56,373 nt of DNA. It comes from a virus. Location of the stretch: the IMG/VR virus record IMGVR_UViG_3300029319_007099, positions 1 to 56,373 of that record; one strand, written 5' to 3'. The position numbers and the translations under genes were made by a program. Below, piece after piece: positions 1-56,373 of this stretch. The notes below the pieces were generated by a model. The model did no database searches. It was given only the letters and a program-made list of their open reading frames with translations, and was not told the origin of the DNA. Every line of letters starts with the position of its first letter. Position 1 is the stretch's first letter.

Positions 1-1
1 T

Positions 2-487
2 AATTTCTTTGGCACTGAAACAACTACAACAGAGTTTTCCACGCAACGGACACACTTTTTTTCAACACAGCAACCAATATTTGAAGATGCAAGTCCAGGA
101 ACTATAAATCAAGGTGGGTCAAACGCAAGTTATGAGTTCACTCTACCACTACCCACAAATATTTCATACCTTGATATTGTAGGCGTTCATATCAGAGTGA
201 GAGCGAGAACCACTAATGGTGATCCGGCTCAGTTATTTATTTCTCAAGGTGAAGGCATGACAGATGAGAGAGTCTTATCGGAAGTGGATGGAAACGGTGA
301 CGATAATCGTCACGAAAGGTCCTCTCCCTCTTTCATGATATACCCTGCTAAAATAAGCGGTAACGAAGATGCGCTATCATTTACCCTTAGGGGTTCTGGT
401 TCTGGTGCAGGTAAATTCTCGGTATATATTGATGCAATTGATTTCTTAGAAAGGCTAAGTGTTACAAATACGACCATAGGGGGTTAG
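2..487 (+). CDS. Partial virion protein (5' end outside window)
   Basis: An open frame runs without a stop from base 2 to the TAG at 485-487, giving about 161 residues whose beginning lies before the window. The visible part is rich in Thr, Ser and Gly with alternating hydrophobic residues, as in beta-rich phage fibre or decoration proteins. I recognise no catalytic motif. It is followed three bases later by another large virion-like gene and is part of the same rightward late block. A GTG at 197 could serve as a start, but the frame stays open well upstream of it, so a truncated longer gene is more likely. Function is inferred from context only. Confidence 0.6.
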   Translation, partial: NFFGTETTTTEFSTQRTHFFSTQQPIFEDASPGTINQGGSNASYEFTLPLPTNISYLDIVGVHIRVRARTTNGDPAQLFISQGEGMTDERVLSEVDGNGDDNRHERSSPSFMIYPAKISGNEDALSFTLRGSGSGAGKFSVYIDAIDFLERLSVTNTTIGG

Positions 488-490
488 TAA

Positions 491-3400
491 GTGGGCGACA
501 TTAATTTCGCTGATTGCTCTTTTGCGGAGCCTGGAACCTTCCCCGACCCAGACGAGGAAAATGAGGATCCCGATGGTGGTGGTACGGTTATCGTTCACCC
601 TGACCCGCCAACACCAGCAGGAGATGTAAAGACTGGCACTTGGCCTCCACCAGACAACGGTGGAGGTGGTGGTGGTCCACCAGATGATATAATTATTGTT
701 GTTCCTCCTAACTTAAAATGTCAGCCACAGGAGGATACCGAACCAATCATTGGTTGCATGGATCCCACTGCTGATAATTATGATCCTGATGCCACCATAC
801 CTTGTGATAATTGTTGTGAGTATGGAGGAGAAGGAGGCGGAGGAGGAGGTCCTACTACAGGTGAAGGGGACCCCACAATTGAAACCCTTTTAAGTGATGT
901 AGAAGTTTTCTCTTTTAACTTTGAGCAGTTTATACCTAGTGATGTTCCTGGGTATGAAGGCACTACAGTTTTTGATTCCACGCTACCAGATCAACCTTTT
1001 TCTATAAATATAGAAACAATTAGTTTAAGCTTTGAGGGTTCTGAAATAAACAGCATTCCTGGAGCAAATATAGTGGGAGAAATAAAAGACTTGCCTAATG
1101 TAGGTGCTGCCACAAACACTCCCTTTTTTCAGATTACTCTTCCTACAACTCCTGAAGCGATTCAGTATTACAAAGACAATGATATCACAGGCACAGTAAG
1201 AGCTAATTTTGATATCGTTTATTTGTCCGATATTCCAGGTGGAGAGGTCGAACTTGTTGAATTACACAGAGACAATGTAGATATAACCACAGCAATAGAG
1301 GTAGAGGTTTTGGGGGATGATCCTCCTGATCCTACAGATCCTGTAATTGAATATCCACAGCCAATGATAATGCACTACAATGCTGATTCTGAGGCGCAAG
1401 AAACATACTCACCCACTCAATGGGATTTAGGTGGTAATGTTGTAGAAAGTTATGTGATTGATGTCATTCCCTCTTACCCAGCGTTCCCACCAGAGGAGAA
1501 GTATTCGCCTGAAGATATCCTTTTTAACGAAGAAACTGGTCAAGTAACATTGTTACCTTTTCAGGGTGATTTATCTGAGCGGTTGCCTGGAGGCATTAGG
1601 ATAACTTTGTTCTTTAGCTTTTCTCAAAGCCAACAATTTGTAATACCACTATTACCTATTTCAGATGCACCCACTGAACCCCAGTTCTCTTATGAAGGTA
1701 CAACAGCAGTTCTTTACTACAACGCACCTTTTGATGCAGAGCCTACGATTGCTATTCCTAGTGTGTGGGATGTAGCGGGAAATGAGGTTTCTTTTGAGGT
1801 TGGACAATTACAGGTTATACCCGCTGGAGATGATGGTGAAGGAAATACATGGCCTTCCGACCCAGGAGATATTCAATCTGCTGAATTGAGTTTTGACCCC
1901 ATAACGGGAGCCATCTCAGTCACACCTTTTACAGGAGCTTTTTCTGTCGGTAATCTTCCTGGAGATAGTATATCGGTTATTATTTTCTGGTCAACATCAG
2001 ATGGAGAATACTCTGACACCATAGTTACAGAGGTTCCTTTGGCGTTAGCTGAGTGGCCTGGAAGTAATTTAGCCTTTACGGCGGGAGGAGGTCAAGGAAA
2101 CACTTTAGTGCAGAATCCTGTGACAGGTGGCAGAATTAACATACCTAACACTTACTTAACTCAAAATAGAAATCAACAAAACATAACCCCTGTTGCAAGA
2201 GTGGGTCGAAGGAATGGAGGCGTAACGAGATCGAATGTTGTTGTAAAAGCTAGACCGTTATCAACGGAAGCACAAATTAGAAAGTTAAAATCTTCTGCTT
2301 TTACGAACGGTATAACCTCTCAAAACTTTACATTTTATCAAACCTTTGTTCCATCCCCTTTCCTATCAGAGAACCTTGGGACAACAGGAGTTGATCTTTT
2401 TTCAGGTAAAGAAGATTTCACAATTAGGGCGATACAAGAAATAAACAGAAACCCACAGTTATACGAAGATTTTGCTTATAATTCAATAACAAGCAAGAAA
2501 GTTGAGGACTCTTTTAGTGAGCCAGTGAAAGCATTACTGCAAGGAAAAGTTTTTTCTGATGGAAGACCTTTAGCTAAAGTTCTCTCATCTGCGGTAAAAG
2601 ACGCTTTAATTTTTGACGAGGAGAAACTGTTTAATTTAAACAGCATACAGCAATTAACAGAGTCAGGCCAGTTCAGCACTGTTGAAATATATAAACGATC
2701 TTCCTCTGCTCTAAACCAAAGAGATGCGGTAAATTTATTAATTAATAATTCTCTTCCATTAGATCCCAATGAGTACAACATAAAAAATAAAAATAGGCTG
2801 TTGAACTGGAAAATCTTAGCAGAGGACATCGACAAAAGAGTTGTATACAAAAAGTCCGATTTAACAGAGACAAATATTTACTTGCCTAATGCAGAGACAT
2901 TAACTGTTGTTGATTCCACAGGCACCTCACATACAATAGATATGCAAGATGGTGATTACTTCTCTGTTGATACAGTAGATTCTGTTGATCGACTAACTGT
3001 TTTTTCTGATCGTGATAAAGCTAAAATTCTAAACTTGCAGGATACATCAAGGGCTTTTAATTTATGTAATAAAACCTATAAAATAGATATCTCTTGTAGC
3101 ACTCCTCCATCATCCTTGGTTGAATTATCTGTTGATTTGAACACTCCTCGTCAAGATTATTACATACTAACTTTAGATAAGACATCAATAGTAGATCAAG
3201 TATCCACAGACCCACTATTCAAAAGCACTAAAGCCACTTACAATTATGTAACAGACACGGCAACAATAGATGATTACATTAAAAATAAAGTGTTTCCGCA
3301 TTTTACAGTGATGATTAGGGATGATGATATGTTCATCAACCACTTGGAGGCTGGCGCATCAGTTACAGCATCTTTTCAAGATCTATCTTTGGATAATTAT

Positions 3401-4138
3401 TCTAACACTCCTGATGATGTTTATGTTAGAAGAATACCTTGGTTCTTTGTGATTGTGCCATCAGATAAAACTAGTGAAGTTTTTAGCCATAGAAGATCTA
3501 AATTTGAAGATTTTAATACAAGAGTTCTTTCGGTAGTTCCTGCCCCGCAAGTAAAAAATCACAGCACAGGAACATGGGCTCAACAATTTATTAGTGAAAC
3601 AGTCGTTACTGAAGGTGGCGTAAACTTTGGAGTAGATATAAGAGATGGAGTTATATATCAAGAGAACAGGGAATACTCTATTAATTATACAGCTTTAAAT
3701 GATTTTGATAACTATACAACAGGAGCACCAACAGTTCCTAGAAAGAGATTACCTGTAAATGAAACTTTGCTTGAGGTGTGCTCAATAAAAACAGATTTTA
3801 GTTTAGGAGAGCGTGATTCCATGTCTTTCTATGATTTGTATACAAGATTAAAACCAAGTGTTTTTAGATCTTTAGGTAATGACACAAATAATTTGGATAC
3901 TTTTAAAAATAACCTGACAAGAAATACTGTATCTACAGACAAAGATGTAAACGACACTTACTTTGTTAAAGTTAAAGAGTTGTCCAATATATCAAATAAG
4001 ACACCTACTGTCTTGTCTGATGATGACGCAACAACAACAGTAAGCATATTCAGCAAAAGTAAAACAACCGCAGAGGATGTGGGTGCCGCTGCTCCCGCGC
4101 CTGAGGATCGTAGTGGTGATATAGGAGGCATTGGTTAA
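491..4138 (+). CDS. Large modular virion protein with duplicated beta domains and a Ca-binding-like Cys/Asp motif
   Basis: 1215 residues from a GTG start three bases after the previous stop. Residues 1-130 are very rich in Pro, Gly and Asp and carry a motif at 88-111 (GCMDPTADNYDPDA followed by a Cys cluster), a type of Asp/Asn-rich repeat found in many marine bacterial and phage surface proteins and thought to bind calcium. Two related segments at about 289-390 and 404-517 share the pattern YNA..., W-D-(L/V)-x-G-N, TG-x-(I/V)-x-(V/L)-x-PF and LPG, which looks like a tandem Ig-like duplication. The rest is Ser/Thr/Asn-rich with no enzyme motif. Probably a structural, host-contacting or baseplate-associated protein. 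I cannot assign it to a T4 gene. Confidence 0.65.
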   Translation: MGDINFADCSFAEPGTFPDPDEENEDPDGGGTVIVHPDPPTPAGDVKTGTWPPPDNGGGGGGPPDDIIIVVPPNLKCQPQEDTEPIIGCMDPTADNYDPDATIPCDNCCEYGGEGGGGGGPTTGEGDPTIETLLSDVEVFSFNFEQFIPSDVPGYEGTTVFDSTLPDQPFSINIETISLSFEGSEINSIPGANIVGEIKDLPNVGAATNTPFFQITLPTTPEAIQYYKDNDITGTVRANFDIVYLSDIPGGEVELVELHRDNVDITTAIEVEVLGDDPPDPTDPVIEYPQPMIMHYNADSEAQETYSPTQWDLGGNVVESYVIDVIPSYPAFPPEEKYSPEDILFNEETGQVTLLPFQGDLSERLPGGIRITLFFSFSQSQQFVIPLLPISDAPTEPQFSYEGTTAVLYYNAPFDAEPTIAIPSVWDVAGNEVSFEVGQLQVIPAGDDGEGNTWPSDPGDIQSAELSFDPITGAISVTPFTGAFSVGNLPGDSISVIIFWSTSDGEYSDTIVTEVPLALAEWPGSNLAFTAGGGQGNTLVQNPVTGGRINIPNTYLTQNRNQQNITPVARVGRRNGGVTRSNVVVKARPLSTEAQIRKLKSSAFTNGITSQNFTFYQTFVPSPFLSENLGTTGVDLFSGKEDFTIRAIQEINRNPQLYEDFAYNSITSKKVEDSFSEPVKALLQGKVFSDGRPLAKVLSSAVKDALIFDEEKLFNLNSIQQLTESGQFSTVEIYKRSSSALNQRDAVNLLINNSLPLDPNEYNIKNKNRLLNWKILAEDIDKRVVYKKSDLTETNIYLPNAETLTVVDSTGTSHTIDMQDGDYFSVDTVDSVDRLTVFSDRDKAKILNLQDTSRAFNLCNKTYKIDISCSTPPSSLVELSVDLNTPRQDYYILTLDKTSIVDQVSTDPLFKSTKATYNYVTDTATIDDYIKNKVFPHFTVMIRDDDMFINHLEAGASVTASFQDLSLDNYSNTPDDVYVRRIPWFFVIVPSDKTSEVFSHRRSKFEDFNTRVLSVVPAPQVKNHSTGTWAQQFISETVVTEGGVNFGVDIRDGVIYQENREYSINYTALNDFDNYTTGAPTVPRKRLPVNETLLEVCSIKTDFSLGERDSMSFYDLYTRLKPSVFRSLGNDTNNLDTFKNNLTRNTVSTDKDVNDTYFVKVKELSNISNKTPTVLSDDDATTTVSIFSKSKTTAEDVGAAAPAPEDRSGDIGGIG

Positions 4139-4140
4139 TT

Positions 4141-4875
4141 ATGGCTTTTATATTGTTGGAGGGTGATACAGGTGATGGAGTTTGTTTGTCTCCTGAGCAT
4201 AATGTTCTTGGTATTCAGGTGCCGACAAACGCAACTACAGTATTTGATGATATTTTAGCTAAAAATACAGAAATAGGTAATCGGCCTATAGTCTTACGAG
4301 ATTCAAAAGGAACAGCCACATGTGGACATACAACAACAGCTACTACAGGAACCACAGCAGCAGCAGGTAGAGTTTTTTGTGAAAATAAAGGTGTTCATTG
4401 CGATACTATTGAATTTGGAACAGGGGTTTTTGATCAGGGTGGTAACTACATCGCAAATCAGGCGACTAATTTTAGTGTTCTTGTGAACGGTAGTGGTTTT
4501 CCACCCAAAATTCAAGGAGTGGTTGCCACTGAATCTTTACCTCGCCCCTTCCAAGCTCAGTCTGAAGGCACAGAAGGGTTTGATTTTGAGATTTATGGTA
4601 AAAACCTATTACTTTTTGGTGTGCCTATAGTTAGATTTGGTTCGGAAACTCTAAACTTAGAGGATATGTTGCTTATTCCTACCGATCCAATCACAGGAAT
4701 TTCTACAGGCCCTTTAAGTTATTCTAGAAGTAATCAAATACTGTCTTTCCCTTATGAGAGAATACTTTTTTCTGTTCCTGCGGGAGAGGAAGGCACTAGA
4801 GTTTCAGTGGCAGTTCAAACAACGGAGGGTCAGGATCGTATTAGAAATGTTTTTGAGTATACTGAGCAGAATTAA
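4141..4875 (+). CDS. Putative virion protein, unknown
   Basis: 244 residues, starting two bases after the preceding stop and so probably translated with it. The N-terminal third has a run of Thr/Ala (around residues 60-75) flanked by several cysteines (C-G-H..., F-C-E-N, G-V-H-C). The C-terminal half alternates hydrophobic and polar residues like a beta sandwich and ends in an acidic tail. No family recognised. Its place between a large virion protein and the prohead core genes suggests a structural role such as a fibre, chaperone or decoration protein. An AT-rich gap with a putative late promoter follows. Confidence 0.5.
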   Translation: MAFILLEGDTGDGVCLSPEHNVLGIQVPTNATTVFDDILAKNTEIGNRPIVLRDSKGTATCGHTTTATTGTTAAAGRVFCENKGVHCDTIEFGTGVFDQGGNYIANQATNFSVLVNGSGFPPKIQGVVATESLPRPFQAQSEGTEGFDFEIYGKNLLLFGVPIVRFGSETLNLEDMLLIPTDPITGISTGPLSYSRSNQILSFPYERILFSVPAGEEGTRVSVAVQTTEGQDRIRNVFEYTEQN

Positions 4876-4902
4876 TTTTTTTTGGCCCTTAGTGTCGAAC
4901 AT

Positions 4903-4914
4903 GAGTAAATACTC
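4903..4914 (+). promoter_or_regulatory. Candidate late promoter (AGTAAATACTC)
   Basis: The 85-base gap before the prohead genes contains GAGTAAATACTC. The core TAAATACTC matches the T4 late promoter element TATAAATACTC except at its first two bases, and a gp55-like late sigma is encoded at 18904-19245. A start about 6 nt downstream would give a leader of about 40 nt ending in the CGGAG ribosome site of the 4961 gene. The same TAAATAC core recurs in the gaps at 11977 and 51296. GAGT/ACTC can also pair around the AAAT, and GGG-TTTTCG-CCC follows. Confidence 0.45.
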
Positions 4915-4960
4915 GTAGAGGGTTTTCGCCCTTATTCAATAATAACGGAGTTATAATATT

Positions 4961-5461
4961 ATGGATTTTAGTCAGAATGTAGACAAGGAATTTGTCAACA
5001 GTATTCTTGAAAGTTCACTTTGGCAGAAAGCCAATGTTGAAGTAAAGAAAAGTGAAGTTGTTAGCGAAGAAGCTAATGAGGGCGAGATTGAAGTCGTTGA
5101 TGAGTACCAGGATGGTCTCGCAAACGAATACGATGAGCCCACCACCATAGATGATGGTGACACAGATTACTCAGAGGATTCATTTACTTTGGACGATCTT
5201 CAGTATGTTCTTGATAACTTAGAGGACGAGGATCTCATGGAACACGCCATGAACATGCTTGATGTTTTTGATGTGGCTTATGAGCAGCTTTCTGAGGACT
5301 CTGATGAAGAGTATGAAGAGGATGTCGAGGAAGACGAGGAGGACGAAGACGCTGATGAGCTTGAGGAGAACATTGAAAAGGGTTACGGCGCTGGTGCCCC
5401 TCCTCATAGTGCAGCAGCCAAAAAGATTCACAAGAAGCGCATGATGCGTAAGAAGAAGTGA
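4961..5461 (+). CDS. Acidic prohead core protein (gp67-like by position)
   Basis: 166 residues. The middle (about 95-145) is an almost continuous Asp/Glu run, and the last 20 residues are strongly basic (KKIHKKRMMRKKK). T4 gp67 is a small, very acidic prohead core protein encoded two genes before protease gp21, and this gene sits three genes before the protease here, so a core or scaffold-accessory role is likely. That is inference from position and composition, not sequence homology. CGGAG lies 10 nt before the ATG, with TATAAT in the spacer. The stop overlaps a possible GTG start of the next gene. Confidence 0.5.
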   Translation: MDFSQNVDKEFVNSILESSLWQKANVEVKKSEVVSEEANEGEIEVVDEYQDGLANEYDEPTTIDDGDTDYSEDSFTLDDLQYVLDNLEDEDLMEHAMNMLDVFDVAYEQLSEDSDEEYEEDVEEDEEDEDADELEENIEKGYGAGAPPHSAAAKKIHKKRMMRKKK

Positions 5462-5463
5462 GC

Positions 5464-5925
5464 ATGAACGAAATAGATATTGCAAGCTTCGCTGAAAGTC
5501 TTTTAGAAGAAGAAGTATCTAAGGGAAAGCCTGTGCAGTTCGCCGCTGCACAGGCTCCCGATGCTCCTGATGTATCAGATGTTCAGGTTTCTCACGATTT
5601 TGCATCTCAAATTTTAACCGAAAGTTTTTCGGTTGCTCCAACCCAAAGACCTGTTGCTAAGGTTGCACCAAAAGTTGAGGAGCCTAAGCCAGAGCGTATT
5701 AATGAAGAAAGCGTCTACAAGCAACATCTTTTAAACGAATACAAAAAGAAGGTCGATGATTTGAAGGAGTTAGTTTCAATTATGGAGTCTTTAGGTATCG
5801 TAGGCACTGGTGCTGCGACAGGAGCGACTTTTACCACTTCTCTAGGAACAGGTCCTATGGGTGGAAAAAAAGCAAAGAAAAAGAAACAAAGAAAACAGCA
5901 TGTCCCTGGTAGATATAGTCGCTGA
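5464..5925 (+). CDS. Putative prohead core protein (gp68 position)
   Basis: 153 residues starting at ATG 5464, two bases after the preceding stop; a GTG at 5458 in the same frame overlaps that stop and is less likely. The N-terminus (ASFAESLLEEEV) resembles the short amphipathic leader of T4 internal head proteins. A helical section follows near 85-105, then a Gly/Thr stretch and a very basic tail (KKAKKKKQRK). It occupies the place of T4 gene 68 (core protein) between the acidic core gene and the protease. No homologue recognised by sequence. Its 3' end overlaps the next gene by 26 bases. Confidence 0.45.
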   Translation: MNEIDIASFAESLLEEEVSKGKPVQFAAAQAPDAPDVSDVQVSHDFASQILTESFSVAPTQRPVAKVAPKVEEPKPERINEESVYKQHLLNEYKKKVDDLKELVSIMESLGIVGTGAATGATFTTSLGTGPMGGKKAKKKKQRKQHVPGRYSR

Positions 5926-6271
5926 ATCAAAAGCTAGGCCTTCAAAAAGAGGATCTTACCACACCTTAAAAGATGGTGTGGTATCATCCAAAAAATCTAA
6001 GGTTATAAATTATCCAAGTATAAAGGTGGCTTTGAGAAGAGGCTATCCAGGGCAGATTTTTTCTACAAAAGGTGCAGCGAGGCTTTATGTTATAAGCAAG
6101 GCTGGTTGGGGTAAGAAAAGCTCTGGCAAAATAGCTAAAGGGTTTACTCCTGGTTCGGCAACTCCCTCCGCAAAATGGGATAGCATCAAGGGACACTCAG
6201 TAAGAACCATGAAAAAACACGGGAAACAACGGTCCCGAAAATTTGAAAAATACAAGGTAAAGAAAAAATGA
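5900..6271 (+). CDS. Small basic head-region protein, unknown
   Basis: 123 residues from ATG 5900, inside the end of the preceding gene. A GTG at 5861 would lengthen it into that gene's poly-Lys segment and is less plausible. Lys/Arg make up roughly a quarter of the protein, especially the C-terminus (RSRKFEKYKVKKK). The N-terminus MSLVDIVAESK could be a short core-targeting leader ending in a Glu cleavage site of the gp21 type. Packaged basic proteins in T4-like heads bind DNA. That role fits but is unproven. It overlaps the protease start by four bases (ATGA). Confidence 0.4.
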   Translation: MSLVDIVAESKARPSKRGSYHTLKDGVVSSKKSKVINYPSIKVALRRGYPGQIFSTKGAARLYVISKAGWGKKSSGKIAKGFTPGSATPSAKWDSIKGHSVRTMKKHGKQRSRKFEKYKVKKK

Positions 6272-7134
6272 TTTTAACAGATACATTTATTGTAGAAAGA
6301 GCCGAACTGATAACAGAAAACAGGGGAGGCAAAAAAACTCCAATCTTAAGAGGGGTTTTTGGTCGTTGTGAGGAGAAGAACAACAACGGCAGAGTTTATT
6401 CTAAAAACATTTTAGAAAGAGAAGTAAAAAGAATTGGCGATGCCATGACTGAGAGAAGATTACTTGGTGAGTTAGATCACCCAAGCCATGATTCAGTTAA
6501 ATTAACCAATGTATCTCACTTAATTACAGGCCTTAGTTTTAAAAACAATGAGTTAATAGGCGAGTGTGAGCTTTTAGACACACCCGCAGGTAAAGTTGCT
6601 CAAGCTTTGGTTGAGGGTGGAGTTAAAGTAGGTATTTCATCCAGAGGCATGGGAACTCTTTCGGAGGAGGCAGACGGAACCAAGAGGGTTAACGAAGATT
6701 TTAGATTAGTGACCTTTGATCTTGTCGCTGATCCCTCAACTAGGGGTGCGTTCCCTGGTATATCTGAGTCTTCTCAATCAGGTTTGGTTGATGAAATCGT
6801 AAAGGACACACTTGATAAGGCAGCAAGGGAAAAAGTTTTCACTACTTTACTTAAGGACAAGTTAAGAGAGAAATCTGCTGAGTTTGCCACTCAAGACCCA
6901 GGCCCTATGGCAAAAGGTAAGCCTGAACTAGTTAAGCAAAATAAAAAGAAGCCTAGTGTTGAAGAGCCTTTCCGCAACTGGGAGGATTTTTATGGAGCTT
7001 ATACTGGGAAACCTAGGGCGAAAAGAACCCGAGGCTACCAGGACTTTGATAGTGTAACAGAGCCAGCAGAAGTTTATGAAAATAAGTTTGCTGCTTTGAA
7101 AGGTATTTTAACAGAAAACTTTAGAAAAAATTAA
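6268..7134 (+). CDS. 21: Prohead core protease (T4 gp21 family)
   Basis: 288 residues. The first 170 match the T4 gp21 / herpesvirus-type assembly protease fold: GRVYSKNILEREV near 41-53, the His motif GELDHPSH with H71, the catalytic Ser region VGISSRG at 121-127, and the later DLVADPS segment. In T4 this serine protease matures inside the prohead, cleaves scaffold, core proteins and the capsid protein after (L/I)-x-Glu, and destroys itself. The C-terminal 110 residues are charged and may be the autocleaved or scaffold-binding part. It is followed by scaffold and capsid genes exactly as in T4. Start ATG overlaps the previous stop. Confidence 0.9.
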   Translation: MILTDTFIVERAELITENRGGKKTPILRGVFGRCEEKNNNGRVYSKNILEREVKRIGDAMTERRLLGELDHPSHDSVKLTNVSHLITGLSFKNNELIGECELLDTPAGKVAQALVEGGVKVGISSRGMGTLSEEADGTKRVNEDFRLVTFDLVADPSTRGAFPGISESSQSGLVDEIVKDTLDKAAREKVFTTLLKDKLREKSAEFATQDPGPMAKGKPELVKQNKKKPSVEEPFRNWEDFYGAYTGKPRAKRTRGYQDFDSVTEPAEVYENKFAALKGILTENFRKN

Positions 7135-7181
7135 CCTCTTTTTTTTAGGGGTGTACATACTTATAGACACGGAGTTTAAAT

Positions 7182-7808
7182 ATGAGTAAATTCGATAGTA
7201 TTTCACAACTTCTCCCTGAGGGGCTAACCGAGGAGACCGTTTCTGAGATCGCCACCCTCGTCAATGAGGTTATTTCAGAGGAAGTTGAGAACAAAGTAAA
7301 AGATTTAGAAAACAAAGTTCATGGTTTTCTTCGTATGAAAATTGACGAAGTAAAGTCTCACGCCATGGCTGAACTTGAGCAAGAAAACGAGACCTTCAAG
7401 AACGCCCGTATCTTTGAATCACTTAAGGCTTTGATGGCTTTAGAGCTTAACGCTGATGATGAGGATAATGCAATCTCACAAACCAGGAAAGAGTTTGATG
7501 AAGTTCAAGAAGAAAATGATGTTCTCGTTAGAGAATTAAACTCAGCTTTAACTGAGTGCTCAAAGTTAGAAAATACCTTAAGAGTTTTATCTGAGAAGAT
7601 TGAGATTCTTGAGGAAGAAAAGGAAAACCTTCATGAATCCGTTGTGGTTCTAGAGGAATCCGCTAGGCTACCTTTTGAAAGTAATGAAAAGGCAGTCGTT
7701 ATCTCTGAGCAAGTAGATGAAGAGATAACACAAGAAACAGTTGAACCTCATGATGGTAATGAGTTTATCAACGAAGATATGATGGCTTTTATGCCCTTTA
7801 AAAAATAA
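7182..7808 (+). CDS. 22: Prohead scaffolding protein (T4 gp22-like)
   Basis: 208 residues, almost wholly predicted helix. Heptad-like Leu/Val/Ile spacing and many Glu/Lys from about residue 20 to 165 indicate long coiled coils, and the C-terminus is acidic and ends FMPFKK. It lies between protease gp21 and major capsid gp23, the T4 position of gene 22, whose product forms the core around which the head assembles and is then degraded. CGGAG 8 nt before the ATG supports the start. The 47-base gap before it holds a T-rich stretch but no clear terminator. Assignment rests on position plus coiled-coil character. Confidence 0.75.
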   Translation: MSKFDSISQLLPEGLTEETVSEIATLVNEVISEEVENKVKDLENKVHGFLRMKIDEVKSHAMAELEQENETFKNARIFESLKALMALELNADDEDNAISQTRKEFDEVQEENDVLVRELNSALTECSKLENTLRVLSEKIEILEEEKENLHESVVVLEESARLPFESNEKAVVISEQVDEEITQETVEPHDGNEFINEDMMAFMPFKK

Positions 7809-7824
7809 TTGGAGATTATAAAAA

Positions 7825-9453
7825 ATGGAAATTAATGTGACTGGCGATGTCGCCAATGAAACAGTCCAAAAATGGTCTCCTGTATTAGAAGGAATAGAAA
7901 GCGAGTATACAAAGAGAGTTACTGCACAACTTTTAGAGAACCAAGCAAAGGCAATCATCTCCGAGAAAGTTCGGATGGATGAGGATGTTGCTCAGGGTAT
8001 CGGTGGCACCACAACCACCACACGCCTTGGTGCTTTCCAGAAGTTTGCATTCCCTCTCGTTCGTCGCGTCTATCCTGAGCTAATCGCCAACAACATCGTT
8101 GGAGTTCAGCCTATGCAGGGTCCTGTTTCCCAGATTTTCTATCTAGGAAACTCTCGTAGAGATGGGCTTGCTGGTACACCCGAGCAAGCAATTTACAGTA
8201 AGTACAACCTCACCTATAGAGGTCTTACTGCTGGTCAGATCATGGCAAGTGGTACTGGTAACTATCAAACTGATGGTACTGCCACTGGTCCTGGCCTTCC
8301 TGATGGTGCTCCTGGTGTTGGCTTCGATGTAAGTGACATCATGAACGCTACCTCTGGTGCCCCCTCAACCACCATCGGCGGTAAGATCGCTGATTTCCCA
8401 ACACCTGGGAAAATGCGTGGTCTCGCTACTGGCCCTGCAAGCCTCTTAGGCTTCAATGTTTCGGCTGGTGAGCGTCTTGAGGGTTCTGGCATCCCAGAGA
8501 TGATGTTCAACATTGAGCAGCAGCCAGTAGCCGCCCGTACCCGTAAGATGAGAGCCCTTTGGACTCTTGAGGCTTCTCAAGACCTTCGCGCTTATCACAA
8601 CCTTGACCTTGAGCAAGAGCTTACCGACCTTCTTGGTAAGGAGCTTCGCCTTGAGATCGACCGTGAGATCGTTGAAGACCTTAGAATGCTTGCTTACGGT
8701 ATCAACAAGATTGGCGAGTACGGCGACTCTGGTAACGACACCTTCTGGAACGCAAGAAACCTTGATCAGTCTTACGCAGGGGACACAGGAACTAACTTCA
8801 AGTTCGAGCCTGATTTCACTGGTGCAAGCAGCATGGACTACGATTTCACTGGTCGTTACACCCACAACAAGCCTAAGGATTACGACAATGTTTTCCTTAT
8901 TGATTTCTCTGACTCAACTCTTGGTTTCGCACCACAGCATGTTGGTCATGTTTATGCTAACCTAATGGCACTTTGCCATAGGGCAGCAACCGATATCTAC
9001 AAGTCCACCCTTCGTGGTCCTGGCAACTTCATCGTCACCTCCCCCACCGTTGCAGCCATGCTTCACGCAGCCGCACGAATGGAAGGTGGTGTCCAGAATG
9101 TTGACGGTCCCACAAACATGAATGGTGCCCGTGTTGAGTATCGTGGTAAGCTTGGTGGTCAATTCGACCTCTATGTTGATCCTCTTTATCCTGAGGACGA
9201 GATCATGGTTGGTTACAAAGGTGCCAATGCTATGGATTCTGGTTATGTGTATGCCCCATACATCCCACTCCAGCAGACACCCACCATCACCGACCCTGAG
9301 ACTTTCCAACCCAGAAAGGGTATCATCACCCGTTACGGTAAGGCAGCAGTTGCTCCCGCATCAAGATTCTACAGAATCATTAGATTGATCGGCCCAACCG
9401 CCAACTACCTCTTCACACCATTCGTCGCTGTGAAGAACAACTCCTGGGCATAA
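7825..9453 (+). CDS. 23: Major capsid protein (T4 gp23 family)
   Basis: 542 residues, close to T4 gp23 (521). The region around residues 65-105 carries the hallmark LGAFQKFAFPLVRRVYPELI and VGVQPMQGPV, and the C-terminal half keeps the T4-like GNFIVTSPTVAAML and GRLGGQ-type segments of the HK97 fold. The N-terminal ~60 residues are probably removed by the gp21 protease on maturation. Codon use is visibly more C-ending (GGT/AAC/TTC) than in flanking genes, as expected for the most highly made protein. GGAG lies 10 nt upstream of the ATG and a strong terminator follows directly. Confidence 0.95.
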   Translation: MEINVTGDVANETVQKWSPVLEGIESEYTKRVTAQLLENQAKAIISEKVRMDEDVAQGIGGTTTTTRLGAFQKFAFPLVRRVYPELIANNIVGVQPMQGPVSQIFYLGNSRRDGLAGTPEQAIYSKYNLTYRGLTAGQIMASGTGNYQTDGTATGPGLPDGAPGVGFDVSDIMNATSGAPSTTIGGKIADFPTPGKMRGLATGPASLLGFNVSAGERLEGSGIPEMMFNIEQQPVAARTRKMRALWTLEASQDLRAYHNLDLEQELTDLLGKELRLEIDREIVEDLRMLAYGINKIGEYGDSGNDTFWNARNLDQSYAGDTGTNFKFEPDFTGASSMDYDFTGRYTHNKPKDYDNVFLIDFSDSTLGFAPQHVGHVYANLMALCHRAATDIYKSTLRGPGNFIVTSPTVAAMLHAAARMEGGVQNVDGPTNMNGARVEYRGKLGGQFDLYVDPLYPEDEIMVGYKGANAMDSGYVYAPYIPLQQTPTITDPETFQPRKGIITRYGKAAVAPASRFYRIIRLIGPTANYLFTPFVAVKNNSWA

Positions 9454-9475
9454 TATTCTTTAGGATATTTTTAAA

Positions 9476-9517
9476 AAGGGTGGGGGAACTTTTCCCCCAC
9501 CCTTCTTTCTTTTTTAA
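9476..9517 (+). terminator. Strong Rho-independent terminator after capsid gene
   Basis: A perfect 13-bp stem (AAGGGTGGGGGAA paired with TTCCCCCACCCTT) with a CTT loop is followed by CTTCTTTCTTTTTT. It would insulate the head block from the neck/tail block. Confidence 0.92.
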
Positions 9518-9526
9518 CTATATATA

Positions 9527-9775
9527 ATGTACAAATATCAAAGCAAATGTAAGTTTAGAATGCTAACTACTATAGGAGATAAGATAGTAGAGATTAGACC
9601 TAAACAAATCATTGAGTCTTCTGTAAAGGTAGATAACCATTACTTGGTTCCTTTAACAAAGACAAGTGATGTTAATTATAAACCACAAAAGAAACAAGAA
9701 AAGAAGGATATAGATAATGCCAGATTACCAAGTAAACGAAAGAACGACCCCTCAGATACCTCGTCCCAAGCTTAA
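9527..9775 (+). CDS. Small hypothetical protein before gp13
   Basis: 82 residues, beginning about 10 bases after the terminator's T-run. There is no Shine-Dalgarno; the ATG is embedded in TATATAATG. The first half (LTTIGDKIVEIRPKQ...) looks like a small beta-rich domain and the second half is Lys-rich and disordered. The pattern 'LTT-x2-G-x-K followed by a short strand and a Pro' resembles the 58-residue protein at 11999-12175, so the two may be distant relatives. Its last 59 bases overlap the start of the gp13-like gene. Function unknown. Confidence 0.5.
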   Translation: MYKYQSKCKFRMLTTIGDKIVEIRPKQIIESSVKVDNHYLVPLTKTSDVNYKPQKKQEKKDIDNARLPSKRKNDPSDTSSQA

Positions 9776-10616
9776 CGGTTATGGAAGCAGCGATGGTATT
9801 TACGGTGGTGATGAGTTAACAGATTATGTCCAGGAAGGTGAGATAGACTCTCCCAATCTTAACAGGTTAACTCTTGAAGGCGCTACTGAATTTAGCAAGT
9901 TTGAAACAGTAATAAAAGACTATGTTTTAGGCATGTTAGGTTTTCCTATTGTTAGGGTTGAGCTAACAGACTTTCAACTAAAACAAACGGTACAAGAGGC
10001 GATAAACCGATTAAATTATCATGCCCCATTATGGAACCTACAGTATGCTTCCTTCGACGCCTCTGCTGGACAGAACATTTACGAGTTACCACTCTATATG
10101 ATTCAAAACTTAGAGTATGTGGCTTATAGAAAAACACTACTAACTATCGCTGCCCAGGCTGGGACATTAGAGATGGATTTCTTTATTAAGTATTTCCAAG
10201 ACAACTTCTTGTTCTCTAACATGCAGGTGGGAGAGTTCTACCTGTTACAACAAACCCTAGAGATGTATAGAAAGATACTAAGTGGCGATGGTGGGTTCAA
10301 CATTGTTGGTGGAAAATACCTACAAATATATCCATCCCCAGCGATAACCCCAGAGAGGGTCATCATTGAGTACAGAGCGGTAAATTCTGATACAATTTTA
10401 CCAGCATATCTTAACTGGGCTCAGAGATATGCGCTGGCTGTAGCCAAAGGTATTTTAGCTCAAATACGAGGTAAATTTGCTTCGGTTCCGTCTCCCGCTG
10501 GTGGGGCTACACTGAATGGAGCGCAGCTTGCACAGGAAAGCCAGCAAGAAAAAGAGGCTCTTATCCAAGAATTATTAAGTGAAATAGAGGAGCCACCTGC
10601 ATTTAGTACATTCTGA
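9717..10616 (+). CDS. 13: Neck protein (T4 gp13-like)
   Basis: 299 residues, near T4 gp13 (309). It contains the recognisable early segment with FKTVIKDYVLGMLGFP-type residues (YVLGMLGFPIVRVEL), an aromatic-rich middle (LPLYMIQNLEYVAYRK) and a helical end with RYALAVAKGILAQIRGKF. In T4, gp13 with gp14 completes the filled head and joins it to the tail. It is followed by gp14- and gp15-like genes through stop-start overlaps (TGATG, ATGA), the T4 order 13-14-15. AAGGA lies 8 nt before the ATG. The first ~45 residues are Gly/Pro-rich and probably flexible. Confidence 0.7.
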   Translation: MPDYQVNERTTPQIPRPKLNGYGSSDGIYGGDELTDYVQEGEIDSPNLNRLTLEGATEFSKFETVIKDYVLGMLGFPIVRVELTDFQLKQTVQEAINRLNYHAPLWNLQYASFDASAGQNIYELPLYMIQNLEYVAYRKTLLTIAAQAGTLEMDFFIKYFQDNFLFSNMQVGEFYLLQQTLEMYRKILSGDGGFNIVGGKYLQIYPSPAITPERVIIEYRAVNSDTILPAYLNWAQRYALAVAKGILAQIRGKFASVPSPAGGATLNGAQLAQESQQEKEALIQELLSEIEEPPAFSTF

Positions 10617-11188
10617 TGGTTAGAAAGAAAGAATTATTCGGTGTGACCACCCCGATGCCTCCTCTTCCTGAGGTTGACGCTAAAAGTAAACTGTCGTTTT
10701 TTGATCAAGAGAACGCCGATATAAACTTATTCAACCTTGTTGATGATGAGTTGATTCGCATAGCAGGTTCTGAGCTTCTGTATTACAAATACTATATTGA
10801 TCGAGACTACGATGAGGTGTATCTAGAGGACAGATCAAAAACCATCGCCACTGAGCCAATAGAAGTTCACGGACATTACGAACCTAAGCCTTTAGAGCAA
10901 AACTTAACTGAGTTTGGTTTGCAATTAACGAATGATCAGTTGTTTGTATTCAACAAATCTTACATAACTCAAATGATTTCTCGCGTACCTCAAGCGGGTG
11001 ATGTAATAAAACCAAAATTTCAAAACCAAAGATATGAAATCTTTGAGGTGCAAGAAGATAGCTTTCAAATATATGGCGTATACCACATTGTCTGTGCTGC
11101 TAAACTTCTTCGTGGTAGCGAGGACATTGTTGATGAGCATCTTACCAAAAAAAGTGAGGATGTTGGAGGCTACCTAGACTTACAATGA
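10616..11188 (+). CDS. 14: Neck protein (T4 gp14-like)
   Basis: 190 residues, shorter than T4 gp14 (256). Similar in pattern to gp14: an early tyrosine-rich helix/strand (SELLYYKYYIDRDYDEVYLEDRS), an FGLQL...D-Q segment, then a loop with the 'VPQAGDVIKPKFQNQRYEIFEVQEDSFQIYG'-type turn, which parallels gp14's 'P-x-x-GD-x-I ... FEI-x-VE ... FY-x-x-G'. gp14 sits with gp13 at the head-tail connector. The position between gp13 and gp15 homologues supports the call. TGATG joins it to the previous gene and ATGA to the next. Confidence 0.65.
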   Translation: MVRKKELFGVTTPMPPLPEVDAKSKLSFFDQENADINLFNLVDDELIRIAGSELLYYKYYIDRDYDEVYLEDRSKTIATEPIEVHGHYEPKPLEQNLTEFGLQLTNDQLFVFNKSYITQMISRVPQAGDVIKPKFQNQRYEIFEVQEDSFQIYGVYHIVCAAKLLRGSEDIVDEHLTKKSEDVGGYLDLQ

Positions 11189-11940
11189 CTGAAACAAATA
11201 TAAGAACTAGAACAACAGAGGAGGCTTTTACTTTAACCGATGGTAATGCTTCTAGTATGGCTGATTTCAAGGGATCATCCAGGACTGGGCAGCAGTATCT
11301 GTTGAATCTGATCTCTCAAATGTCTAAGAAAAGTGTTGTGCCAATCAACGCTTACAAAGAGATAGTTAGATTTTTAATAGCAAACTTTGATAAGTTAGTT
11401 TATCTTAACAATGATTTAGAAAAGGTTGAAGTAAAATGTAGGTATGGAAATCCAGAGAGAACGATAGCTATGTTAAATGAGCATGATAATATAGTTGTTC
11501 CACTTATTACAATATCTCAAAACTCAGTCGTTGAGGCAGACACTAGAAGAAGAAACAGCACTTTATTGCTTCAGAGAACTTCTTGGAATGAAGAAACGCA
11601 AAGAGCAGAAAGGATAGTTAGTTTTTGTGATCGGCCTGTAACTTTGCAGTATAATTTAAATATTTGGTGTAAGTACATGGAGGATTTAGACCAACTAGCA
11701 CAGCAAGTTAGATTAGCTTTCAACCCATCTATACCTCTAACCACAGAGTTCTCAAAAGATAGCCAAGCATTTCTAGCTCAAGAAGCTAACAACTACTCTT
11801 TTGCCTTGGCTGATAGAGAAGATAGAATTTTACAAAAAACATTTACCATATCTGTAGAGACATATATTAAGAGTCCTCAATACAAAATAACATCTACAGG
11901 TAAGATAGAAGAGGTTAACGCAGAAATAACCGTGCTCTGA
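11185..11940 (+). CDS. 15: Tail completion / sheath terminator protein (T4 gp15-like)
   Basis: 251 residues (T4 gp15, 272). The core pattern matches gp15: a strand with charged repeats giving VVPLITISQNSVV, the strand-turn 'RPVTLQYNLNIWCKYMEDLDQLAQQVRLAFNPSI' near residues 150-185, and 'LQKTFTISVETYIKSP' near the C-terminus. In T4, gp15 forms a hexameric ring that caps the finished tail tube and sheath and docks to the neck. The first 40 residues are polar and probably flexible. It overlaps the gp14-like stop by four bases. A hairpin with a late-promoter-like core follows in the gap. Confidence 0.7.
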   Translation: MTETNIRTRTTEEAFTLTDGNASSMADFKGSSRTGQQYLLNLISQMSKKSVVPINAYKEIVRFLIANFDKLVYLNNDLEKVEVKCRYGNPERTIAMLNEHDNIVVPLITISQNSVVEADTRRRNSTLLLQRTSWNEETQRAERIVSFCDRPVTLQYNLNIWCKYMEDLDQLAQQVRLAFNPSIPLTTEFSKDSQAFLAQEANNYSFALADREDRILQKTFTISVETYIKSPQYKITSTGKIEEVNAEITVL

Positions 11941-11970
11941 TTGGATAATTTTTTCCAAAAAGCCTTTCGT

Positions 11971-11993
11971 AACCTCTAAATACATTAGAGGTT
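11971..11993 (+). promoter_or_regulatory. Hairpin containing late-promoter-like CTAAATACATT
   Basis: An 8-bp perfect inverted repeat (AACCTCTA / TAGAGGTT, 7-nt spacer) spans CTCTAAATACATT, close to the T4 late element TATAAATACTATT. The right arm also supplies AGAGG, the ribosome site for the TTG start at 11999. This could combine a late promoter with a translational control hairpin, or be a weak processing or terminator structure; there is no T-run. Confidence 0.45.
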
Positions 11994-11998
11994 AAATC

Positions 11999-12175
11999 TT
12001 GAAATCCATTAAGAATGATTCATTACAAAGGTTAGAGCTTTATCTGACCACAAAAAAGGGAACCAAAAGAATATGGTTGATGCCTAGAGAAACAGTAGTG
12101 GTCCCCAGTTATTACCTAACAAAGCAGATAACTAATCTTGCAGAGAGAAGAATTCTTACGGTCAAGAGTGCATAG
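11999..12175 (+). CDS. Small protein before tail sheath, TTG start
   Basis: A 58-residue frame from TTG 11999 to TAG 12173-12175. The TTG has AGAGG 8 nt upstream, and the frame fills most of the gap between gp15 and gp18. The sequence is basic with alternating hydrophobics (LELYLTTKKGTKRIWLMPRE) and a helical end. The beta-strand-turn pattern resembles the first half of the protein at 9527-9775. Both sit among neck/tail genes, so they may be small virion or assembly proteins. No family recognised. The absence of an ATG makes it easy to miss. Confidence 0.5.
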   Translation: MKSIKNDSLQRLELYLTTKKGTKRIWLMPRETVVVPSYYLTKQITNLAERRILTVKSA

Positions 12176-12186
12176 AGGAATAAATT

Positions 12187-14463
12187 ATGGCAAATTTCGT
12201 TAGTCCAGGTGTTTATGTTGTAGAAAGAGATATCAGTGATTACACCCCAGCGGTTAATCCTACTGTGGTTGGTTTAGTTGGCTTTGCTTCTAAAGGTGAG
12301 CCAAACAAAGCAAAGCTTATCACTAGCCAAGAAAACTTAGTTAAAGAGTTCGGTAGACCCATCGAAGTTCTTCCTGGTCAGGCTATTGAAGGCGCTTTAG
12401 AGATACTTGAAACATGTAACCAGCTTTACTTTGTTCGCGCACTAGATTCAGCTACAGCCTCTGATGCCAGTGCAATGATTGATATGGGCGCTTGCCCTGC
12501 TTTGGGAGTGTCTTCCGCAGGTTTAGGTGTAACGAGTAGTATTTACCTTCGAGTTCAGGTAACTAACAATGAAGGAACTAACCAGTTCGATACAGCAAAA
12601 GTTTACTCAGTTCTAGCTGGAACCTCTTACGGTGCTGGGACTGCTGCTACAACACAAGCTCAAGCTATGGCGTCTGTGTTAGGAGCAGCCTTGGACACCA
12701 CAAAAGTAGGTTCCTACTTGACTGCTTCAGGCACTGATACCACAATCCCTGAGGTTGTAGGTAATTATATCGTCGGAAACTTTGCGGGATCAGGCGCAAC
12801 TTTAACTGTTGAAGCGTTTGGAGATTCTGCTTTAACAGAAAGATCTCCCATTCTTTATCCCTTAGATCTCAGTGGAAATGCTAGTGGTGTTTCAGGCGTT
12901 ATTCCTGCAAATGCGACAATTGGTTTAGGTGTTGGTGATGGCGCAGGTGTTGCACCTATGAACTCATATGCAAACTCAGGTATCGGAGGTCCTTCTGGTC
13001 CAGGATTCGTTTCAGCAGTTGTTAGAGGTGTGAGCTTTGTAAATGGTTCTGGAACAAATGGTCTAGGTTACTTAGCACAATCAATCTATGAGGGTGCAGG
13101 TTACAACACCTCAACCTTAACTGATGGCACTGTCTTAGGTAACTCAATTACAGTTAAGGACTTGGGTAGCTTTAATAACACTATTCAAGTAAATGAAGAG
13201 GGTGTCGCATTAGAAAACTTCAAAGTATCCTTACTAAACTCAGGCAACTTTGTAGAAGATGTGATTAACACAGGAGAGACAAACCTTACATCTAACATCA
13301 TTAAAGGTAACCTATACTCAGAAGGTGTTGATCTTGCAACTATCACTAAGTTTGGAAACTACACTGATAAATTAGCAAACCTAGGGACTCTTGGGGTTGT
13401 TAGAGGATCTAAAGGTGCCATGACAGTTAACCGTGGAGGTGCTGTAGCAAGTGATACTTCTGCTGCTGAATTAAATACAGACGGAAGGTACATGGATTCA
13501 AGATTCAACAAGTTTATCGCTGGCACTTACAGCATGTTTGATGGTGACAACGGTACTGGCGCTGATTCTGACGCAGAGACCACTGCCTTAATAGGCACCA
13601 CTTCGCCAAGCAGATCAGGAATGCAGGTGTTAGATGATGATCTTGTCCCTGTCACCCTTGCCGCTGTCCCAGGGATTACTACTGCGGCAGTTCAGAACGC
13701 TTTAATCACTCTAGCAGAAGCCACTGGAGACTTCTTAGCAGTATTCGGAGCACCTCACGGTGTTGGAAATGTTGGGGATGCAATTGATTACAGTAATGGT
13801 TTAACTACTTACAGATCAACACCCTTTAACAGTTCTTACGCTGCTCTCTACTTCCCACATGTTAAGGTTTTCCAAACCTTCTTAGGGAAGGATATCTTCT
13901 TAGACCCAGCAATCTTTGCAATCAGGCAGATGGGCTTTACTGATACTGTGGCAGACTTATGGTTCGCACCAGCAGGATTCCAAAGAGGTAGATTGACGAA
14001 GCCTACAGAGGTTGAGGTTTCCATCAATAGAGGAGATAGAGACGCCATGTACAGTGGTGGAAATGCGGTCAACCCCATCGTTAATTTTGCAGGACAAGGC
14101 ATTACAATCTTCGGTCAAAGAACCACACAAAGAGAGCCTACCGCTCTTGACAGAATCAATGTTAGAAGATTGATGATCTTTGTGAAACGAGTTATTGAGG
14201 CAGCAACAAGACGATTTATTTTCGAGCCCAATGATCCTGTTACTCAAGAAGCAATTACTAACCTTCTTAAACCATTGTTCCAAGACATCAAGCAACGCAG
14301 AGGTATCACTGATTTTAAGGTTATCTGTGATGAGACAGTAAATACCCCTGTGAGAGTTGATAGAAACGAACTCTGGTGCAAGGTAATAATTAAGCCCACT
14401 AAGGCGGCTGAGATCTTAGTATTCGAGTTGAATATCACAAATCAATCCGCAAAGGTAAGCTAA
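12187..14463 (+). CDS. 18: Contractile tail sheath protein (T4 gp18 family)
   Basis: 758 residues (T4 gp18, 659). The N-terminus MANFVSPGVYVVERDISDYTP is the standard sheath opening, and the C-terminal third carries the most conserved sheath core: the 'DLWFAPAGFQRG' segment, 'NPIVNFAGQGITIFGQRTTQ', and 'ALDRINVRRLMIFVKRVIEAATR' leading to the 'FEPND' helix. Gly/Ser/Thr-rich insertions in the middle (about residues 90-300) explain the extra length and probably face outward. The sheath contracts to drive the tube through the host envelope. GAGG about 8 nt before the ATG. The tube gene follows after 17 bases. Confidence 0.95.
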   Translation: MANFVSPGVYVVERDISDYTPAVNPTVVGLVGFASKGEPNKAKLITSQENLVKEFGRPIEVLPGQAIEGALEILETCNQLYFVRALDSATASDASAMIDMGACPALGVSSAGLGVTSSIYLRVQVTNNEGTNQFDTAKVYSVLAGTSYGAGTAATTQAQAMASVLGAALDTTKVGSYLTASGTDTTIPEVVGNYIVGNFAGSGATLTVEAFGDSALTERSPILYPLDLSGNASGVSGVIPANATIGLGVGDGAGVAPMNSYANSGIGGPSGPGFVSAVVRGVSFVNGSGTNGLGYLAQSIYEGAGYNTSTLTDGTVLGNSITVKDLGSFNNTIQVNEEGVALENFKVSLLNSGNFVEDVINTGETNLTSNIIKGNLYSEGVDLATITKFGNYTDKLANLGTLGVVRGSKGAMTVNRGGAVASDTSAAELNTDGRYMDSRFNKFIAGTYSMFDGDNGTGADSDAETTALIGTTSPSRSGMQVLDDDLVPVTLAAVPGITTAAVQNALITLAEATGDFLAVFGAPHGVGNVGDAIDYSNGLTTYRSTPFNSSYAALYFPHVKVFQTFLGKDIFLDPAIFAIRQMGFTDTVADLWFAPAGFQRGRLTKPTEVEVSINRGDRDAMYSGGNAVNPIVNFAGQGITIFGQRTTQREPTALDRINVRRLMIFVKRVIEAATRRFIFEPNDPVTQEAITNLLKPLFQDIKQRRGITDFKVICDETVNTPVRVDRNELWCKVIIKPTKAAEILVFELNITNQSAKVS

Positions 14464-14480
14464 CCAAGGAAAAATAAGAT

Positions 14481-15107
14481 ATGGCATACAAACAATATTT
14501 CGCAGGAACAGACCCTATCGTAAATAGAGGTATCACTGAGCGTGATGATGTTCCTAACATTTCAACTGATCTAGATTCAGTAAGAGCTTATCAATGGGAA
14601 GTTAACTTCTTTTTTGATAAGCAAGGCGCGGGGGACGGTGCTACTCTAAACGGTAGCCAAAAGCCTTTGACCCTTGCAGCAAAGCAAGTAAACGGTATTG
14701 GAATGACAGTTGAAGACATTGAAGTTAACAGAGTTAACGACAAGGTGTACTATCCTGGCAGAGCCAGCATGGAAGAGGCTGTTGTTACTTTCGATAACTT
14801 GTCCAGAACTAAGGTTGACCGTGTTTTATATGAGTTATTTGGTAAAACATATGACCCTAGGAACGGTCAAATGGGCGACATTGGAAGAGGCACAGCCAGT
14901 AAAGGTAAGATTGAACTTGTTCAGTTACAACCTAATGGTGAGCCTCGAAATGTAATAGTCCTCATGGGTGCATATCCCAAGGCACTTACACATGGTGAGT
15001 ACAACTATAGCACTAATGAATTTCATACTCTTGAAATGACCTTCCGCTATGATTACTTCATCAATACTAATGATGCTGAGGGCGAAATTAGAACAACCAT
15101 CGCATAA
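14481..15107 (+). CDS. 19: Tail tube protein (T4 gp19 family)
   Basis: 208 residues, longer than T4 gp19 (163). The conserved core is visible: DSVRAYQWEVNFFF near 30-45, the 'Y(Y)PGRASMEEAVVTFDN' segment, and the closing 'EFHTLEMTFRYDYF' strand. These build the hexameric ring that stacks into the rigid tube inside the sheath. The extra length lies in the first 30 residues and in a loop near 45-65. It directly follows the sheath gene, as in T4, with AAGGA 10 nt upstream, and is closed by a terminator 20 bases downstream. In T4 the next gene is the portal; here it is not. Confidence 0.92.
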   Translation: MAYKQYFAGTDPIVNRGITERDDVPNISTDLDSVRAYQWEVNFFFDKQGAGDGATLNGSQKPLTLAAKQVNGIGMTVEDIEVNRVNDKVYYPGRASMEEAVVTFDNLSRTKVDRVLYELFGKTYDPRNGQMGDIGRGTASKGKIELVQLQPNGEPRNVIVLMGAYPKALTHGEYNYSTNEFHTLEMTFRYDYFINTNDAEGEIRTTIA

Positions 15108-15126
15108 AGCATAAAGTCAAATTTAA

Positions 15127-15164
15127 AAACCCAACTCGTTTGGACGCGGGTTGGGTTTATTTTT
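15127..15164 (+). terminator. Rho-independent terminator after tail tube gene
   Basis: A 12-bp stem (AAACCCAACTCG with CGGGTTGGGTTT, one G-U pair) with loop TTTGGACG is followed by ATTTTTTA. It ends the neck-tail transcript just before a TATAAT box and the next gene. Confidence 0.9.
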
Positions 15165-15179
15165 TAGCTATGATATAAT
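15151..15179 (+). promoter_or_regulatory. TTGGGT-17-TATAAT promoter-like site abutting a start codon
   Basis: TTGGGT (15151-15156, in the terminator arm) is 17 nt from TATAAT (15174-15179), which is preceded by TGA (extended -10 form). The ATG at 15180 follows the box with no spacer, so a normal transcription start would fall inside codon 3. Either the promoter is not used to express this ATG, or initiation is unusual. Confidence 0.4.
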
Positions 15180-17741
15180 ATGGATTACTTCAACGAATTA
15201 CTGGAAAGCTATTCTAGATTAAAGAAACGGAAGCTGGTTTTGTTAGAACAAGAACCATCTGCCAAAGAAAAGAAGGCTGAACAGGATGCAGGAGGGCGAG
15301 AGAAGGCTGAGGCCTTCTTTAATGCCGCTGACAATGAGAGAGTTGTAGCTAATTTACAAGCTATGGATGCAAAGAAAGCTCCTTATGCATACAAAGGAGA
15401 CTTCAAAGGCAGATTAGTTACTAAAATTACAGGAGGACCTTTAGGTAATCGCACTATAAATGGAGCCACATTCCAAGAAATGGAATCTACTTATCCTGAA
15501 CAAACTACAAAACTAGTTAACTACTTCGCAGACAACCAAGAACCCGATGAGATCACTTCTATGTTGCAAGGGGTGGGTCTTGAGGCTGCCCTTAATCGGG
15601 TGGGCAATCAGTTAGAAGACGCTGCTCCTGGTATGGAAGCGGGTATTTTAGAAAGTATCAAAGGTAAGTTGCTTACATCTTTACAAAAAGCCAACAGCCT
15701 TGTTTTGGTGGCGAGAGAGTTAGGAGTAAAAGAGAACTGGGCTGGTTGGAGCAAAGAAACAGAGAGCTATAGAGGACAGGCTGAAGGTGATGATAGTCCT
15801 GACAAGACAGGCACGGTAGGATCTTACATTTCAGGTGGGGCACCACAGAGTCTTGAGAGACAAATGGCTCAAGGAAAATTAGGAATGATCACTGAAGAAG
15901 AAGGTTTGGTTTTACAGGACATGGTTTCCGATCCCACTTTAATTCAAGGTGCTGTAGATTCAATGAATGCATTACTTTCCTTTGGTGATTCAGAAATAGA
16001 AGATAAGGACGAAAAGTGTGCCTCTTTAGGCAGTCGCGTTAGAAGTAAAGGCAAAAAATTAGTTTTACATAATCGGGGTAATATGGATGAGGGTGTGGTT
16101 ATATCTAGAAACCAGTTCTTAGAGTTTGCTATCAAACAGGCTAGGGAACGGTGTGATAATCCTGGCGTGATTCCAGAGATCCCTAAGGGTATTTATACAC
16201 CGCAAGAATTAAATGATGCTAGAGGCAAAGGACTAGAGACTGCTTTCGTAGCTGTTTCTTTTTACGATAGCTTAAGATCCTTAGATGATTCCACCAAAAA
16301 GAAAAAGCTCTTAAAAGATTTCGCTAAGTATGTAACTCAAGAATTGCTACTAGACCAAAGAAAGTTTGATGCTGCAAATAGATGGGCAGTAGAGACTGAG
16401 CGTAATAAGAATGCAACAGACTTGCGGGGATCTTTTGTTAGCGATATGCTTTTGGAGCTAGGAAAACAAACAAACACTCCAGCTAAACTTATAGGCTTTT
16501 TACAACGAGCCCATGAGATGGAGGCTGTAGTGGTTAATAAAATTAAACCAGAATTCAGTATCCCCCTAGGAAAAAAGACAGGTGCTGGTATAGCAGATGA
16601 TATGGGTTACCTGTATAGAGATGAAAAGTCTGCACAAAATGCAGCTAATGAACTAGGCTTAGAGAGGGGAGAGACTGTCCTCACCACTACCGTTGAAGAA
16701 CTTAAAAAAGAAAGCCCTGAAATGGCTGAGTTATACCAAGAAAGGTATGATTTATCTGACGATCAGCAGGTATATGTTGTTGGTAGTGGAGTAAAGTCTT
16801 ACTTTGATGAAGGGTCGGTAAAAGCAGGTGAGAACAACAGTTACGAAAGAAGATCAGGCTTGGTAAATGGCACTGATACACAAAGTGTCGCAGAGGGATT
16901 CCAAGAGGTTACTATGAAAAGACTTGGTTTTAACGATGCTGATTTGTCGGATGTTAGGTCTTACCAAGCTGAGTTAGATAATATTTACGACACTATGGGT
17001 AGTATTTTACCTGAGGACTCCACCGTTCTTGTTGATGCTGAGGGCAACAGAAGGCCTATTGATTTCAAAACCACTGTTGAGATTCTAGACACTAGAATTG
17101 CGGGGTTATCATTAGATGACGCTGCCAGAAATAGACTGAAGATGCTAGTACAGAACCAGGATGGAACTAAAATAAACTTAAGTGATAAGATCGAAAGGCT
17201 TGACCTACGAGAAAACTTAGGAAGGTTGTTATTAAATGCAAAACAATCTAATGATTGTAAAGAGAGAGACTCATCTGGTCAGCTAACAGAGAAAGCCATG
17301 AGAGCCAGGAAGAATCTAGCTTATACTTGTCACATGATTGGAGGAGTAAAATTAGACAGTGCCATGAATAGGAAAACTCTAAACAGTAACAATGTTAGGG
17401 TTGGTTCCCATATGGCTCCAATCAATGAGGCAACCAAAGGTATTTTAGATCCTGACTCTGGGTTTGAGGTTGATATTGCATCCACAGGCAACACTTTATC
17501 CTTAAGGCGACAAGGTGTGGGCGGGATATCCTTAGGAACTGAGCGCACTAGAGGGGCTGATAGAGTTCCTAGAACCAGAAGCTTAGTAAGTGTTAGCAGT
17601 GAAAGCCAGAAAGATTCTGCAACTATAAATGAGACTATTAGTGTAAGACAAAAAGGCTCCGAGAATGTTCAAGATAGCTTAATGATTAACTTTTTAAGAG
17701 GTCAAGCAAAGCTACTTGAACAATTATTAGCTAACAGTTGA
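15180..17741 (+). CDS. Large putative internal head protein with capsid-targeting-like leader
   Basis: 853 residues, no enzyme motif recognised; mostly helical, charged and Gly/Ser-containing. The N-terminus MDYFNELLESYSRL...LVLLE resembles capsid-targeting leaders of T4 internal proteins and Alt (short amphipathic helix starting M-x2-(F/Y)-x-E(F/L)), and L-L-E at 21-23 fits the gp21 cleavage rule (L/I)-x-E. I infer a protein packed in the head and perhaps injected. It directly follows the tail tube terminator and converges with the nuclease gene, overlapping it by 11 bases. No Shine-Dalgarno; TATAAT abuts the ATG. Alternative: an unrelated structural or tape-like protein. Confidence 0.45.
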   Translation: MDYFNELLESYSRLKKRKLVLLEQEPSAKEKKAEQDAGGREKAEAFFNAADNERVVANLQAMDAKKAPYAYKGDFKGRLVTKITGGPLGNRTINGATFQEMESTYPEQTTKLVNYFADNQEPDEITSMLQGVGLEAALNRVGNQLEDAAPGMEAGILESIKGKLLTSLQKANSLVLVARELGVKENWAGWSKETESYRGQAEGDDSPDKTGTVGSYISGGAPQSLERQMAQGKLGMITEEEGLVLQDMVSDPTLIQGAVDSMNALLSFGDSEIEDKDEKCASLGSRVRSKGKKLVLHNRGNMDEGVVISRNQFLEFAIKQARERCDNPGVIPEIPKGIYTPQELNDARGKGLETAFVAVSFYDSLRSLDDSTKKKKLLKDFAKYVTQELLLDQRKFDAANRWAVETERNKNATDLRGSFVSDMLLELGKQTNTPAKLIGFLQRAHEMEAVVVNKIKPEFSIPLGKKTGAGIADDMGYLYRDEKSAQNAANELGLERGETVLTTTVEELKKESPEMAELYQERYDLSDDQQVYVVGSGVKSYFDEGSVKAGENNSYERRSGLVNGTDTQSVAEGFQEVTMKRLGFNDADLSDVRSYQAELDNIYDTMGSILPEDSTVLVDAEGNRRPIDFKTTVEILDTRIAGLSLDDAARNRLKMLVQNQDGTKINLSDKIERLDLRENLGRLLLNAKQSNDCKERDSSGQLTEKAMRARKNLAYTCHMIGGVKLDSAMNRKTLNSNNVRVGSHMAPINEATKGILDPDSGFEVDIASTGNTLSLRRQGVGGISLGTERTRGADRVPRTRSLVSVSSESQKDSATINETISVRQKGSENVQDSLMINFLRGQAKLLEQLLANS

Positions 17742-18264
17742 ACCATTTTTCTTTATAGTCATCTATAATATCTTTTAATTTATAAATACTATAAGTGTTT
17801 GCTGTTAATGTTTGTTTATCATCCTTAAATATTGTAATAGAAGGAATTAATGTAGTAAACATATCTTTATAAGTAATTACTAATATATCTTTTCTATCTT
17901 GTTTATATATGATCATAGGCACTTTGCTCATTTTTTTTGCATCTTTTTCACATTGTTCTATGAACTGCCATATCTTTGAATTATAATCTAACAAACTGTA
18001 GATTGTTTGGTCGTTGTAGCCCTTTTTACACTCAATACAAAACTTGAAGTTTAGTGGTGTAATTAGGTCCCCTGCGACTGTAATGTGTTCAGGAAGCTCA
18101 TGGGTGGTGGCGAAAGCGCCGCTGCCAGGAGTCCGACTGAATTCTTTGGTACTAAACTGTTCGTTAAGCATCTTAGCTATTTGTCGCTCAAAAGCACCAC
18201 CTTTAGCTTTGCTGTTAACTCGTTTAGGCTTTTTTAACTTTTCTAAATTAATTTTGTCCCTCAT
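17731..18264 (-). CDS. PD-(D/E)XK nuclease, Holliday-junction-resolvase-like
   Basis: 177 residues on the minus strand. The core is an early helix with KGGAFERQIAKML (Glu near residue 26), then RTPGSGAF, and the catalytic pair in AGDL...FCIECKK (Asp, then E-x-K), which is the PD-(D/E)XK arrangement of archaeal-type resolvases and related phage nucleases. T4 resolves branched DNA before packaging with an unrelated enzyme (gp49), so this could be its functional replacement. Start ATG at 18264 with TATAAT five bases upstream and no clear Shine-Dalgarno. Its end overlaps the convergent large gene by 11 bases. A TATAAATACTAT sequence runs antisense inside it. Confidence 0.65.
   Translation of the reverse strand: MRDKINLEKLKKPKRVNSKAKGGAFERQIAKMLNEQFSTKEFSRTPGSGAFATTHELPEHITVAGDLITPLNFKFCIECKKGYNDQTIYSLLDYNSKIWQFIEQCEKDAKKMSKVPMIIYKQDRKDILVITYKDMFTTLIPSITIFKDDKQTLTANTYSIYKLKDIIDDYKEKWFNC
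17781..17793 (+). promoter_or_regulatory. Exact T4-type late promoter sequence inside the nuclease gene, antisense
   Basis: TATAAATACTATA on the plus strand matches the T4 late consensus TATAAATACTAT. It lies within the minus-strand nuclease gene and points toward 18354. If used it would produce late antisense RNA over that gene and read into the following plus-strand genes. It could also be chance in AT-rich coding sequence. Confidence 0.3.
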
Positions 18265-18269
18265 GTACT

Positions 18270-18275
18270 ATTATA
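18270..18275 (-). promoter_or_regulatory. -10 box five bases before the nuclease start codon
   Basis: On the minus strand TATAAT is followed by AGTAC and the ATG. A transcription start 6-7 nt after the box would be at the start codon, giving a leaderless message. No matching -35 is seen at 16-18 nt. Confidence 0.4.
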
Positions 18276-18353
18276 CCTTGAGTTATGAAAGAAAAATTGG
18301 TTTTAAATTTTGAGTCTTGGAATATTAAACAAATAAACAGGAGTAAAGACCGT

Positions 18354-18614
18354 ATGAAACTACAAATTAAACTCAGCAAAGAAGAGGCGCAAGCCTTCAA
18401 AAACTTCACCGAAATGGTTAAGCCCCCTGAAATCCCTGAGGATGATTTCTTGAAAGGTATTTTTAAAATTGGTGTCGAGACAATGGAGATGAAGCTCATG
18501 GAAGCCGTGCAGCAACACGCTCAAGAGAACGACATTGATCTAGATAAACTGGCCGAAGAAACCGAAAGTGTTGAGGAAACACAAGATGAAGTACAAGATA
18601 GTAAAACTGTCTAA
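18354..18614 (+). CDS. Small acidic protein, unknown
   Basis: 86 residues from ATG 18354, chosen over the upstream ATG 18285 because AGGAG lies about 9 nt before it and the upstream extension lacks a ribosome site. The first 60 residues are helical (KLSKEEAQAFKNFTEM...FLKGIFKIGVETMEMKLME), and the tail is Glu/Asp/Thr-rich and probably disordered. It lies in the block with the gp55-like sigma and a thioredoxin-fold gene, the end of which it overlaps by 29 bases. A role as a small transcription or replication accessory protein is possible but I see no family motif. Confidence 0.5.
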   Translation: MKLQIKLSKEEAQAFKNFTEMVKPPEIPEDDFLKGIFKIGVETMEMKLMEAVQQHAQENDIDLDKLAEETESVEETQDEVQDSKTV

Positions 18615-18912
18615 AGAGAATGATCTCAACCGAGAGTTGAGAAAACAAAAGCGTGAGAAAGGAGAGATTTCAATTCTCTTCGTTTCTCCTTGGGATAAAT
18701 ACTGCACCGCTCTGATGGAGAAGTTAGAGAAGAGGTACGACAGCAATGTGAAAGGCGGGAAGCCTTTGTATATCGTAGACAACTACAATATGCCTCACTC
18801 TTTTGTCATCTTCAAGAGCAGTGTGCTGCCTCACCTAGTTACCATCAAGCGTAACAAGGTAATCTCTGAGGACTACCTTCCCATGGTATACAAGAACCTA
18901 GACCTAGAGTAA
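18586..18912 (+). CDS. Thioredoxin-fold protein lacking the first active-site Cys (WDKYC)
   Basis: 108 residues from ATG 18586 (GAGG 9 nt upstream; a GTG at 18568 is less likely). It reads like a thioredoxin: ISILFVSPWDKYCTALMEKLEKRY aligns with the strand-WCGPC-helix unit, with Asp-Lys-Tyr replacing Cys-Gly-Pro and only the second Cys kept. The later VLPHLVTIKRNKVI fits the cis-Pro strand and final strands. Without the first Cys it cannot do normal dithiol exchange. T7 uses thioredoxin as a processivity clamp for a family A polymerase independent of redox activity, and this gene lies 345 bases before a family A polymerase cistron. The link is speculative. It converges with and overlaps the sigma gene by 9 bases. 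Confidence 0.5.
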   Translation: MKYKIVKLSKENDLNRELRKQKREKGEISILFVSPWDKYCTALMEKLEKRYDSNVKGGKPLYIVDNYNMPHSFVIFKSSVLPHLVTIKRNKVISEDYLPMVYKNLDLE

Positions 18913-19245
18913 GTCTTTTTTTAGTTCTGTATACGCATCTAGCTTTTCACTATACTTTTTGTTTTTAGTGTATAAAAGCTTGAGGTTATTGAGTATAATA
19001 GTTGTGAAGTAGTTAAAAGCGTTGCCCATTTCAGGGTTAAAGTTTTTGAGTGTTTTGAGTATTAACACAAAACACTCCTGCTTCGCATCGTCCTCTTCCA
19101 GGTTGAACGAGAATCCTGTGATGATGTTTGATATGAGTACATCGAACATTGCAAAAAGCTCGTCCTCATGTTCCTTGGGGTTTCGCTTGTAAAGCTTGAT
19201 TAAGCTTTCAAATTTATTGTTATCTATGTAATGCTTCTGACTCAT
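18904..19245 (-). CDS. 55: Late-transcription sigma factor (T4 gp55-like)
   Basis: 113 residues on the minus strand. The section LEEDDAKQECFVLILKTLKNFNPEMGNAFNYFTTIILNNL is a sigma region 2 pattern: acidic residue and Gln near a helix, 'F(N/D)P-x-x-G-x-(A/P)F-x-YF-x-x-I-x-x-N', as in gp55 proteins of T4-like phages that recognise the TATAAATA late promoter. No region 4 follows, as for gp55, and the length is somewhat shorter than T4 gp55 (185). TATAAT lies five bases before the ATG, in a 12-bp gap shared with the divergent polymerase cistron, so both may be switched on together. Late promoter candidates are listed at 4903, 11971 and 51276. Confidence 0.65.
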   Translation of the reverse strand: MSQKHYIDNNKFESLIKLYKRNPKEHEDELFAMFDVLISNIITGFSFNLEEDDAKQECFVLILKTLKNFNPEMGNAFNYFTTIILNNLKLLYTKNKKYSEKLDAYTELKKDLL

Positions 19246-19250
19246 AATAT

Positions 19251-19256
19251 ATTATA
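19251..19256 (-). promoter_or_regulatory. Divergent -10 region between sigma and polymerase genes
   Basis: The 12-base gap is part of the palindrome ATAATATATTAT. On the minus strand TATAAT lies five bases before the sigma-gene ATG; on the plus strand TATTAT lies two bases before the polymerase ATG at 19258. Neither gene has a Shine-Dalgarno. No -35 is apparent on either strand. Confidence 0.4.
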
Positions 19257-19257
19257 G

Positions 19258-20274
19258 ATGAATAACTTACACACTTTGTACGCCGCAGAAGAAGTTCAGT
19301 CACATTGTAAGGATTGTTCTATTCTTCTGAAGAAAAAGCCAGTCTATTGCGTGGAGGATTACAAGAAGTTAAAGCAGTCAGATGTGCTTTTCCTGTCTGA
19401 TTCTATCAAACACAGGTTTGGAAAGTCCTACGCTTTCTCAAAACAAGAAATCGAAATTATATCTGATTTTTTTCCTGGAGATACATATCAGATGGCTGCA
19501 TCAGTAAAGTGTCCGTCTGTTAAGGAAGCCGATATGAGTCCAGCAAACATGGAGGCTTGCAGGAACTACCTTCAGGCCACTATTGATAAGGTAAAACCGC
19601 GCCTTGTTTTTGTGTGCGGCAACTTAGCCATGAAGATGCTGATAAAGAAGAGCGGCATTACAGACAAGAGAGGTAAATCTTATGATTATTCAACTGATAA
19701 CGGGCATGATTGCGTTGTTGTTCCTATCTTTCATCCTTATTCTGTGGTTAAGGAACCTCGGCATAGGGTATTATTCGAGACGGACATCAGGAATGCATAC
19801 GAGAAGTATGTACTTGGCAAGACGCACGAAGGAAAACTCGAATACAAAGTCTTAACAGACATACAGGAAGTGGTGCATCTGGCAGAAAAGCTAAAGGACT
19901 CAGAAGAAACGCTGGCAATGGATATTGAAACCACAGGCCTTAACTTCCTAACTGACAGTATTCAAACGATAGCTATTTCATCTAGAGAGACAAACTGGGT
20001 GATCCCATGTGACCATAAGGATTCTCCTTTCAGAAAGGGTGAGCCTGACTACGGGAAAGTCTGGACTTCTTTGCGGAAGATTCTAGAGAATCCCAAGAAC
20101 AAAAAGGTCTTTCACAATGCCAAGTTCGACCTCAAGTTTCTACTTAACTATGGGATCTATACTAAGAATGTGTGGGACACTAAGATCATGCACCATCTTC
20201 TTGATGAGAACCTACCTAAGAGTTTGATGGATTTGGTTAAGCTTTATTTCCCGACCGAGCTTGAAAGCCTTTAG
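19258..20274 (+). CDS. DNA polymerase cistron 1: family-4 UDG-like domain plus N-terminal part of 3'-5' exonuclease
   Basis: 338 residues. Residues 1-185 resemble family-4 uracil-DNA glycosylases: iron-sulfur Cys pairs C17/C20 and C85/C101 in standard spacing, CGNLAMKML, and FHPYS near 159. The usual GExPG catalytic motif is not visible, so activity is doubtful. From about 195 a DnaQ/Pol I-type exonuclease begins: Exo I MDIETTG (D222, E224) and Exo II HNAKFD (N287, D291). The protein ends soon after 'KSLMDLVKLYF', before Exo III, which is in the next plus-strand cistron. So the exonuclease site is divided between two polypeptides. Its last 38 bases overlap the lipoprotein gene on the other strand. 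Confidence 0.8.
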   Translation: MNNLHTLYAAEEVQSHCKDCSILLKKKPVYCVEDYKKLKQSDVLFLSDSIKHRFGKSYAFSKQEIEIISDFFPGDTYQMAASVKCPSVKEADMSPANMEACRNYLQATIDKVKPRLVFVCGNLAMKMLIKKSGITDKRGKSYDYSTDNGHDCVVVPIFHPYSVVKEPRHRVLFETDIRNAYEKYVLGKTHEGKLEYKVLTDIQEVVHLAEKLKDSEETLAMDIETTGLNFLTDSIQTIAISSRETNWVIPCDHKDSPFRKGEPDYGKVWTSLRKILENPKNKKVFHNAKFDLKFLLNYGIYTKNVWDTKIMHHLLDENLPKSLMDLVKLYFPTELESL

Positions 20275-20740
20275 CTATTTTTTCTAAAGCCTCGATCCGA
20301 GCTTCGTTTTTCTTCATTACTTGATCTTGTTCATCGTCCCTTGCGTCAATGTCCGCTTGGGAGACGGTGTTATGGATAGATCCAAATTTCTTGAACCAAG
20401 TTCGACCTTTCTTACTAAAGAGGGGAAGGAATACAAAGAGGATTAAATACCAATAACCCAGTGTCTTAATTAAACCACCTGTTTCGTGTAATGTAGATGC
20501 CGTAGTCCCTTGTACTGGTCCTGCACCTGCTACCTGAGCTACGACTGCCGCAGGGCTCTGAGAGGGGAAGATCATTTCTGTAACCATCACTCCACCTGCG
20601 GCCCCTGCTGCAACTGCTGCTGGCTCAGGGACAAAGGCTGCAACCGCACCTGCTCCAGCAGCACCGCCAATGGCGTGTTTAATTGTGCCGCACCCAGCCA
20701 ACATTAACATTAACGATATACTTATTACTGCGTTTCTCAT
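20237..20740 (-). CDS. Phage lipoprotein lying inside the split polymerase locus
   Basis: 167 residues on the minus strand from ATG 20740. MRNAVISISLMLMLAGCG is a lipoprotein signal with lipobox L-A-G-C (C17). Next is a Gly/Ala-rich region, then one membrane helix (about 108-123, YWYLILFVFLPLF), then a basic, Asp/Glu-rich helical tail (about 125-167). A lipid anchor plus a transmembrane helix suggests an envelope protein such as a lysis/spanin-like, exclusion or adsorption-blocking factor. I cannot choose among these. It sits tail-in over the end of polymerase cistron 1 and 36 bases from the divergent start of cistron 2. A second lipoprotein is at 31049. Confidence 0.6.
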   Translation of the reverse strand: MRNAVISISLMLMLAGCGTIKHAIGGAAGAGAVAAFVPEPAAVAAGAAGGVMVTEMIFPSQSPAAVVAQVAGAGPVQGTTASTLHETGGLIKTLGYWYLILFVFLPLFSKKGRTWFKKFGSIHNTVSQADIDARDDEQDQVMKKNEARIEALEKIAKGFQARSGNKA

Positions 20741-20776
20741 TGATTTTTTGGTTCCATTGACCTCTAATATATAGCC

Positions 20777-21256
20777 ATGCTTACCATACAAAACCCCAAT
20801 AAATTTGATTGGTCCTCCATGTCATTGTCTGACTGTTGTGAGGGTAATGCGATGGACTCCTACTTTACCTTGAAGCTTTTTGATTTGGTTCATGAAAAGT
20901 TAGAGGATTTAGGTGTTTTACGCTTTGCTGAGAACATCTTTTCAGATGCCATGACCACTTTTGCTGAGATGGAATATGAGGGCTTATTGGTAAGCGATGA
21001 TAAGCTATCAGTTCTGGAGAAGGAGTTGTACGAGTTAACTCTAAACCAAGAGGATGACCTATACCTGTATGATCAGATACAAAAGAAAGATAATCTGTCC
21101 TCCAACAATGATTTGATAGACATCTTTTACTTAAGAGAGGGAGGCTTTGAGTTTTATCCTCCTGATAAGACAGCCAAAGGGTCTCCTTCGGTATCAGCAC
21201 CTACACTTAAAATTTTACTAGAGCAAATCAATGAGGAGATTGTCAGACGATCATGA
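20777..21256 (+). CDS. DNA polymerase cistron 2: Exo III motif and thumb region of family A polymerase
   Basis: 159 residues. The first 40 continue the exonuclease exactly where cistron 1 stops: DWSSMSLSDCCEGNAMDSYFTLKLF carries the Exo III-type Asp (D27) in A-x-D-x3-T, as in Pol I. Then MEYEGLLVSDDKLSVLEKEL matches the Pol I segment 'ME-x2-G-(I/L)-x-(V/L)-D-x3-L', and KTAKGSPSVSAPTLKILLEQ the 'K-T-x-x-G-x-PS(V/T)-x-x-(E/T)-x-L-x-x-L' hallmark at the end of the thumb. No long thioredoxin-binding insertion is seen. TAATAT is six bases before the ATG, with no Shine-Dalgarno. The stop overlaps the next start as ATGA. Confidence 0.8.
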   Translation: MLTIQNPNKFDWSSMSLSDCCEGNAMDSYFTLKLFDLVHEKLEDLGVLRFAENIFSDAMTTFAEMEYEGLLVSDDKLSVLEKELYELTLNQEDDLYLYDQIQKKDNLSSNNDLIDIFYLREGGFEFYPPDKTAKGSPSVSAPTLKILLEQINEEIVRRS

Positions 21257-22374
21257 GTGCAAAGTGGCAACACAGAGACGAAGGCAAGAAGATAAGTAAG
21301 AGCGTCATCAGATCTAAGTCTTTGGATGAATTAAAAGATGCATCTAAGTTCATCACGCAGCTTTTGGAGCTAAGAAAAGCTCAGAAGCTGCAAAAAACTT
21401 ATATCCATGGCACAAAAAAAGCATTGGACTACAATGAGAGCGGTAAGCTTTATGTGGATTACAGACTTGACGGAACAGCTACAGGGAGGCTTTCGTGTGC
21501 AGCGTATAATGCTGAGAAGCCCATGGGTGTTTCTTTCCACACCTTACCTAGAGAGACTACCACAAACATTAGAAGTATGTTTGTGGCACCAAAAGGTAAG
21601 GCTTTTGTGACGGTTGATTACGCTGCCATGGAACTGCGTGTTCTTGCTCATATAGCCAAAGAGAAGAGTATGCAACACGCTTTTAAATCTGGCGCGGACC
21701 TACACTCGTACACTGCTAGACTCCTGTTTAATAAAGAAGATATCACTAAAGAGGAGAGGCAGATAGCTAAGACTGTATCCTTCTTAATCGTTTATGGTGG
21801 TGGTGCTTTCAACTTATCTGAGACTATGGCTATCCCTTTGGATAGAGCGGAAGAGATTATTAGTAATTACCAAAGAGTTTACCCTGGCATCTTTAGGTAT
21901 ATGGAGTTTGTCAACGACTTCATTAAAGAGAATGGTTATGCCTATACGATCTTTGGAAGGAGAAGAAATCTTCCTGATGTTAGAAGCAAAGATAGGTCTG
22001 TTATTAATAGGGCTCTTAGACAGGGCCTAAATTTCACCATTCAAAGCTCTGCATCAGATATCCTTTTGTGTAGTTTGCTAGGTGTCGCAAAGAGGTTCAA
22101 AGAAAATTCTTTGGATGCTAAGGTTGTCGCAACTGTTCACGATAGTTTAGAGATTATTTCCTCAGAGAAAGATTTAGAGGCTTGCCTAGAGATAGTCTAT
22201 GATGAACTAGTAAATTACCCCAACCTGCGTAGGCTCTTTGGAATTAACTTTGATGTTCCTTTAGCTGTCGATTTTGAGGTTGGCAGGTCGTTCGGTGATG
22301 GTAAGGATGTCACTTTTGCTGACAATAAGCCTACAAACCTGGACGATATTCTAGCATATCTAAAGGAAAACTAA
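21253..22374 (+). CDS. DNA polymerase cistron 3: palm and fingers of family A polymerase
   Basis: 373 residues with all three family A polymerase motifs. Before them: LLELRKAQKLQKTYI and DGTATGRLS. Motif A is VTVDYAAMELRVLAH with catalytic D122; motif B (O-helix) is R169-x3-K173-x3-F177-x3-YG; motif C is VHDS with D297. Phe at 177 corresponds to E. coli Pol I F762, so dideoxynucleotides should be poor substrates (T7 has Tyr). It overlaps cistron 2 by ATGA in another frame, so the two are probably translated as partners; a sequencing frameshift is an alternative. It replaces the T4 family B polymerase gp43 and is followed by gp47/gp46-like genes. Confidence 0.9.
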   Translation: MSAKWQHRDEGKKISKSVIRSKSLDELKDASKFITQLLELRKAQKLQKTYIHGTKKALDYNESGKLYVDYRLDGTATGRLSCAAYNAEKPMGVSFHTLPRETTTNIRSMFVAPKGKAFVTVDYAAMELRVLAHIAKEKSMQHAFKSGADLHSYTARLLFNKEDITKEERQIAKTVSFLIVYGGGAFNLSETMAIPLDRAEEIISNYQRVYPGIFRYMEFVNDFIKENGYAYTIFGRRRNLPDVRSKDRSVINRALRQGLNFTIQSSASDILLCSLLGVAKRFKENSLDAKVVATVHDSLEIISSEKDLEACLEIVYDELVNYPNLRRLFGINFDVPLAVDFEVGRSFGDGKDVTFADNKPTNLDDILAYLKEN

Positions 22375-22382
22375 ATCTTTTT

Positions 22383-23420
22383 ATGGTAAAGACTTTAATT
22401 ATCGGAGATATTCACATCTCCAATAAGGACGCAAGATTGCGGGATGCTCAAGAGAAATGCATCAAAAAAATATATGATACCGAAAAGCCTGACGAGGTTA
22501 TACAACTAGGGGACTTCTTAGACTTCAGGAAACCCTCTCCTGAGGCGATGATAACCGCTAAAAATATAATAGATCATTGGAAAAAAGAATCTAATGTATA
22601 TATCCTACGAGGTAATCACTGCGCCAGCACTAAGGCCGATGATGGTGTAACAGCCATGAGCCTGTTTGAGGGCGCTGCCAACCAAAAGCTTTTACCTTAT
22701 GTAAGGGATCGAGTTCAAGCAGTAAAAATAATCACCCACACATGGTTTGACCACAGAACGAAGAGGGCTTTTATTCCACACTATGAAAATGAAGAGACAA
22801 TTATCCAAGCCCTTGAGCGTGTGCCTAGAGATTATACTGTTTTTGGTCACTTTGGTTACTTCGGTTGTCTTAATTCCGTTGGGGATCATGATTTTGATAT
22901 CAACATTAATAGCTTCAGGAATGATACTATCCTGGGTCATATTCACAGAAAAAATGAGAGAACTTTTAAATCAAATGGACAAGAAAAATCATTACTAATT
23001 TTAGGAACTCCGTACACCACTAATTTTGGAGAGTCAGGAAAGCAAAATTACTATGCAACAATAAGTAAGGGCGAGCTTAAGTTACATGAAATAGATCATG
23101 GTCCTAGGCACATGATGATTCTTAATAAAGATCTTCCTGATTGTATTGATGACATTAATAACGATAACTACCACACTTATCTTAGAGTGGTTCTAGATGC
23201 GGGAGAGCCTTTGAATGATATAGAGGGGGTTTGCGCTGCATCCATTGATGTGAAATATGCTCCAGCGTTTGACGAGGAGGATGTCTCAACATATAGACCT
23301 AGAAGAGATCTTTTTAAGGTCAACGAAATGGTCATAGAGGACTACATAAAGTCAGCTAATTCTTGTATTGAAAAAGATAAGTTAATGGATGGATACAACT
23401 TGCTAAGGTATGAAGATTAA
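22383..23420 (+). CDS. 47: Recombination nuclease subunit (T4 gp47 / SbcD-Mre11 family)
   Basis: 345 residues with the calcineurin-type phosphoesterase motifs in order: GDIH (8-11), GDFLDFR (near 43), RGNHC (near 75), then GHFG and GHIH before residue 190. These bind two metal ions in Mre11-type nucleases. With gp46 it forms the Mre11-Rad50-like complex that resects ends for recombination-dependent replication in T4. The gp46-like gene begins inside its last 11 bases. The 8-base gap after the polymerase has no Shine-Dalgarno (TCTTTTT before the ATG). The C-terminal 100 residues are the less conserved partner-binding region. Confidence 0.92.
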   Translation: MVKTLIIGDIHISNKDARLRDAQEKCIKKIYDTEKPDEVIQLGDFLDFRKPSPEAMITAKNIIDHWKKESNVYILRGNHCASTKADDGVTAMSLFEGAANQKLLPYVRDRVQAVKIITHTWFDHRTKRAFIPHYENEETIIQALERVPRDYTVFGHFGYFGCLNSVGDHDFDININSFRNDTILGHIHRKNERTFKSNGQEKSLLILGTPYTTNFGESGKQNYYATISKGELKLHEIDHGPRHMMILNKDLPDCIDDINNDNYHTYLRVVLDAGEPLNDIEGVCAASIDVKYAPAFDEEDVSTYRPRRDLFKVNEMVIEDYIKSANSCIEKDKLMDGYNLLRYED

Positions 23421-24996
23421 AAATATAAAAATTCAAAACTTTTACTCGTTTGAATCTGCTGAAGTTAACTTTGATAAGTTTAAAAATATTGTCCTAATCA
23501 AGGGTCAGAATAAAGATGCAAAGGGCTCAAACGGTTCGGGAAAGAGTGCTTTCATTGAGGCAATATACTTTGGCTTAACAGGTAAGACCATCAGGAAGAG
23601 CACAGAGGATGCCATGGTTCATGTGAAACACAAAAAGAAGTGTCTCGTTGAACTTACTTTGGACAATGGCATGAAGATTACTCGACAGAAAAAACCGTCA
23701 AAACTACATGTTTTAATTGATGGGAAAGACGAAACCAAAGAAAGCATAGCCAAGACCCAACAATACATAGACGAGGTTTTAAATTTAAATTATAAGGTAT
23801 TACTGTCCTCTATGTTTTTCGGACAGGGCAACTCAGTAACTTTTTTGGAATGCTCTGCCGAAGACAAAAGAAATATAATAAAAACTTTTCTAGATTTAGA
23901 TGAAGTTTTTGAGATGCGGGATAGAATAAAAACACACAAGGCTGGTTTTTATAATACCATGAAAGAGCAGGATTCTTTGATAGAGGAACACCGCTCAATG
24001 ATCGAAGAGTTTACCACTAAGATTGAACAGATAAAAAAGGCGAAGGAGCATTTCTCAGGCTACGATGAAAGCATTCTTAGTTTATCTTTAGACGAAATAT
24101 TAGAGGCTGAAGAGAAAGAATCTGAAAGATCTTGGCAACTTGTTTCGATAAATCGAGACATAGATAGTGTTAAGCAAGAAATAGTAAAACAAAAATCGCG
24201 GTTAGAAGTGGGGGACACGAAGGGTGTTTGTGATAAGTGTGGGCAGCCAGTAGAAGAGAAAGTAAACGCTGCGTTTATTCAAGCTGAGATCGCAAAGCTA
24301 GAAAAAGAACATTTGGTGCTGCTCAATTCTAGGGATACTTTAGAAGACGCTAAGATTGATACTCCAATAAGCTCAAAAGAATACTCAAAAGTTTTAGCTT
24401 TCAAAGAGCTTTGTAGAGATGAAACAAATTATGCTGAGTTCGTTAAATCATACAAAGATAAAATTAAAATAAGGTCTGATGTTAAGGCAGAGAACAAACT
24501 AGATTATGAGGTGATGAGGTTTTGGGAGAAGGCTTTTTCTCAACAAGGCATAATCAAATTCATAATTAGAAACATTCTAGATTACCTCAATAATAAGGTT
24601 AATTATTATTTATCTTTCTTAACAAACTCTAAGTATAGTTTATTTTTTGATGAAGAATTAAACGAAAAAGTGATAACAAATGATAGCGATATACAGTATA
24701 TATCCTTATCTGGTGGTGAGAAGCGGAAGGTTAACCTAGCTGTTACCATGGCTCTGAAAGATTTACTGTTGCTTACGGATAAGAACCAAACAAATGTTCT
24801 TTTCTTAGATGAGATTGCAGAGAATCTAGATGAAGAAGGAATAACTGGTTTACATAACTTATTACAAGAGATAAAGAAAGATAAACTAATCTTTATAATC
24901 ACTCATAATAAATACTTAAAAACTTTATTGCACTCTGCACCCCGTCTGTCTATTATTAAATCCAAAGGAGTATCAAAGATAACAAAATGGCGTTAG
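23410..24996 (+). CDS. 46: Recombination ATPase subunit (T4 gp46 / SbcC-Rad50 family)
   Basis: 528 residues. Walker A GSNGSGKS at 39-46; long coiled-coil arms on both sides of a zinc-hook CDKCGQPV near 273; signature LSGGEKRKVNLAV and Walker B VLFLDEIAENLDEEG in the last 110 residues; then the switch His in IITHN. The arms are short, as in T4 gp46 (560). It partners the gp47-like nuclease and bridges DNA ends. It overlaps both neighbours: ATG inside gp47, and the reductase start inside its last 10 bases, so the three are probably translated together. Confidence 0.93.
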   Translation: MKIKNIKIQNFYSFESAEVNFDKFKNIVLIKGQNKDAKGSNGSGKSAFIEAIYFGLTGKTIRKSTEDAMVHVKHKKKCLVELTLDNGMKITRQKKPSKLHVLIDGKDETKESIAKTQQYIDEVLNLNYKVLLSSMFFGQGNSVTFLECSAEDKRNIIKTFLDLDEVFEMRDRIKTHKAGFYNTMKEQDSLIEEHRSMIEEFTTKIEQIKKAKEHFSGYDESILSLSLDEILEAEEKESERSWQLVSINRDIDSVKQEIVKQKSRLEVGDTKGVCDKCGQPVEEKVNAAFIQAEIAKLEKEHLVLLNSRDTLEDAKIDTPISSKEYSKVLAFKELCRDETNYAEFVKSYKDKIKIRSDVKAENKLDYEVMRFWEKAFSQQGIIKFIIRNILDYLNNKVNYYLSFLTNSKYSLFFDEELNEKVITNDSDIQYISLSGGEKRKVNLAVTMALKDLLLLTDKNQTNVLFLDEIAENLDEEGITGLHNLLQEIKKDKLIFIITHNKYLKTLLHSAPRLSIIKSKGVSKITKWR

Positions 24997-26918
24997 CAAA
25001 TTTAAATGAGTTGGGTCAAGAAATTTTCGAGACAAGGTACGCTTACCCAGGCGAAACCAAATGGGCCGAGAGAGCTAAGTCTGTCGCAAAGGTCATGGCA
25101 TCAGCCGAGAAGGATGAGGACAAAGAAAAGATTGAGAAGATCTTTTACGATGCAGTTGGTTCGGGAGACCTTATTCCAGGCGGTAGAATTATTTTCGGTG
25201 CTGGTCGCAACCGTGGTAATCATAATCTGCTTAACTGTTATGTTATTATTCCAGAAGATTCAGTCGATTCTATAGGAAAGACTGTTCAGGATATGTATAG
25301 AATATCCTGTGCTGGTGGTGGCGTAGGTTTTAATGTTTCAAAGATCAGACCTAAAGGTGACCACATTGGTAGCGTAAAAAATTCAGCCCCAGGCGCAGTA
25401 TCTGTGCTTAAAATGATTAATGAGGTAGGTGAACATGTCCGTGCTGGTAAGAATCGCAGAACTGCTCTTATGGGTATCCTTAATGTTACCCACCCTGATC
25501 TACTTGAGTTTTTGCATGTAAAGTTAGATCAAGGTGAGCTAAACAATTTTAATATTTCCGTAGCCATCACCAATCGTTTCCTTGAAGCGGTGGAGTTGGA
25601 TGATGATTGGTATTTCTCTTTCAACAACAAAGAGTATCATTCTTATGAACTGGTGCGACATTGGGAAGGAGACCAAGGTGATGGCATGAGTGGCTCTGGG
25701 GGTGAGGTTATTCGTGTTGTAGGCATGGATGAAGAGGATGCCATAACCCGAGCAGAGAACTTTCATAAGAAAAACTGGTCTGATAAGTTTGAAATGATTG
25801 GTCGTAAAGATATTAAGGCTAGAGAGTTATGGAATATTATCTGGGAAAACTCCGTAGAATCTGGAGATCCAGGCATCTATAACATCGACTTGGCTAATAA
25901 ATATACTAATGTGTCGTATTTTGAAAGCCTTGATTCAACCAATCCTTGTGGGGAAATCTCGTTACCATCCTATGGAAACTGCTGCCTCGCTAATATTAAT
26001 CTCAGTAATATGGTGCCTGATGGTAGTTCTGATCTTGATTGGAAAAGATTGGCTCGTACAGTGCGTACAGGAATTAGGTTTTTAGATAATGTTTTAACAG
26101 TTAACACATTCCCAACAGAGGAGTGTAAATTAGTTGGCGAGAGGTCTCGCCGCATCGGGCTAGGTGTGACAGGGTTACACTATATGCTCATTAAACTGGG
26201 GATCAAGTATGGTAGTGAGAAGTGCCTAGAGTTTTTAGATAGGTTGTTCAGTACGATTAGAGATGAGGCATATAAAATGTCCATCTACTTGGCTAGAGAT
26301 AAGAAGCCATTCCCAGAATTTGATTACAAGAAATATTTGAATGAAGATTTTGCAAGAACGCTTCCTGCTAGAATCAGGATGCTTATTAAACGCTACGGGA
26401 TTAGAAATGCAGTTATGCTTACAATTCCCCCCTGCGGAACTATCTCAATGCTCCACGGTGTTTCTAGCGGTATCGAGCCAATATTTGCTGCTATGTATAA
26501 TCGCAGGTATCGCCATGCGAATATTTGGAAGGAGCAATTAGTTGTCGATCCGTTATTCCAAGAGTATTACGAAAAAGGAGTACCCCTCGATAACTTCGTG
26601 GGAGCCTACGATGTTTCGCCCGACGATCACATTAAGGTACAGGCGACGGTTCAGAAGTACATCGACTCTTGTATCTCCAAAACAATCAACCTTCCTGCTG
26701 AGGCAACACCTGAAAGCTTTTCTCAAGCGGCTTTGGACTATGCTCCATACCTGAAAGGCTTGACTGTGTATCGTGCTGGATCTAAAGGAAATGAGCCCTT
26801 ACAAGCCATCCCTCTTACTCAAACCAATGTCGATAAGTACATGAAAGGCAAAGAAAAAACTGCCTCAATGCAAACAGGGGATGCCTGTTCTTTAGCAGGA
26901 GGAGACTGTGGCGCGTAG
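24987..26918 (+). CDS. nrdJ: Class II (adenosylcobalamin-dependent) ribonucleotide reductase
   Basis: 643 residues. Class II features: CYVI near the start with the first redox Cys, SCAGGGVGFNVSKIRP, the catalytic NPCGEI loop with thiyl Cys, the PPCGTIS segment and SSGIEPIFA. The C-terminal CSLAGGDC (C634, C641) is the thiol pair that reduces the active site and is itself reduced by thioredoxin or glutaredoxin. No ATP-cone is seen at the N-terminus and no separate small subunit lies nearby, both consistent with class II. It supplies deoxynucleotides and needs host B12. Many marine phages carry this class. A ferredoxin gene follows two genes later. Start overlaps gp46. Confidence 0.9.
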   Translation: MALANLNELGQEIFETRYAYPGETKWAERAKSVAKVMASAEKDEDKEKIEKIFYDAVGSGDLIPGGRIIFGAGRNRGNHNLLNCYVIIPEDSVDSIGKTVQDMYRISCAGGGVGFNVSKIRPKGDHIGSVKNSAPGAVSVLKMINEVGEHVRAGKNRRTALMGILNVTHPDLLEFLHVKLDQGELNNFNISVAITNRFLEAVELDDDWYFSFNNKEYHSYELVRHWEGDQGDGMSGSGGEVIRVVGMDEEDAITRAENFHKKNWSDKFEMIGRKDIKARELWNIIWENSVESGDPGIYNIDLANKYTNVSYFESLDSTNPCGEISLPSYGNCCLANINLSNMVPDGSSDLDWKRLARTVRTGIRFLDNVLTVNTFPTEECKLVGERSRRIGLGVTGLHYMLIKLGIKYGSEKCLEFLDRLFSTIRDEAYKMSIYLARDKKPFPEFDYKKYLNEDFARTLPARIRMLIKRYGIRNAVMLTIPPCGTISMLHGVSSGIEPIFAAMYNRRYRHANIWKEQLVVDPLFQEYYEKGVPLDNFVGAYDVSPDDHIKVQATVQKYIDSCISKTINLPAEATPESFSQAALDYAPYLKGLTVYRAGSKGNEPLQAIPLTQTNVDKYMKGKEKTASMQTGDACSLAGGDCGA

Positions 26919-27015
26919 AAACGATCAAGTAACTAGAGAGGTGGTCGCTTTGGCTATCGTGTATGCTACTTTAGGATCATTATTGTTATACGGGTTACTA
27001 AATTGGTTAGGCTAA
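26908..27015 (+). CDS. 35-residue single-pass membrane protein, GTG start
   Basis: GTG 26908 to TAA 27013-27015; AGGAGGA lies just upstream inside the reductase gene. A short charged start (ARRNDQVTRE) is followed by a hydrophobic helix (VVALAIVYATLGSLLLYGLL) and NWLG. Its stop and the next start overlap as TAATG, which supports real translation. Small single-span proteins in phages act as holins, inner spanins or membrane effectors. Nothing here decides between them. Confidence 0.5.
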   Translation: MARRNDQVTREVVALAIVYATLGSLLLYGLLNWLG

Positions 27016-27446
27016 TGAGTTTATTTTTAGGGTTTGTAACTGCCTGTCTTCCTCCAGTCATAGAACACACTTTCATGGTGGACGGCGCGATTGAGTGGGT
27101 CGCTAACGCAGAAGATAATATCTGTGGATTAAGTGATTTGAGAATGATTCGACAGCCTGGGGTTGTTGATTGGGTTGCTCTGATGGATTCTACATCAGAG
27201 ATGAAAAAAATTAAAAGAGAGGGCATCAGAAGGGACAGTCCAGAGGGTATATTATTAATTACGAAAGCTGAGGGTAAATGTAGAACTGCTTGTGTAAAGC
27301 AGATGCGTAAAACTAAGGTGGATAGTATGTGGAAACGAATTACACATGAAAGTAAGTTGCCTTGGGAGCAGACTGACGCTGTAATTGATATCATCAACAA
27401 CGAACAGAAGAAAGCTGTTCTTTTTAAGTGGAGAGAAACCGAATGA
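27015..27446 (+). CDS. Small protein with hydrophobic N-terminus, unknown
   Basis: 143 residues from ATG 27015, which overlaps the preceding stop (TAATG); the TTG at 27003 in the same frame is not needed. The first ~12 residues (MSLFLGFVTACL) are hydrophobic with a Cys and may be a short signal or lipoprotein-like leader. The rest is mixed and helical at the end with a C-x3-C pair in CRTACVK near residue 96. No family recognised. It is coupled by ATGA to the ferredoxin gene and by TAATG to the tiny membrane protein, so the three are one translational unit. Confidence 0.5.
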   Translation: MSLFLGFVTACLPPVIEHTFMVDGAIEWVANAEDNICGLSDLRMIRQPGVVDWVALMDSTSEMKKIKREGIRRDSPEGILLITKAEGKCRTACVKQMRKTKVDSMWKRITHESKLPWEQTDAVIDIINNEQKKAVLFKWRETE

Positions 27447-27697
27447 CATTTGTAATACAAGAGCCTTGTGTGGCAACAAAAGACACAGCCTGTGTAGATG
27501 TTTGTCCTGTGGACTGCATTTACGAAGTAGAGCCCAAGGAGGAGTTCTTGAATCTACCCATGTTCATCCACGCTGATGAGTGCATTGATTGTGGTGCTTG
27601 CGAGCCTGAGTGTCCTGTTGATGCAATTCGCATGGATACCGAGGCCGATGAAAAGTGGATTGAAATTAATGCAAAACTTTCGGAGGAGCAAGGTTGA
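27443..27697 (+). CDS. Bacterial-type 7Fe ferredoxin ([3Fe-4S][4Fe-4S])
   Basis: 84 residues from ATG 27443 (ATGA overlap). Cysteines at 9, 17, 21, 25, 47, 50, 53 and 57 match Azotobacter FdI-type ferredoxins: C9, C17 and C57 for the 3Fe cluster and C21, C47, C50, C53 for the 4Fe cluster. The position that would complete a second 4Fe cluster (around 11-12) is Ala/Thr. CVDVCPVDCIY and DECIDCGACEPECPVDAI are close to the family consensus, and it keeps the WIEINAKLSE tail seen after the clusters. A soluble electron carrier; the partner is unknown, with the reductase upstream as a candidate sink. Cyanophage ferredoxins are the unrelated 2Fe-2S plant type. Confidence 0.88.
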   Translation: MTFVIQEPCVATKDTACVDVCPVDCIYEVEPKEEFLNLPMFIHADECIDCGACEPECPVDAIRMDTEADEKWIEINAKLSEEQG

Positions 27698-28146
27698 CAA
27701 AATACGACTGGATTTGCAACGATTGTGAGGTGGTTTGGGAACAGGATCACCCTTTAGGTAAAGCGCCGAAAGAAACTGAGTGCCCTGAGTGCGGTAAAAT
27801 GCGTGGAAGAAACTGGGCTTCAGTGACAACCTTTAGAATGAAGGGGGATTGTCACACAAATAGGGTCAGGTTACGAGAGAGGTATGATAAAGGTATGGAC
27901 AAGGACACCGCAGAGGAGTTCTATGATACAGCGATCAAAGCCTCTAAGAGAAGTATAGAGACAGGATGGAAGAATTACTCAAAAGTTGAGCCTAACATAG
28001 CAGCCTTTAGAGAAAAGGGTTTAGTGCGAAAGAGGAGTGAGCAAGAGGCACAACAAGCGACGGAAAACGCTAAAAAATTGACAGAGGCAGTCTATAATGA
28101 TAGGAACATTGACATCAAAGAGACCATTCAACGAAAGCCTCAATAA
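27694..28146 (+). CDS. Zinc-ribbon protein, TTG start
   Basis: 150 residues from TTG 27694; its TTGA overlaps the ferredoxin stop and GGAGG lies 7 nt upstream. The N-terminus has two Cys pairs, CNDC (8-11) and CPEC (30-33), a FmdB-like zinc ribbon, followed by about 100 charged helical residues. Such proteins often bind nucleic acid or act as adaptor subunits. A shorter ribbon protein of similar type is at 48629. It sits between the ferredoxin and the replicative helicase. Specific role unknown. Confidence 0.6.
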   Translation: MTKYDWICNDCEVVWEQDHPLGKAPKETECPECGKMRGRNWASVTTFRMKGDCHTNRVRLRERYDKGMDKDTAEEFYDTAIKASKRSIETGWKNYSKVEPNIAAFREKGLVRKRSEQEAQQATENAKKLTEAVYNDRNIDIKETIQRKPQ

Positions 28147-29444
28147 TGAAATACGATTTTAGCGACGATATCCAGCGCGGCATACTATTCCTTTCCAAGT
28201 ACAGCCGAGACTTTTATCTTCAGATTAGCTCACTCGTCCGTCCTGAATACTTTGAGTTCCCTATACACTCAAACATCTTTCAGGCTATCAGCCAGTATTA
28301 CGAGGACTACAAGGATATCCCTAAGGACCTACACCTTCTAGAGTGTGTTAAGGATTACAAAGGGACCAAGGAGGATTTGTCTGACTATGATGACGAGCTT
28401 CATCGCGTTAACTCTATGGATGCTTCATGCATAGGGCACACCGAGTTCTTCTTGGACATTATTGAGAAGTTCGCTCAGAAGTCTGCCATGCGAGAGGCCA
28501 TTACTAATAGTATAGGCCTACTCAAAGATGATAGAATGGGTGAGATCGAGACTTTGGTTCGTGATGCTCTGTGCATCAACAGAAATGTCGATCTAGGTCA
28601 GACCTACTTTGAAGATGTGTTGGCTCGATTTGAGAGAAGCCTAAACGATAACAAAGGCAACAGACATGCCACAGTGTTTGATACTTTGTCTAAAGAGTTA
28701 GAAGGTGGTTTAGGTAATAAAGAATTAGCTATGGTTGTTGCCCCTCCAGGGGTAGGAAAGTCTCTGTACTTGGTCAATCAAGGTGTTCAGGCTTTGATGA
28801 ACAACAAGAAAGTCCTATACATTAGTTTAGAGATGAGTGAGGATAGGATTGCGGCAAGGTTTGATTCAGTTATGACCTTGATTCCGCAGAAGAAACTGAA
28901 GGATAGCATTTCCCTGCTTCAAAAGAGACTTAGCCTGTTTTCAGAGAAATTTCCTGATGGTCAACTCATGATTAAAGAGTTCCCTACGGGACTAGCCAAC
29001 ATTAATGATGTTAGGTCTCTTCTTGTGCAGCTTCAAAACTATCATGATTTCAAGCCTGATGTGATTCTGATTGATTATCTTGAGCTTCTACGCCCAACAC
29101 GGGATGGTCTAGCGGAGTATCAAGCACAGCAGAGAATCTCTGAGGAATTGAGGGGACTTGCTGTTGAGGGTGATGTCTTGGTTTGGACTGCAACCCAAAC
29201 TAACCGACAAGGTAGATCAGTAAAACTCATTACAGATGCCGAGTTGGCAGACGCATACGGAAAGATTAGAACCTGTGATTACGCGATCTCTTTAAACCAG
29301 ACAGAAGAGGAGTTCGATGATGGTCAGATGAGATGTTATGTTATGAAGTCTAGAAATGGAAAGCAGAGGTTCGTTGTTCCTGTTTCTATTGATTACAGCA
29401 CCCTAACTTTAAGTGAGGCTGATCCGTATGAGTCGGAAGAGTAA
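28146..29444 (+). CDS. 41: Replicative DNA helicase (DnaB / T4 gp41 family)
   Basis: 432 residues. A helical N-domain (1-150) precedes a RecA-type ATPase: Walker A APPGVGKS at 199-206, the VLYISLEMSEDRIAARFDS segment, Walker B VILIDYLELL with the DnaB-type LDYL-like ending, and TATQTNRQGR near 355. This is the DnaB family 5'-3' hexameric helicase of the replication fork. A separate primase gene is not seen in the window. TAATG overlap with the zinc-ribbon gene. The metallopeptidase gene starts inside its 3' end. Confidence 0.92.
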   Translation: MKYDFSDDIQRGILFLSKYSRDFYLQISSLVRPEYFEFPIHSNIFQAISQYYEDYKDIPKDLHLLECVKDYKGTKEDLSDYDDELHRVNSMDASCIGHTEFFLDIIEKFAQKSAMREAITNSIGLLKDDRMGEIETLVRDALCINRNVDLGQTYFEDVLARFERSLNDNKGNRHATVFDTLSKELEGGLGNKELAMVVAPPGVGKSLYLVNQGVQALMNNKKVLYISLEMSEDRIAARFDSVMTLIPQKKLKDSISLLQKRLSLFSEKFPDGQLMIKEFPTGLANINDVRSLLVQLQNYHDFKPDVILIDYLELLRPTRDGLAEYQAQQRISEELRGLAVEGDVLVWTATQTNRQGRSVKLITDAELADAYGKIRTCDYAISLNQTEEEFDDGQMRCYVMKSRNGKQRFVVPVSIDYSTLTLSEADPYESEE

Positions 29445-29814
29445 GCACCTATTTGATCTCATTGGAAGCCAAGGCCTTGTTTATGGTCGCGTCGATGTTG
29501 GGTGGGCTGTATTTGACATTAAACTAGTTTCTGGTTTGAAGTCAGGAGAATCGACCTGTTGGGGAACTTGTGATTTCGACACCTATGTCATTAGCTTAGA
29601 AAAAAAGATGGATGATGCTCCTGCGAGAGAAACTTTGCTGCATGAAATTTGTCATATCTTCTTAGACTTCTGTGGGTTAGGAGGAGCGGGTGAAGAAAGC
29701 GAGGAATCCATAACAACTTCAAACGAGGCTGTGACTATTACAATGTCTAGAGCGATGATTATGTTCGCTCGACTAAACCCAGAACTAGCAAAAGAATTAT
29801 TATGCCTAAATTAG
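29428..29814 (+). CDS. HEXXH zinc metallopeptidase-like protein
   Basis: 128 residues from ATG 29428 inside the helicase gene; ATG 29413 in the same frame would add five residues. The core is ETLLHEICHIFLD: H72-E73-x2-H76, then a possible third ligand in SNE (E100). The size and the L-x-HE-x-x-H-x-x-L-D pattern recall ImmA/IrrE-type and phage minimal metallopeptidases. Such enzymes can cleave repressors; a target here is unknown. It lies between helicase and UvsY-like genes with short overlaps on both sides. A structural role without catalysis is possible. Confidence 0.65.
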   Translation: MSRKSKHLFDLIGSQGLVYGRVDVGWAVFDIKLVSGLKSGESTCWGTCDFDTYVISLEKKMDDAPARETLLHEICHIFLDFCGLGGAGEESEESITTSNEAVTITMSRAMIMFARLNPELAKELLCLN

Positions 29815-30248
29815 ATATAAATAAAATTATTAATGACCTAGATATGGATACATACAATGAGATTTGTCAAAGTATAACTAAGATAGATAGGACAAACATG
29901 GATGTTGAGTTATCTCGTCACGCAAGCCATTACTCCTACTACTCAGCTATGCAGGATCTTTGTAAGAAGAAGTTGGATGACAAAAACTTAGAACTAACCA
30001 TGTACATGGCTAGAACAAGAAAAGAGAGAACGGAAGAGGGAAGAGGCCTAGCAAAGAAGCCTACAGCAAAAGACTTAGACGATTTCGTCCTGTCCCAAGA
30101 GGAGTACGGGCGCATTTGTCTTCAAGTGAATGAATTAACTTTGAAGTATAATATGCTAAAAAGTTTAGTTCAGTCGCTGAGTCAGAAAAAAGACTTGCTT
30201 GTGCAGCTATCAGCTAACATGCGAGCAGAAAAAAACATTTACAGCTAA
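29802..30248 (+). CDS. uvsY: Recombination mediator (T4 UvsY-like)
   Basis: 148 residues, close to UvsY (137). It is almost all helical and charged: HYSYYSAMQDLCKKKLDDKNLELTMYMARTRKE, then a Lys/Asp linker with an EYGRI...ELTLKYNMLKSLVQSLSQKKDLLVQLSANMR helix. This parallels UvsY's 'YSKWLNKHS...R-x-D-Y...L-x-DFC-x-x-L-x-x-x...I-x-x-MR' layout. UvsY loads UvsX on gp32-coated DNA. Its location just before the gp32-like gene and the presence of UvsX at 49210 support the call. Sequence similarity is weak, so it is tentative. TATAAATA at 29816 falls within its coding start. Confidence 0.5.
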   Translation: MPKLDINKIINDLDMDTYNEICQSITKIDRTNMDVELSRHASHYSYYSAMQDLCKKKLDDKNLELTMYMARTRKERTEEGRGLAKKPTAKDLDDFVLSQEEYGRICLQVNELTLKYNMLKSLVQSLSQKKDLLVQLSANMRAEKNIYS

Positions 30249-30311
30249 CACAACTGGCACAGTCTGCCTATTATAGCACTCACAGCTTAACTAACTACAA
30301 AGGAGTTTATC

Positions 30312-31052
30312 ATGGCTATTGATTTAGATAAAATTAAGGAAATCCACGCAAACCTTTCAGGCAAAGGCACTGCTGGTGGAGGGATGTCAGACGCATTCCT
30401 CAAGATTGAAGAGGGCACGAACACTATTCGTATCATGCCCCCCAAGGAAGAGGATCAGGACTTCTATGCGATGACTAAATTGCACAGGATTCCTATGGCT
30501 GATGGCACTGTGAAGAATATTCACTGCCGACAGGTTCATGGGGAGCAGTGTCCTATCTGCAACCTTTACTACTCTTTGTGGAAAGAGCCCACAAAGGATG
30601 AGAATCTCGCTCGACAAATTAAAGGGCGTGATCGCTACTACATGAATGTAGTTGATCGAAACACAGGGGATGTCAAGATCCTCTCTGTAGGCATCCTACT
30701 ATTCAAGAAAATTATTGCAGCGATGGTTGATCCCGATTACGGCGATATCACCGACGCTGAGGAGGGTCACGATTTCAAGATTGTCAAGGTCATGGAAGGA
30801 CAATGGCCCAAGTATGACCAATCAGCACCTCGCCCCAAATCCACCCCTGCGGGTAGCGGCAAGGAGGTTGCTGAGTGGATGGACTCTCTGCATGATATCC
30901 AGAATCTTGTGAAGCTGGAGGATTATGAGGAGCTTAAGCAGATCGCTGAAAGTATCAACCCTTTCGCAGCGGTTGAGAGGTCTGCTAACGACATCAACCG
31001 TTCTACTACAGAGGTTGGTGATGATGATTACATGGAAAGATTACAATCATGA
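30312..31052 (+). CDS. 32: Single-stranded DNA-binding protein (T4 gp32-like)
   Basis: 246 residues. The central domain has zinc ligands C72, H76, C80, C83 (HCRQVHGEQCPIC), the gp32 subdomain, and the flanking OB-fold residues with Y/F-rich strands (RDRYYMNVVD). The C-terminal 40 residues are acidic, the partner-interaction tail, and the first 20 are basic. It coats single-stranded DNA in replication and recombination and binds UvsY and helicase. Strong AAGGAG 6 nt before the ATG after a 63-base gap with TATTAT. The stop overlaps the next start as ATGA. Shorter than T4 gp32 (301). Confidence 0.88.
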   Translation: MAIDLDKIKEIHANLSGKGTAGGGMSDAFLKIEEGTNTIRIMPPKEEDQDFYAMTKLHRIPMADGTVKNIHCRQVHGEQCPICNLYYSLWKEPTKDENLARQIKGRDRYYMNVVDRNTGDVKILSVGILLFKKIIAAMVDPDYGDITDAEEGHDFKIVKVMEGQWPKYDQSAPRPKSTPAGSGKEVAEWMDSLHDIQNLVKLEDYEELKQIAESINPFAAVERSANDINRSTTEVGDDDYMERLQS

Positions 31053-31441
31053 AAAATATTATTCTACCTGCCGCTTTTGCGGTTCTACTCGGAACGGGTC
31101 TGATGTCCTGTTCCATGGTTGAGACCTTCACTGCTGAAGGCGCAGCCGACAGCCCTGGAGGCTTTCTCGACACCTTGTGGACTCTATTGAAGGGTTTCCT
31201 TCCCAGCCTTGCAGCGTGGGAAGGTGGGTGCGCTGTTTTTAGCCCCAGAAAGAGGCAACACTACTCTAACATGGTTATGGCTATTGTTCCTATGAACAAG
31301 AACATGGAGTTTGGGGATGCTCTTAAGTCTTTAGGCTCTGGCCTTGGACTTGCTCACTCCTCCGACGCTAGTAAAGCCGCCAATGATGAGGAAGTTGCTG
31401 CTAAAAAAGTTGAGGCTGCAAAACCTGCAAAAAAAGCATAA
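31049..31441 (+). CDS. Second phage lipoprotein
   Basis: 130 residues, start overlapping the gp32-like stop (ATGA). The signal MKNIILPAAFAVLLGTGLMSCS has lipobox L-M-S-C (C21). A hydrophobic part around 40-60 (FLDTLWTLLKGFLPSLAAWEGGCAVF) may touch the membrane, followed by a basic segment and an Ala/Lys-rich tail. Like the lipoprotein at 20237-20740, it combines a lipid anchor with a hydrophobic middle and a charged tail, and the two may have related jobs at the host envelope. Function unknown; candidates are superinfection exclusion or lysis. A terminator follows. Confidence 0.55.
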   Translation: MKNIILPAAFAVLLGTGLMSCSMVETFTAEGAADSPGGFLDTLWTLLKGFLPSLAAWEGGCAVFSPRKRQHYSNMVMAIVPMNKNMEFGDALKSLGSGLGLAHSSDASKAANDEEVAAKKVEAAKPAKKA

Positions 31442-31462
31442 CAACTAAAAAGTAGGATCTAT

Positions 31463-31497
31463 AATAAGAGGAGCTTTCGGGCTCCTCTTATTTTTTA
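31463..31497 (+). terminator. Rho-independent terminator before the glycan cassette
   Basis: A 12-bp perfect stem (AATAAGAGGAGC with GCTCCTCTTATT), loop TTTCGG, then TTTTTTATAT. It separates the replication block from the sugar cassette that starts at 31501. TATAAT overlaps the left edge (31460-31465). Confidence 0.92.
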
Positions 31498-31500
31498 TAT

Positions 31501-32745
31501 ATGGAAAAACTAAAGATTTTATGTTGCCCAGCCAATGATGGTGGGTGCAGTTATTACAGGGCTTGGTCACCTTTTGCTAAACTTGCAGAGAAGTTTCCTG
31601 ATTTAATTGAACTTCGGTTCGACAAAAATCCTCTAGGACTAGACCCAGAAAAAGGTCAGTGGGACGAGAGTTTTGATTTTGAAAATATGAAGTGGGCAGA
31701 CATTGTTATGACTCAAAACATCTGCAACTGGGGTGGTCCTTACACTGCTCGCATTGTAGGTAAGGCAAAAGAGTTTGGCAAGTTCGTACATTTCGATACT
31801 GATGACCTTCTAACCGAGTTGTATGATGGACACAGACTAAAGCAAGTTTATGAGGAGCGAGGGCTTTCAGATATAACTAAATTCATTTACGCTAACTCAG
31901 ATTTAGTTACGGTCACACAAAGAAAGTTTGCTGAAAGAATACATGAGTATTGTGGTGGTGTTTTAGCCGTTATCAAGAACGCTATTGATTATAATCTGCC
32001 TTGCTGGAATGTTCCTAAGTCTAGACCTAGAAAGAAGAGAGTTGTTAGGATAGGCTGGGCAGGAGGTATTCACCATGAGGAGGATGTAAAGGAATTCGCT
32101 GGAGTGCCTCACTTTGTTAACCAGCGCGTTGGAAAAGAGAATGTTGAATGGCACTTCTTCGGTCGCCCACCCCGAGTTCCTGGTGAAGAGCAGACTGATG
32201 AGTGGCAGTTTGATGTGTGGAAAAACTACCAACGAATTCTGTTGCAGGGATTTAAAGGCGCAAACAATTGGTTCATTCATGATGCCATGTCTACAGATAG
32301 GTATGGAGAAATATTCTCTCATGTTGATCTTGCCATTGCACCTTTACAGATGAATGCTTTTAATGATTCTAAATCAGAGATTAAGGTCGCTGAATGTGGC
32401 AGATACAAGATACCTTTAGTGGCCTCGAATGTTGGCTGTTATGATGAAACAATTAAAAACGGAAAGACAGGGTATTTGATAGATCCAGGCGCACCACCTA
32501 AAGATTGGGTTAATACTCTAACGAAGATAATCAAAAACCCAAAACATAGATTAGAGATGGGACAGAACTTACATAATCTTACAGAGGAATACTTTGATTT
32601 GAATAAAGTAGTAAGGTCCCGTTTGGAGTTGTATAGAGATGCTTTCGACTTGAGAGGTGCGAAAGATCTTCATGAAAAAATGTGTGCTTTGTTAGGGGAA
32701 GGGAGCCCCGAGACTTATGATTTACCAGTGTTACCCAAAAAGTGA
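31501..32745 (+). CDS. Glycosyltransferase (GT4-like, GT-B fold)
   Basis: 414 residues. The C-terminal half has the GT4 pattern: IGWAGG..., YGEIFSHVDLAIAPL, then FNDSKSEIKVAECGRYKIPLVASNVGCYDETIKNGKTGYLI, where the E-x6-(G)-x2-P(L/V)(V/I)ASN nucleotide-sugar loop is clear. The N-terminal half (GCSYYRAW... and IVMTQNICNW) is the acceptor domain. Donor is probably a nucleoside-diphosphate sugar and the acceptor unknown. First gene of the sugar cassette, starting only four bases after the terminator T-run and without a Shine-Dalgarno. The next gene overlaps its end by 29 bases. Confidence 0.82.
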   Translation: MEKLKILCCPANDGGCSYYRAWSPFAKLAEKFPDLIELRFDKNPLGLDPEKGQWDESFDFENMKWADIVMTQNICNWGGPYTARIVGKAKEFGKFVHFDTDDLLTELYDGHRLKQVYEERGLSDITKFIYANSDLVTVTQRKFAERIHEYCGGVLAVIKNAIDYNLPCWNVPKSRPRKKRVVRIGWAGGIHHEEDVKEFAGVPHFVNQRVGKENVEWHFFGRPPRVPGEEQTDEWQFDVWKNYQRILLQGFKGANNWFIHDAMSTDRYGEIFSHVDLAIAPLQMNAFNDSKSEIKVAECGRYKIPLVASNVGCYDETIKNGKTGYLIDPGAPPKDWVNTLTKIIKNPKHRLEMGQNLHNLTEEYFDLNKVVRSRLELYRDAFDLRGAKDLHEKMCALLGEGSPETYDLPVLPKK

Positions 32746-33532
32746 ACATAAAAAGGACTTGTTCAAGGAGGGTCCTTACAAGGGTTTCGGCTTGGAGCCT
32801 GGAGTGAATAAACTATTAACTTTGAATTGTCCTGAGCTAAGAGATCCTAAGACAAGAATGCAGTTGACAGAGTATGCTTGTTTTTTGTGGCATTGGAGAA
32901 ACCCTGGGTATGATACTGATACTTGGTTTGGGACCACTTCTTTTAGGCAGTTAGATAAGTTTCCCCATATATTCAAATCTAAGGATGAGATCAGAGACTT
33001 ATTGGCTGATAATAAAATTGTTGGGTGGGGTGAGTACGATTGTTACGCAGTAACTAGAAAACCGTCTCCTAAGATGATAGAGGATCATGGATTAAAGGTG
33101 AACAATCTACCTGATGATGGCGCTTTTGCGATACCCATATCCCTCAAAGAGCAAGCTGATTTATGTCACCCAGGAATCAGCGACTACATTGAGTTCATGT
33201 TTAAGAAGTTTGGTCATACGATCCCTGATGATTGGAGTAAAGTGACCCGAGGCTTTTATGCAAACTACTGGGTTATGAGTAAAGAGTTATTGAATGATTT
33301 CATGAACTTCTCTTGGCCTATGGTGAAGTGGAGTCTGGAGAATATAGAGATAACTCATTACTATAATATTCAACCTGTTTATGGAACTGTGAGCAACAAT
33401 AAGGCTACGGGATACTTCATGGAGAGATTATTTATGCTCTGGTATCTGTCCAGGGGGATTACACCCTATAACCCTTCCGAACCCAGCCAACTAATGAACA
33501 AGTACGAATGGGAGGGGGATTATGCTGAATAG
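32717..33532 (+). CDS. Glycosyltransferase-like protein, family uncertain
   Basis: 271 residues. It contains a WHWRNPGYDTDTWFG-type aromatic motif early and a late YFMERLFMLWYLSRG segment. Together these resemble DUF4422-type and related capsule or LPS enzymes that move galactose-like sugars ('hello-wave' of W/H/N and a C-terminal R-x-x-x-W-L). No DXD is obvious. It overlaps genes on both sides (29 and 11 bases), so it belongs to the same transcript. The assignment as a glycosyltransferase is from faint pattern and context. Confidence 0.45.
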   Translation: MIYQCYPKSEHKKDLFKEGPYKGFGLEPGVNKLLTLNCPELRDPKTRMQLTEYACFLWHWRNPGYDTDTWFGTTSFRQLDKFPHIFKSKDEIRDLLADNKIVGWGEYDCYAVTRKPSPKMIEDHGLKVNNLPDDGAFAIPISLKEQADLCHPGISDYIEFMFKKFGHTIPDDWSKVTRGFYANYWVMSKELLNDFMNFSWPMVKWSLENIEITHYYNIQPVYGTVSNNKATGYFMERLFMLWYLSRGITPYNPSEPSQLMNKYEWEGDYAE

Positions 33533-34406
33533 TTACTGCACCTTATCAGATATAAATTATTTGGACCGAGGTTTAGCATTGTACACATCCTTATGTGAGC
33601 ATTCGACAGATAAGCCTTGGATTTTGAGTTACCTTTGTTTGGATGATGAGTCTTACAAGAAATTAGTTCAGTTAGATCTACCTTATATGCATGTTTATCA
33701 TATCGAACAGTTTGATATAAATGAAGACTTGAAAGAGGCAAAAGGTAACAGGGATAGGAAAGATTATATCTTTACTTTGGCATCATACTTCAGCGACCAC
33801 TTATTAAACTCTTTGGGTCATGACAGTATCTTCTACATGGATTCTGACATTTATTTTTATGATGATCCACAAACCATTATTGATTGCTGCGATGAGAAGG
33901 ATTGTGGCATAATGCTGCACAGACACAACTTTGTGGGGCATAGAGATGGAGGCTTCAATGTTGGGGTGGTGTGGTTTAAAAACTCTGATAAAGGTAAAGA
34001 GATTTTGTCTTGGTGGAAGAACGCTGTGCTAAAAAAGGAGCCAAAGGAGCTTTCGATCATGGGAGATCAGAAGTATTTGGAAGCATTCATTCCTATGTTT
34101 GGAGAGGATTCAGTTAAGATTATTGATGAGGACATAGGACATGGAGCCCCTTGGAACTTTAGGCTTTATGTTTATGATGATTTCAAAGACAAAGGAATCA
34201 TAGGATGGGGTGACAAAAAACAGAAGTTGGTGTTCAATCACTTCTCACAATTCTGGTATGATTTGAATGAGAAGAAGATTTCATTTGATAACAATGTTTA
34301 TGGTCACCTGACATATAATGGTGCTGTCTTCATGGTTCCCGAGGTTTATGGTATGTATGAGGGTTACTTTTCAGCGTTAGCGGAGGTTAAAGAAAAATGG
34401 CTTTAA
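33522..34406 (+). CDS. GT-A fold glycosyltransferase (GT8-like)
   Basis: 294 residues. The opening (CTLSDINYLDRGLALYTSLCEH ... LSYLCLDDESY) and FYMDSDIYFYDDP with a D-x-D near residue 107 match the family of GT8-like LPS/capsule transferases that begin '(F/Y)-x-T-x-x-D-x-x-Y-x-x-R-x-L-A-L-Y-x-S-L'. The D-x-D binds metal and nucleotide sugar. HRHNFVGHRDGGFNVGVV... and a C-terminal HFSQFW complete the pattern. GGGAGGGGG three nt before the ATG supports the start. It overlaps both neighbours by about 10 bases. Confidence 0.75.
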   Translation: MLNSYCTLSDINYLDRGLALYTSLCEHSTDKPWILSYLCLDDESYKKLVQLDLPYMHVYHIEQFDINEDLKEAKGNRDRKDYIFTLASYFSDHLLNSLGHDSIFYMDSDIYFYDDPQTIIDCCDEKDCGIMLHRHNFVGHRDGGFNVGVVWFKNSDKGKEILSWWKNAVLKKEPKELSIMGDQKYLEAFIPMFGEDSVKIIDEDIGHGAPWNFRLYVYDDFKDKGIIGWGDKKQKLVFNHFSQFWYDLNEKKISFDNNVYGHLTYNGAVFMVPEVYGMYEGYFSALAEVKEKWL

Positions 34407-35284
34407 AAATAGCTTTTGGTATGATTGTGTTTGAGGGCGATTATGTTTTACATGAGGCGCTAGAATCTGTTTACCCATACGCAGAACAGATACTTATTGC
34501 AGAGGGTCCAGTGCAGTTTTGGCAAGATAGAGGTAAGGTAACATCTACAGATAAAACGAATCAAATAATTGATAACTTTCCTGATCCTGAGGGTAAGATC
34601 TCCATTGTTCACGGACAGTTTGCCGAAAAAGATGAGCAGTGTAGAGCATACATGCCGTTCTTAAATGATGATATAGATTACATTTGGAATCTTGATTCTG
34701 ATGAGGTATTCAAAGGCGAAGATATCGAGAAGATAATTGAAATTTTGGAGAAAGAAAAGTACACTTCTGTGGGCGTCAGAAGCTGTTCTTTTTACGGCGG
34801 GTTCAACCATTACATAAGTGGTTTCGAGCAAATGAAGGACAATTTTTTGCGGATTTTTAAGGTATATCCTGGGGCAAATTGGCTCACGCACAGACCACCG
34901 ACAATAGTGGCTCCCGAGGGAGTTGAGACTTTGCCAGAGAAACACTTAGATAGCGAAACTTTGTGGAGAGATCACGGTGTACAGATGTACCACTACTCTT
35001 ATGTTTTCCCAACTCAAGTAAAGAATAAGTTAGAATATTACAAGGCCAAAGTTAGTAAGCAGTATTGTCACCCTAATTACTTTGATGATATTTATTTACC
35101 GTGGGTAACAGGCAACCGAGAGGTTGAGAAAGCTTGGAAAGGTGTGCATGAGTTTAATCCTAATATAAGAATGCACTCTTTTACAGAAGAGTTTAGTGGC
35201 TCTCATCCTGTAGCAATACTTAAGAGTATGGACAAATTAACAACGAGATTACATGACGAATTACAAAGATTCTTGGAAGAATAA
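34397..35284 (+). CDS. GT2-like glycosyltransferase (GT-A)
   Basis: 295 residues. A strand-helix start (IAFGMIVFEGDYVLHEALESVYPYAEQILIAEGP) then IWNLDSDEVF with a D-x-D-type LDSDE near residue 98 is the GT2 nucleotide-sugar site for transferring hexoses from UDP- or GDP-sugars. HDxGVQMYHYSYVF and KxKLEYYKAKV follow in the C-terminal half. It overlaps the previous gene by 10 bases and the methyltransferase by 32 bases, the tightest packing in the cassette. Acceptor unknown. Confidence 0.7.
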   Translation: MALKIAFGMIVFEGDYVLHEALESVYPYAEQILIAEGPVQFWQDRGKVTSTDKTNQIIDNFPDPEGKISIVHGQFAEKDEQCRAYMPFLNDDIDYIWNLDSDEVFKGEDIEKIIEILEKEKYTSVGVRSCSFYGGFNHYISGFEQMKDNFLRIFKVYPGANWLTHRPPTIVAPEGVETLPEKHLDSETLWRDHGVQMYHYSYVFPTQVKNKLEYYKAKVSKQYCHPNYFDDIYLPWVTGNREVEKAWKGVHEFNPNIRMHSFTEEFSGSHPVAILKSMDKLTTRLHDELQRFLEE

Positions 35285-35879
35285 AAAAGTTTTTGAGGCT
35301 CAACTCGCCCTCAATGAAAAAGAGTTAGACGCTTATCCCTTCCATTGGAATTGCTTTTTGGCTGCCATGGGGTTCTTAAAAGATAAGCCTAAATCGTTTT
35401 TAGATTTAGGTTGTGGATGCGGCGTGTTCTCTCAGATTTGCAATACGCACTTTCCTGAAATGCAATACAAAGGTGTTGATTATGCACAGGAGGCAATCGA
35501 AACAGCAGCTAAAAGATGGGGAGATTCAGACTTTATTTGGGAAGTTAAAAACTATAATGATTTATGTGGCGATGATCTAAATTTCGATGTCCTACACGCT
35601 GGCGCTATGTTGGATGTTCTGCCTGACGCAGATGAGGCCTTGAGTCATTTGTGTCAATTAGGTTATGAGAATCTAATTTTTGGTAGGATGAAAATTATTG
35701 GAGAGGACAGCAGGGTTGAAACATATGAGGCTTACGATTTAATAACAACTTATGCATTCTACCACAACCAGGACTATCTTCATAAAACACTCCAAAGCAA
35801 CGGCTATCACTACGCTGTTGTGGGAAACCCAGACAACGCCACCGTGGTTGCATCAAAAAAGGAATTAACTTTTGATTAA
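35253..35879 (+). CDS. SAM-dependent methyltransferase (class I)
   Basis: 208 residues. FLDLGCGCGVFSQ near 48-60 is motif I of Rossmann methyltransferases, YKGVDYAQEAI is motif II with the ribose-binding acidic residue, and LNFDVLHAGAMLDVLPD is motif III/IV. Probably methylates a sugar or small molecule rather than DNA, judging by its neighbours. The start ATG lies 32 bases inside the GT2 gene. The aminotransferase begins inside its last bases at a TTG. Confidence 0.75.
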   Translation: MTNYKDSWKNKKVFEAQLALNEKELDAYPFHWNCFLAAMGFLKDKPKSFLDLGCGCGVFSQICNTHFPEMQYKGVDYAQEAIETAAKRWGDSDFIWEVKNYNDLCGDDLNFDVLHAGAMLDVLPDADEALSHLCQLGYENLIFGRMKIIGEDSRVETYEAYDLITTYAFYHNQDYLHKTLQSNGYHYAVVGNPDNATVVASKKELTFD

Positions 35880-36783
35880 TTTATTTAATTTAAATAATTA
35901 CACCGTAGACTTAGGATCTTTTGATCATCATTTACATGGAAGCATAGTCACCGAGTTTGAACAAGAATTTTGTTCTTATGTCGGTGCAAAGCATGGCTGC
36001 GCTTTGAGCAGTGCCACAAATGCCATTTTTTTATCTTTGTTAGGCAAGAACACTGAGGTTACAATACCAAGTCTAATACCTCCTGTTGTGGCGAATGCAA
36101 TCGTGAATTCAGGCAATAAGGTAGCATTCAGAGACCAGATTTCATGGGTGGGTGATAGTTATCTTTTACACAACTTTGGTGATTATAAGATAGTTGATTC
36201 TGCACAAAAGGTCGAAAGAAACCAATTCGCTCAATGTGATCCGCAAGATCTTATGTTTTTTAGTTTTTACCCCACAAAACCTGTAGGTGGCATTGATGGG
36301 GGTATAATCGTTTCCGACGATGAAGAAAAGATTAATTGGTTTAGGGAGGCGTCGATGAACGGCATGAGCTACGCAGTACACAACTGGGAGAGAAAGCAGA
36401 AGTTCCCAGGGTGGAAGATGTACATGAACTCTTCACAAGCGTATGTGGCGCTTCAAAACCTTAGAAAACTAGACGAGAAGAAGCGTCGGCTGGCAGTAAT
36501 CAGACTAAGGTACAATAGACACTTTAATGAGGTCAACACCAGCGACCATCTGTATAGAATAAATGTAACTGATAGATCAACTGCAATGCAAACTCTTAAG
36601 GAGAAAGGCATTGTGTGTGGAATCCACTATGAGCCTCTACATAAGTCCGAAGTATTTTTTAGTGACGATTCTCTGCCTTGGTCGGAGAATGAAGCAAAAA
36701 CAACAATGAGCATTCCTTTTCACGAAGCCATGACAGATGAAGAGGTCGATAAGGTGATCACCGAAGTTGGTAAATTTATCTAA
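35872..36783 (+). CDS. DegT/DnrJ/EryC1-type PLP aminotransferase (sugar)
   Basis: 303 residues, shorter than the usual ~370. Family marks: the EQEFCSYVGAKHGCALSSATNAIFL opening, VTIPSLIPPVVANAIVNSG, and the FSFYPTKPVGGIDGGIIVS segment holding the PLP-binding Lys. Missing length is mostly in the C-terminal domain. These enzymes put an amino group on nucleotide-activated keto-sugars, as needed for dTDP-amino sugars, matching the ketoisomerase and epimerases downstream. TTG start at 35872 with AAGGA 9 nt upstream. Confidence 0.8.
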   Translation: MINLFNLNNYTVDLGSFDHHLHGSIVTEFEQEFCSYVGAKHGCALSSATNAIFLSLLGKNTEVTIPSLIPPVVANAIVNSGNKVAFRDQISWVGDSYLLHNFGDYKIVDSAQKVERNQFAQCDPQDLMFFSFYPTKPVGGIDGGIIVSDDEEKINWFREASMNGMSYAVHNWERKQKFPGWKMYMNSSQAYVALQNLRKLDEKKRRLAVIRLRYNRHFNEVNTSDHLYRINVTDRSTAMQTLKEKGIVCGIHYEPLHKSEVFFSDDSLPWSENEAKTTMSIPFHEAMTDEEVDKVITEVGKFI

Positions 36784-37336
36784 AAGCATAGCTTTGGTAG
36801 GATCTAGTGATATCCTTCTGGATAATGATTATGGAGACTTGATAGACTCGCATGACCAAGTTGTAAGATTTAATAATGCCATTGTCACAGGCTATGAAAA
36901 ACATGTAGGAGCGAGAACTGATATTAGGGTTTCCAACCCTCATGTTTTTGATGATCACCCTGATCACCACATTCATGATGTTAGACCAGGGAGTTTAAAG
37001 CATCGGCAGGACAATCCTGAGGAGAAGTATGATTTAGTTCACGCTAATTCCTACAGACAGCCCTTATTACTGCATACTCTAACTCATGGAATACCTGAAT
37101 GCCCTACCGCAAAGCAAATCCAGAAGGAGTACACAGTGGGCACCAGTTTCGTCATACTGTGTGTGTTAGAGGGGATAGTTCCTAGTCTTTTTGGATTTAG
37201 TTTGGATATGGATAGGAGAGGAACACATTATTGGCAAGATAGAGAAGCCCCCAACATGGTTGGACATGATCAACTACAAGAACAGCAACTTCTACGGGAG
37301 TTGTCGCAAGCTAAAAAGATAAAGGTTTACCAATGA
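36767..37336 (+). CDS. Sialyltransferase-like glycosyltransferase (GT29 family pattern)
   Basis: 189 residues, TTG start inside the aminotransferase gene. It shows the GT29 landmarks in order: the L-motif IALVGSSDIL...GDLIDSHDQVVRFNNAI followed by VGARTDIRV; an S-motif-like GTSFVILCVLEGIVPSLFGFS; then the late HYW and the VS-motif-like HD-x4-E-x2-LL. Known GT29 enzymes transfer sialic acid, and some relatives Kdo-like ulosonic acids, from CMP-donors. The CMP-sugar synthetase, Kdo8P-synthase-like and aldolase genes next to it supply exactly such a donor. It is short for an animal GT29 but bacterial and viral forms are minimal. Donor and acceptor are unproven. Confidence 0.75.
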   Translation: MVNLSKSIALVGSSDILLDNDYGDLIDSHDQVVRFNNAIVTGYEKHVGARTDIRVSNPHVFDDHPDHHIHDVRPGSLKHRQDNPEEKYDLVHANSYRQPLLLHTLTHGIPECPTAKQIQKEYTVGTSFVILCVLEGIVPSLFGFSLDMDRRGTHYWQDREAPNMVGHDQLQEQQLLRELSQAKKIKVYQ

Positions 37337-38229
37337 CAAAAACAGTTATTCCCATCCCTCCCTCTTTTAACAAAGGGGGTCTCATGATAGAACATCACCA
37401 AACCTTTGAGTATCTCCAATGGTTATACTCAAAAGGGATAGATGAAGTTATGACAACCGCAGGAACATCTCAATTCAATATGATGAATAATCAGGAGATT
37501 TGTCATTTTAATGAGACTGTTGGCGCGTGTTTTCCAGGAAGAAAGATTTTAGGTGTTCCTGCATACAACACCTTTGACATGCAGATTTTCATAGACGATA
37601 TCAAAGGTAAAGAGATAAAAAACGCATGTTTTATGCTTCTTTATCCTGATAGATTTTATGACACCGAAACACTAGTTGATTATTTTAAAGCAGGTAGCGA
37701 TGCTTCTGAGGGTCCAGTGTATTTGCATGACATGGGTATGCGTAATGGAACTGGAGGTTCTTGGGAATACACTGCTGACTTGATAAATGATATGTATGCT
37801 CAAGGAATCATAAAAGGTATTAAGGAGGAGCATTCCACACTAGATTCTGCTTTTAAGTTTGTAAGTAGGTTGGATGAGGGCCTCGATGTCATCGTTGCAG
37901 GAGGAAGCATGAGAAGACATCAATTCCTTCGACACGCAGGGGCTAATGCCTTTTTGGGTGGGATAGGTAATTTAGCACCAGAGGTCGAGCTTGAATACTG
38001 CTCTTTAGTGGATCAAGAGTACACCAAAGAAGCTAAAGAGGTCGATTTCTTATTGCAGAAAGAAACTACCCTGTTTGAAACTTTTATGAAATTTGGATGG
38101 CACAGATCTTTAAGAGAAGGAATATCACAAATAGGATGTGGGTGCGACTATGATAGAATGCCTTGGCCTAAACGCGACGATTTTTTCAAGGCTGAGATAA
38201 AAAATTGTCTGGAGAAAACAATAAAATGA
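37333..38229 (+). CDS. DapA/NanA-family pyruvate-dependent aldolase
   Basis: 298 residues with a (beta/alpha)8 Schiff-base aldolase pattern: MTTAGTSQFNMM (the family's GT-x-SEF/T-like segment in altered form), and IIKGIKEEHSTLD, where the Lys fits the catalytic 'G-(I/V)-K-(D/E)' Schiff-base residue. AFLGGIGNLAPE follows as the late (G/S)G-x-x-N-x-x-P motif. Members include dihydrodipicolinate synthase and sialate lyase, which join pyruvate to an aldehyde or sugar. In this setting it may make or adjust a 2-keto-3-deoxy sugar acid. Coupled by ATGA to the GT29-like gene before and the Kdo8P-like gene after. Confidence 0.72.
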   Translation: MTKTVIPIPPSFNKGGLMIEHHQTFEYLQWLYSKGIDEVMTTAGTSQFNMMNNQEICHFNETVGACFPGRKILGVPAYNTFDMQIFIDDIKGKEIKNACFMLLYPDRFYDTETLVDYFKAGSDASEGPVYLHDMGMRNGTGGSWEYTADLINDMYAQGIIKGIKEEHSTLDSAFKFVSRLDEGLDVIVAGGSMRRHQFLRHAGANAFLGGIGNLAPEVELEYCSLVDQEYTKEAKEVDFLLQKETTLFETFMKFGWHRSLREGISQIGCGCDYDRMPWPKRDDFFKAEIKNCLEKTIK

Positions 38230-39032
38230 AAGATAAAGTATGGCTTCTAGGTCCCTGCTCTTTGGAGGATAGGGACACATTTATGTTTACATTAAGCATG
38301 ATTAGTGCTGAAATGACACCTGAAGATGATTGGTACATGAAAGCCAGTTTCGATAAGGCGAATAGAACATCTTTACATGGAGGTCGAGGCCCTGGCTTAG
38401 ACTACTGTAAGGATGTATGGGCAGAAGCTAAGGAGTTATACCCTGGCACTAAGTTCATTACGGATGTTCACGAAACCCATCAAGTTGAGCAGTTAGTGGG
38501 CCATGTGGATGCTATTCAGATCCCTGCGTTCTTAGGTAGGCAGACAGACTTAATTGTTGAGTGCGCCAAGCATTTCGATAAGATTAACATTAAGAAAGGG
38601 CAGTGGTTAGGCCCTAACAACTTGATTAAGTCTGTGGATAAAGTAAAAGAGGTTAATCCTGATTGCGAGGCTTGGATTTGCGACAGAGGCACCAATTTTG
38701 GTTACTATGATCTTTTCGTGAATTTTGGAATCGTTGATGAGCTTAAAAAATATTATGATAAGGTCATACTCGATTGCACTCATGCGACTCAAAGATCTAG
38801 GGGTGTTTACGGCAAACAAGGAGATCCTATTCTAGCGGAGAGGTACTTCATGGCTGCAAACCTCTTTAATTACGATGGTGTTTTCGCAGAGATTCACCCT
38901 AGACCTAATGATGCGGTCTCAGATGGAGATTGTCAATTAAGCGTCTCACAGTTCAGAGAAGTCTTGAAAAAGACGAGAATGATTGACGCTCTCCCACCTG
39001 TGGGTAGGCATCATAGAGTTGTGGGGGACTAG
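38226..39032 (+). CDS. kdsA: 3-deoxy-manno-octulosonate-8-phosphate synthase (KdsA-like)
   Basis: 268 residues from ATG 38226, in ATGA overlap with the aldolase stop; the TTG at 38205 is not needed. Clear KdsA marks: GPCSLEDRD, KASFDKANRTS, the TDVHETHQV strand with metal ligand, IQIPAFLGRQTDL, NIKKGQW, CDRGTNFGYYDL, and the late ILDCTHATQ. Kdo8P synthase condenses arabinose-5-phosphate with phosphoenolpyruvate to make the core LPS sugar Kdo. Length (~270) fits the family (280). Host arabinose-5-phosphate would be needed. A neuraminate synthase would look different (SAF domain), so Kdo8P is preferred. Confidence 0.88.
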   Translation: MKDKVWLLGPCSLEDRDTFMFTLSMISAEMTPEDDWYMKASFDKANRTSLHGGRGPGLDYCKDVWAEAKELYPGTKFITDVHETHQVEQLVGHVDAIQIPAFLGRQTDLIVECAKHFDKINIKKGQWLGPNNLIKSVDKVKEVNPDCEAWICDRGTNFGYYDLFVNFGIVDELKKYYDKVILDCTHATQRSRGVYGKQGDPILAERYFMAANLFNYDGVFAEIHPRPNDAVSDGDCQLSVSQFREVLKKTRMIDALPPVGRHHRVVGD

Positions 39033-39698
39033 TTGAGACGGTTAGCTGTAATTCCCGCAAGATCAGGCTCAACCAGACTAAAGAATAAGAACACATTCCC
39101 TTTAGGAGGGAAGCCTCTTATTCGTTGGATGACTGAGGCTGTTATTAACTCTAAGTGTTTTGATAAAGTTATCATCTCGACAGACGGATCACACATCTTT
39201 GATGCTGTAGAAGATTTGCCTGTCGAGAGGCACTACAGACCCGACAGCCATGCCACAGTTAGGGCAACCGTACTTGATGCCATGATAGATCTCATGGAAG
39301 GTGTGCAAGAGGAGTATGATGTTTTCTCTTATTTCCTTCCTACCTGCCCGTTCATTAGTCCGTTGGACATTGTGAAGGGCGTAGAAGCTTTGGATCCTAG
39401 CACAGACACCGTTATTAGCATGACTGAAATTCCAGAGACACTACAACTTGCCTGTGTTATGAAAGATGATTGGGTTTTGCCTGTCTATGATAATTTAGAA
39501 CTGGGAATGACAAATAGCAAGTTCCTAAAGAAGTATTACAAACCCTCTGGTGCGTTTTACATGGGGTGGTGGGACACAATCATACAGAATAGAAACTTTT
39601 TTAAGGGCAGCACCAAAGGAGTTCGCATCCCTCAAGAGAGATCAATAGATATCAACGACATCTATGACATACAATTAGCAAATAATTTATTAACATGA
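39033..39698 (+). CDS. CMP-ulosonic acid synthetase (NeuA/KdsB family)
   Basis: 221 residues. VIPARSGSTRLKNKN with the adjacent LGGKPLIRW is the nucleotide-binding start of the CMP-sugar synthetase family; the ARSGS and KNKN arrangement is nearer to acylneuraminate cytidylyltransferase than to KdsB (which has IPAR-x-x-S-x-RLPGK). It ends with RSIDINDIYDI, the metal-binding D-x-(N/D)-x-x-D. It activates a Kdo- or sialic-type acid with CTP for a transferase such as the GT29-like protein. It begins at a TTG directly after the KdsA-like stop, with GGGGGA 5 nt before it. Substrate choice cannot be decided. Confidence 0.78.
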   Translation: MRRLAVIPARSGSTRLKNKNTFPLGGKPLIRWMTEAVINSKCFDKVIISTDGSHIFDAVEDLPVERHYRPDSHATVRATVLDAMIDLMEGVQEEYDVFSYFLPTCPFISPLDIVKGVEALDPSTDTVISMTEIPETLQLACVMKDDWVLPVYDNLELGMTNSKFLKKYYKPSGAFYMGWWDTIIQNRNFFKGSTKGVRIPQERSIDINDIYDIQLANNLLT

Positions 39699-40879
39699 CA
39701 AAAGAAACATTTCTTGATCTTGGCTTTCAGCCGATAGCAAACGGCTTCCTAAAAGAGGGTGAAACCGACAACGAGTTTTTCTTCCCTTTAGAGGTCGCGT
39801 TAGATGAGGACACCTTTCTGGTGACTCAAAAAGAGTATGTGTCACCAGAGAAGATGTTTAACGACACTTACGCTTATAGAGGGTCAATGTCCAAAACAAT
39901 GGTTGAGCATTTTAAAAATATTTCGATGACTTTGGGTGCTTACCTAGACCCAAACCCTAAAGTTCTAGAGATAGGTAGCAATGATGGTGTTTTCATCAAG
40001 AACTGGGGCACAGAAACAACTTACGCTGTTGAACCTTGCGGTAACTTTGCCAAGGAAACAAATGATCTGGGTTACAAGACTTACAGCAGGTTTTGGAACA
40101 AAGATTTATCTAACGATATTGTAGCCGAAGTAGGGACCATGGACTTGGTGTTTGCTGCAAACTGTATGTGCCATATTCCTGATTTGGAGGAGACTTTTGG
40201 CGCTGTTGCGAATGTTCTCGACAAAGAGGGCTTGTTTGTTTTTGAAGACCCCTCTTTGGCTAAGATGATAAACCTAAACTCATACGACCAAATTTATGAT
40301 GAACACGCGCACATCTTTTCTGTTCTGGCTCTTAAAAATGAATTAGAAAAAGTAGGCATGAGAATCATTCGCGTGGATGAGCTTTCGGTGCATGGTGGAT
40401 CTAATCGAATCTGGGCTGTACATCAGGATTCTTCTTGGGTTGAAAACAGTAGTGTTTCTCAAGCGTTATCTTTTGAGAGGCTTTTAGGGTTAGACATGCT
40501 AGAGGTTTACGATAGGTTTAGCACAAGAGTGGCTCAATCAAAGTTAGATCTACAGACTCTTTTGTGGTCATGTAAAGATAATGGACATAAGGTGATCAGT
40601 TATGGTGCTACATCAAAATCAACAACAATTTTTAATTATTGCGATATTGGTTCAGAGTTGATTGATTACATCGTAGACACTACACCAGAAAAGCAAGGTA
40701 AGCTCTCTCCAGGTACGCACATTCCCATTACAAAACCTTTAGGGTTGATTGAAGATGATATTAATTATTGCTTCTTGGGTGCTTGGAACTTCATGGATGA
40801 GATATCCAAAAAAGAATCAGCTTTTCTGGAGCGCGGTGGTAGGTTTATCACTCATGTTCCAATCGTGAGGTTCGTGTGA
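39695..40879 (+). CDS. Sugar C-methyltransferase-like protein
   Basis: 394 residues. FLDLGFQPIANGFL near the start is the (zinc-ribbon) signature of NDP-hexose C-methyltransferases such as TcaB9/EvaC, though the upstream Cys ligands are missing. The Rossmann core is VLEIGSNDGVFIKNW with motif I near 89-101, then MDLVFAANCMCHIPD. The EHAHIFSV and GATSKSTTI segments match the C-terminal domain of the same family. It probably C- or N-methylates a keto-sugar made by the neighbouring dTDP-sugar enzymes. ATGA overlap with the synthetase before it. Confidence 0.72.
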   Translation: MTKETFLDLGFQPIANGFLKEGETDNEFFFPLEVALDEDTFLVTQKEYVSPEKMFNDTYAYRGSMSKTMVEHFKNISMTLGAYLDPNPKVLEIGSNDGVFIKNWGTETTYAVEPCGNFAKETNDLGYKTYSRFWNKDLSNDIVAEVGTMDLVFAANCMCHIPDLEETFGAVANVLDKEGLFVFEDPSLAKMINLNSYDQIYDEHAHIFSVLALKNELEKVGMRIIRVDELSVHGGSNRIWAVHQDSSWVENSSVSQALSFERLLGLDMLEVYDRFSTRVAQSKLDLQTLLWSCKDNGHKVISYGATSKSTTIFNYCDIGSELIDYIVDTTPEKQGKLSPGTHIPITKPLGLIEDDINYCFLGAWNFMDEISKKESAFLERGGRFITHVPIVRFV

Positions 40880-41295
40880 GTGAGTTAATAGAAAAACCTG
40901 TCTTTCAAGACATTCAGTATCATGAGGATGACAGAGCCCAGAGGTACTTAAATGTTTTCCCTCATATAGAAGGACAATTAAATGTTTCGTTTGTTAATTC
41001 AACGAAGCATATAGTTGCTTGGCATAAACATGACATACAAAGTGATTTTTGGTGTTGTTTAAAAGGTTCATTTAAAGTTGGTTTAGCCACTGACGATGGA
41101 TCTATAAGGTGGGAGTATCTGTCAGAGAAAACTAATAAGGTGTTGGAGATTCCACCTGGGGTGTATCATGGCTACAAGGCTTTAGAGCCAAACTCTATCT
41201 TGATGTATCACTTGACGCATAAATACAATCCTAAGGATGAGATTAGAGCAAAGGTAGGTGCGTTTGGCGAAAAATGGGAAACAGAAAACAAGTAA
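40876..41295 (+). CDS. RmlC-like cupin epimerase
   Basis: 139 residues. A double-stranded beta-helix with the dTDP-4-dehydrorhamnose 3,5-epimerase-type segments: FVNSTKHIVAWHKHDIQSDFWCCLKGSFKVGLATDD, and the VLEIPPGVYHGYKAL helix/strand with catalytic-type His. It epimerises NDP-4-keto-6-deoxy hexoses at C3/C5. It is short (RmlC is about 180), a minimal form. Starts four bases before the stop of the methyltransferase and overlaps the next cupin by 22 bases, so the two cupins are a pair. Confidence 0.7.
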   Translation: MSELIEKPVFQDIQYHEDDRAQRYLNVFPHIEGQLNVSFVNSTKHIVAWHKHDIQSDFWCCLKGSFKVGLATDDGSIRWEYLSEKTNKVLEIPPGVYHGYKALEPNSILMYHLTHKYNPKDEIRAKVGAFGEKWETENK

Positions 41296-41705
41296 CCGTT
41301 GATGATGTTCAGTTTTACAACATGAGAACTGTTGTGGATGAGAATGGCAATCTGACCCCGATACAATCGAATGAGGCTTTACCGTTCTCTATTCAACGAG
41401 TTTTTTATGTTTATGGTGTAAGGAGTGAGGAACTTCGTGGTTGTCACGCTCACTACGAAACAAAACAGCTTCTTATTTGTTTAAACGGTAAGATACAGGT
41501 GATTTGTAAAGACGGCGAGAATGAGAGACAATTCCTTCTTGAGTCCCCACAACAAGCACTTTATGTGCCTGAAATGATTTGGGATGAGCAGTTGTATAGA
41601 TCGGAGGATTCAGTTTTGCTGTCTATTTGTAGTACAAAGTGGGATCCTAGCGATTACATACACAATTATGATGAGTTCAAAAAGATAAAAGGTTCTTTAG
41701 AATGA
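41274..41705 (+). CDS. FdtA/QdtA-like sugar 3,4-ketoisomerase (cupin)
   Basis: 143 residues. RGCHAHYETKQLLICLNGKIQV and the closing 'S..WDPSDYIHNYDEF' are the FdtA/WxcM signature (R-G-x-H-A-H, then D-Y-I-x-(N/D)-Y). FdtA converts dTDP-4-keto-6-deoxyglucose to the 3-keto isomer, the precursor for 3-amino-3,6-dideoxy sugars. With the DegT aminotransferase at 35872, this points to such a dTDP-aminosugar. Overlaps its cupin neighbour and the SDR gene on the other side (ATGA). Confidence 0.82.
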   Translation: MGNRKQVTVDDVQFYNMRTVVDENGNLTPIQSNEALPFSIQRVFYVYGVRSEELRGCHAHYETKQLLICLNGKIQVICKDGENERQFLLESPQQALYVPEMIWDEQLYRSEDSVLLSICSTKWDPSDYIHNYDEFKKIKGSLE

Positions 41706-42607
41706 GGATACTAGTTACAGGTGGTTGTGGGCACATAGGCTCAAAGTTTATTAGAAGTTACAAGAAGCACGATCTTACCGTTGTTGATAATTTATCGACT
41801 CAAAGATACTGCTCTTTGTTTTCTTTGGATAGGAACATCAAGTTTTTTAATTTAGATTTCGGTGACTTGACGCTTGATTATTTGAAGCAGTTTGATGTCG
41901 TTATTCACCTAGCAGCCATAACAGATGCACCAAGTACATTCAAAGATCCTAGTCTTTTGGAAAAAACTAATGTTGAAAAGACTAAGAGGTTCTTTGATAC
42001 TTGCCGTCTTGCTGGATGTAGGGTCATTTTTCCTTCCTCCACCAGTGTATATGGAAAAGCAGTTGATGAAGTGTTTGAGGATGATGAATCTGCACTCAAC
42101 CCACAAAGCCCGTATGCGGAGGCTAAGATTAACATAGAAAACTACCTCAGAGCCAATGATGGTAGGTTTACTATTTTGCGTTTTGGCACCATCTTCGGTT
42201 ATAGTGAGGGTATGAGGTTTCATACAGCTATAAACAAGTTTTGCTTTCAGGCAGCACTAGGAGAACCGCTAACTGTGTGGAAACAAAACTATGAACAATA
42301 CAGACCTTACTTAGGACTCAACGATTGTGTTGATGCTTTATCTTTGTGTATAGACAACGAGGACTTGGTAGGATCACAAGAAACTTACAATGTTTTGTCT
42401 ACCAATACTAGGCTGAAAGACATAGTTAGTTTCATAACAAAGGTTAAGTCTGTGAAGGTTAATTATGTTGATACGCCTTTGTTGAATCAACATTCGTATT
42501 TTGTTAATGATGATAAGATTAAATCTTTAGGGTTTTGTCCTGAGGACGATCTGTTTCATTCAATCTCAAAAACCTTGAAAGCTTTATCAGGCATAGACAA
42601 TGCGTAA
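41702..42607 (+). CDS. NAD-dependent sugar epimerase/dehydratase (extended SDR)
   Basis: 301 residues. TGGCGHIGSKFI is the Rossmann GxxGxxG site, then SSTSVYGKA with the Ser-Tyr, and YAEAKINIENYL with the catalytic Y-x3-K. The rest fits a UDP-glucose-4-epimerase / dTDP-sugar dehydratase-like fold. Exact substrate unknown. It overlaps the ketoisomerase stop and the reductase start (8 bases). Confidence 0.8.
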   Translation: MRILVTGGCGHIGSKFIRSYKKHDLTVVDNLSTQRYCSLFSLDRNIKFFNLDFGDLTLDYLKQFDVVIHLAAITDAPSTFKDPSLLEKTNVEKTKRFFDTCRLAGCRVIFPSSTSVYGKAVDEVFEDDESALNPQSPYAEAKINIENYLRANDGRFTILRFGTIFGYSEGMRFHTAINKFCFQAALGEPLTVWKQNYEQYRPYLGLNDCVDALSLCIDNEDLVGSQETYNVLSTNTRLKDIVSFITKVKSVKVNYVDTPLLNQHSYFVNDDKIKSLGFCPEDDLFHSISKTLKALSGIDNA

Positions 42608-43334
42608 GTTATTGATTACTGGTGGTGCAGGTAAACTCGCTAGACAGATAATAAATAAGAACCGTGGTCAGTACAAAATTTATGCACCTAATAGAGATTA
42701 CATGGATCTAACTTGCGCTGATTCAGTCAGAGATTATATAAGTAAGATCAATCCTGATATAGTGCTTCATGCAGGTGCCTACACCAGACCCATGAACAAG
42801 CACCAGGAAAACGCTGACATAAGCATAAAAACTAATATCATAGGAACTTGCAATGTAGTTTTAGCTTGCATGGAGCGCAGTTGTAAATTAGTGTACATAT
42901 CTACAGATTATGTTTATCCTGGGACTGATGGAGACTATGACGAAAACAGCCCTTTATCTCCGTACACAGGCAATAACGATGGGCTAACTAAATACGGCTG
43001 GTCTAAACTTGGAGGCGAATGTGCGGTCAAAATGTATGATAATTCGTTGATTTTGAGAGCTTGTATATGCGACAAGCCTTTCCCACACAAGAAAGCCGCA
43101 ACAGATGTCAAGAAGAGCTTGCTTTTTAATGATGAGGCTGCTGAGATTATACTAAAACTACTAAATGAAAAGGGTATAATAAATGTGGGTGGAGAAGCAA
43201 GAACTGTTTATGATTTTGCACATGAACACGACTCTACGACACAAAAATTAAGTAAAGAAGATATTGATGATGTCAACATTGCACCAGACACGACGATGAA
43301 CATCACAAAAATGAGAAGCTTGATAAAGAAATGA
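42600..43334 (+). CDS. RmlD-like NDP-sugar reductase
   Basis: 244 residues. TGGAGKLARQI near the N-terminus, DIVLHAGAYT and STDYVYPGT with the Tyr-Lys site YGWSKLGGE are the dTDP-4-dehydrorhamnose reductase family (RmlD). This would finish a 6-deoxy sugar. The C-terminal part is short compared with RmlD (~290). It follows the SDR gene by overlap and precedes a methyltransferase by ATGA. Confidence 0.78.
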   Translation: MRKLLITGGAGKLARQIINKNRGQYKIYAPNRDYMDLTCADSVRDYISKINPDIVLHAGAYTRPMNKHQENADISIKTNIIGTCNVVLACMERSCKLVYISTDYVYPGTDGDYDENSPLSPYTGNNDGLTKYGWSKLGGECAVKMYDNSLILRACICDKPFPHKKAATDVKKSLLFNDEAAEIILKLLNEKGIINVGGEARTVYDFAHEHDSTTQKLSKEDIDDVNIAPDTTMNITKMRSLIKK

Positions 43335-43942
43335 CACAAATAAGATTAAATTTAGGTTGTGCATCTAGGTTGCTCCCAGACTACATCAACATAGACATGG
43401 ACTCATTGGATGAAATTAAGAGACGCTATCCAAACATCCAGGTTCCTGACAATATTGCTTTCTTGGTGGGTGATGCACTGAATTTAGATTTTGATGATGA
43501 ATCGGTGGATGAGGTAAGAGCAGATGCGTTGTTAGAGCACTTCTCTTTTTTAGAAGAGCCTAAGTTTTTTAGAGAAGCAGCAAGAGTGTTAAAGCCAGGA
43601 GGTGTTTTGCGATTCTCTGTTCCTGATTTTGAAGACGCAGTTCGTAAGTGGTTAGATGCGGAAGACGATTGGAAGGACTTCTTTAGAAATGATGACGAAG
43701 CTATAGAAAACAAACATTGGTTTGGTAACTACTCGTACTCCACAGAAAACAGGTGGGGTTATTTAATGGCAAGTATTTTCGGTCCACAGAATGGAGAAGG
43801 GCAGTTCCACAAGAACGCTTACACGGAGAAGAAAATTGAAGCCATATGTCAAGTCCTAGGTTTTGGACAACCTAAGATAGATAGGTTTTTATGGAAAGGT
43901 GATCGAGACCTAATGCTTGAAGTTGAGATGAGAAAGTTATGA
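43331..43942 (+). CDS. SAM-dependent methyltransferase, LPS/glycan type
   Basis: 203 residues. IRLNLGCASRLLPDYINIDMD is the start typical of small glycan-cluster methyltransferases; VGDALNLDFDDESVDEVRADALLEHF and PGGVLRFSVPD are motifs II-IV. The pattern matches methyltransferase type 11 proteins seen next to GT genes. The methyl acceptor is likely a sugar hydroxyl. Overlaps both neighbours by ATGA. Confidence 0.75.
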   Translation: MTQIRLNLGCASRLLPDYINIDMDSLDEIKRRYPNIQVPDNIAFLVGDALNLDFDDESVDEVRADALLEHFSFLEEPKFFREAARVLKPGGVLRFSVPDFEDAVRKWLDAEDDWKDFFRNDDEAIENKHWFGNYSYSTENRWGYLMASIFGPQNGEGQFHKNAYTEKKIEAICQVLGFGQPKIDRFLWKGDRDLMLEVEMRKL

Positions 43943-45093
43943 GTTTAGTTAGAGACAATTTAACTGTTATTGTTACGATTAGAAACCGTCGTAATACACT
44001 TCCTCGCGTTATGAATTACTACAAGAATTTTCCTGCGCGAGTTATATTTTTAGATAGCACTCAAGGCCCTGCTTATGAAAAAGCGTTCACTGCTGCACCT
44101 AACGAATATAGGCATGTTCCAGGTAAGACATATGTGCAAAAGATAAATGATTGTTTGCAGGAGGTTGACACAAAATACTCAGTGGTAGTTTGTGATGATG
44201 ATTTTTTAGTTGGTGAGGGTCTTCAATATTGCATTGAGTTCCTAGAGAAACATGACAATTATGTTGCTTGCAGAGGACAAGAAGTTGCCCTATTAAATAA
44301 TTTCATGAGCTTTGAGACTTTGGATTATTTGGTGGAGAGGTTTGATCTTTTTGAGAGCGATGATGTTAAGGAGAGAGTGTACAGAGCATGGACTTACTTT
44401 AATGGAGCTAATGTTCACAATATTATGAGAACTGAAGTTCAAAAAAAGATTCAAGAGTTTCATCTGCAACATGACCATTACAATGCAATGATGATCTACG
44501 ATAAAACACTTACATTTGTCACAGCGTTGCATGGAAACATCGCCACCCTACCTGTTTTTTACATAGTTAGAAGCGATGAACAGGCAGCAACATCCTTAAA
44601 TGCTGAGAATAGTGTTTATAATAATGAAGGAATTAAGGACGCTAAAAGTATAAAGAAGGACATACAGCAAGCCGCTGAAAAGATAACTGATTGGAAACCA
44701 CACCTTAAATTTAGAAAAGATTTTTTGGATTTAGATAGTGAGGCTTTAGAGAAAGCAGCAGGGATCAGTAGGGATTTGATTGTGGAGATGCATCAGAATC
44801 TGTGTTCTGGAAAAGTTCGGGACGCTAGAATGCAGGAGATCATGAATGATAATGATATTTTTTATCCTTGCATGAATAAATTTCATGGTATGCCTCTCCT
44901 ATTTCGCCCAGGTGCAGGAGGCGACCTATTAGGGCCTGAAGCCGCATACAACGACAAAGATAAAAAACATGAATACTTTACGAGCTTTAGAAACGGGGGT
45001 CAAAAAGCAAAGGACATGTATCCAGTTTTAACAGGAAAAAACTTATTAGCTTTGAATGACATAATTAAATGTGTAAAAAGATTTCCCCTATGA
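43939..45093 (+). CDS. GT2-like glycosyltransferase (TIGR00180-type)
   Basis: 384 residues. TVIVTIRNRRNTLPRVMNYYKNF and SVVVCDDDFLV near residue 90, with a D-D-D metal site, match the bacterial 'TIGR00180' glycosyltransferase type that is often near sugar dioxygenases. A similar protein is at 45989. The C-terminal part (from about 300) is unlike the other copy and ends at a charged tail. Nucleotide-sugar donor unknown. Confidence 0.7.
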   Translation: MSLVRDNLTVIVTIRNRRNTLPRVMNYYKNFPARVIFLDSTQGPAYEKAFTAAPNEYRHVPGKTYVQKINDCLQEVDTKYSVVVCDDDFLVGEGLQYCIEFLEKHDNYVACRGQEVALLNNFMSFETLDYLVERFDLFESDDVKERVYRAWTYFNGANVHNIMRTEVQKKIQEFHLQHDHYNAMMIYDKTLTFVTALHGNIATLPVFYIVRSDEQAATSLNAENSVYNNEGIKDAKSIKKDIQQAAEKITDWKPHLKFRKDFLDLDSEALEKAAGISRDLIVEMHQNLCSGKVRDARMQEIMNDNDIFYPCMNKFHGMPLLFRPGAGGDLLGPEAAYNDKDKKHEYFTSFRNGGQKAKDMYPVLTGKNLLALNDIIKCVKRFPL

Positions 45094-45989
45094 AAACACA
45101 CCAAATTTTTAGTGACTTATGGAAGTCTAAAGAGAATGTGAAGACCAGACCTCATTATGTAAGAAACATTATCATGGTAAATGCTGATGAGTTTGTTGAA
45201 AAAGTATTGAATGCAGATGAAAGCGAGGCATCTGATTTAGTAGATTCCATTTATTCTGGTGATGCTTACATATTAAAAGATGCTTTTGGTAGCGAGTTTG
45301 TTGAAGATCTGAAACATAAAGTATATCAGTGGTCAATAAATACTGAAAATAAGTCTTATGAGATGCGTGATGGTTGCCCAGACTATCATTGTGTTTATGA
45401 TACTCCTCAAGGTCCCGCTGGAGGCTACACTAGTTTAGAACACTCGTATGTCTTCTTTCGACATAACAAAAACCCTTTAAATGTTTTTCATCCTTTAGAA
45501 AAGTATTGGGCAGCGATTAAAGTTTTAAGTGGTCAAACACAAGATGCATACAAAAACAATGTTCCCTCTGATGGCTTGATTGATAGAATTACTTTTTTGC
45601 AATATCCCATAAATAAAGGGAAAATAACTAAACATTTTGATTCACCTAAAGCACAAAAGGTTTTGTTAGGTATGCTTATGTCTCAAATAGGTGAAGATTA
45701 TGATTATGGTGAAAATGGTTTTTATCTAGTTGATAAAAAAGACAGAAGAGTACACCTAGAAAACTTGTGCAAAAAGGGTGATTTTATTTGCGTGTATCCC
45801 ACTATGTATCACGGTGTTCCTACGGTGACAAAAATTGATCGTGGGCTTAGACAGAGGTGGGATAGTCCTGACGGGCGTTGGTATTTACAGTGCTATACAG
45901 CCGAATCACATGAGGTTGAGGGACGCGAATATTCTACAGCGGTACGAGACGAGGCTGGTCATGGACCAATGGCAAATCATATAAAGTAA
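45090..45989 (+). CDS. Fe(II)/2-oxoglutarate dioxygenase-like protein
   Basis: 299 residues from ATG 45090, in ATGA overlap with the preceding stop. KHFDSPK gives the H-x-D pair and MYHGVPTV the distal His of a jelly-roll iron site, with a downstream Arg (RGLRQRW) for 2-oxoglutarate. Such enzymes hydroxylate small substrates, including sugars or amino acids. Placed between two GT2-like genes it may hydroxylate a sugar or the glycan. The real target is unknown. Confidence 0.65.
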   Translation: MKTHQIFSDLWKSKENVKTRPHYVRNIIMVNADEFVEKVLNADESEASDLVDSIYSGDAYILKDAFGSEFVEDLKHKVYQWSINTENKSYEMRDGCPDYHCVYDTPQGPAGGYTSLEHSYVFFRHNKNPLNVFHPLEKYWAAIKVLSGQTQDAYKNNVPSDGLIDRITFLQYPINKGKITKHFDSPKAQKVLLGMLMSQIGEDYDYGENGFYLVDKKDRRVHLENLCKKGDFICVYPTMYHGVPTVTKIDRGLRQRWDSPDGRWYLQCYTAESHEVEGREYSTAVRDEAGHGPMANHIK

Positions 45990-46939
45990 TGCAGACAGAC
46001 CAGAGACTCACCATATTCGTTCCTTTAAAAGATAGAGTTAAATATACTCTGCGCTTCTTAGAGTACATGGCTCATGTTAAATGTCCGTATAAAATTATCC
46101 TAGCTGATGGTGGTAAAGATAAAAAAATTCAAGATTTGCTAGAATCAAAAGAGCACTTTCAGAATTTAGATTATGATTACTTACGGTATCCATATGATGA
46201 AAATGTTGATTTGTTTTATGAGAAGATGCATTCTGGATTATCTAAGATAGACACACCTTACACGATGATTATGGACAATGATGATTTTGTCCATATGGAT
46301 GGATTAAATGAGTGCCTGAAAACACTAGAGGAGGGTGGTTGGTCATCATCAAGAGGAAGGATAGATGATATGCTAGGGAAAAACATCTACACGCTATACC
46401 CAGACTCCGTTAAGGGAGAAACATGTGCAGACAGAATATTAGATCAAACGAATCGGTTTCATGGTAATTGGCACAATGTTACACAAACTAAATTTCTAAA
46501 GGCTTGTTGGTCAATGATTAACATCGTAAAACCGACTAACTTCCGAGTTACAGAGCAGATTACAGGTTACTTAAGTATTTGTTGGGGTAACGGACATAGA
46601 GGTGATTTTCCTTGGTTAGTTCGTGATGATGGCGAAAGAATTGATACTGATTCAGGATCGTTGCAGAACCACTTCCCTCCGCAAGATGTGTGGTTGAACG
46701 CAGAGTATTGGCCTCAAGAATTCAATAAGATGGTTGATATAATAGGATCTTGCATTTCATATCATGATGATATTGATTTGGAGGATGCTAGAAATCTGTT
46801 CTATAATAATTATTGGTGTAAATTACCTGATCTAAAAGATTTAGTTAACAGGCGTGTGGAGGAAGCTAAAAAGTTGGGATACTGTAAGGATCGAGTAAGC
46901 AAACTATTGAAGGTGTGTAGTGAATATGACCTTAAGTAA
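45989..46939 (+). CDS. GT2-like glycosyltransferase (TIGR00180-type)
   Basis: 316 residues. LTIFVPLKDRVKYTLRFLEYM and YTMIMDNDDFVHMDG with the D-N-D-D metal site resemble the gene at 43939. The two may add successive sugars. It starts at the last base of the dioxygenase stop (TAATG) and overlaps the next dioxygenase by 20 bases. Confidence 0.72.
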   Translation: MQTDQRLTIFVPLKDRVKYTLRFLEYMAHVKCPYKIILADGGKDKKIQDLLESKEHFQNLDYDYLRYPYDENVDLFYEKMHSGLSKIDTPYTMIMDNDDFVHMDGLNECLKTLEEGGWSSSRGRIDDMLGKNIYTLYPDSVKGETCADRILDQTNRFHGNWHNVTQTKFLKACWSMINIVKPTNFRVTEQITGYLSICWGNGHRGDFPWLVRDDGERIDTDSGSLQNHFPPQDVWLNAEYWPQEFNKMVDIIGSCISYHDDIDLEDARNLFYNNYWCKLPDLKDLVNRRVEEAKKLGYCKDRVSKLLKVCSEYDLK

Positions 46940-47600
46940 TCAAAAAATACTTGAAACTGTTAAAAGAGATGGGATTTGTGTCTTGGGAGATGATATCCTT
47001 AGCGAAGAGCAAAAGGAGTTCTTCCTATCTTCTTTAGACGAACTATCTAAAAATGACAGTGATTATAAATTTGGCAAGGCTTATAATACGGGAGGTCTTC
47101 ATAATTGGGTAGGCACACCTGTCGCTGAGTTATGCACCAGCCCGTTAGTTATGGAGTTTATATCCACTTATTTTGATAGGCGCGTGGGTTGTGAGGTTTT
47201 CTTAACGCATGAATATAAAAATGACGAAGGTTTAGATCGAAATGGCTTCCTTCATTTTGATAGGCTTCACACTCTTAAGTTTTTTATTTACTTAACTGAT
47301 TGCGATGAGGAGTCTGGTGCCTTTCACTATGTTCCTGGTTCTCATAAGACTGGTAAAAAACTAAGAGAGCAGGGCAGCTTATCGTATGTAGATGATTTTA
47401 TTTCCAACAAGAAGGACTATGATGAAAAGAAGAATCGTTTGGAGGTCGATTTCCCTGAGTTGGGCTATAAGGCCTCCGACGCAGTACCAATAACAGGCAA
47501 AGCTGGGACAATGTTCATTTTCGATACTGATTTATTTCATTTTGGAGGTAAGATTGCGAACGGTAAAGAGCGAAAAGTAATGAGGTTGCATTTTAGATGA
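46920..47600 (+). CDS. PhyH-type Fe(II)/2-oxoglutarate dioxygenase-like protein
   Basis: 226 residues. HFDRLHTLKFFIYLTD has the H-x-D pair; FHYVPGSHK and DTDLFHFGGK supply the family's PGSH segment and distal His, and RKVMRLHF the 2-oxoglutarate Arg. The order and spacing are phytanoyl-CoA-dioxygenase-like, a family that includes many sugar and small-molecule hydroxylases. GTG 46920 is preferred over ATG 46926 because GAAGG ends 6 nt before it. Substrate unknown. Distinct from the dioxygenase at 45090. Confidence 0.75.
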   Translation: MNMTLSNQKILETVKRDGICVLGDDILSEEQKEFFLSSLDELSKNDSDYKFGKAYNTGGLHNWVGTPVAELCTSPLVMEFISTYFDRRVGCEVFLTHEYKNDEGLDRNGFLHFDRLHTLKFFIYLTDCDEESGAFHYVPGSHKTGKKLREQGSLSYVDDFISNKKDYDEKKNRLEVDFPELGYKASDAVPITGKAGTMFIFDTDLFHFGGKIANGKERKVMRLHFR

Positions 47601-48625
47601 AGAAAGCGTTAGTGTGTGGAGCGGGAGGCTTCATTGGAGGACATTTAGTTAAAAGACTACTTGACGAAGGTTATGTAGTTGTGGGTGTTGATATTAAACC
47701 CAAAGATGAGTGGGAACAGATGCATGAAGATGCTAAAAATCTGACTCAGCATGATCTGAGAGTTCCGTTCATTGTAGAGAACTTAGTGGGAGTTGAAAAA
47801 CCTCATGAGATCTACCAACTAGCCGCAGACATGGGAGGAGCAGGATATATCTTCACAGGGGAGCATGATGCAGATGTGATGCATAACTCTGCTATGATTA
47901 ATTTGAATTTTGCTCACGCTGTAGCAGAGCTATCTCAAAGAAAGTTTGGAGCCATCAAGTGTAAAGTATTTTACTCCTCCTCTGCTTGTATTTATCCTGC
48001 ACACAATCAGGAGGATCCTGACAACCCAAACTGCAAAGAAAATTCAGCATACCCAGCCGCGCCTGACTCGGAGTACGGATGGGAGAAACTATTCTCTGAA
48101 AGGATGTGGAGATCCTTCGCCAGAAATTACCAATTAGAAGTTCGCATTGCAAGGTTCCATAATATTTTTGGTCCTGAAGGCACTTGGGATGGAGGAAAGG
48201 AAAAAGCTCCTGCTGCTATGTGCAGAAAAGTAGCTATGGCAGAGGATACGCCCGAGGAAGGCTTGCTTATTGATGTGTGGGGTCCTGGAAACCAGACTAG
48301 ATCTTTTCTTTACATAGATGAGTGCATTGAGGCAGTTAGAAGATTGATGGACTCCGATGTAACAGAAGTCCTAAACATAGGGTCAGACGAAATGATTACC
48401 ATTAACGGTCTCGCCCAGATGGCAGCAAGAATAAGCGGTAAGAATGTAAAAATTAGAAACATTGATGGCCCTGTTGGCGTTAATGGTAGGAATAGTGATA
48501 ACGAACTTATAAAAGACTTGTTAGGTTGGGCTCCATCCATGCCCCTAGAAGAAGGTATGAAAAAAACATACAATTGGATTTCAAAACAAGTAGAGCGTGT
48601 CTATAACATACAACAAGGAATTTGA
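47597..48625 (+). CDS. GDP-mannose 3,5-epimerase-like SDR
   Basis: 342 residues. GAGGFIGGHLV is the NAD site. QLAADMGGAGYI, SSSACIYPAHNQ, the YPAAPDSEYGWEKLFSE run with the catalytic Tyr-Lys, and the ARFHNIFGPEGTWDGGKEKAPAAMCRKV segment are all characteristic of GDP-D-mannose 3,5-epimerase rather than the general epimerases. The reaction gives GDP-L-galactose or GDP-L-gulose. It would supply an L-sugar donor to the transferases of the cassette. Last large sugar gene, joined to the dioxygenase by ATGA. Confidence 0.85.
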   Translation: MKKALVCGAGGFIGGHLVKRLLDEGYVVVGVDIKPKDEWEQMHEDAKNLTQHDLRVPFIVENLVGVEKPHEIYQLAADMGGAGYIFTGEHDADVMHNSAMINLNFAHAVAELSQRKFGAIKCKVFYSSSACIYPAHNQEDPDNPNCKENSAYPAAPDSEYGWEKLFSERMWRSFARNYQLEVRIARFHNIFGPEGTWDGGKEKAPAAMCRKVAMAEDTPEEGLLIDVWGPGNQTRSFLYIDECIEAVRRLMDSDVTEVLNIGSDEMITINGLAQMAARISGKNVKIRNIDGPVGVNGRNSDNELIKDLLGWAPSMPLEEGMKKTYNWISKQVERVYNIQQGI

Positions 48626-48628
48626 CTT

Positions 48629-48844
48629 ATGCCCTTTTATAACTGGCACTGCACAAAGTGCGACATGGTGTTTGAAATTTTTCAAACTATGACTGAGAGA
48701 GACCAAGAACCCCCTACTCACTGTGAGGATTGTGATCCTCAATTAAAGGAGGAGGGTACTTTGAGACAAGTTCACTTCAAAGGCAGTTTGCCTAAGTTCA
48801 AGGTGAAGGGTGACGGGGCATACTACCCTGATAAAATGCAATGA
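48629..48844 (+). CDS. FmdB-like zinc-ribbon protein
   Basis: 71 residues beginning MPFYNWHCTKCDMVFEIFQT, the FmdB family start, with Cys pairs C8-x2-C11 and C33-x2-C36 for one zinc. Such proteins are small regulators or adaptors of unknown action. It follows the epimerase by four bases and is joined by ATGA to a deaminase. A longer ribbon protein is at 27694. Confidence 0.72.
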   Translation: MPFYNWHCTKCDMVFEIFQTMTERDQEPPTHCEDCDPQLKEEGTLRQVHFKGSLPKFKVKGDGAYYPDKMQ

Positions 48845-49182
48845 TGGATTTAGATGACCCGCCCCCGCCGATGCGGTTAGCAATTAAAGAATCAAAGAAA
48901 TCAAACCATAGGTTTAAACTGGGGGCTTGTATAGCCCGAGGGAAAAGGATACTTGCGAAAGCTCACAATAGCCGTAAGACACATCCTAAATTTGGGTCAG
49001 GAGATTACCAAACTCTCCACGCTGAGAGTCATGCAATATACAAGGCTGTGCGACAAGGTATAAATCTTGAGGGCACAACACTTTATGTTTACCGTCACAA
49101 TAATAACCTCGCTAAACCATGTCCTTGCTGCATGGGGTTAATCCACAAGTATGGAATAAAAGAGGTAATTTATAGTGGCTAA
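48841..49182 (+). CDS. Cytidine/dCMP deaminase-family protein
   Basis: 113 residues. TLHAESHAI carries the zinc His and catalytic Glu (H-A-E), and KPCPCCMGL the P-C-x2-C zinc Cys pair. The gene is short and lacks the dCMP-binding loops seen in the protein at 55218. It may deaminate a nucleoside or a base in a modified nucleotide. ATGA overlap with the zinc-ribbon gene. Confidence 0.72.
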   Translation: MMDLDDPPPPMRLAIKESKKSNHRFKLGACIARGKRILAKAHNSRKTHPKFGSGDYQTLHAESHAIYKAVRQGINLEGTTLYVYRHNNNLAKPCPCCMGLIHKYGIKEVIYSG

Positions 49183-49201
49183 TGTAAATTGACTTTTCTA
49201 T

Positions 49202-49207
49202 TATAAT
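49202..49207 (+). promoter_or_regulatory. -10 box two bases before the UvsX start codon
   Basis: TATAAT is followed by AT and the ATG at 49210. TTGACT lies only 7 nt upstream, too close for a -35. There is no Shine-Dalgarno. It may be an activator-dependent (middle-type) promoter or a non-promoter AT-rich start region. Confidence 0.35.
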
Positions 49208-49209
49208 AT

Positions 49210-50223
49210 ATGAATACAGATGTAATCAAAAGGTTGAAGACCGCAGGGCTTTTGTCAGAACAAGCCCATGACTTAGGCTTTGTTTCCACAGGCAGCTATG
49301 CCTTGAACAAAGTTATCTCTGGAAACTACATGAATGGCATCCCCATTGGGCAGATCAGCCAATTTCATGGTGAGTCCTCCACAGCAAAAACCGTGTTTGC
49401 CACACACATTTTAAAAGAGGCACAAAGTAAGGGTTATTACTCGATGCTTGTTGATAGTGAGAATGCATACAATCCAACTTTTGCTAAGACATTAGGGATT
49501 GATCCTGAGAAATTGATTTACTCCACACCTGAGACTTTAGAAGATAGCTTTCAGGTTATGGAGGATACGATTCTTTCGATTCGAGAAACTGATCCCGAAA
49601 CTCCAATTGTTATTGCTTATGATAGTATTGCTGTTTCTCCTTCTAAGGTAGAGTATGATGCTGAATCTTACGACGGTAACAATATGCAGGGTGCGGTAAG
49701 AGCGAAAGCAACAGGTGCTTGTTTGAGAAAGATCAATCCCTTGATGCGTAAGCACAAGGTCGCTCTTATCGTTATTAATCAACTGAGAAGTAAAGTAGGT
49801 GTAATGTACGGCAATCCTGATACCATGGCAGCAGGAGGTCGATCTTTAGATTACTATTTGGGTGTAAACCTAAAGTGTATATCTAACAAAACTACCGACC
49901 TAATCAAAGACGATAACAAGCGGGTCATCGGTATTGCTGGGACCGTTAGAAACACAAAAAATAAAGTCTCCATCCCTTTCAGGGAGTGTGAGTTTGAGCT
50001 TATGTATGATGAGGGGTTGAACTCCTGTGCAGGGCTACTAAAACAACTCGTTTTGGATAACACCATCGACCAAAACGGTGCATGGTATAGCTGGGGCGAT
50101 GTTAAGTTCCAGCGCAAGGAGTTTGATGAGAGCTTCGCTACATCAGAGAAGTTCGCTAAACTCAGGCTTGAGGTGGGCATCGAGCCCCAACTACCTGCAA
50201 CTAAACAGCTTAGAGCCAAGTGA
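49210..50223 (+). CDS. uvsX: RecA-like recombinase (T4 UvsX family)
   Basis: 337 residues. The ATP site is HGESSTAKT (Walker A at 54-61), then SMLVDSENAYN, PIVIAYDSIAVSPSK (Walker B) and the VINQLRSK / AAGGRSLDYYLGVNLK loop 2 region of RecA/UvsX. It does strand exchange with UvsY and gp32. The start lies 27 bases after the deaminase with no Shine-Dalgarno. The length is slightly shorter than T4 UvsX (391). Confidence 0.9.
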   Translation: MNTDVIKRLKTAGLLSEQAHDLGFVSTGSYALNKVISGNYMNGIPIGQISQFHGESSTAKTVFATHILKEAQSKGYYSMLVDSENAYNPTFAKTLGIDPEKLIYSTPETLEDSFQVMEDTILSIRETDPETPIVIAYDSIAVSPSKVEYDAESYDGNNMQGAVRAKATGACLRKINPLMRKHKVALIVINQLRSKVGVMYGNPDTMAAGGRSLDYYLGVNLKCISNKTTDLIKDDNKRVIGIAGTVRNTKNKVSIPFRECEFELMYDEGLNSCAGLLKQLVLDNTIDQNGAWYSWGDVKFQRKEFDESFATSEKFAKLRLEVGIEPQLPATKQLRAK

Positions 50224-50271
50224 AAAATAAAAGCGTTTTAAGTTTGCAATACATAAATAAAGAGGTATAAT

Positions 50272-50514
50272 ATGGCGAAGAAAGACAGAGATGATAGCTT
50301 CTTCGGTGTTCTGAGCAACATCATAGACGAGGCCTTTTCCAAAGTGTTTACAGAAAAGAACGAGGACGCGAGACCTGCTGCTCCAAAGTACGCTTCTATA
50401 GAGGAGTACACAGCAGCGACAGGCAAGCGATTCAGAATCAGTAAACAACAAAAAGAAAGAGGCCTCTCAAGACAAGAAGCGTTCGCAGAAATTTACTTAA
50501 TCGAGGAAAATTAA
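50272..50514 (+). CDS. Small protein after UvsX, unknown
   Basis: 80 residues. AGAGG lies 6 nt before the ATG, and the spacer is exactly TATAAT. CATAAATA is about 14 bases farther up, a possible weak late-type site. Lys/Asp-rich, helical (FFGVLSNIIDEAFSKVFTEK), then RFRISKQQKERGLSRQEAFAEIY, which looks helix-turn-helix-like but too short to claim. No family recognised. Confidence 0.55.
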   Translation: MAKKDRDDSFFGVLSNIIDEAFSKVFTEKNEDARPAAPKYASIEEYTAATGKRFRISKQQKERGLSRQEAFAEIYLIEEN

Positions 50515-50516
50515 TT

Positions 50517-51269
50517 ATGATTCTAAACAAAGAAGAGCATCCCGCCATTTTCGCAGAGAAAGCCGCTTCGACGGTTTCTGAGAAGTATACCTTCATTCCT
50601 ACTACTAGGATTCTGGGTATCTTGGAGGATGAAGGTTGGATCCCTACTAGTGCTTCACAGGTTAACTCTCATAAGGAGGGTAACAAGCAATTTGCAAAGC
50701 ACCTTATTCGTTTGCGCCGTGATGAGGCTATCATGCCTGAAGTAAACAAGACGATTCCTGAGATTGTTCTTTTCAACTCTCACAATGGCAAATCTAACTA
50801 TGACCTTCGTATGGGTCTGTATCGTTTCGTTTGTTCTAACGGAATGGTTGTGAGTGACCAAGAGTTCGGATCAATTAAGATTCGTCACATGGGTTACTCT
50901 GATGAGCAGGTCATTAAAGCCTCTCAAGAGTTCATTGATAACAGCACTCGCATTATGAATGTTGTTAACGAGTGGCAGGACATCAAGCTGGATCGTGACC
51001 AGATGCGCTCTTTCGGTCGAGAAGCCGCTAAGTTGCGTTTTGATGATCCTGATGACCTTACCATTAACACCGTCCTACAGGCCCGTAGAGGTGAGGATAT
51101 GGGATCTGATCTATGGACTGTGTTCAACAGGACTCAGGAGAATCTGATTCAAGGTGGATTCCTTGTTACTGGTGGTCGCCGTAGAAGCCGTAAGATTACC
51201 AATATTGATAAGAATATTGACATTAACACTTCTCTTTGGGATCTCGCCAGCAGCTATTCCAAAAATTAG
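50517..51269 (+). CDS. DUF932-like phage protein
   Basis: 250 residues. The 'VSEKYTFIPTTRILGILEDEGW ... QFAKHLIRLRR ... IVLFNSHNGKSNYDLRMGLYRFVCSNGMVV' arrangement fits the DUF932 family of phage and plasmid proteins (S-E-x-Y-x-x-(I/V/L)P(T/H); later NSHDG-x-(S/A)-x-x-x-x-G-x-x-R-x-V-C-x-N-G). Its biochemical function is unknown; it is common near recombination genes. An efficient terminator with an embedded late-type element follows. The start ATG is preceded by GAGG at about 10 nt. Confidence 0.6.
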   Translation: MILNKEEHPAIFAEKAASTVSEKYTFIPTTRILGILEDEGWIPTSASQVNSHKEGNKQFAKHLIRLRRDEAIMPEVNKTIPEIVLFNSHNGKSNYDLRMGLYRFVCSNGMVVSDQEFGSIKIRHMGYSDEQVIKASQEFIDNSTRIMNVVNEWQDIKLDRDQMRSFGREAAKLRFDDPDDLTINTVLQARRGEDMGSDLWTVFNRTQENLIQGGFLVTGGRRRSRKITNIDKNIDINTSLWDLASSYSKN

Positions 51270-51275
51270 TCTTAA

Positions 51276-51321
51276 TTAACCCTCAATAAGTGTACTAAAT
51301 ACTTATTGGGGGTTAATTTTT
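51276..51321 (+). terminator. Terminator hairpin whose loop/arm carries TAAATACTT
   Basis: A 16-bp stem (TTAACCCTCAATAAGT with ACTTATTGGGGGTTAA, one G-U) has loop GTACTAAAT and is followed by TTTTTAATT. TAAATAC at 51296-51302 crosses the loop into the right arm and reads TACTAAATACTTATT, resembling a T4 late promoter for the gene at 51326. A combined terminator-promoter as at 11971 is likely. Confidence 0.8.
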
Positions 51322-51325
51322 AATT

Positions 51326-51646
51326 ATGCGTAAGAAATATTCGTTTAGACAGCCTTTGGGCAAAGATTTAAATGGTTTATACATTACTGCTGCACAGATG
51401 CAATTCTTTCTTAATCGAAGAACTGGTGAAAAATCTTTTTTAGAAGGGGATTCCACCTTCTTTGAATACTTTTATAAGTGTGCAGTTTATAACATTGTGT
51501 GGGATATGCTAGAGCAAGATCCTGCTTGCGCCACTCTTTTCTGGGATGATGACCAAGAAACAGTAGGCATCAAGTTTCCCATGAATGGAAAGGTAATGAA
51601 GGAACTAAAAAAGAAAAAAGTAGATTACTTTTTTGATGAGGACTAA
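51326..51646 (+). CDS. Small protein, unknown
   Basis: 106 residues. Basic and aromatic-rich at the start (RKKYSFRQPL), then a helix (STFFEYFYKCAVYNIVWDMLEQDP), then DYFFDED as the last residues. No motif recognised. It follows the hairpin with TAAATACTT by about 25 bases, so it may be a late gene. There is no clear ribosome site. Confidence 0.5.
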   Translation: MRKKYSFRQPLGKDLNGLYITAAQMQFFLNRRTGEKSFLEGDSTFFEYFYKCAVYNIVWDMLEQDPACATLFWDDDQETVGIKFPMNGKVMKELKKKKVDYFFDED

Positions 51647-51648
51647 GT

Positions 51649-51891
51649 ATGAAATACATTAAGATGTTAGGTTTTTATTTTTTTGAGTTAACAGGCTCGA
51701 TAATAAATCTCGCTTGTGCTGTTTTCGGGTGTTACCCATCTCTAGATTTAGGTGTAAGGTATCTGTTGATTCTTGAAACCAAACGAGTTCTTGAGGAGAC
51801 CACATCGAGACAGGAGGACAGGGCTAATAAAGAAAAGAAAGCCCGAGATTTAGAGTTAGAAGCGAGAAATGGTTATGGGGAAGACATATAA
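51649..51891 (+). CDS. Small membrane-associated protein, unknown
   Basis: 80 residues. Residues 4-30 are hydrophobic (MLGFYFFELTGSIINLACAVFGC), a probable membrane helix, then a charged helical half (RVLEETTSRQEDRANKEKKARDLELEARN). That arrangement fits an anchored coiled-coil, for example a holin-partner or scaffold protein. No homologue recognised. Overlaps the next gene. Confidence 0.45.
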   Translation: MKYIKMLGFYFFELTGSIINLACAVFGCYPSLDLGVRYLLILETKRVLEETTSRQEDRANKEKKARDLELEARNGYGEDI

Positions 51892-52051
51892 AAACCCAAA
51901 CGGAAAGCCTAAATGGAAGCCTAAAGGTAATAAAAATCAGGTCAAAAAGGCATTAAATTCTGCCGTAAGAAGGTCAGTTCGTTCGCAAGCCATCTATGAT
52001 GATATAGACGAAGTGGAGGATAACTTTGAAAAATTTGATCGGAAACGATAG
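51869..52051 (+). CDS. Small basic protein, unknown
   Basis: 60 residues, ATG 51869 or 51875. Very Lys/Asn/Pro-rich start (KTYKNPNGKPKWKPKGNKN), Arg-containing helix, then DDIDEVEDNFEKF. Could bind nucleic acid. No motif. It overlaps the previous gene by 23 bases and the TTG-start gene after it by 26 bases. Confidence 0.4.
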   Translation: MVMGKTYKNPNGKPKWKPKGNKNQVKKALNSAVRRSVRSQAIYDDIDEVEDNFEKFDRKR

Positions 52052-52196
52052 CGACCCCGTGCCTACATACAGTAAGGTCTTCAAGTTTGATGTTTCATTA
52101 GATAATATCAAACGAATGACCTCATTTATGATTGAGAAAACGAGAGAAAATGCCAAAAGAATACATATTGAAGAGACCAGTCCTAGATCAAAATAG
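52026..52196 (+). CDS. Small protein with TTG start, unknown
   Basis: 56 residues, TTG 52026 to TAG 52194-52196. GGAGG at 52015-52019 lies 6 nt before the TTG, inside the preceding gene. The frame spans the otherwise empty 52052-52149 gap. The product is mixed (KNLIGNDSDPVPTYSKVFKF...) with a helical, basic second half. Its end overlaps the following ATG gene by 47 bases. No family recognised; support is the ribosome site and the gap it fills. Confidence 0.45.
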   Translation: MKNLIGNDSDPVPTYSKVFKFDVSLDNIKRMTSFMIEKTRENAKRIHIEETSPRSK

Positions 52197-52479
52197 GCTG
52201 CAAAAATACGCTAAAAAAATATTAGACGAATCTTCTGATGATCGACAGTTAGCGTTAGATGCTTACAGATACTTTAAAGATATGGTTGATGAAAACCCAC
52301 AAGACTCTGTAGCTAAACAACAAATGACAGACTGCTTAAAATTAGCGCAGTCATCAAAGGCAAGTGCATTAAAAGTTATGGATTTGCTAATAAAATTTGA
52401 ATCCAACAACAACAAAAACGAATCCGCTACACCTACTTCTTTGTTCAATAGGATAGAAGAGTTAGCCAATGAAAAGTAA
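52150..52479 (+). CDS. Helical protein, possibly small terminase subunit (gp16-like)
   Basis: 109 residues from ATG 52150. Mostly one long alpha-helical region: ALDAYRYFKDMVDENPQDSVAKQQMTDCLKLAQSSKASALKVMDLLIKFE. The arrangement of a helix, a turn, then 'M-x-x-(M/C)-x-x-x-x-x-x-(A/N)-x-x-(I/A)-L-K-(V/L)-x-x-x-L' is like the central oligomerisation domain of T4 gp16, which recruits DNA to the large terminase. No large terminase is in the window, so this is tentative. Overlaps the AAA+ gene start by 11 bases. Confidence 0.35.
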   Translation: MPKEYILKRPVLDQNRLQKYAKKILDESSDDRQLALDAYRYFKDMVDENPQDSVAKQQMTDCLKLAQSSKASALKVMDLLIKFESNNNKNESATPTSLFNRIEELANEK

Positions 52480-53830
52480 AACTTTTAAGTTATTCTGTAA
52501 AGAGTTAGACGAAATCATCTCCGTTAAAAGTTACTCACATGAGGAAGAGGAGAAGGTTTACGGCGAATTAAAAACATATTTGTCTCAAGTACCAGCATCC
52601 TTTGGTGTCCTAGAGTACAAGAAAAAAGTAGTTGATGTTCTGTTGGTGGACGCTAGTTCATACTACACATATCTCGATTTTGAGGTGGATGATACCTTAC
52701 TTAAAGATGTGGTCACAGCGTTGTACGCAACTATAATTCAGGCATACCCTCATTTTGAGTTTGAGTTTATTTGTAATGATATTAATAACTCTATTGCATT
52801 TGAGCAGATGAGAAGTGTGTTTAAAAAACATATAGAAAGTTTTGAAGAGGCTGCTGCTGCTACTAAGGTAAGGAAGATAAGAAACTTGTCTGATCTAATT
52901 AACCTATCTTACAAACTAAGTAAGGAGGTTATAGGGCAGGAAGAGGCTTGCAATAAAACTGTAGATGCTATTAAGTTGATAGCAGCGGGAATCGACAAGT
53001 TTAGTTCTTTGTTTTACATTGGACCTACAGGCGTAGGCAAGACTAAATTAGCTAAGATTTTGGGAGAGACATACTCAGGTAACTTCTTAAAGGTTAACTG
53101 TGGTGAATATTCTTCTGCTCACGATTATGCAAAACTCATAGGGGCTCCCCCAGGATATGTCGGACATACAGAGAGCAGTCTCTTGGGAGAGAAAGCAGAA
53201 AAATCTAACGCTTGGGTAATCCTTTTTGATGAGATAGAAAAAGCTAATGCAAAGTTTTTTGATTTCTTGTTATCAATACTAGATGATGGCACCTGTACAG
53301 ACAACATGGGTAACACTTTGGACTTCTCTGAATCCATATTTATATTTACCACTAATGAAGGTGTTCAAGATAATAGATTAGGCGATACCAGAATGGGATT
53401 CTCAAAAGAAAAAATCACTTATGAAGGAAGCAAAGACATAATCTTGGACTCTATCAAGAAAAAGTTTGCTCCTGAGTTTATGAACAGAGTGGATCATTTT
53501 ATTTTCTTCAACCGACTAAACGAATCAGAGCTATTAGAGGTTGCAAAATTAGAAATGAATCATTTACCTGTAAGAAAAACAAAGAGTTTACTCAAGTATG
53601 TGGTTGGTAATTCAAATCATGAGGAGTATGGAGCAAGAAACATAGCTAAGTTTATTAAGAATAATGTCTCTACATTAGTAGCTGACGCAATTTTAAAGAA
53701 GAAAATACCTACTGGCAAAGCTAGATACTATACCTTTAAGGTCCAAAATGAGGATCTTTATATTTCAAACATCGAGGAGAATACAGATGGTACGACTAGC
53801 AGACAGACTGAGAGCAAGAAGGAAGCGTAA
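52469..53830 (+). CDS. Clp-type AAA+ ATPase (ClpA/B D2-like)
   Basis: 453 residues. An N-terminal helical part of about 150 residues (not Clp-N) is followed by Walker A GPTGVGKT (185-192), GAPPGYVGH (225-233) pore loop, Walker B VILFDEIEKA, the sensor IFIFTTNEG, and FAPEFMNRVDHF with the Arg finger. This is the second (D2) AAA module of ClpA/ClpB/ClpX-like unfoldases. Without a protease-docking (IGF/IGL) loop that I can find, it may act as a disassembly motor rather than feed ClpP. In T4-like phages such proteins are not well known. A tiny basic gene overlaps its end. Confidence 0.85.
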   Translation: MKSKTFKLFCKELDEIISVKSYSHEEEEKVYGELKTYLSQVPASFGVLEYKKKVVDVLLVDASSYYTYLDFEVDDTLLKDVVTALYATIIQAYPHFEFEFICNDINNSIAFEQMRSVFKKHIESFEEAAAATKVRKIRNLSDLINLSYKLSKEVIGQEEACNKTVDAIKLIAAGIDKFSSLFYIGPTGVGKTKLAKILGETYSGNFLKVNCGEYSSAHDYAKLIGAPPGYVGHTESSLLGEKAEKSNAWVILFDEIEKANAKFFDFLLSILDDGTCTDNMGNTLDFSESIFIFTTNEGVQDNRLGDTRMGFSKEKITYEGSKDIILDSIKKKFAPEFMNRVDHFIFFNRLNESELLEVAKLEMNHLPVRKTKSLLKYVVGNSNHEEYGARNIAKFIKNNVSTLVADAILKKKIPTGKARYYTFKVQNEDLYISNIEENTDGTTSRQTESKKEA

Positions 53831-53912
53831 CAGAAATACAGAGAGCGCCCCAGAGGCTCCAGTCGTAAAAGAAGAAAAAAAAGAGAAAAAGACAAGCAAG
53901 AAAAAAGCATGA
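53787..53912 (+). CDS. Very small basic protein, unknown
   Basis: 41 residues from ATG 53787 (GAGGAG before it) to TGA 53910-53912. MVRLADRLRARRKRN then a Lys/Glu-rich tail (KEEKKEKKTSKKKA). Arg/Lys are about 40%. It overlaps the AAA+ gene by 44 bases. Likely binds nucleic acid or is a small virion component; no family recognised. Confidence 0.4.
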   Translation: MVRLADRLRARRKRNRNTESAPEAPVVKEEKKEKKTSKKKA

Positions 53913-53950
53913 GGGCTATAATATAGCCCTGATGGGCATTACGCTCATCA
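53912..53950. promoter_or_regulatory. Two palindromes before the tRNA cluster
   Basis: 53912-53930 is a perfect 19-base palindrome (AGGGCTATA-A-TATAGCCCT) that contains TATAAT; with a one-base centre it is more like a protein-binding site or promoter than a hairpin. 53930-53950 is a second inverted repeat (TGATGGGC, ATTAC loop, GCTCATCA, one G-U pair). Together they form the leader of the tRNA cluster. Confidence 0.5.
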
Positions 53951-53968
53951 CTTGTTCTTTTATTTCTT

Positions 53969-54019
53969 TTGAGAGAGAGGCCGCGTCGAGCGGAAAATAA
54001 CCTCTCTCTCAATTTTTTT
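53969..54019 (+). terminator. Hairpin with nested stem and T-run before tRNAs
   Basis: A 12-bp stem (TTGAGAGAGAGG with CCTCTCTCTCAA) encloses a 20-nt loop that itself can form CCGC-GTCGA-GCGG. It is followed by TTTTTTT. It probably ends the upstream message, leaving the tRNAs under a separate or read-through promoter; it could also be an RNA processing site. Confidence 0.75.
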
Positions 54020-54022
54020 AAT

Positions 54023-54100
54023 GGGCAAGTAGCTCAGACAGGTTAGAGCGCGGTTCTTATAAAGCTGAGGTCGCTGGTTCAAGTCCAGCCTTGCCTACCA
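54023..54100 (+). tRNA. tRNA-Ile (anticodon UAU)
   Basis: Full cloverleaf with encoded CCA: acceptor GGGCAAG/CTTGCCT, D stem GCTC/GAGC, anticodon stem CGGTT/AGCTG around loop CTTATAA (anticodon TAT), variable AGGTC, T stem GCTGG/CCAGC. The body is closely like bacterial tRNA-Ile(GAU); only position 34 is changed. UAU reads AUA directly, whereas bacteria usually use a CAU tRNA modified by TilS. Fits an AT-rich phage with frequent AUA. Confidence 0.9.
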
Positions 54101-54108
54101 AAAAACAA

Positions 54109-54157
54109 GCCAAGATTAGCTAATCGTGAGGTTGGCTGGCAGAACCGAAATCTTGGC
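54109..54157 (+). other. tRNA-like or structured element between tRNA genes
   Basis: GCCAAGATT (54109-54117) pairs perfectly with AATCTTGGC (54149-54157), and inside are GGTT/AACC (54130-54133 with 54143-54146). It resembles a tRNA missing two arms and the CCA, lying between Ile and Asn tRNAs. It may be a decayed tRNA or a processing structure. Confidence 0.4.
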
Positions 54158-54162
54158 TCTTA

Positions 54163-54238
54163 TCCCTGATAGCTCAGTTGGTAGAGCGTTCGGCTGTTAA
54201 CCGAATTGTCCTAGGTTCGAGTCCTAGTCAGGGAGCCA
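54163..54238 (+). tRNA. tRNA-Asn (anticodon GUU)
   Basis: Acceptor TCCCTGA/TCAGGGA, D stem GCTC/GAGC, anticodon stem TTCGG/CCGAA around CTGTTAA (anticodon GTT), T arm CTAGG/CCTAG, and discriminator G plus encoded CCA. A standard 76-nt tRNA. Confidence 0.95.
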
Positions 54239-54291
54239 ACACAATGTATAGTTATATTTTTAGAAACAGGAAGAGATTAGCTAAAACATAC

Positions 54292-54368
54292 GGGATGGTA
54301 GCCCAATCGGCAGAGGCAATAGACTTAAAATCTATCAAGTGTGGGTTCGAGTCCCACCCATCCTACCA
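54292..54368 (+). tRNA. tRNA-Leu (anticodon UAA), short variable loop
   Basis: Acceptor GGGATGG/CCATCCT, anticodon stem ATAGA/TCTAT around CTTAAAA (anticodon TAA, reading UUA), T stem GTGGG/CCCAC, encoded CCA. The variable loop is only CAAGT, although leucine tRNAs normally have a long variable arm. The D stem is short (GCC/GGC) with a long loop. A compact phage form is likely. Confidence 0.88.
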
Positions 54369-54385
54369 ATATAATTTGAATTAAA

Positions 54386-54757
54386 ATGTACGAATATAAA
54401 ATTAAATCCATCGAGCATATCGTAGATGGTGATACCTTTGATTGTATCGTAGACCTAGGCTTTAGCATTCTCCATAAGATCAGAGTGAGAATGTATGGAA
54501 TTAACACGCCTGAGAGCAGAACAAGAGATCTAGAAGAAAAGGCGAGAGGATTAGCAAGCAAGAAGAGACTTATCGAACTTCTAGAGGAACATGAGGGTGA
54601 TCTTATTTTACAAACTAATAAGAAAGGTAAGTACGGAAGGTACTTAGGCACTCTCCTTGTCGATGAGAACGGGGGAGACGGTGAGGAATACAAGAACATC
54701 AACAAACAATTGATTGAAGAAGGTTTTGCAGTAGAGTATTTCGGTGGAAAGAGGTAA
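54386..54757 (+). CDS. Thermonuclease (SNase)-like nuclease
   Basis: 123 residues. IVDGDTFD (12-19) is the SNase calcium/nuclease start, and RVRMYGINTPESRTRDLEEKA (about 33-53) the catalytic Arg/Glu region; NKKGKYGRYLGTLLVD supplies the third Arg/strand. It would cut DNA or RNA, with calcium. The size fits a minimal SNase (about 130). No signal peptide, so it acts inside the cell. It sits between two tRNA genes; its last codon abuts the tRNA-Arg (54758). Start ATG without a clear ribosome site. Confidence 0.8.
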   Translation: MYEYKIKSIEHIVDGDTFDCIVDLGFSILHKIRVRMYGINTPESRTRDLEEKARGLASKKRLIELLEEHEGDLILQTNKKGKYGRYLGTLLVDENGGDGEEYKNINKQLIEEGFAVEYFGGKR

Positions 54758-54834
<77 letters not shown>

Positions 54835-54844
54835 CTCTTTAGAC

Positions 54845-54850
54845 TATAAT
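54845..54850 (+). promoter_or_regulatory. -10 box six bases before a GTG start
   Basis: TATAAT, then TATTTT, then GTG 54857, just after tRNA-Arg. A start at +6/7 would be at the GTG, giving a leaderless message. No -35 seen; its place would lie in the tRNA. Confidence 0.35.
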
Positions 54851-54856
54851 TATTTT

Positions 54857-55039
54857 GTGCATAAGCTAGAATTTAAAATACACAGAAATTTAGACCAATA
54901 TAATGAGCAAGAAGTAGAGTATTGGGTCTATGATGAGGTAGTAAAAGTTGAAAAGCGGCATAGTTATGTTGTTATAATGATGCAAGACCGATCAGCTATA
55001 ATCCCAATGAGTTGGGTTTTGGAAGTTAGAGAACTGTAA
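54857..55039 (+). CDS. Small protein, unknown (GTG start)
   Basis: 60 residues from GTG 54857; a GTG at 54827 in the same frame lies within the tRNA-Arg sequence and is unlikely. Alternating hydrophobic/charged strands (EVEYWVYDEVVKVEKRHSYVVIMMQDRSAIIPMSWVLEV) suggest a small beta-barrel. It may be related in design to the next small protein. No Shine-Dalgarno, TATAAT six bases upstream. Confidence 0.5.
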   Translation: MHKLEFKIHRNLDQYNEQEVEYWVYDEVVKVEKRHSYVVIMMQDRSAIIPMSWVLEVREL

Positions 55040-55048
55040 GGAGTTATT

Positions 55049-55234
55049 ATGTTAGAAGTTATTGTTAATTATCTTGATGGTAGTGTTGAAACATATTCAA
55101 TCTTAACTTATCTAAAAGGAGAGCGGTATTGGCAGCTACTCACCAGCGATGGTGTTACTGTTAGTATTCCTGACCATGCGGTGAAAAAGATTGAAGTACA
55201 TCAAGTAAATCGTCCTGATGCCGAATCAAAGTAA
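55049..55234 (+). CDS. Small beta-rich protein, unknown
   Basis: 61 residues with AAGGAG 6 nt before the ATG. LEVIVNYLDGSVETYSIL...YWQLLTSDGVTVSIPDHAVKKIEV looks like five short strands. It overlaps the next gene's start by 17 bases. No motif recognised. Confidence 0.5.
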   Translation: MLEVIVNYLDGSVETYSILTYLKGERYWQLLTSDGVTVSIPDHAVKKIEVHQVNRPDAESK

Positions 55235-55682
55235 GTTAGACGAAGTTTACCTTCAAATGGCTGAAAACCTTTCTTCTCTTTCTCATGCAGAGAGAAGAAA
55301 GGTTGGATGCTTGATTGTTAAGGATACACAAATCATATCGGAGGGTTACAATGGAACTCCTTGGGGCTTTGATAATAGTTGCGAATATACTAATTATGTC
55401 GGTGAGACATACACTAAACCAGAAGTTTTACACGCAGAATCAAACGCAATCACAAAACTTGCTCGCTCTACTAATTCATCCGAAGGCGCAACACTATATG
55501 TTACTTGTAGTCCTTGTTTTGATTGTGCAAAACTCATAGTTCAAGCAGGTGTGTCTAGGGTCGTTTACAGAGAGATGTATACAAACAAGAACTGCATGGA
55601 AGCACTAGCCCTTCTATCAAAGGCTGGGGTAGTGGTAACACAGATCCAGAAACGCGAAAAAATTTCTGAGGAAAAGGCTTGA
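55218..55682 (+). CDS. Deoxycytidylate (dCMP) deaminase family
   Basis: 154 residues. Zinc-site His and Glu in VLHAESNAI, Cys pair in TCSPCFDC, and GYNGTPWG with the DN-x-C of T4-like dCMP deaminases (GYNG-x-P-x-G-x-x-x-C). It makes dUMP for thymidylate synthesis; no thymidylate synthase is visible in the window. Length (about 150-190 in phages) fits. Starts at ATG 55218 inside the preceding small gene. Confidence 0.88.
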   Translation: MPNQSKLDEVYLQMAENLSSLSHAERRKVGCLIVKDTQIISEGYNGTPWGFDNSCEYTNYVGETYTKPEVLHAESNAITKLARSTNSSEGATLYVTCSPCFDCAKLIVQAGVSRVVYREMYTNKNCMEALALLSKAGVVVTQIQKREKISEEKA

Positions 55683-55706
55683 CCCTCCCAGGTTTTGTGA
55701 TATAAT
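55679..55706 (+). promoter_or_regulatory. Sigma-70 promoter: TTGACC-16-TATAAT with extended -10
   Basis: TTGACC at 55679-55684, 16-nt spacer ending TGTGA, TATAAT at 55701-55706 (TGA-TATAAT, extended form). A start 7 nt on is the A of ATG 55713, which predicts a leaderless message. The best host-type promoter in the window, so its gene should be early. Confidence 0.75.
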
Positions 55707-55712
55707 CCCCGC

Positions 55713-56276
55713 ATGATTACGAACGAACAATGGTCTCTCATCGACCAAAAGTATGGCAAGCTGCTCACCACTATCTGCAACAACATTTCTGGAGACATAG
55801 CTATCGCTAGTTTTGATGATAACTTACAAGACTTGAGGATAGCTACCATGGAGGCTGTGGCTGGGTTTGCAAAGAAAGAAGGTAAACAGTTTGAGGACTT
55901 CTGGGGAACCACAGGGTTCAATAAGTACATGAAAACTTGTCTGTGGAATCTCAAAAACAAGAAGGGAGCTAGGATCAGCAAGAGATACAACATCAACAAG
56001 AACACGGTTGATATTACTGAGTATGATGAGATCTTGATGGCTGAGAATCAAGACTCCTCCAGCGTCTCCACATTCACTAACTTCTTTGAAGGCACTCAAG
56101 ATAAACTTAGTGATGAGCAGAAAAATTTGATTAGCGCCGTGGAGAAGAACCCAAAACTCGTAAAAGGTAGTGGCACAATCAATGTGCGGCGACTCTCACA
56201 AGATTTGGGTTGTTGCTCCGCAAAAACCAAGAAAATCCTTGATTCCATTAGAAACCTTATAAACTTAGACCTATGA
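55713..56276 (+). CDS. Putative sigma-like factor with C-terminal HTH
   Basis: 187 residues. A central section (DNLQDLRIATMEAVAGF...FNKYMKTCLWNLKNKKGARISKRY) resembles sigma region 2, with the acidic-Gln helix, a conserved Phe/Tyr and a following basic helix. The end (VRRLSQDLGCCSAKTKKILDSIRNLI) looks like a helix-turn-helix. It differs from the gp55-like protein at 18904-19245. With the strong host-type promoter before it, it may switch host polymerase to a middle set of genes. Family assignment is tentative. The next gene starts in its stop. Confidence 0.45.
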   Translation: MITNEQWSLIDQKYGKLLTTICNNISGDIAIASFDDNLQDLRIATMEAVAGFAKKEGKQFEDFWGTTGFNKYMKTCLWNLKNKKGARISKRYNINKNTVDITEYDEILMAENQDSSSVSTFTNFFEGTQDKLSDEQKNLISAVEKNPKLVKGSGTINVRRLSQDLGCCSAKTKKILDSIRNLINLDL

Positions 56277-56373
56277 AAGACTTAGAAACACAACGACAAG
56301 AACTAGAGAAGAAGTACCACCGTATGTTTGAAGCGCATACTACAAAGTACAGTAAGCACATCGCAAGTGAGGG
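56273..56373 (+). CDS. Partial protein at the window end, unknown
   Basis: ATG at 56273 overlaps the previous stop (ATGA) and the frame is open through the last base. The visible part (MKDLETQRQELEKKYHRMF...) is a charged coiled-coil-like helix. Its end and function lie outside the window. Confidence 0.45.
   Translation, partial: MKDLETQRQELEKKYHRMFEAHTTKYSKHIASE

Follow-up and report, generated by a model that had tools for sequence, protein, structure and literature searches.

A family A polymerase encoded in three cistrons

The window analysed here, the whole 56,373-nucleotide stretch of IMG/VR virus record IMGVR_UViG_3300029319_007099, carries a family A DNA polymerase divided into three cistrons, with the exonuclease centre itself cut between the first two. 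Comparison with related sequences makes it highly probable that the locus specifies a permanent three-polypeptide replicase whose chains would assemble into one enzyme. The coordinates, reading frames and motif positions given for the three cistrons in the original prediction held when rechecked on the sequence, and the division itself was backed by profile searches and comparative data. The features of the locus are as follows:

19258-20274, plus strand: cistron 1 (c1), 338 amino acids, with Pfam matches to DNA_pol_A_exo1 (PF01612, 1e-21) and the uracil-DNA glycosylase (UDG) superfamily (PF03167, 2.5e-8)
19258-19827 (end approximate), plus strand: UDG-like domain of c1, placed by PF03167, profile and fold matches
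20237-20740, minus strand: lipoprotein-like cargo gene with lipobox LAGC, in the gap between c1 and c2
20765-20774, plus strand: TAATATATAG motif, ending 2 nt ahead of the c2 start
20777-21256, plus strand: cistron 2 (c2), 159 amino acids, containing Exo III with Asp27, the end of the exonuclease domain and the first part of the thumb, placed by profile alignment to Klenow
21253-21256, plus strand: ATGA start/stop overlap of c2 and c3, seen in the sequence
21253-22374, plus strand: cistron 3 (c3), 373 amino acids, containing the remaining thumb, palm and fingers, with a Pfam match to DNA_pol_A (PF00476, 7e-81); motif A, D122; motif B, R169, K173, F177 and Y181; motif C, H296-D297

For c2, no match was found in Pfam, the match to phrog_17 in PHROG was weak, and the phage collection returned a single weak match. 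A profile built from 63 c2 homologues aligned to chain positions 160-292 of the Klenow fragment (E = 5e-8) and placed Asp27 at chain position 178, which we take to be D501 if the chain is numbered 324-928. In the same way, the exonuclease part of c1 aligned to chain positions 6-136, and c3 to positions 300-584 and to Bst Pol I (2e-58). In Klenow numbering, the three pieces correspond approximately to residues 329-459, 483-615 and 623-907, with all blocks present, and their profiles also tile the unsplit enzyme ctfzr933 at 68-342, 369-484 and 487-802. The expectation of Pol I order without missing blocks was therefore correct insofar as the profiles tile Klenow, but the interval at 20275-20776 is occupied by the reverse-strand lipoprotein-like gene. 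At the second break there is surplus sequence relative to Klenow (about 37 residues) and no gap; c3 has a conserved N-terminal extension of about 30 residues at this point.

Palm and fingers motifs A, B and C of family A were all present in c3, and Exo I, II and III followed in the order of DnaQ-like exonucleases when c1 and c2 were read together. Family A enzymes are typically one polypeptide, and three cistrons were found in every relative read. Since a single chain is typical of the family and not defining, assignment to family A is secure by homology.

The original prediction placed the exonuclease carboxylates correctly in c1 and c2 but omitted a UDG-like domain in the N-terminal half of c1. 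It is this first half that matches PF03167, and profile comparison identified family 4 UDGs as its relatives (Sulfolobus UDG 4zbx, 1e-13). A UDG-like domain thus lies ahead of the exonuclease, as in the SPO1-like UDG-Exo-PolA architecture. Family 4 UDGs hold an iron-sulphur cluster via four Cys residues. Four invariant residues of c1 (C17, C20, C85 and C101) have the same spacing and are presumably the equivalents of these ligands. The HP motif is also invariant; however, SDS replaces the GExPG motif of active UDGs, and because this motif is lost, glycosylase activity of c1 appears doubtful.

Structure predictions agreed with these assignments to different degrees. An AlphaFold2 model of c1 (mean pLDDT 82) had fold matches to Klenow, apicoplast Pol and family 4 UDGs. 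The model of c2 alone was weak (pLDDT 75, pTM 0.29); its Foldseek matches were all Pol I large fragments, with a best E of 0.4 and none significant. Confidence in the single-chain models was lower in the C-terminal tail of c1 and in much of c2, which is a weak sign of parts that may need a partner.

Conservation of the split

Scans of IMG/VR yielded approximately 200 related loci, encoding 55 distinct c1, 70 distinct c2 and 74 distinct c3 proteins. It had been proposed that related contigs be searched for the three-piece arrangement, an intact gene there counting against the split. The same two breakpoints were present in every relative read, and no fused c1-c2-c3 gene was found among these loci or in deeper lineages (L214-L229), which were cut at both of the same points. 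The deeper lineages were recovered with a divergent exonuclease query (L053), and a divergent c2 query (L058) returned itself only. In L214-L217, a dNMP kinase gene (phrog_139, 1.6e-25) was located between c2 and c3. The three-piece polymerase is widespread and belongs to a large lineage of T4-like phages that public virus metagenomes commonly contain. With so many independent contigs showing the arrangement, the split reflects neither chance nor sequencing error.

Metagenomic contigs do contain indels, and a relative (L011/L060) was frameshifted inside c2, as might be expected if such loci were broken copies of an intact polymerase gene created by sequencing, assembly or decay. However, the 71 distinct junction sequences, which came from many contigs, and the deeper lineages all had identical breakpoints, start codons in the overlaps were conserved, and the same split was found in a contig that is filed under a single-cell genome of Prochlorococcus. 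In addition, dN/dS values, where synonymous change was unsaturated, were 0.008-0.11 for all three cistrons, each of which is under strong purifying selection. We regard the probability of an artefact as negligible.

Among the 71 distinct c1/c2 junctions, 37 were compact TAATG overlaps, usually with a GGAG-like ribosome site just 5′, and the other 34 carried an insert of 184-2403 bp at exactly that point. The c2/c3 junction in relatives was an ATGA, TAATG or GTG overlap. At each junction, translation always has to stop and begin again, mostly in another frame, and phage polymerase genes commonly hold introns and inteins; the cistrons might thus be joined into a single polypeptide by programmed frameshifting at the overlaps, ribosomal bypass or a c1-c2 intron. 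However, alleles free of inserts remain split by the stop and TAATG restart, so that removal of an insert would restore no frame, contrary to what an intron or intein would do. Moreover, the inserts are unrelated genes of differing lengths, often on the opposite strand, and no conserved slippery heptamer was seen at either junction. Rfam was also searched for an intron or another RNA element that might occupy the c1/c2 break, with no match in the window or in five relatives. Joining of the cistrons is therefore very improbable. For three separate chains, the ATGA overlap suggests translational coupling of c2 and c3, and the c1-c2-c3 operon as a whole may be translationally coupled where cargo is absent.

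Active-site residues divided among the cistrons

Catalytic residues of both active sites were strictly conserved. D222 and E224 of Exo I and N287 and D291 of Exo II were invariant in all 46 aligned c1 sequences, as was Exo III D27 in 63 of 63 c2 sequences. In c3, D122, K173, F177, Y181 and D297 were invariant in 51/51 aligned sequences, and R169 and H296-D297 were also invariant. This invariance of the catalytic residues extended to the deep lineages. One departure was observed: in c2 of the split clade, Gly (G23) without exception replaces the Tyr of the Exo III YxxxD motif (Klenow Y497), and on sequence grounds proofreading could be altered.

The replacement of this Tyr would fit a different division of labour, in which c2 and c3 form an exonuclease-deficient polymerase, c1 is a separate UDG-like or nuclease protein, and the divided exonuclease centre is a relic. 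Pol I-type polymerases without an active exonuclease do exist, e.g., divPolA1 (PMC11348598). However, all four exonuclease carboxylates, spread over two genes, are invariant across deep divergence; c1 lacks the last exonuclease segment, which c2 carries; and c1 and c2 remain adjacent and coupled in insert-free alleles. A relic is accordingly an unlikely explanation.

We favour a single UDG-Exo-Pol enzyme into which c1, c2 and c3 would fold together non-covalently. The 3′-5′ exonuclease site would be complete only once the c2 Asp joins the c1 carboxylates, and the thumb only once c2 meets c3. Since the split has persisted over a long period of evolution, assembly of the pieces into a working enzyme is very probably required. 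In five records of 100-131 kb (not certified complete), no family B (PF00136) or Pol III alpha (PF07733) polymerase was found, and each contained a single PF00476 palm match and a single PF01612 exonuclease match. No replicative polymerase besides the split enzyme was seen in these five large records, although absence of others is not proof. A more specific version of the proposal also appears likely, namely a family A replicase that arose once and needs all three subunits, with c2 supplying the third proofreading Asp and half of the thumb, switching between polymerase and exonuclease dependent on subunit contacts, and both breaks acting as docking points for other genes (lipoprotein, possible head proteins, glycosyltransferase and dNMP kinase).

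Cargo genes and candidate control signals

In the window, the lipoprotein-like gene overlaps the last 38 bases of c1. Independent contigs (L002, L014, L021 and L027) have this gene in the same position, and many relatives carry it; it had no match in PHROG, Pfam or the phage collection, so that annotated phages were of little use for tracing it or c2. Other cargo between c1 and c2 included basic proteins starting with MNxYDRIYxLLxE or MNDYELIGESIW and a forward glycosyltransferase. No endonuclease match was detected among the cargo ORFs examined, which sets the locus apart from phage genes split by homing endonucleases of the MobE/Seg type; an HNH gene occurred only in a separate family (L248/L256).

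Most cargo inserts had a TAATATATAG-like motif at their right-hand end, with about 2 nt separating it from the start of c2. This motif is a candidate for a short-leader promoter from which c2 may be transcribed where cargo interrupts the locus; it could equally serve cargo on the reverse strand. By itself, the motif showed no enrichment in the window. Start codons in the window had 7 TATAAT-like boxes no more than 20 nt away, against 0.33 expected, but the excess comes partly from AT-rich spacers because the background takes in coding sequence. Scans for sigma-70 promoters and terminators around the locus gave no more matches than shuffled sequences.

Origin and evolution of the split

In a tree of the concatenated pieces, one branch separated 25 split from 15 unsplit family A enzymes with support of 100/100; therefore, the split most likely arose once. 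Within the near clade, compact and insert-bearing states require at least eight changes. Because its basal lineages are compact, the tree indicates that the split came first and cargo later. A likely history is that an insertion broke an ancestral UDG-exo-PolA gene and was then lost, leaving the TAATG overlap, and that some lineages subsequently used the c1/c2 break as a docking point for cargo, occupied in the window by the reverse-strand lipoprotein-like gene.

No insertion intermediate was found within the split lineage itself. In a second, separate phage family (L248, L252, L256 and L258), the loop ahead of Exo III is again the point at which a UDG-exo-PolA gene is interrupted; an HNH endonuclease gene (phrog_374, 3e-68) fills the gap, and Exo III lies on the second ORF. 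Unlike in the split clade, thumb and palm remain fused in this family, except in L258, which has an additional break between motifs A and B. By analogy, insertion of an endonuclease gene followed by its loss is a likely origin of the compact form. The locus illustrates how an essential gene that was broken by an insertion can stay broken for good, the break afterwards giving cargo genes a place to land.

Comparison with known systems

The closest architectural counterparts are the UDG-Exo-PolA enzymes of SPO1-type phages (Herelleviridae), Lysinibacillus phage LysYB1 and ctfzr933, which have the same order of UDG-like domain, exonuclease and Pol I palm. However, these enzymes are one polypeptide, whereas the split clade has three, and ctfzr933 keeps the Exo III Tyr and lacks the surplus residues at the thumb break.

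Division of a T4-related replicative polymerase into chains has a precedent in gp43A/gp43B of Aeromonas phages 25 and 44RR. The original prediction cited this two-part gp43, and the literature agrees: the halves of the phage 25 enzyme co-purify and are active (PMC2988022). In contrast to the three-piece enzyme, gp43 belongs to family B, is in two parts and has an IC-UTS or Seg endonuclease at the junction. Other essential enzymes, phage Aeh1 NrdA and T4 gp39/gp60, were also split, in two parts, by mobile endonuclease genes and work as assembled chains (PMC2988022). The second precedent cited, a family A polymerase with a separate exonuclease gene in Rhodothermus phage RM378, did not hold. RM378 is a far-T4 phage with a separate exonuclease gene, but its "DNA polymerase" gene is not family A: Rm378p024 contains a family B exonuclease domain (PF03104, 2.6e-14), and Rm378p012 is a 5′-3′ exonuclease. 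RM378 was also rejected as a homologue, as hhalign gave no match.

A family A DNA polymerase gene split by a small ORF has been described in the OM43 phages MEP401/402 (Zobellviridae) and is conserved in most of that group (PMC10580990). It differs from the present case in having two parts, with the exonuclease whole on the first ORF and the break in the polymerase domain, and it occurs in a different virus family. Searches of the open-access literature turned up neither a family A polymerase in three parts nor one whose exonuclease centre is common to two chains. Split phage enzymes and a two-part family A polymerase are already known, and the three-part form with a divided exonuclease centre is new in the literature searched. 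Pol I/Klenow is the standard example of a polymerase made as one chain; the natural three-chain form, stably inherited and with its proofreading centre divided between chains, contrasts with it, offers a ready experiment on domain communication in polymerase-to-exonuclease switching and provides a template for split or inducible polymerases.

Genes at the polymerase breaks

Features of the window
20237-20740 (-): lipoprotein gene, inserted as cargo between polymerase cistrons c1 and c2
18904-19245 (-): gene for a small sigma-like protein that weakly matches Sigma70_r2 and late sigma factor
Upstream of 4961, 15180, 18264 (-), 19245 (-), 49210, 54386 and 55713: TATAAT boxes
31501-48622: long gene cluster encoding sugar-nucleotide epimerase, aminotransferase and glycosyltransferase enzymes
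54023-54831: four tRNA genes

The lipoprotein gene also occupies this site in the related loci L002, L014, L021, L027 and L050. Conservation of this cargo can exceed that of the surrounding polymerase (in L021, 87% identity versus 60% for c2), suggesting that the gene was exchanged between lineages. At the second breakpoint, a deoxynucleoside monophosphate kinase gene was present between c2 and c3, within the polymerase operon, in L214-L217. One contig (3300003690_000011; L011/L060) contained a frameshift in c2, reflecting either sequencing error or decay.

In a separate phage family (L248, L252, L256 and L258), an HNH endonuclease gene cuts the UDG-exo-PolA gene ahead of Exo III, and in L258 the polymerase is additionally broken between motifs A and B.

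The sigma-like gene is divergent from c1, with starts 12 bases apart, and still adjoins c1 in relatives. Seven TATAAT boxes were located within 20 nt of start codons in the window versus 0.33 expected, an excess partly explained by AT-rich spacers since the background includes coding sequence; their abundance suggests leaderless or short-leader transcripts.

A 130,604-base relative (L138, QCKN01000003.1; also L010) was deposited as a contig of the Prochlorococcus sp. AG-409-P03 single-cell genome, and is possibly a host lead or a co-sorted virus.

Other cargo genes between c1 and c2 (L004, L006, L011, L037, L038 and L050), for which no family match was found, had common short N-termini (MNxYDRIYxLLxE / MNDYELIGESIWDTYR), which resemble the capsid-targeting sequences of T4 internal head proteins.
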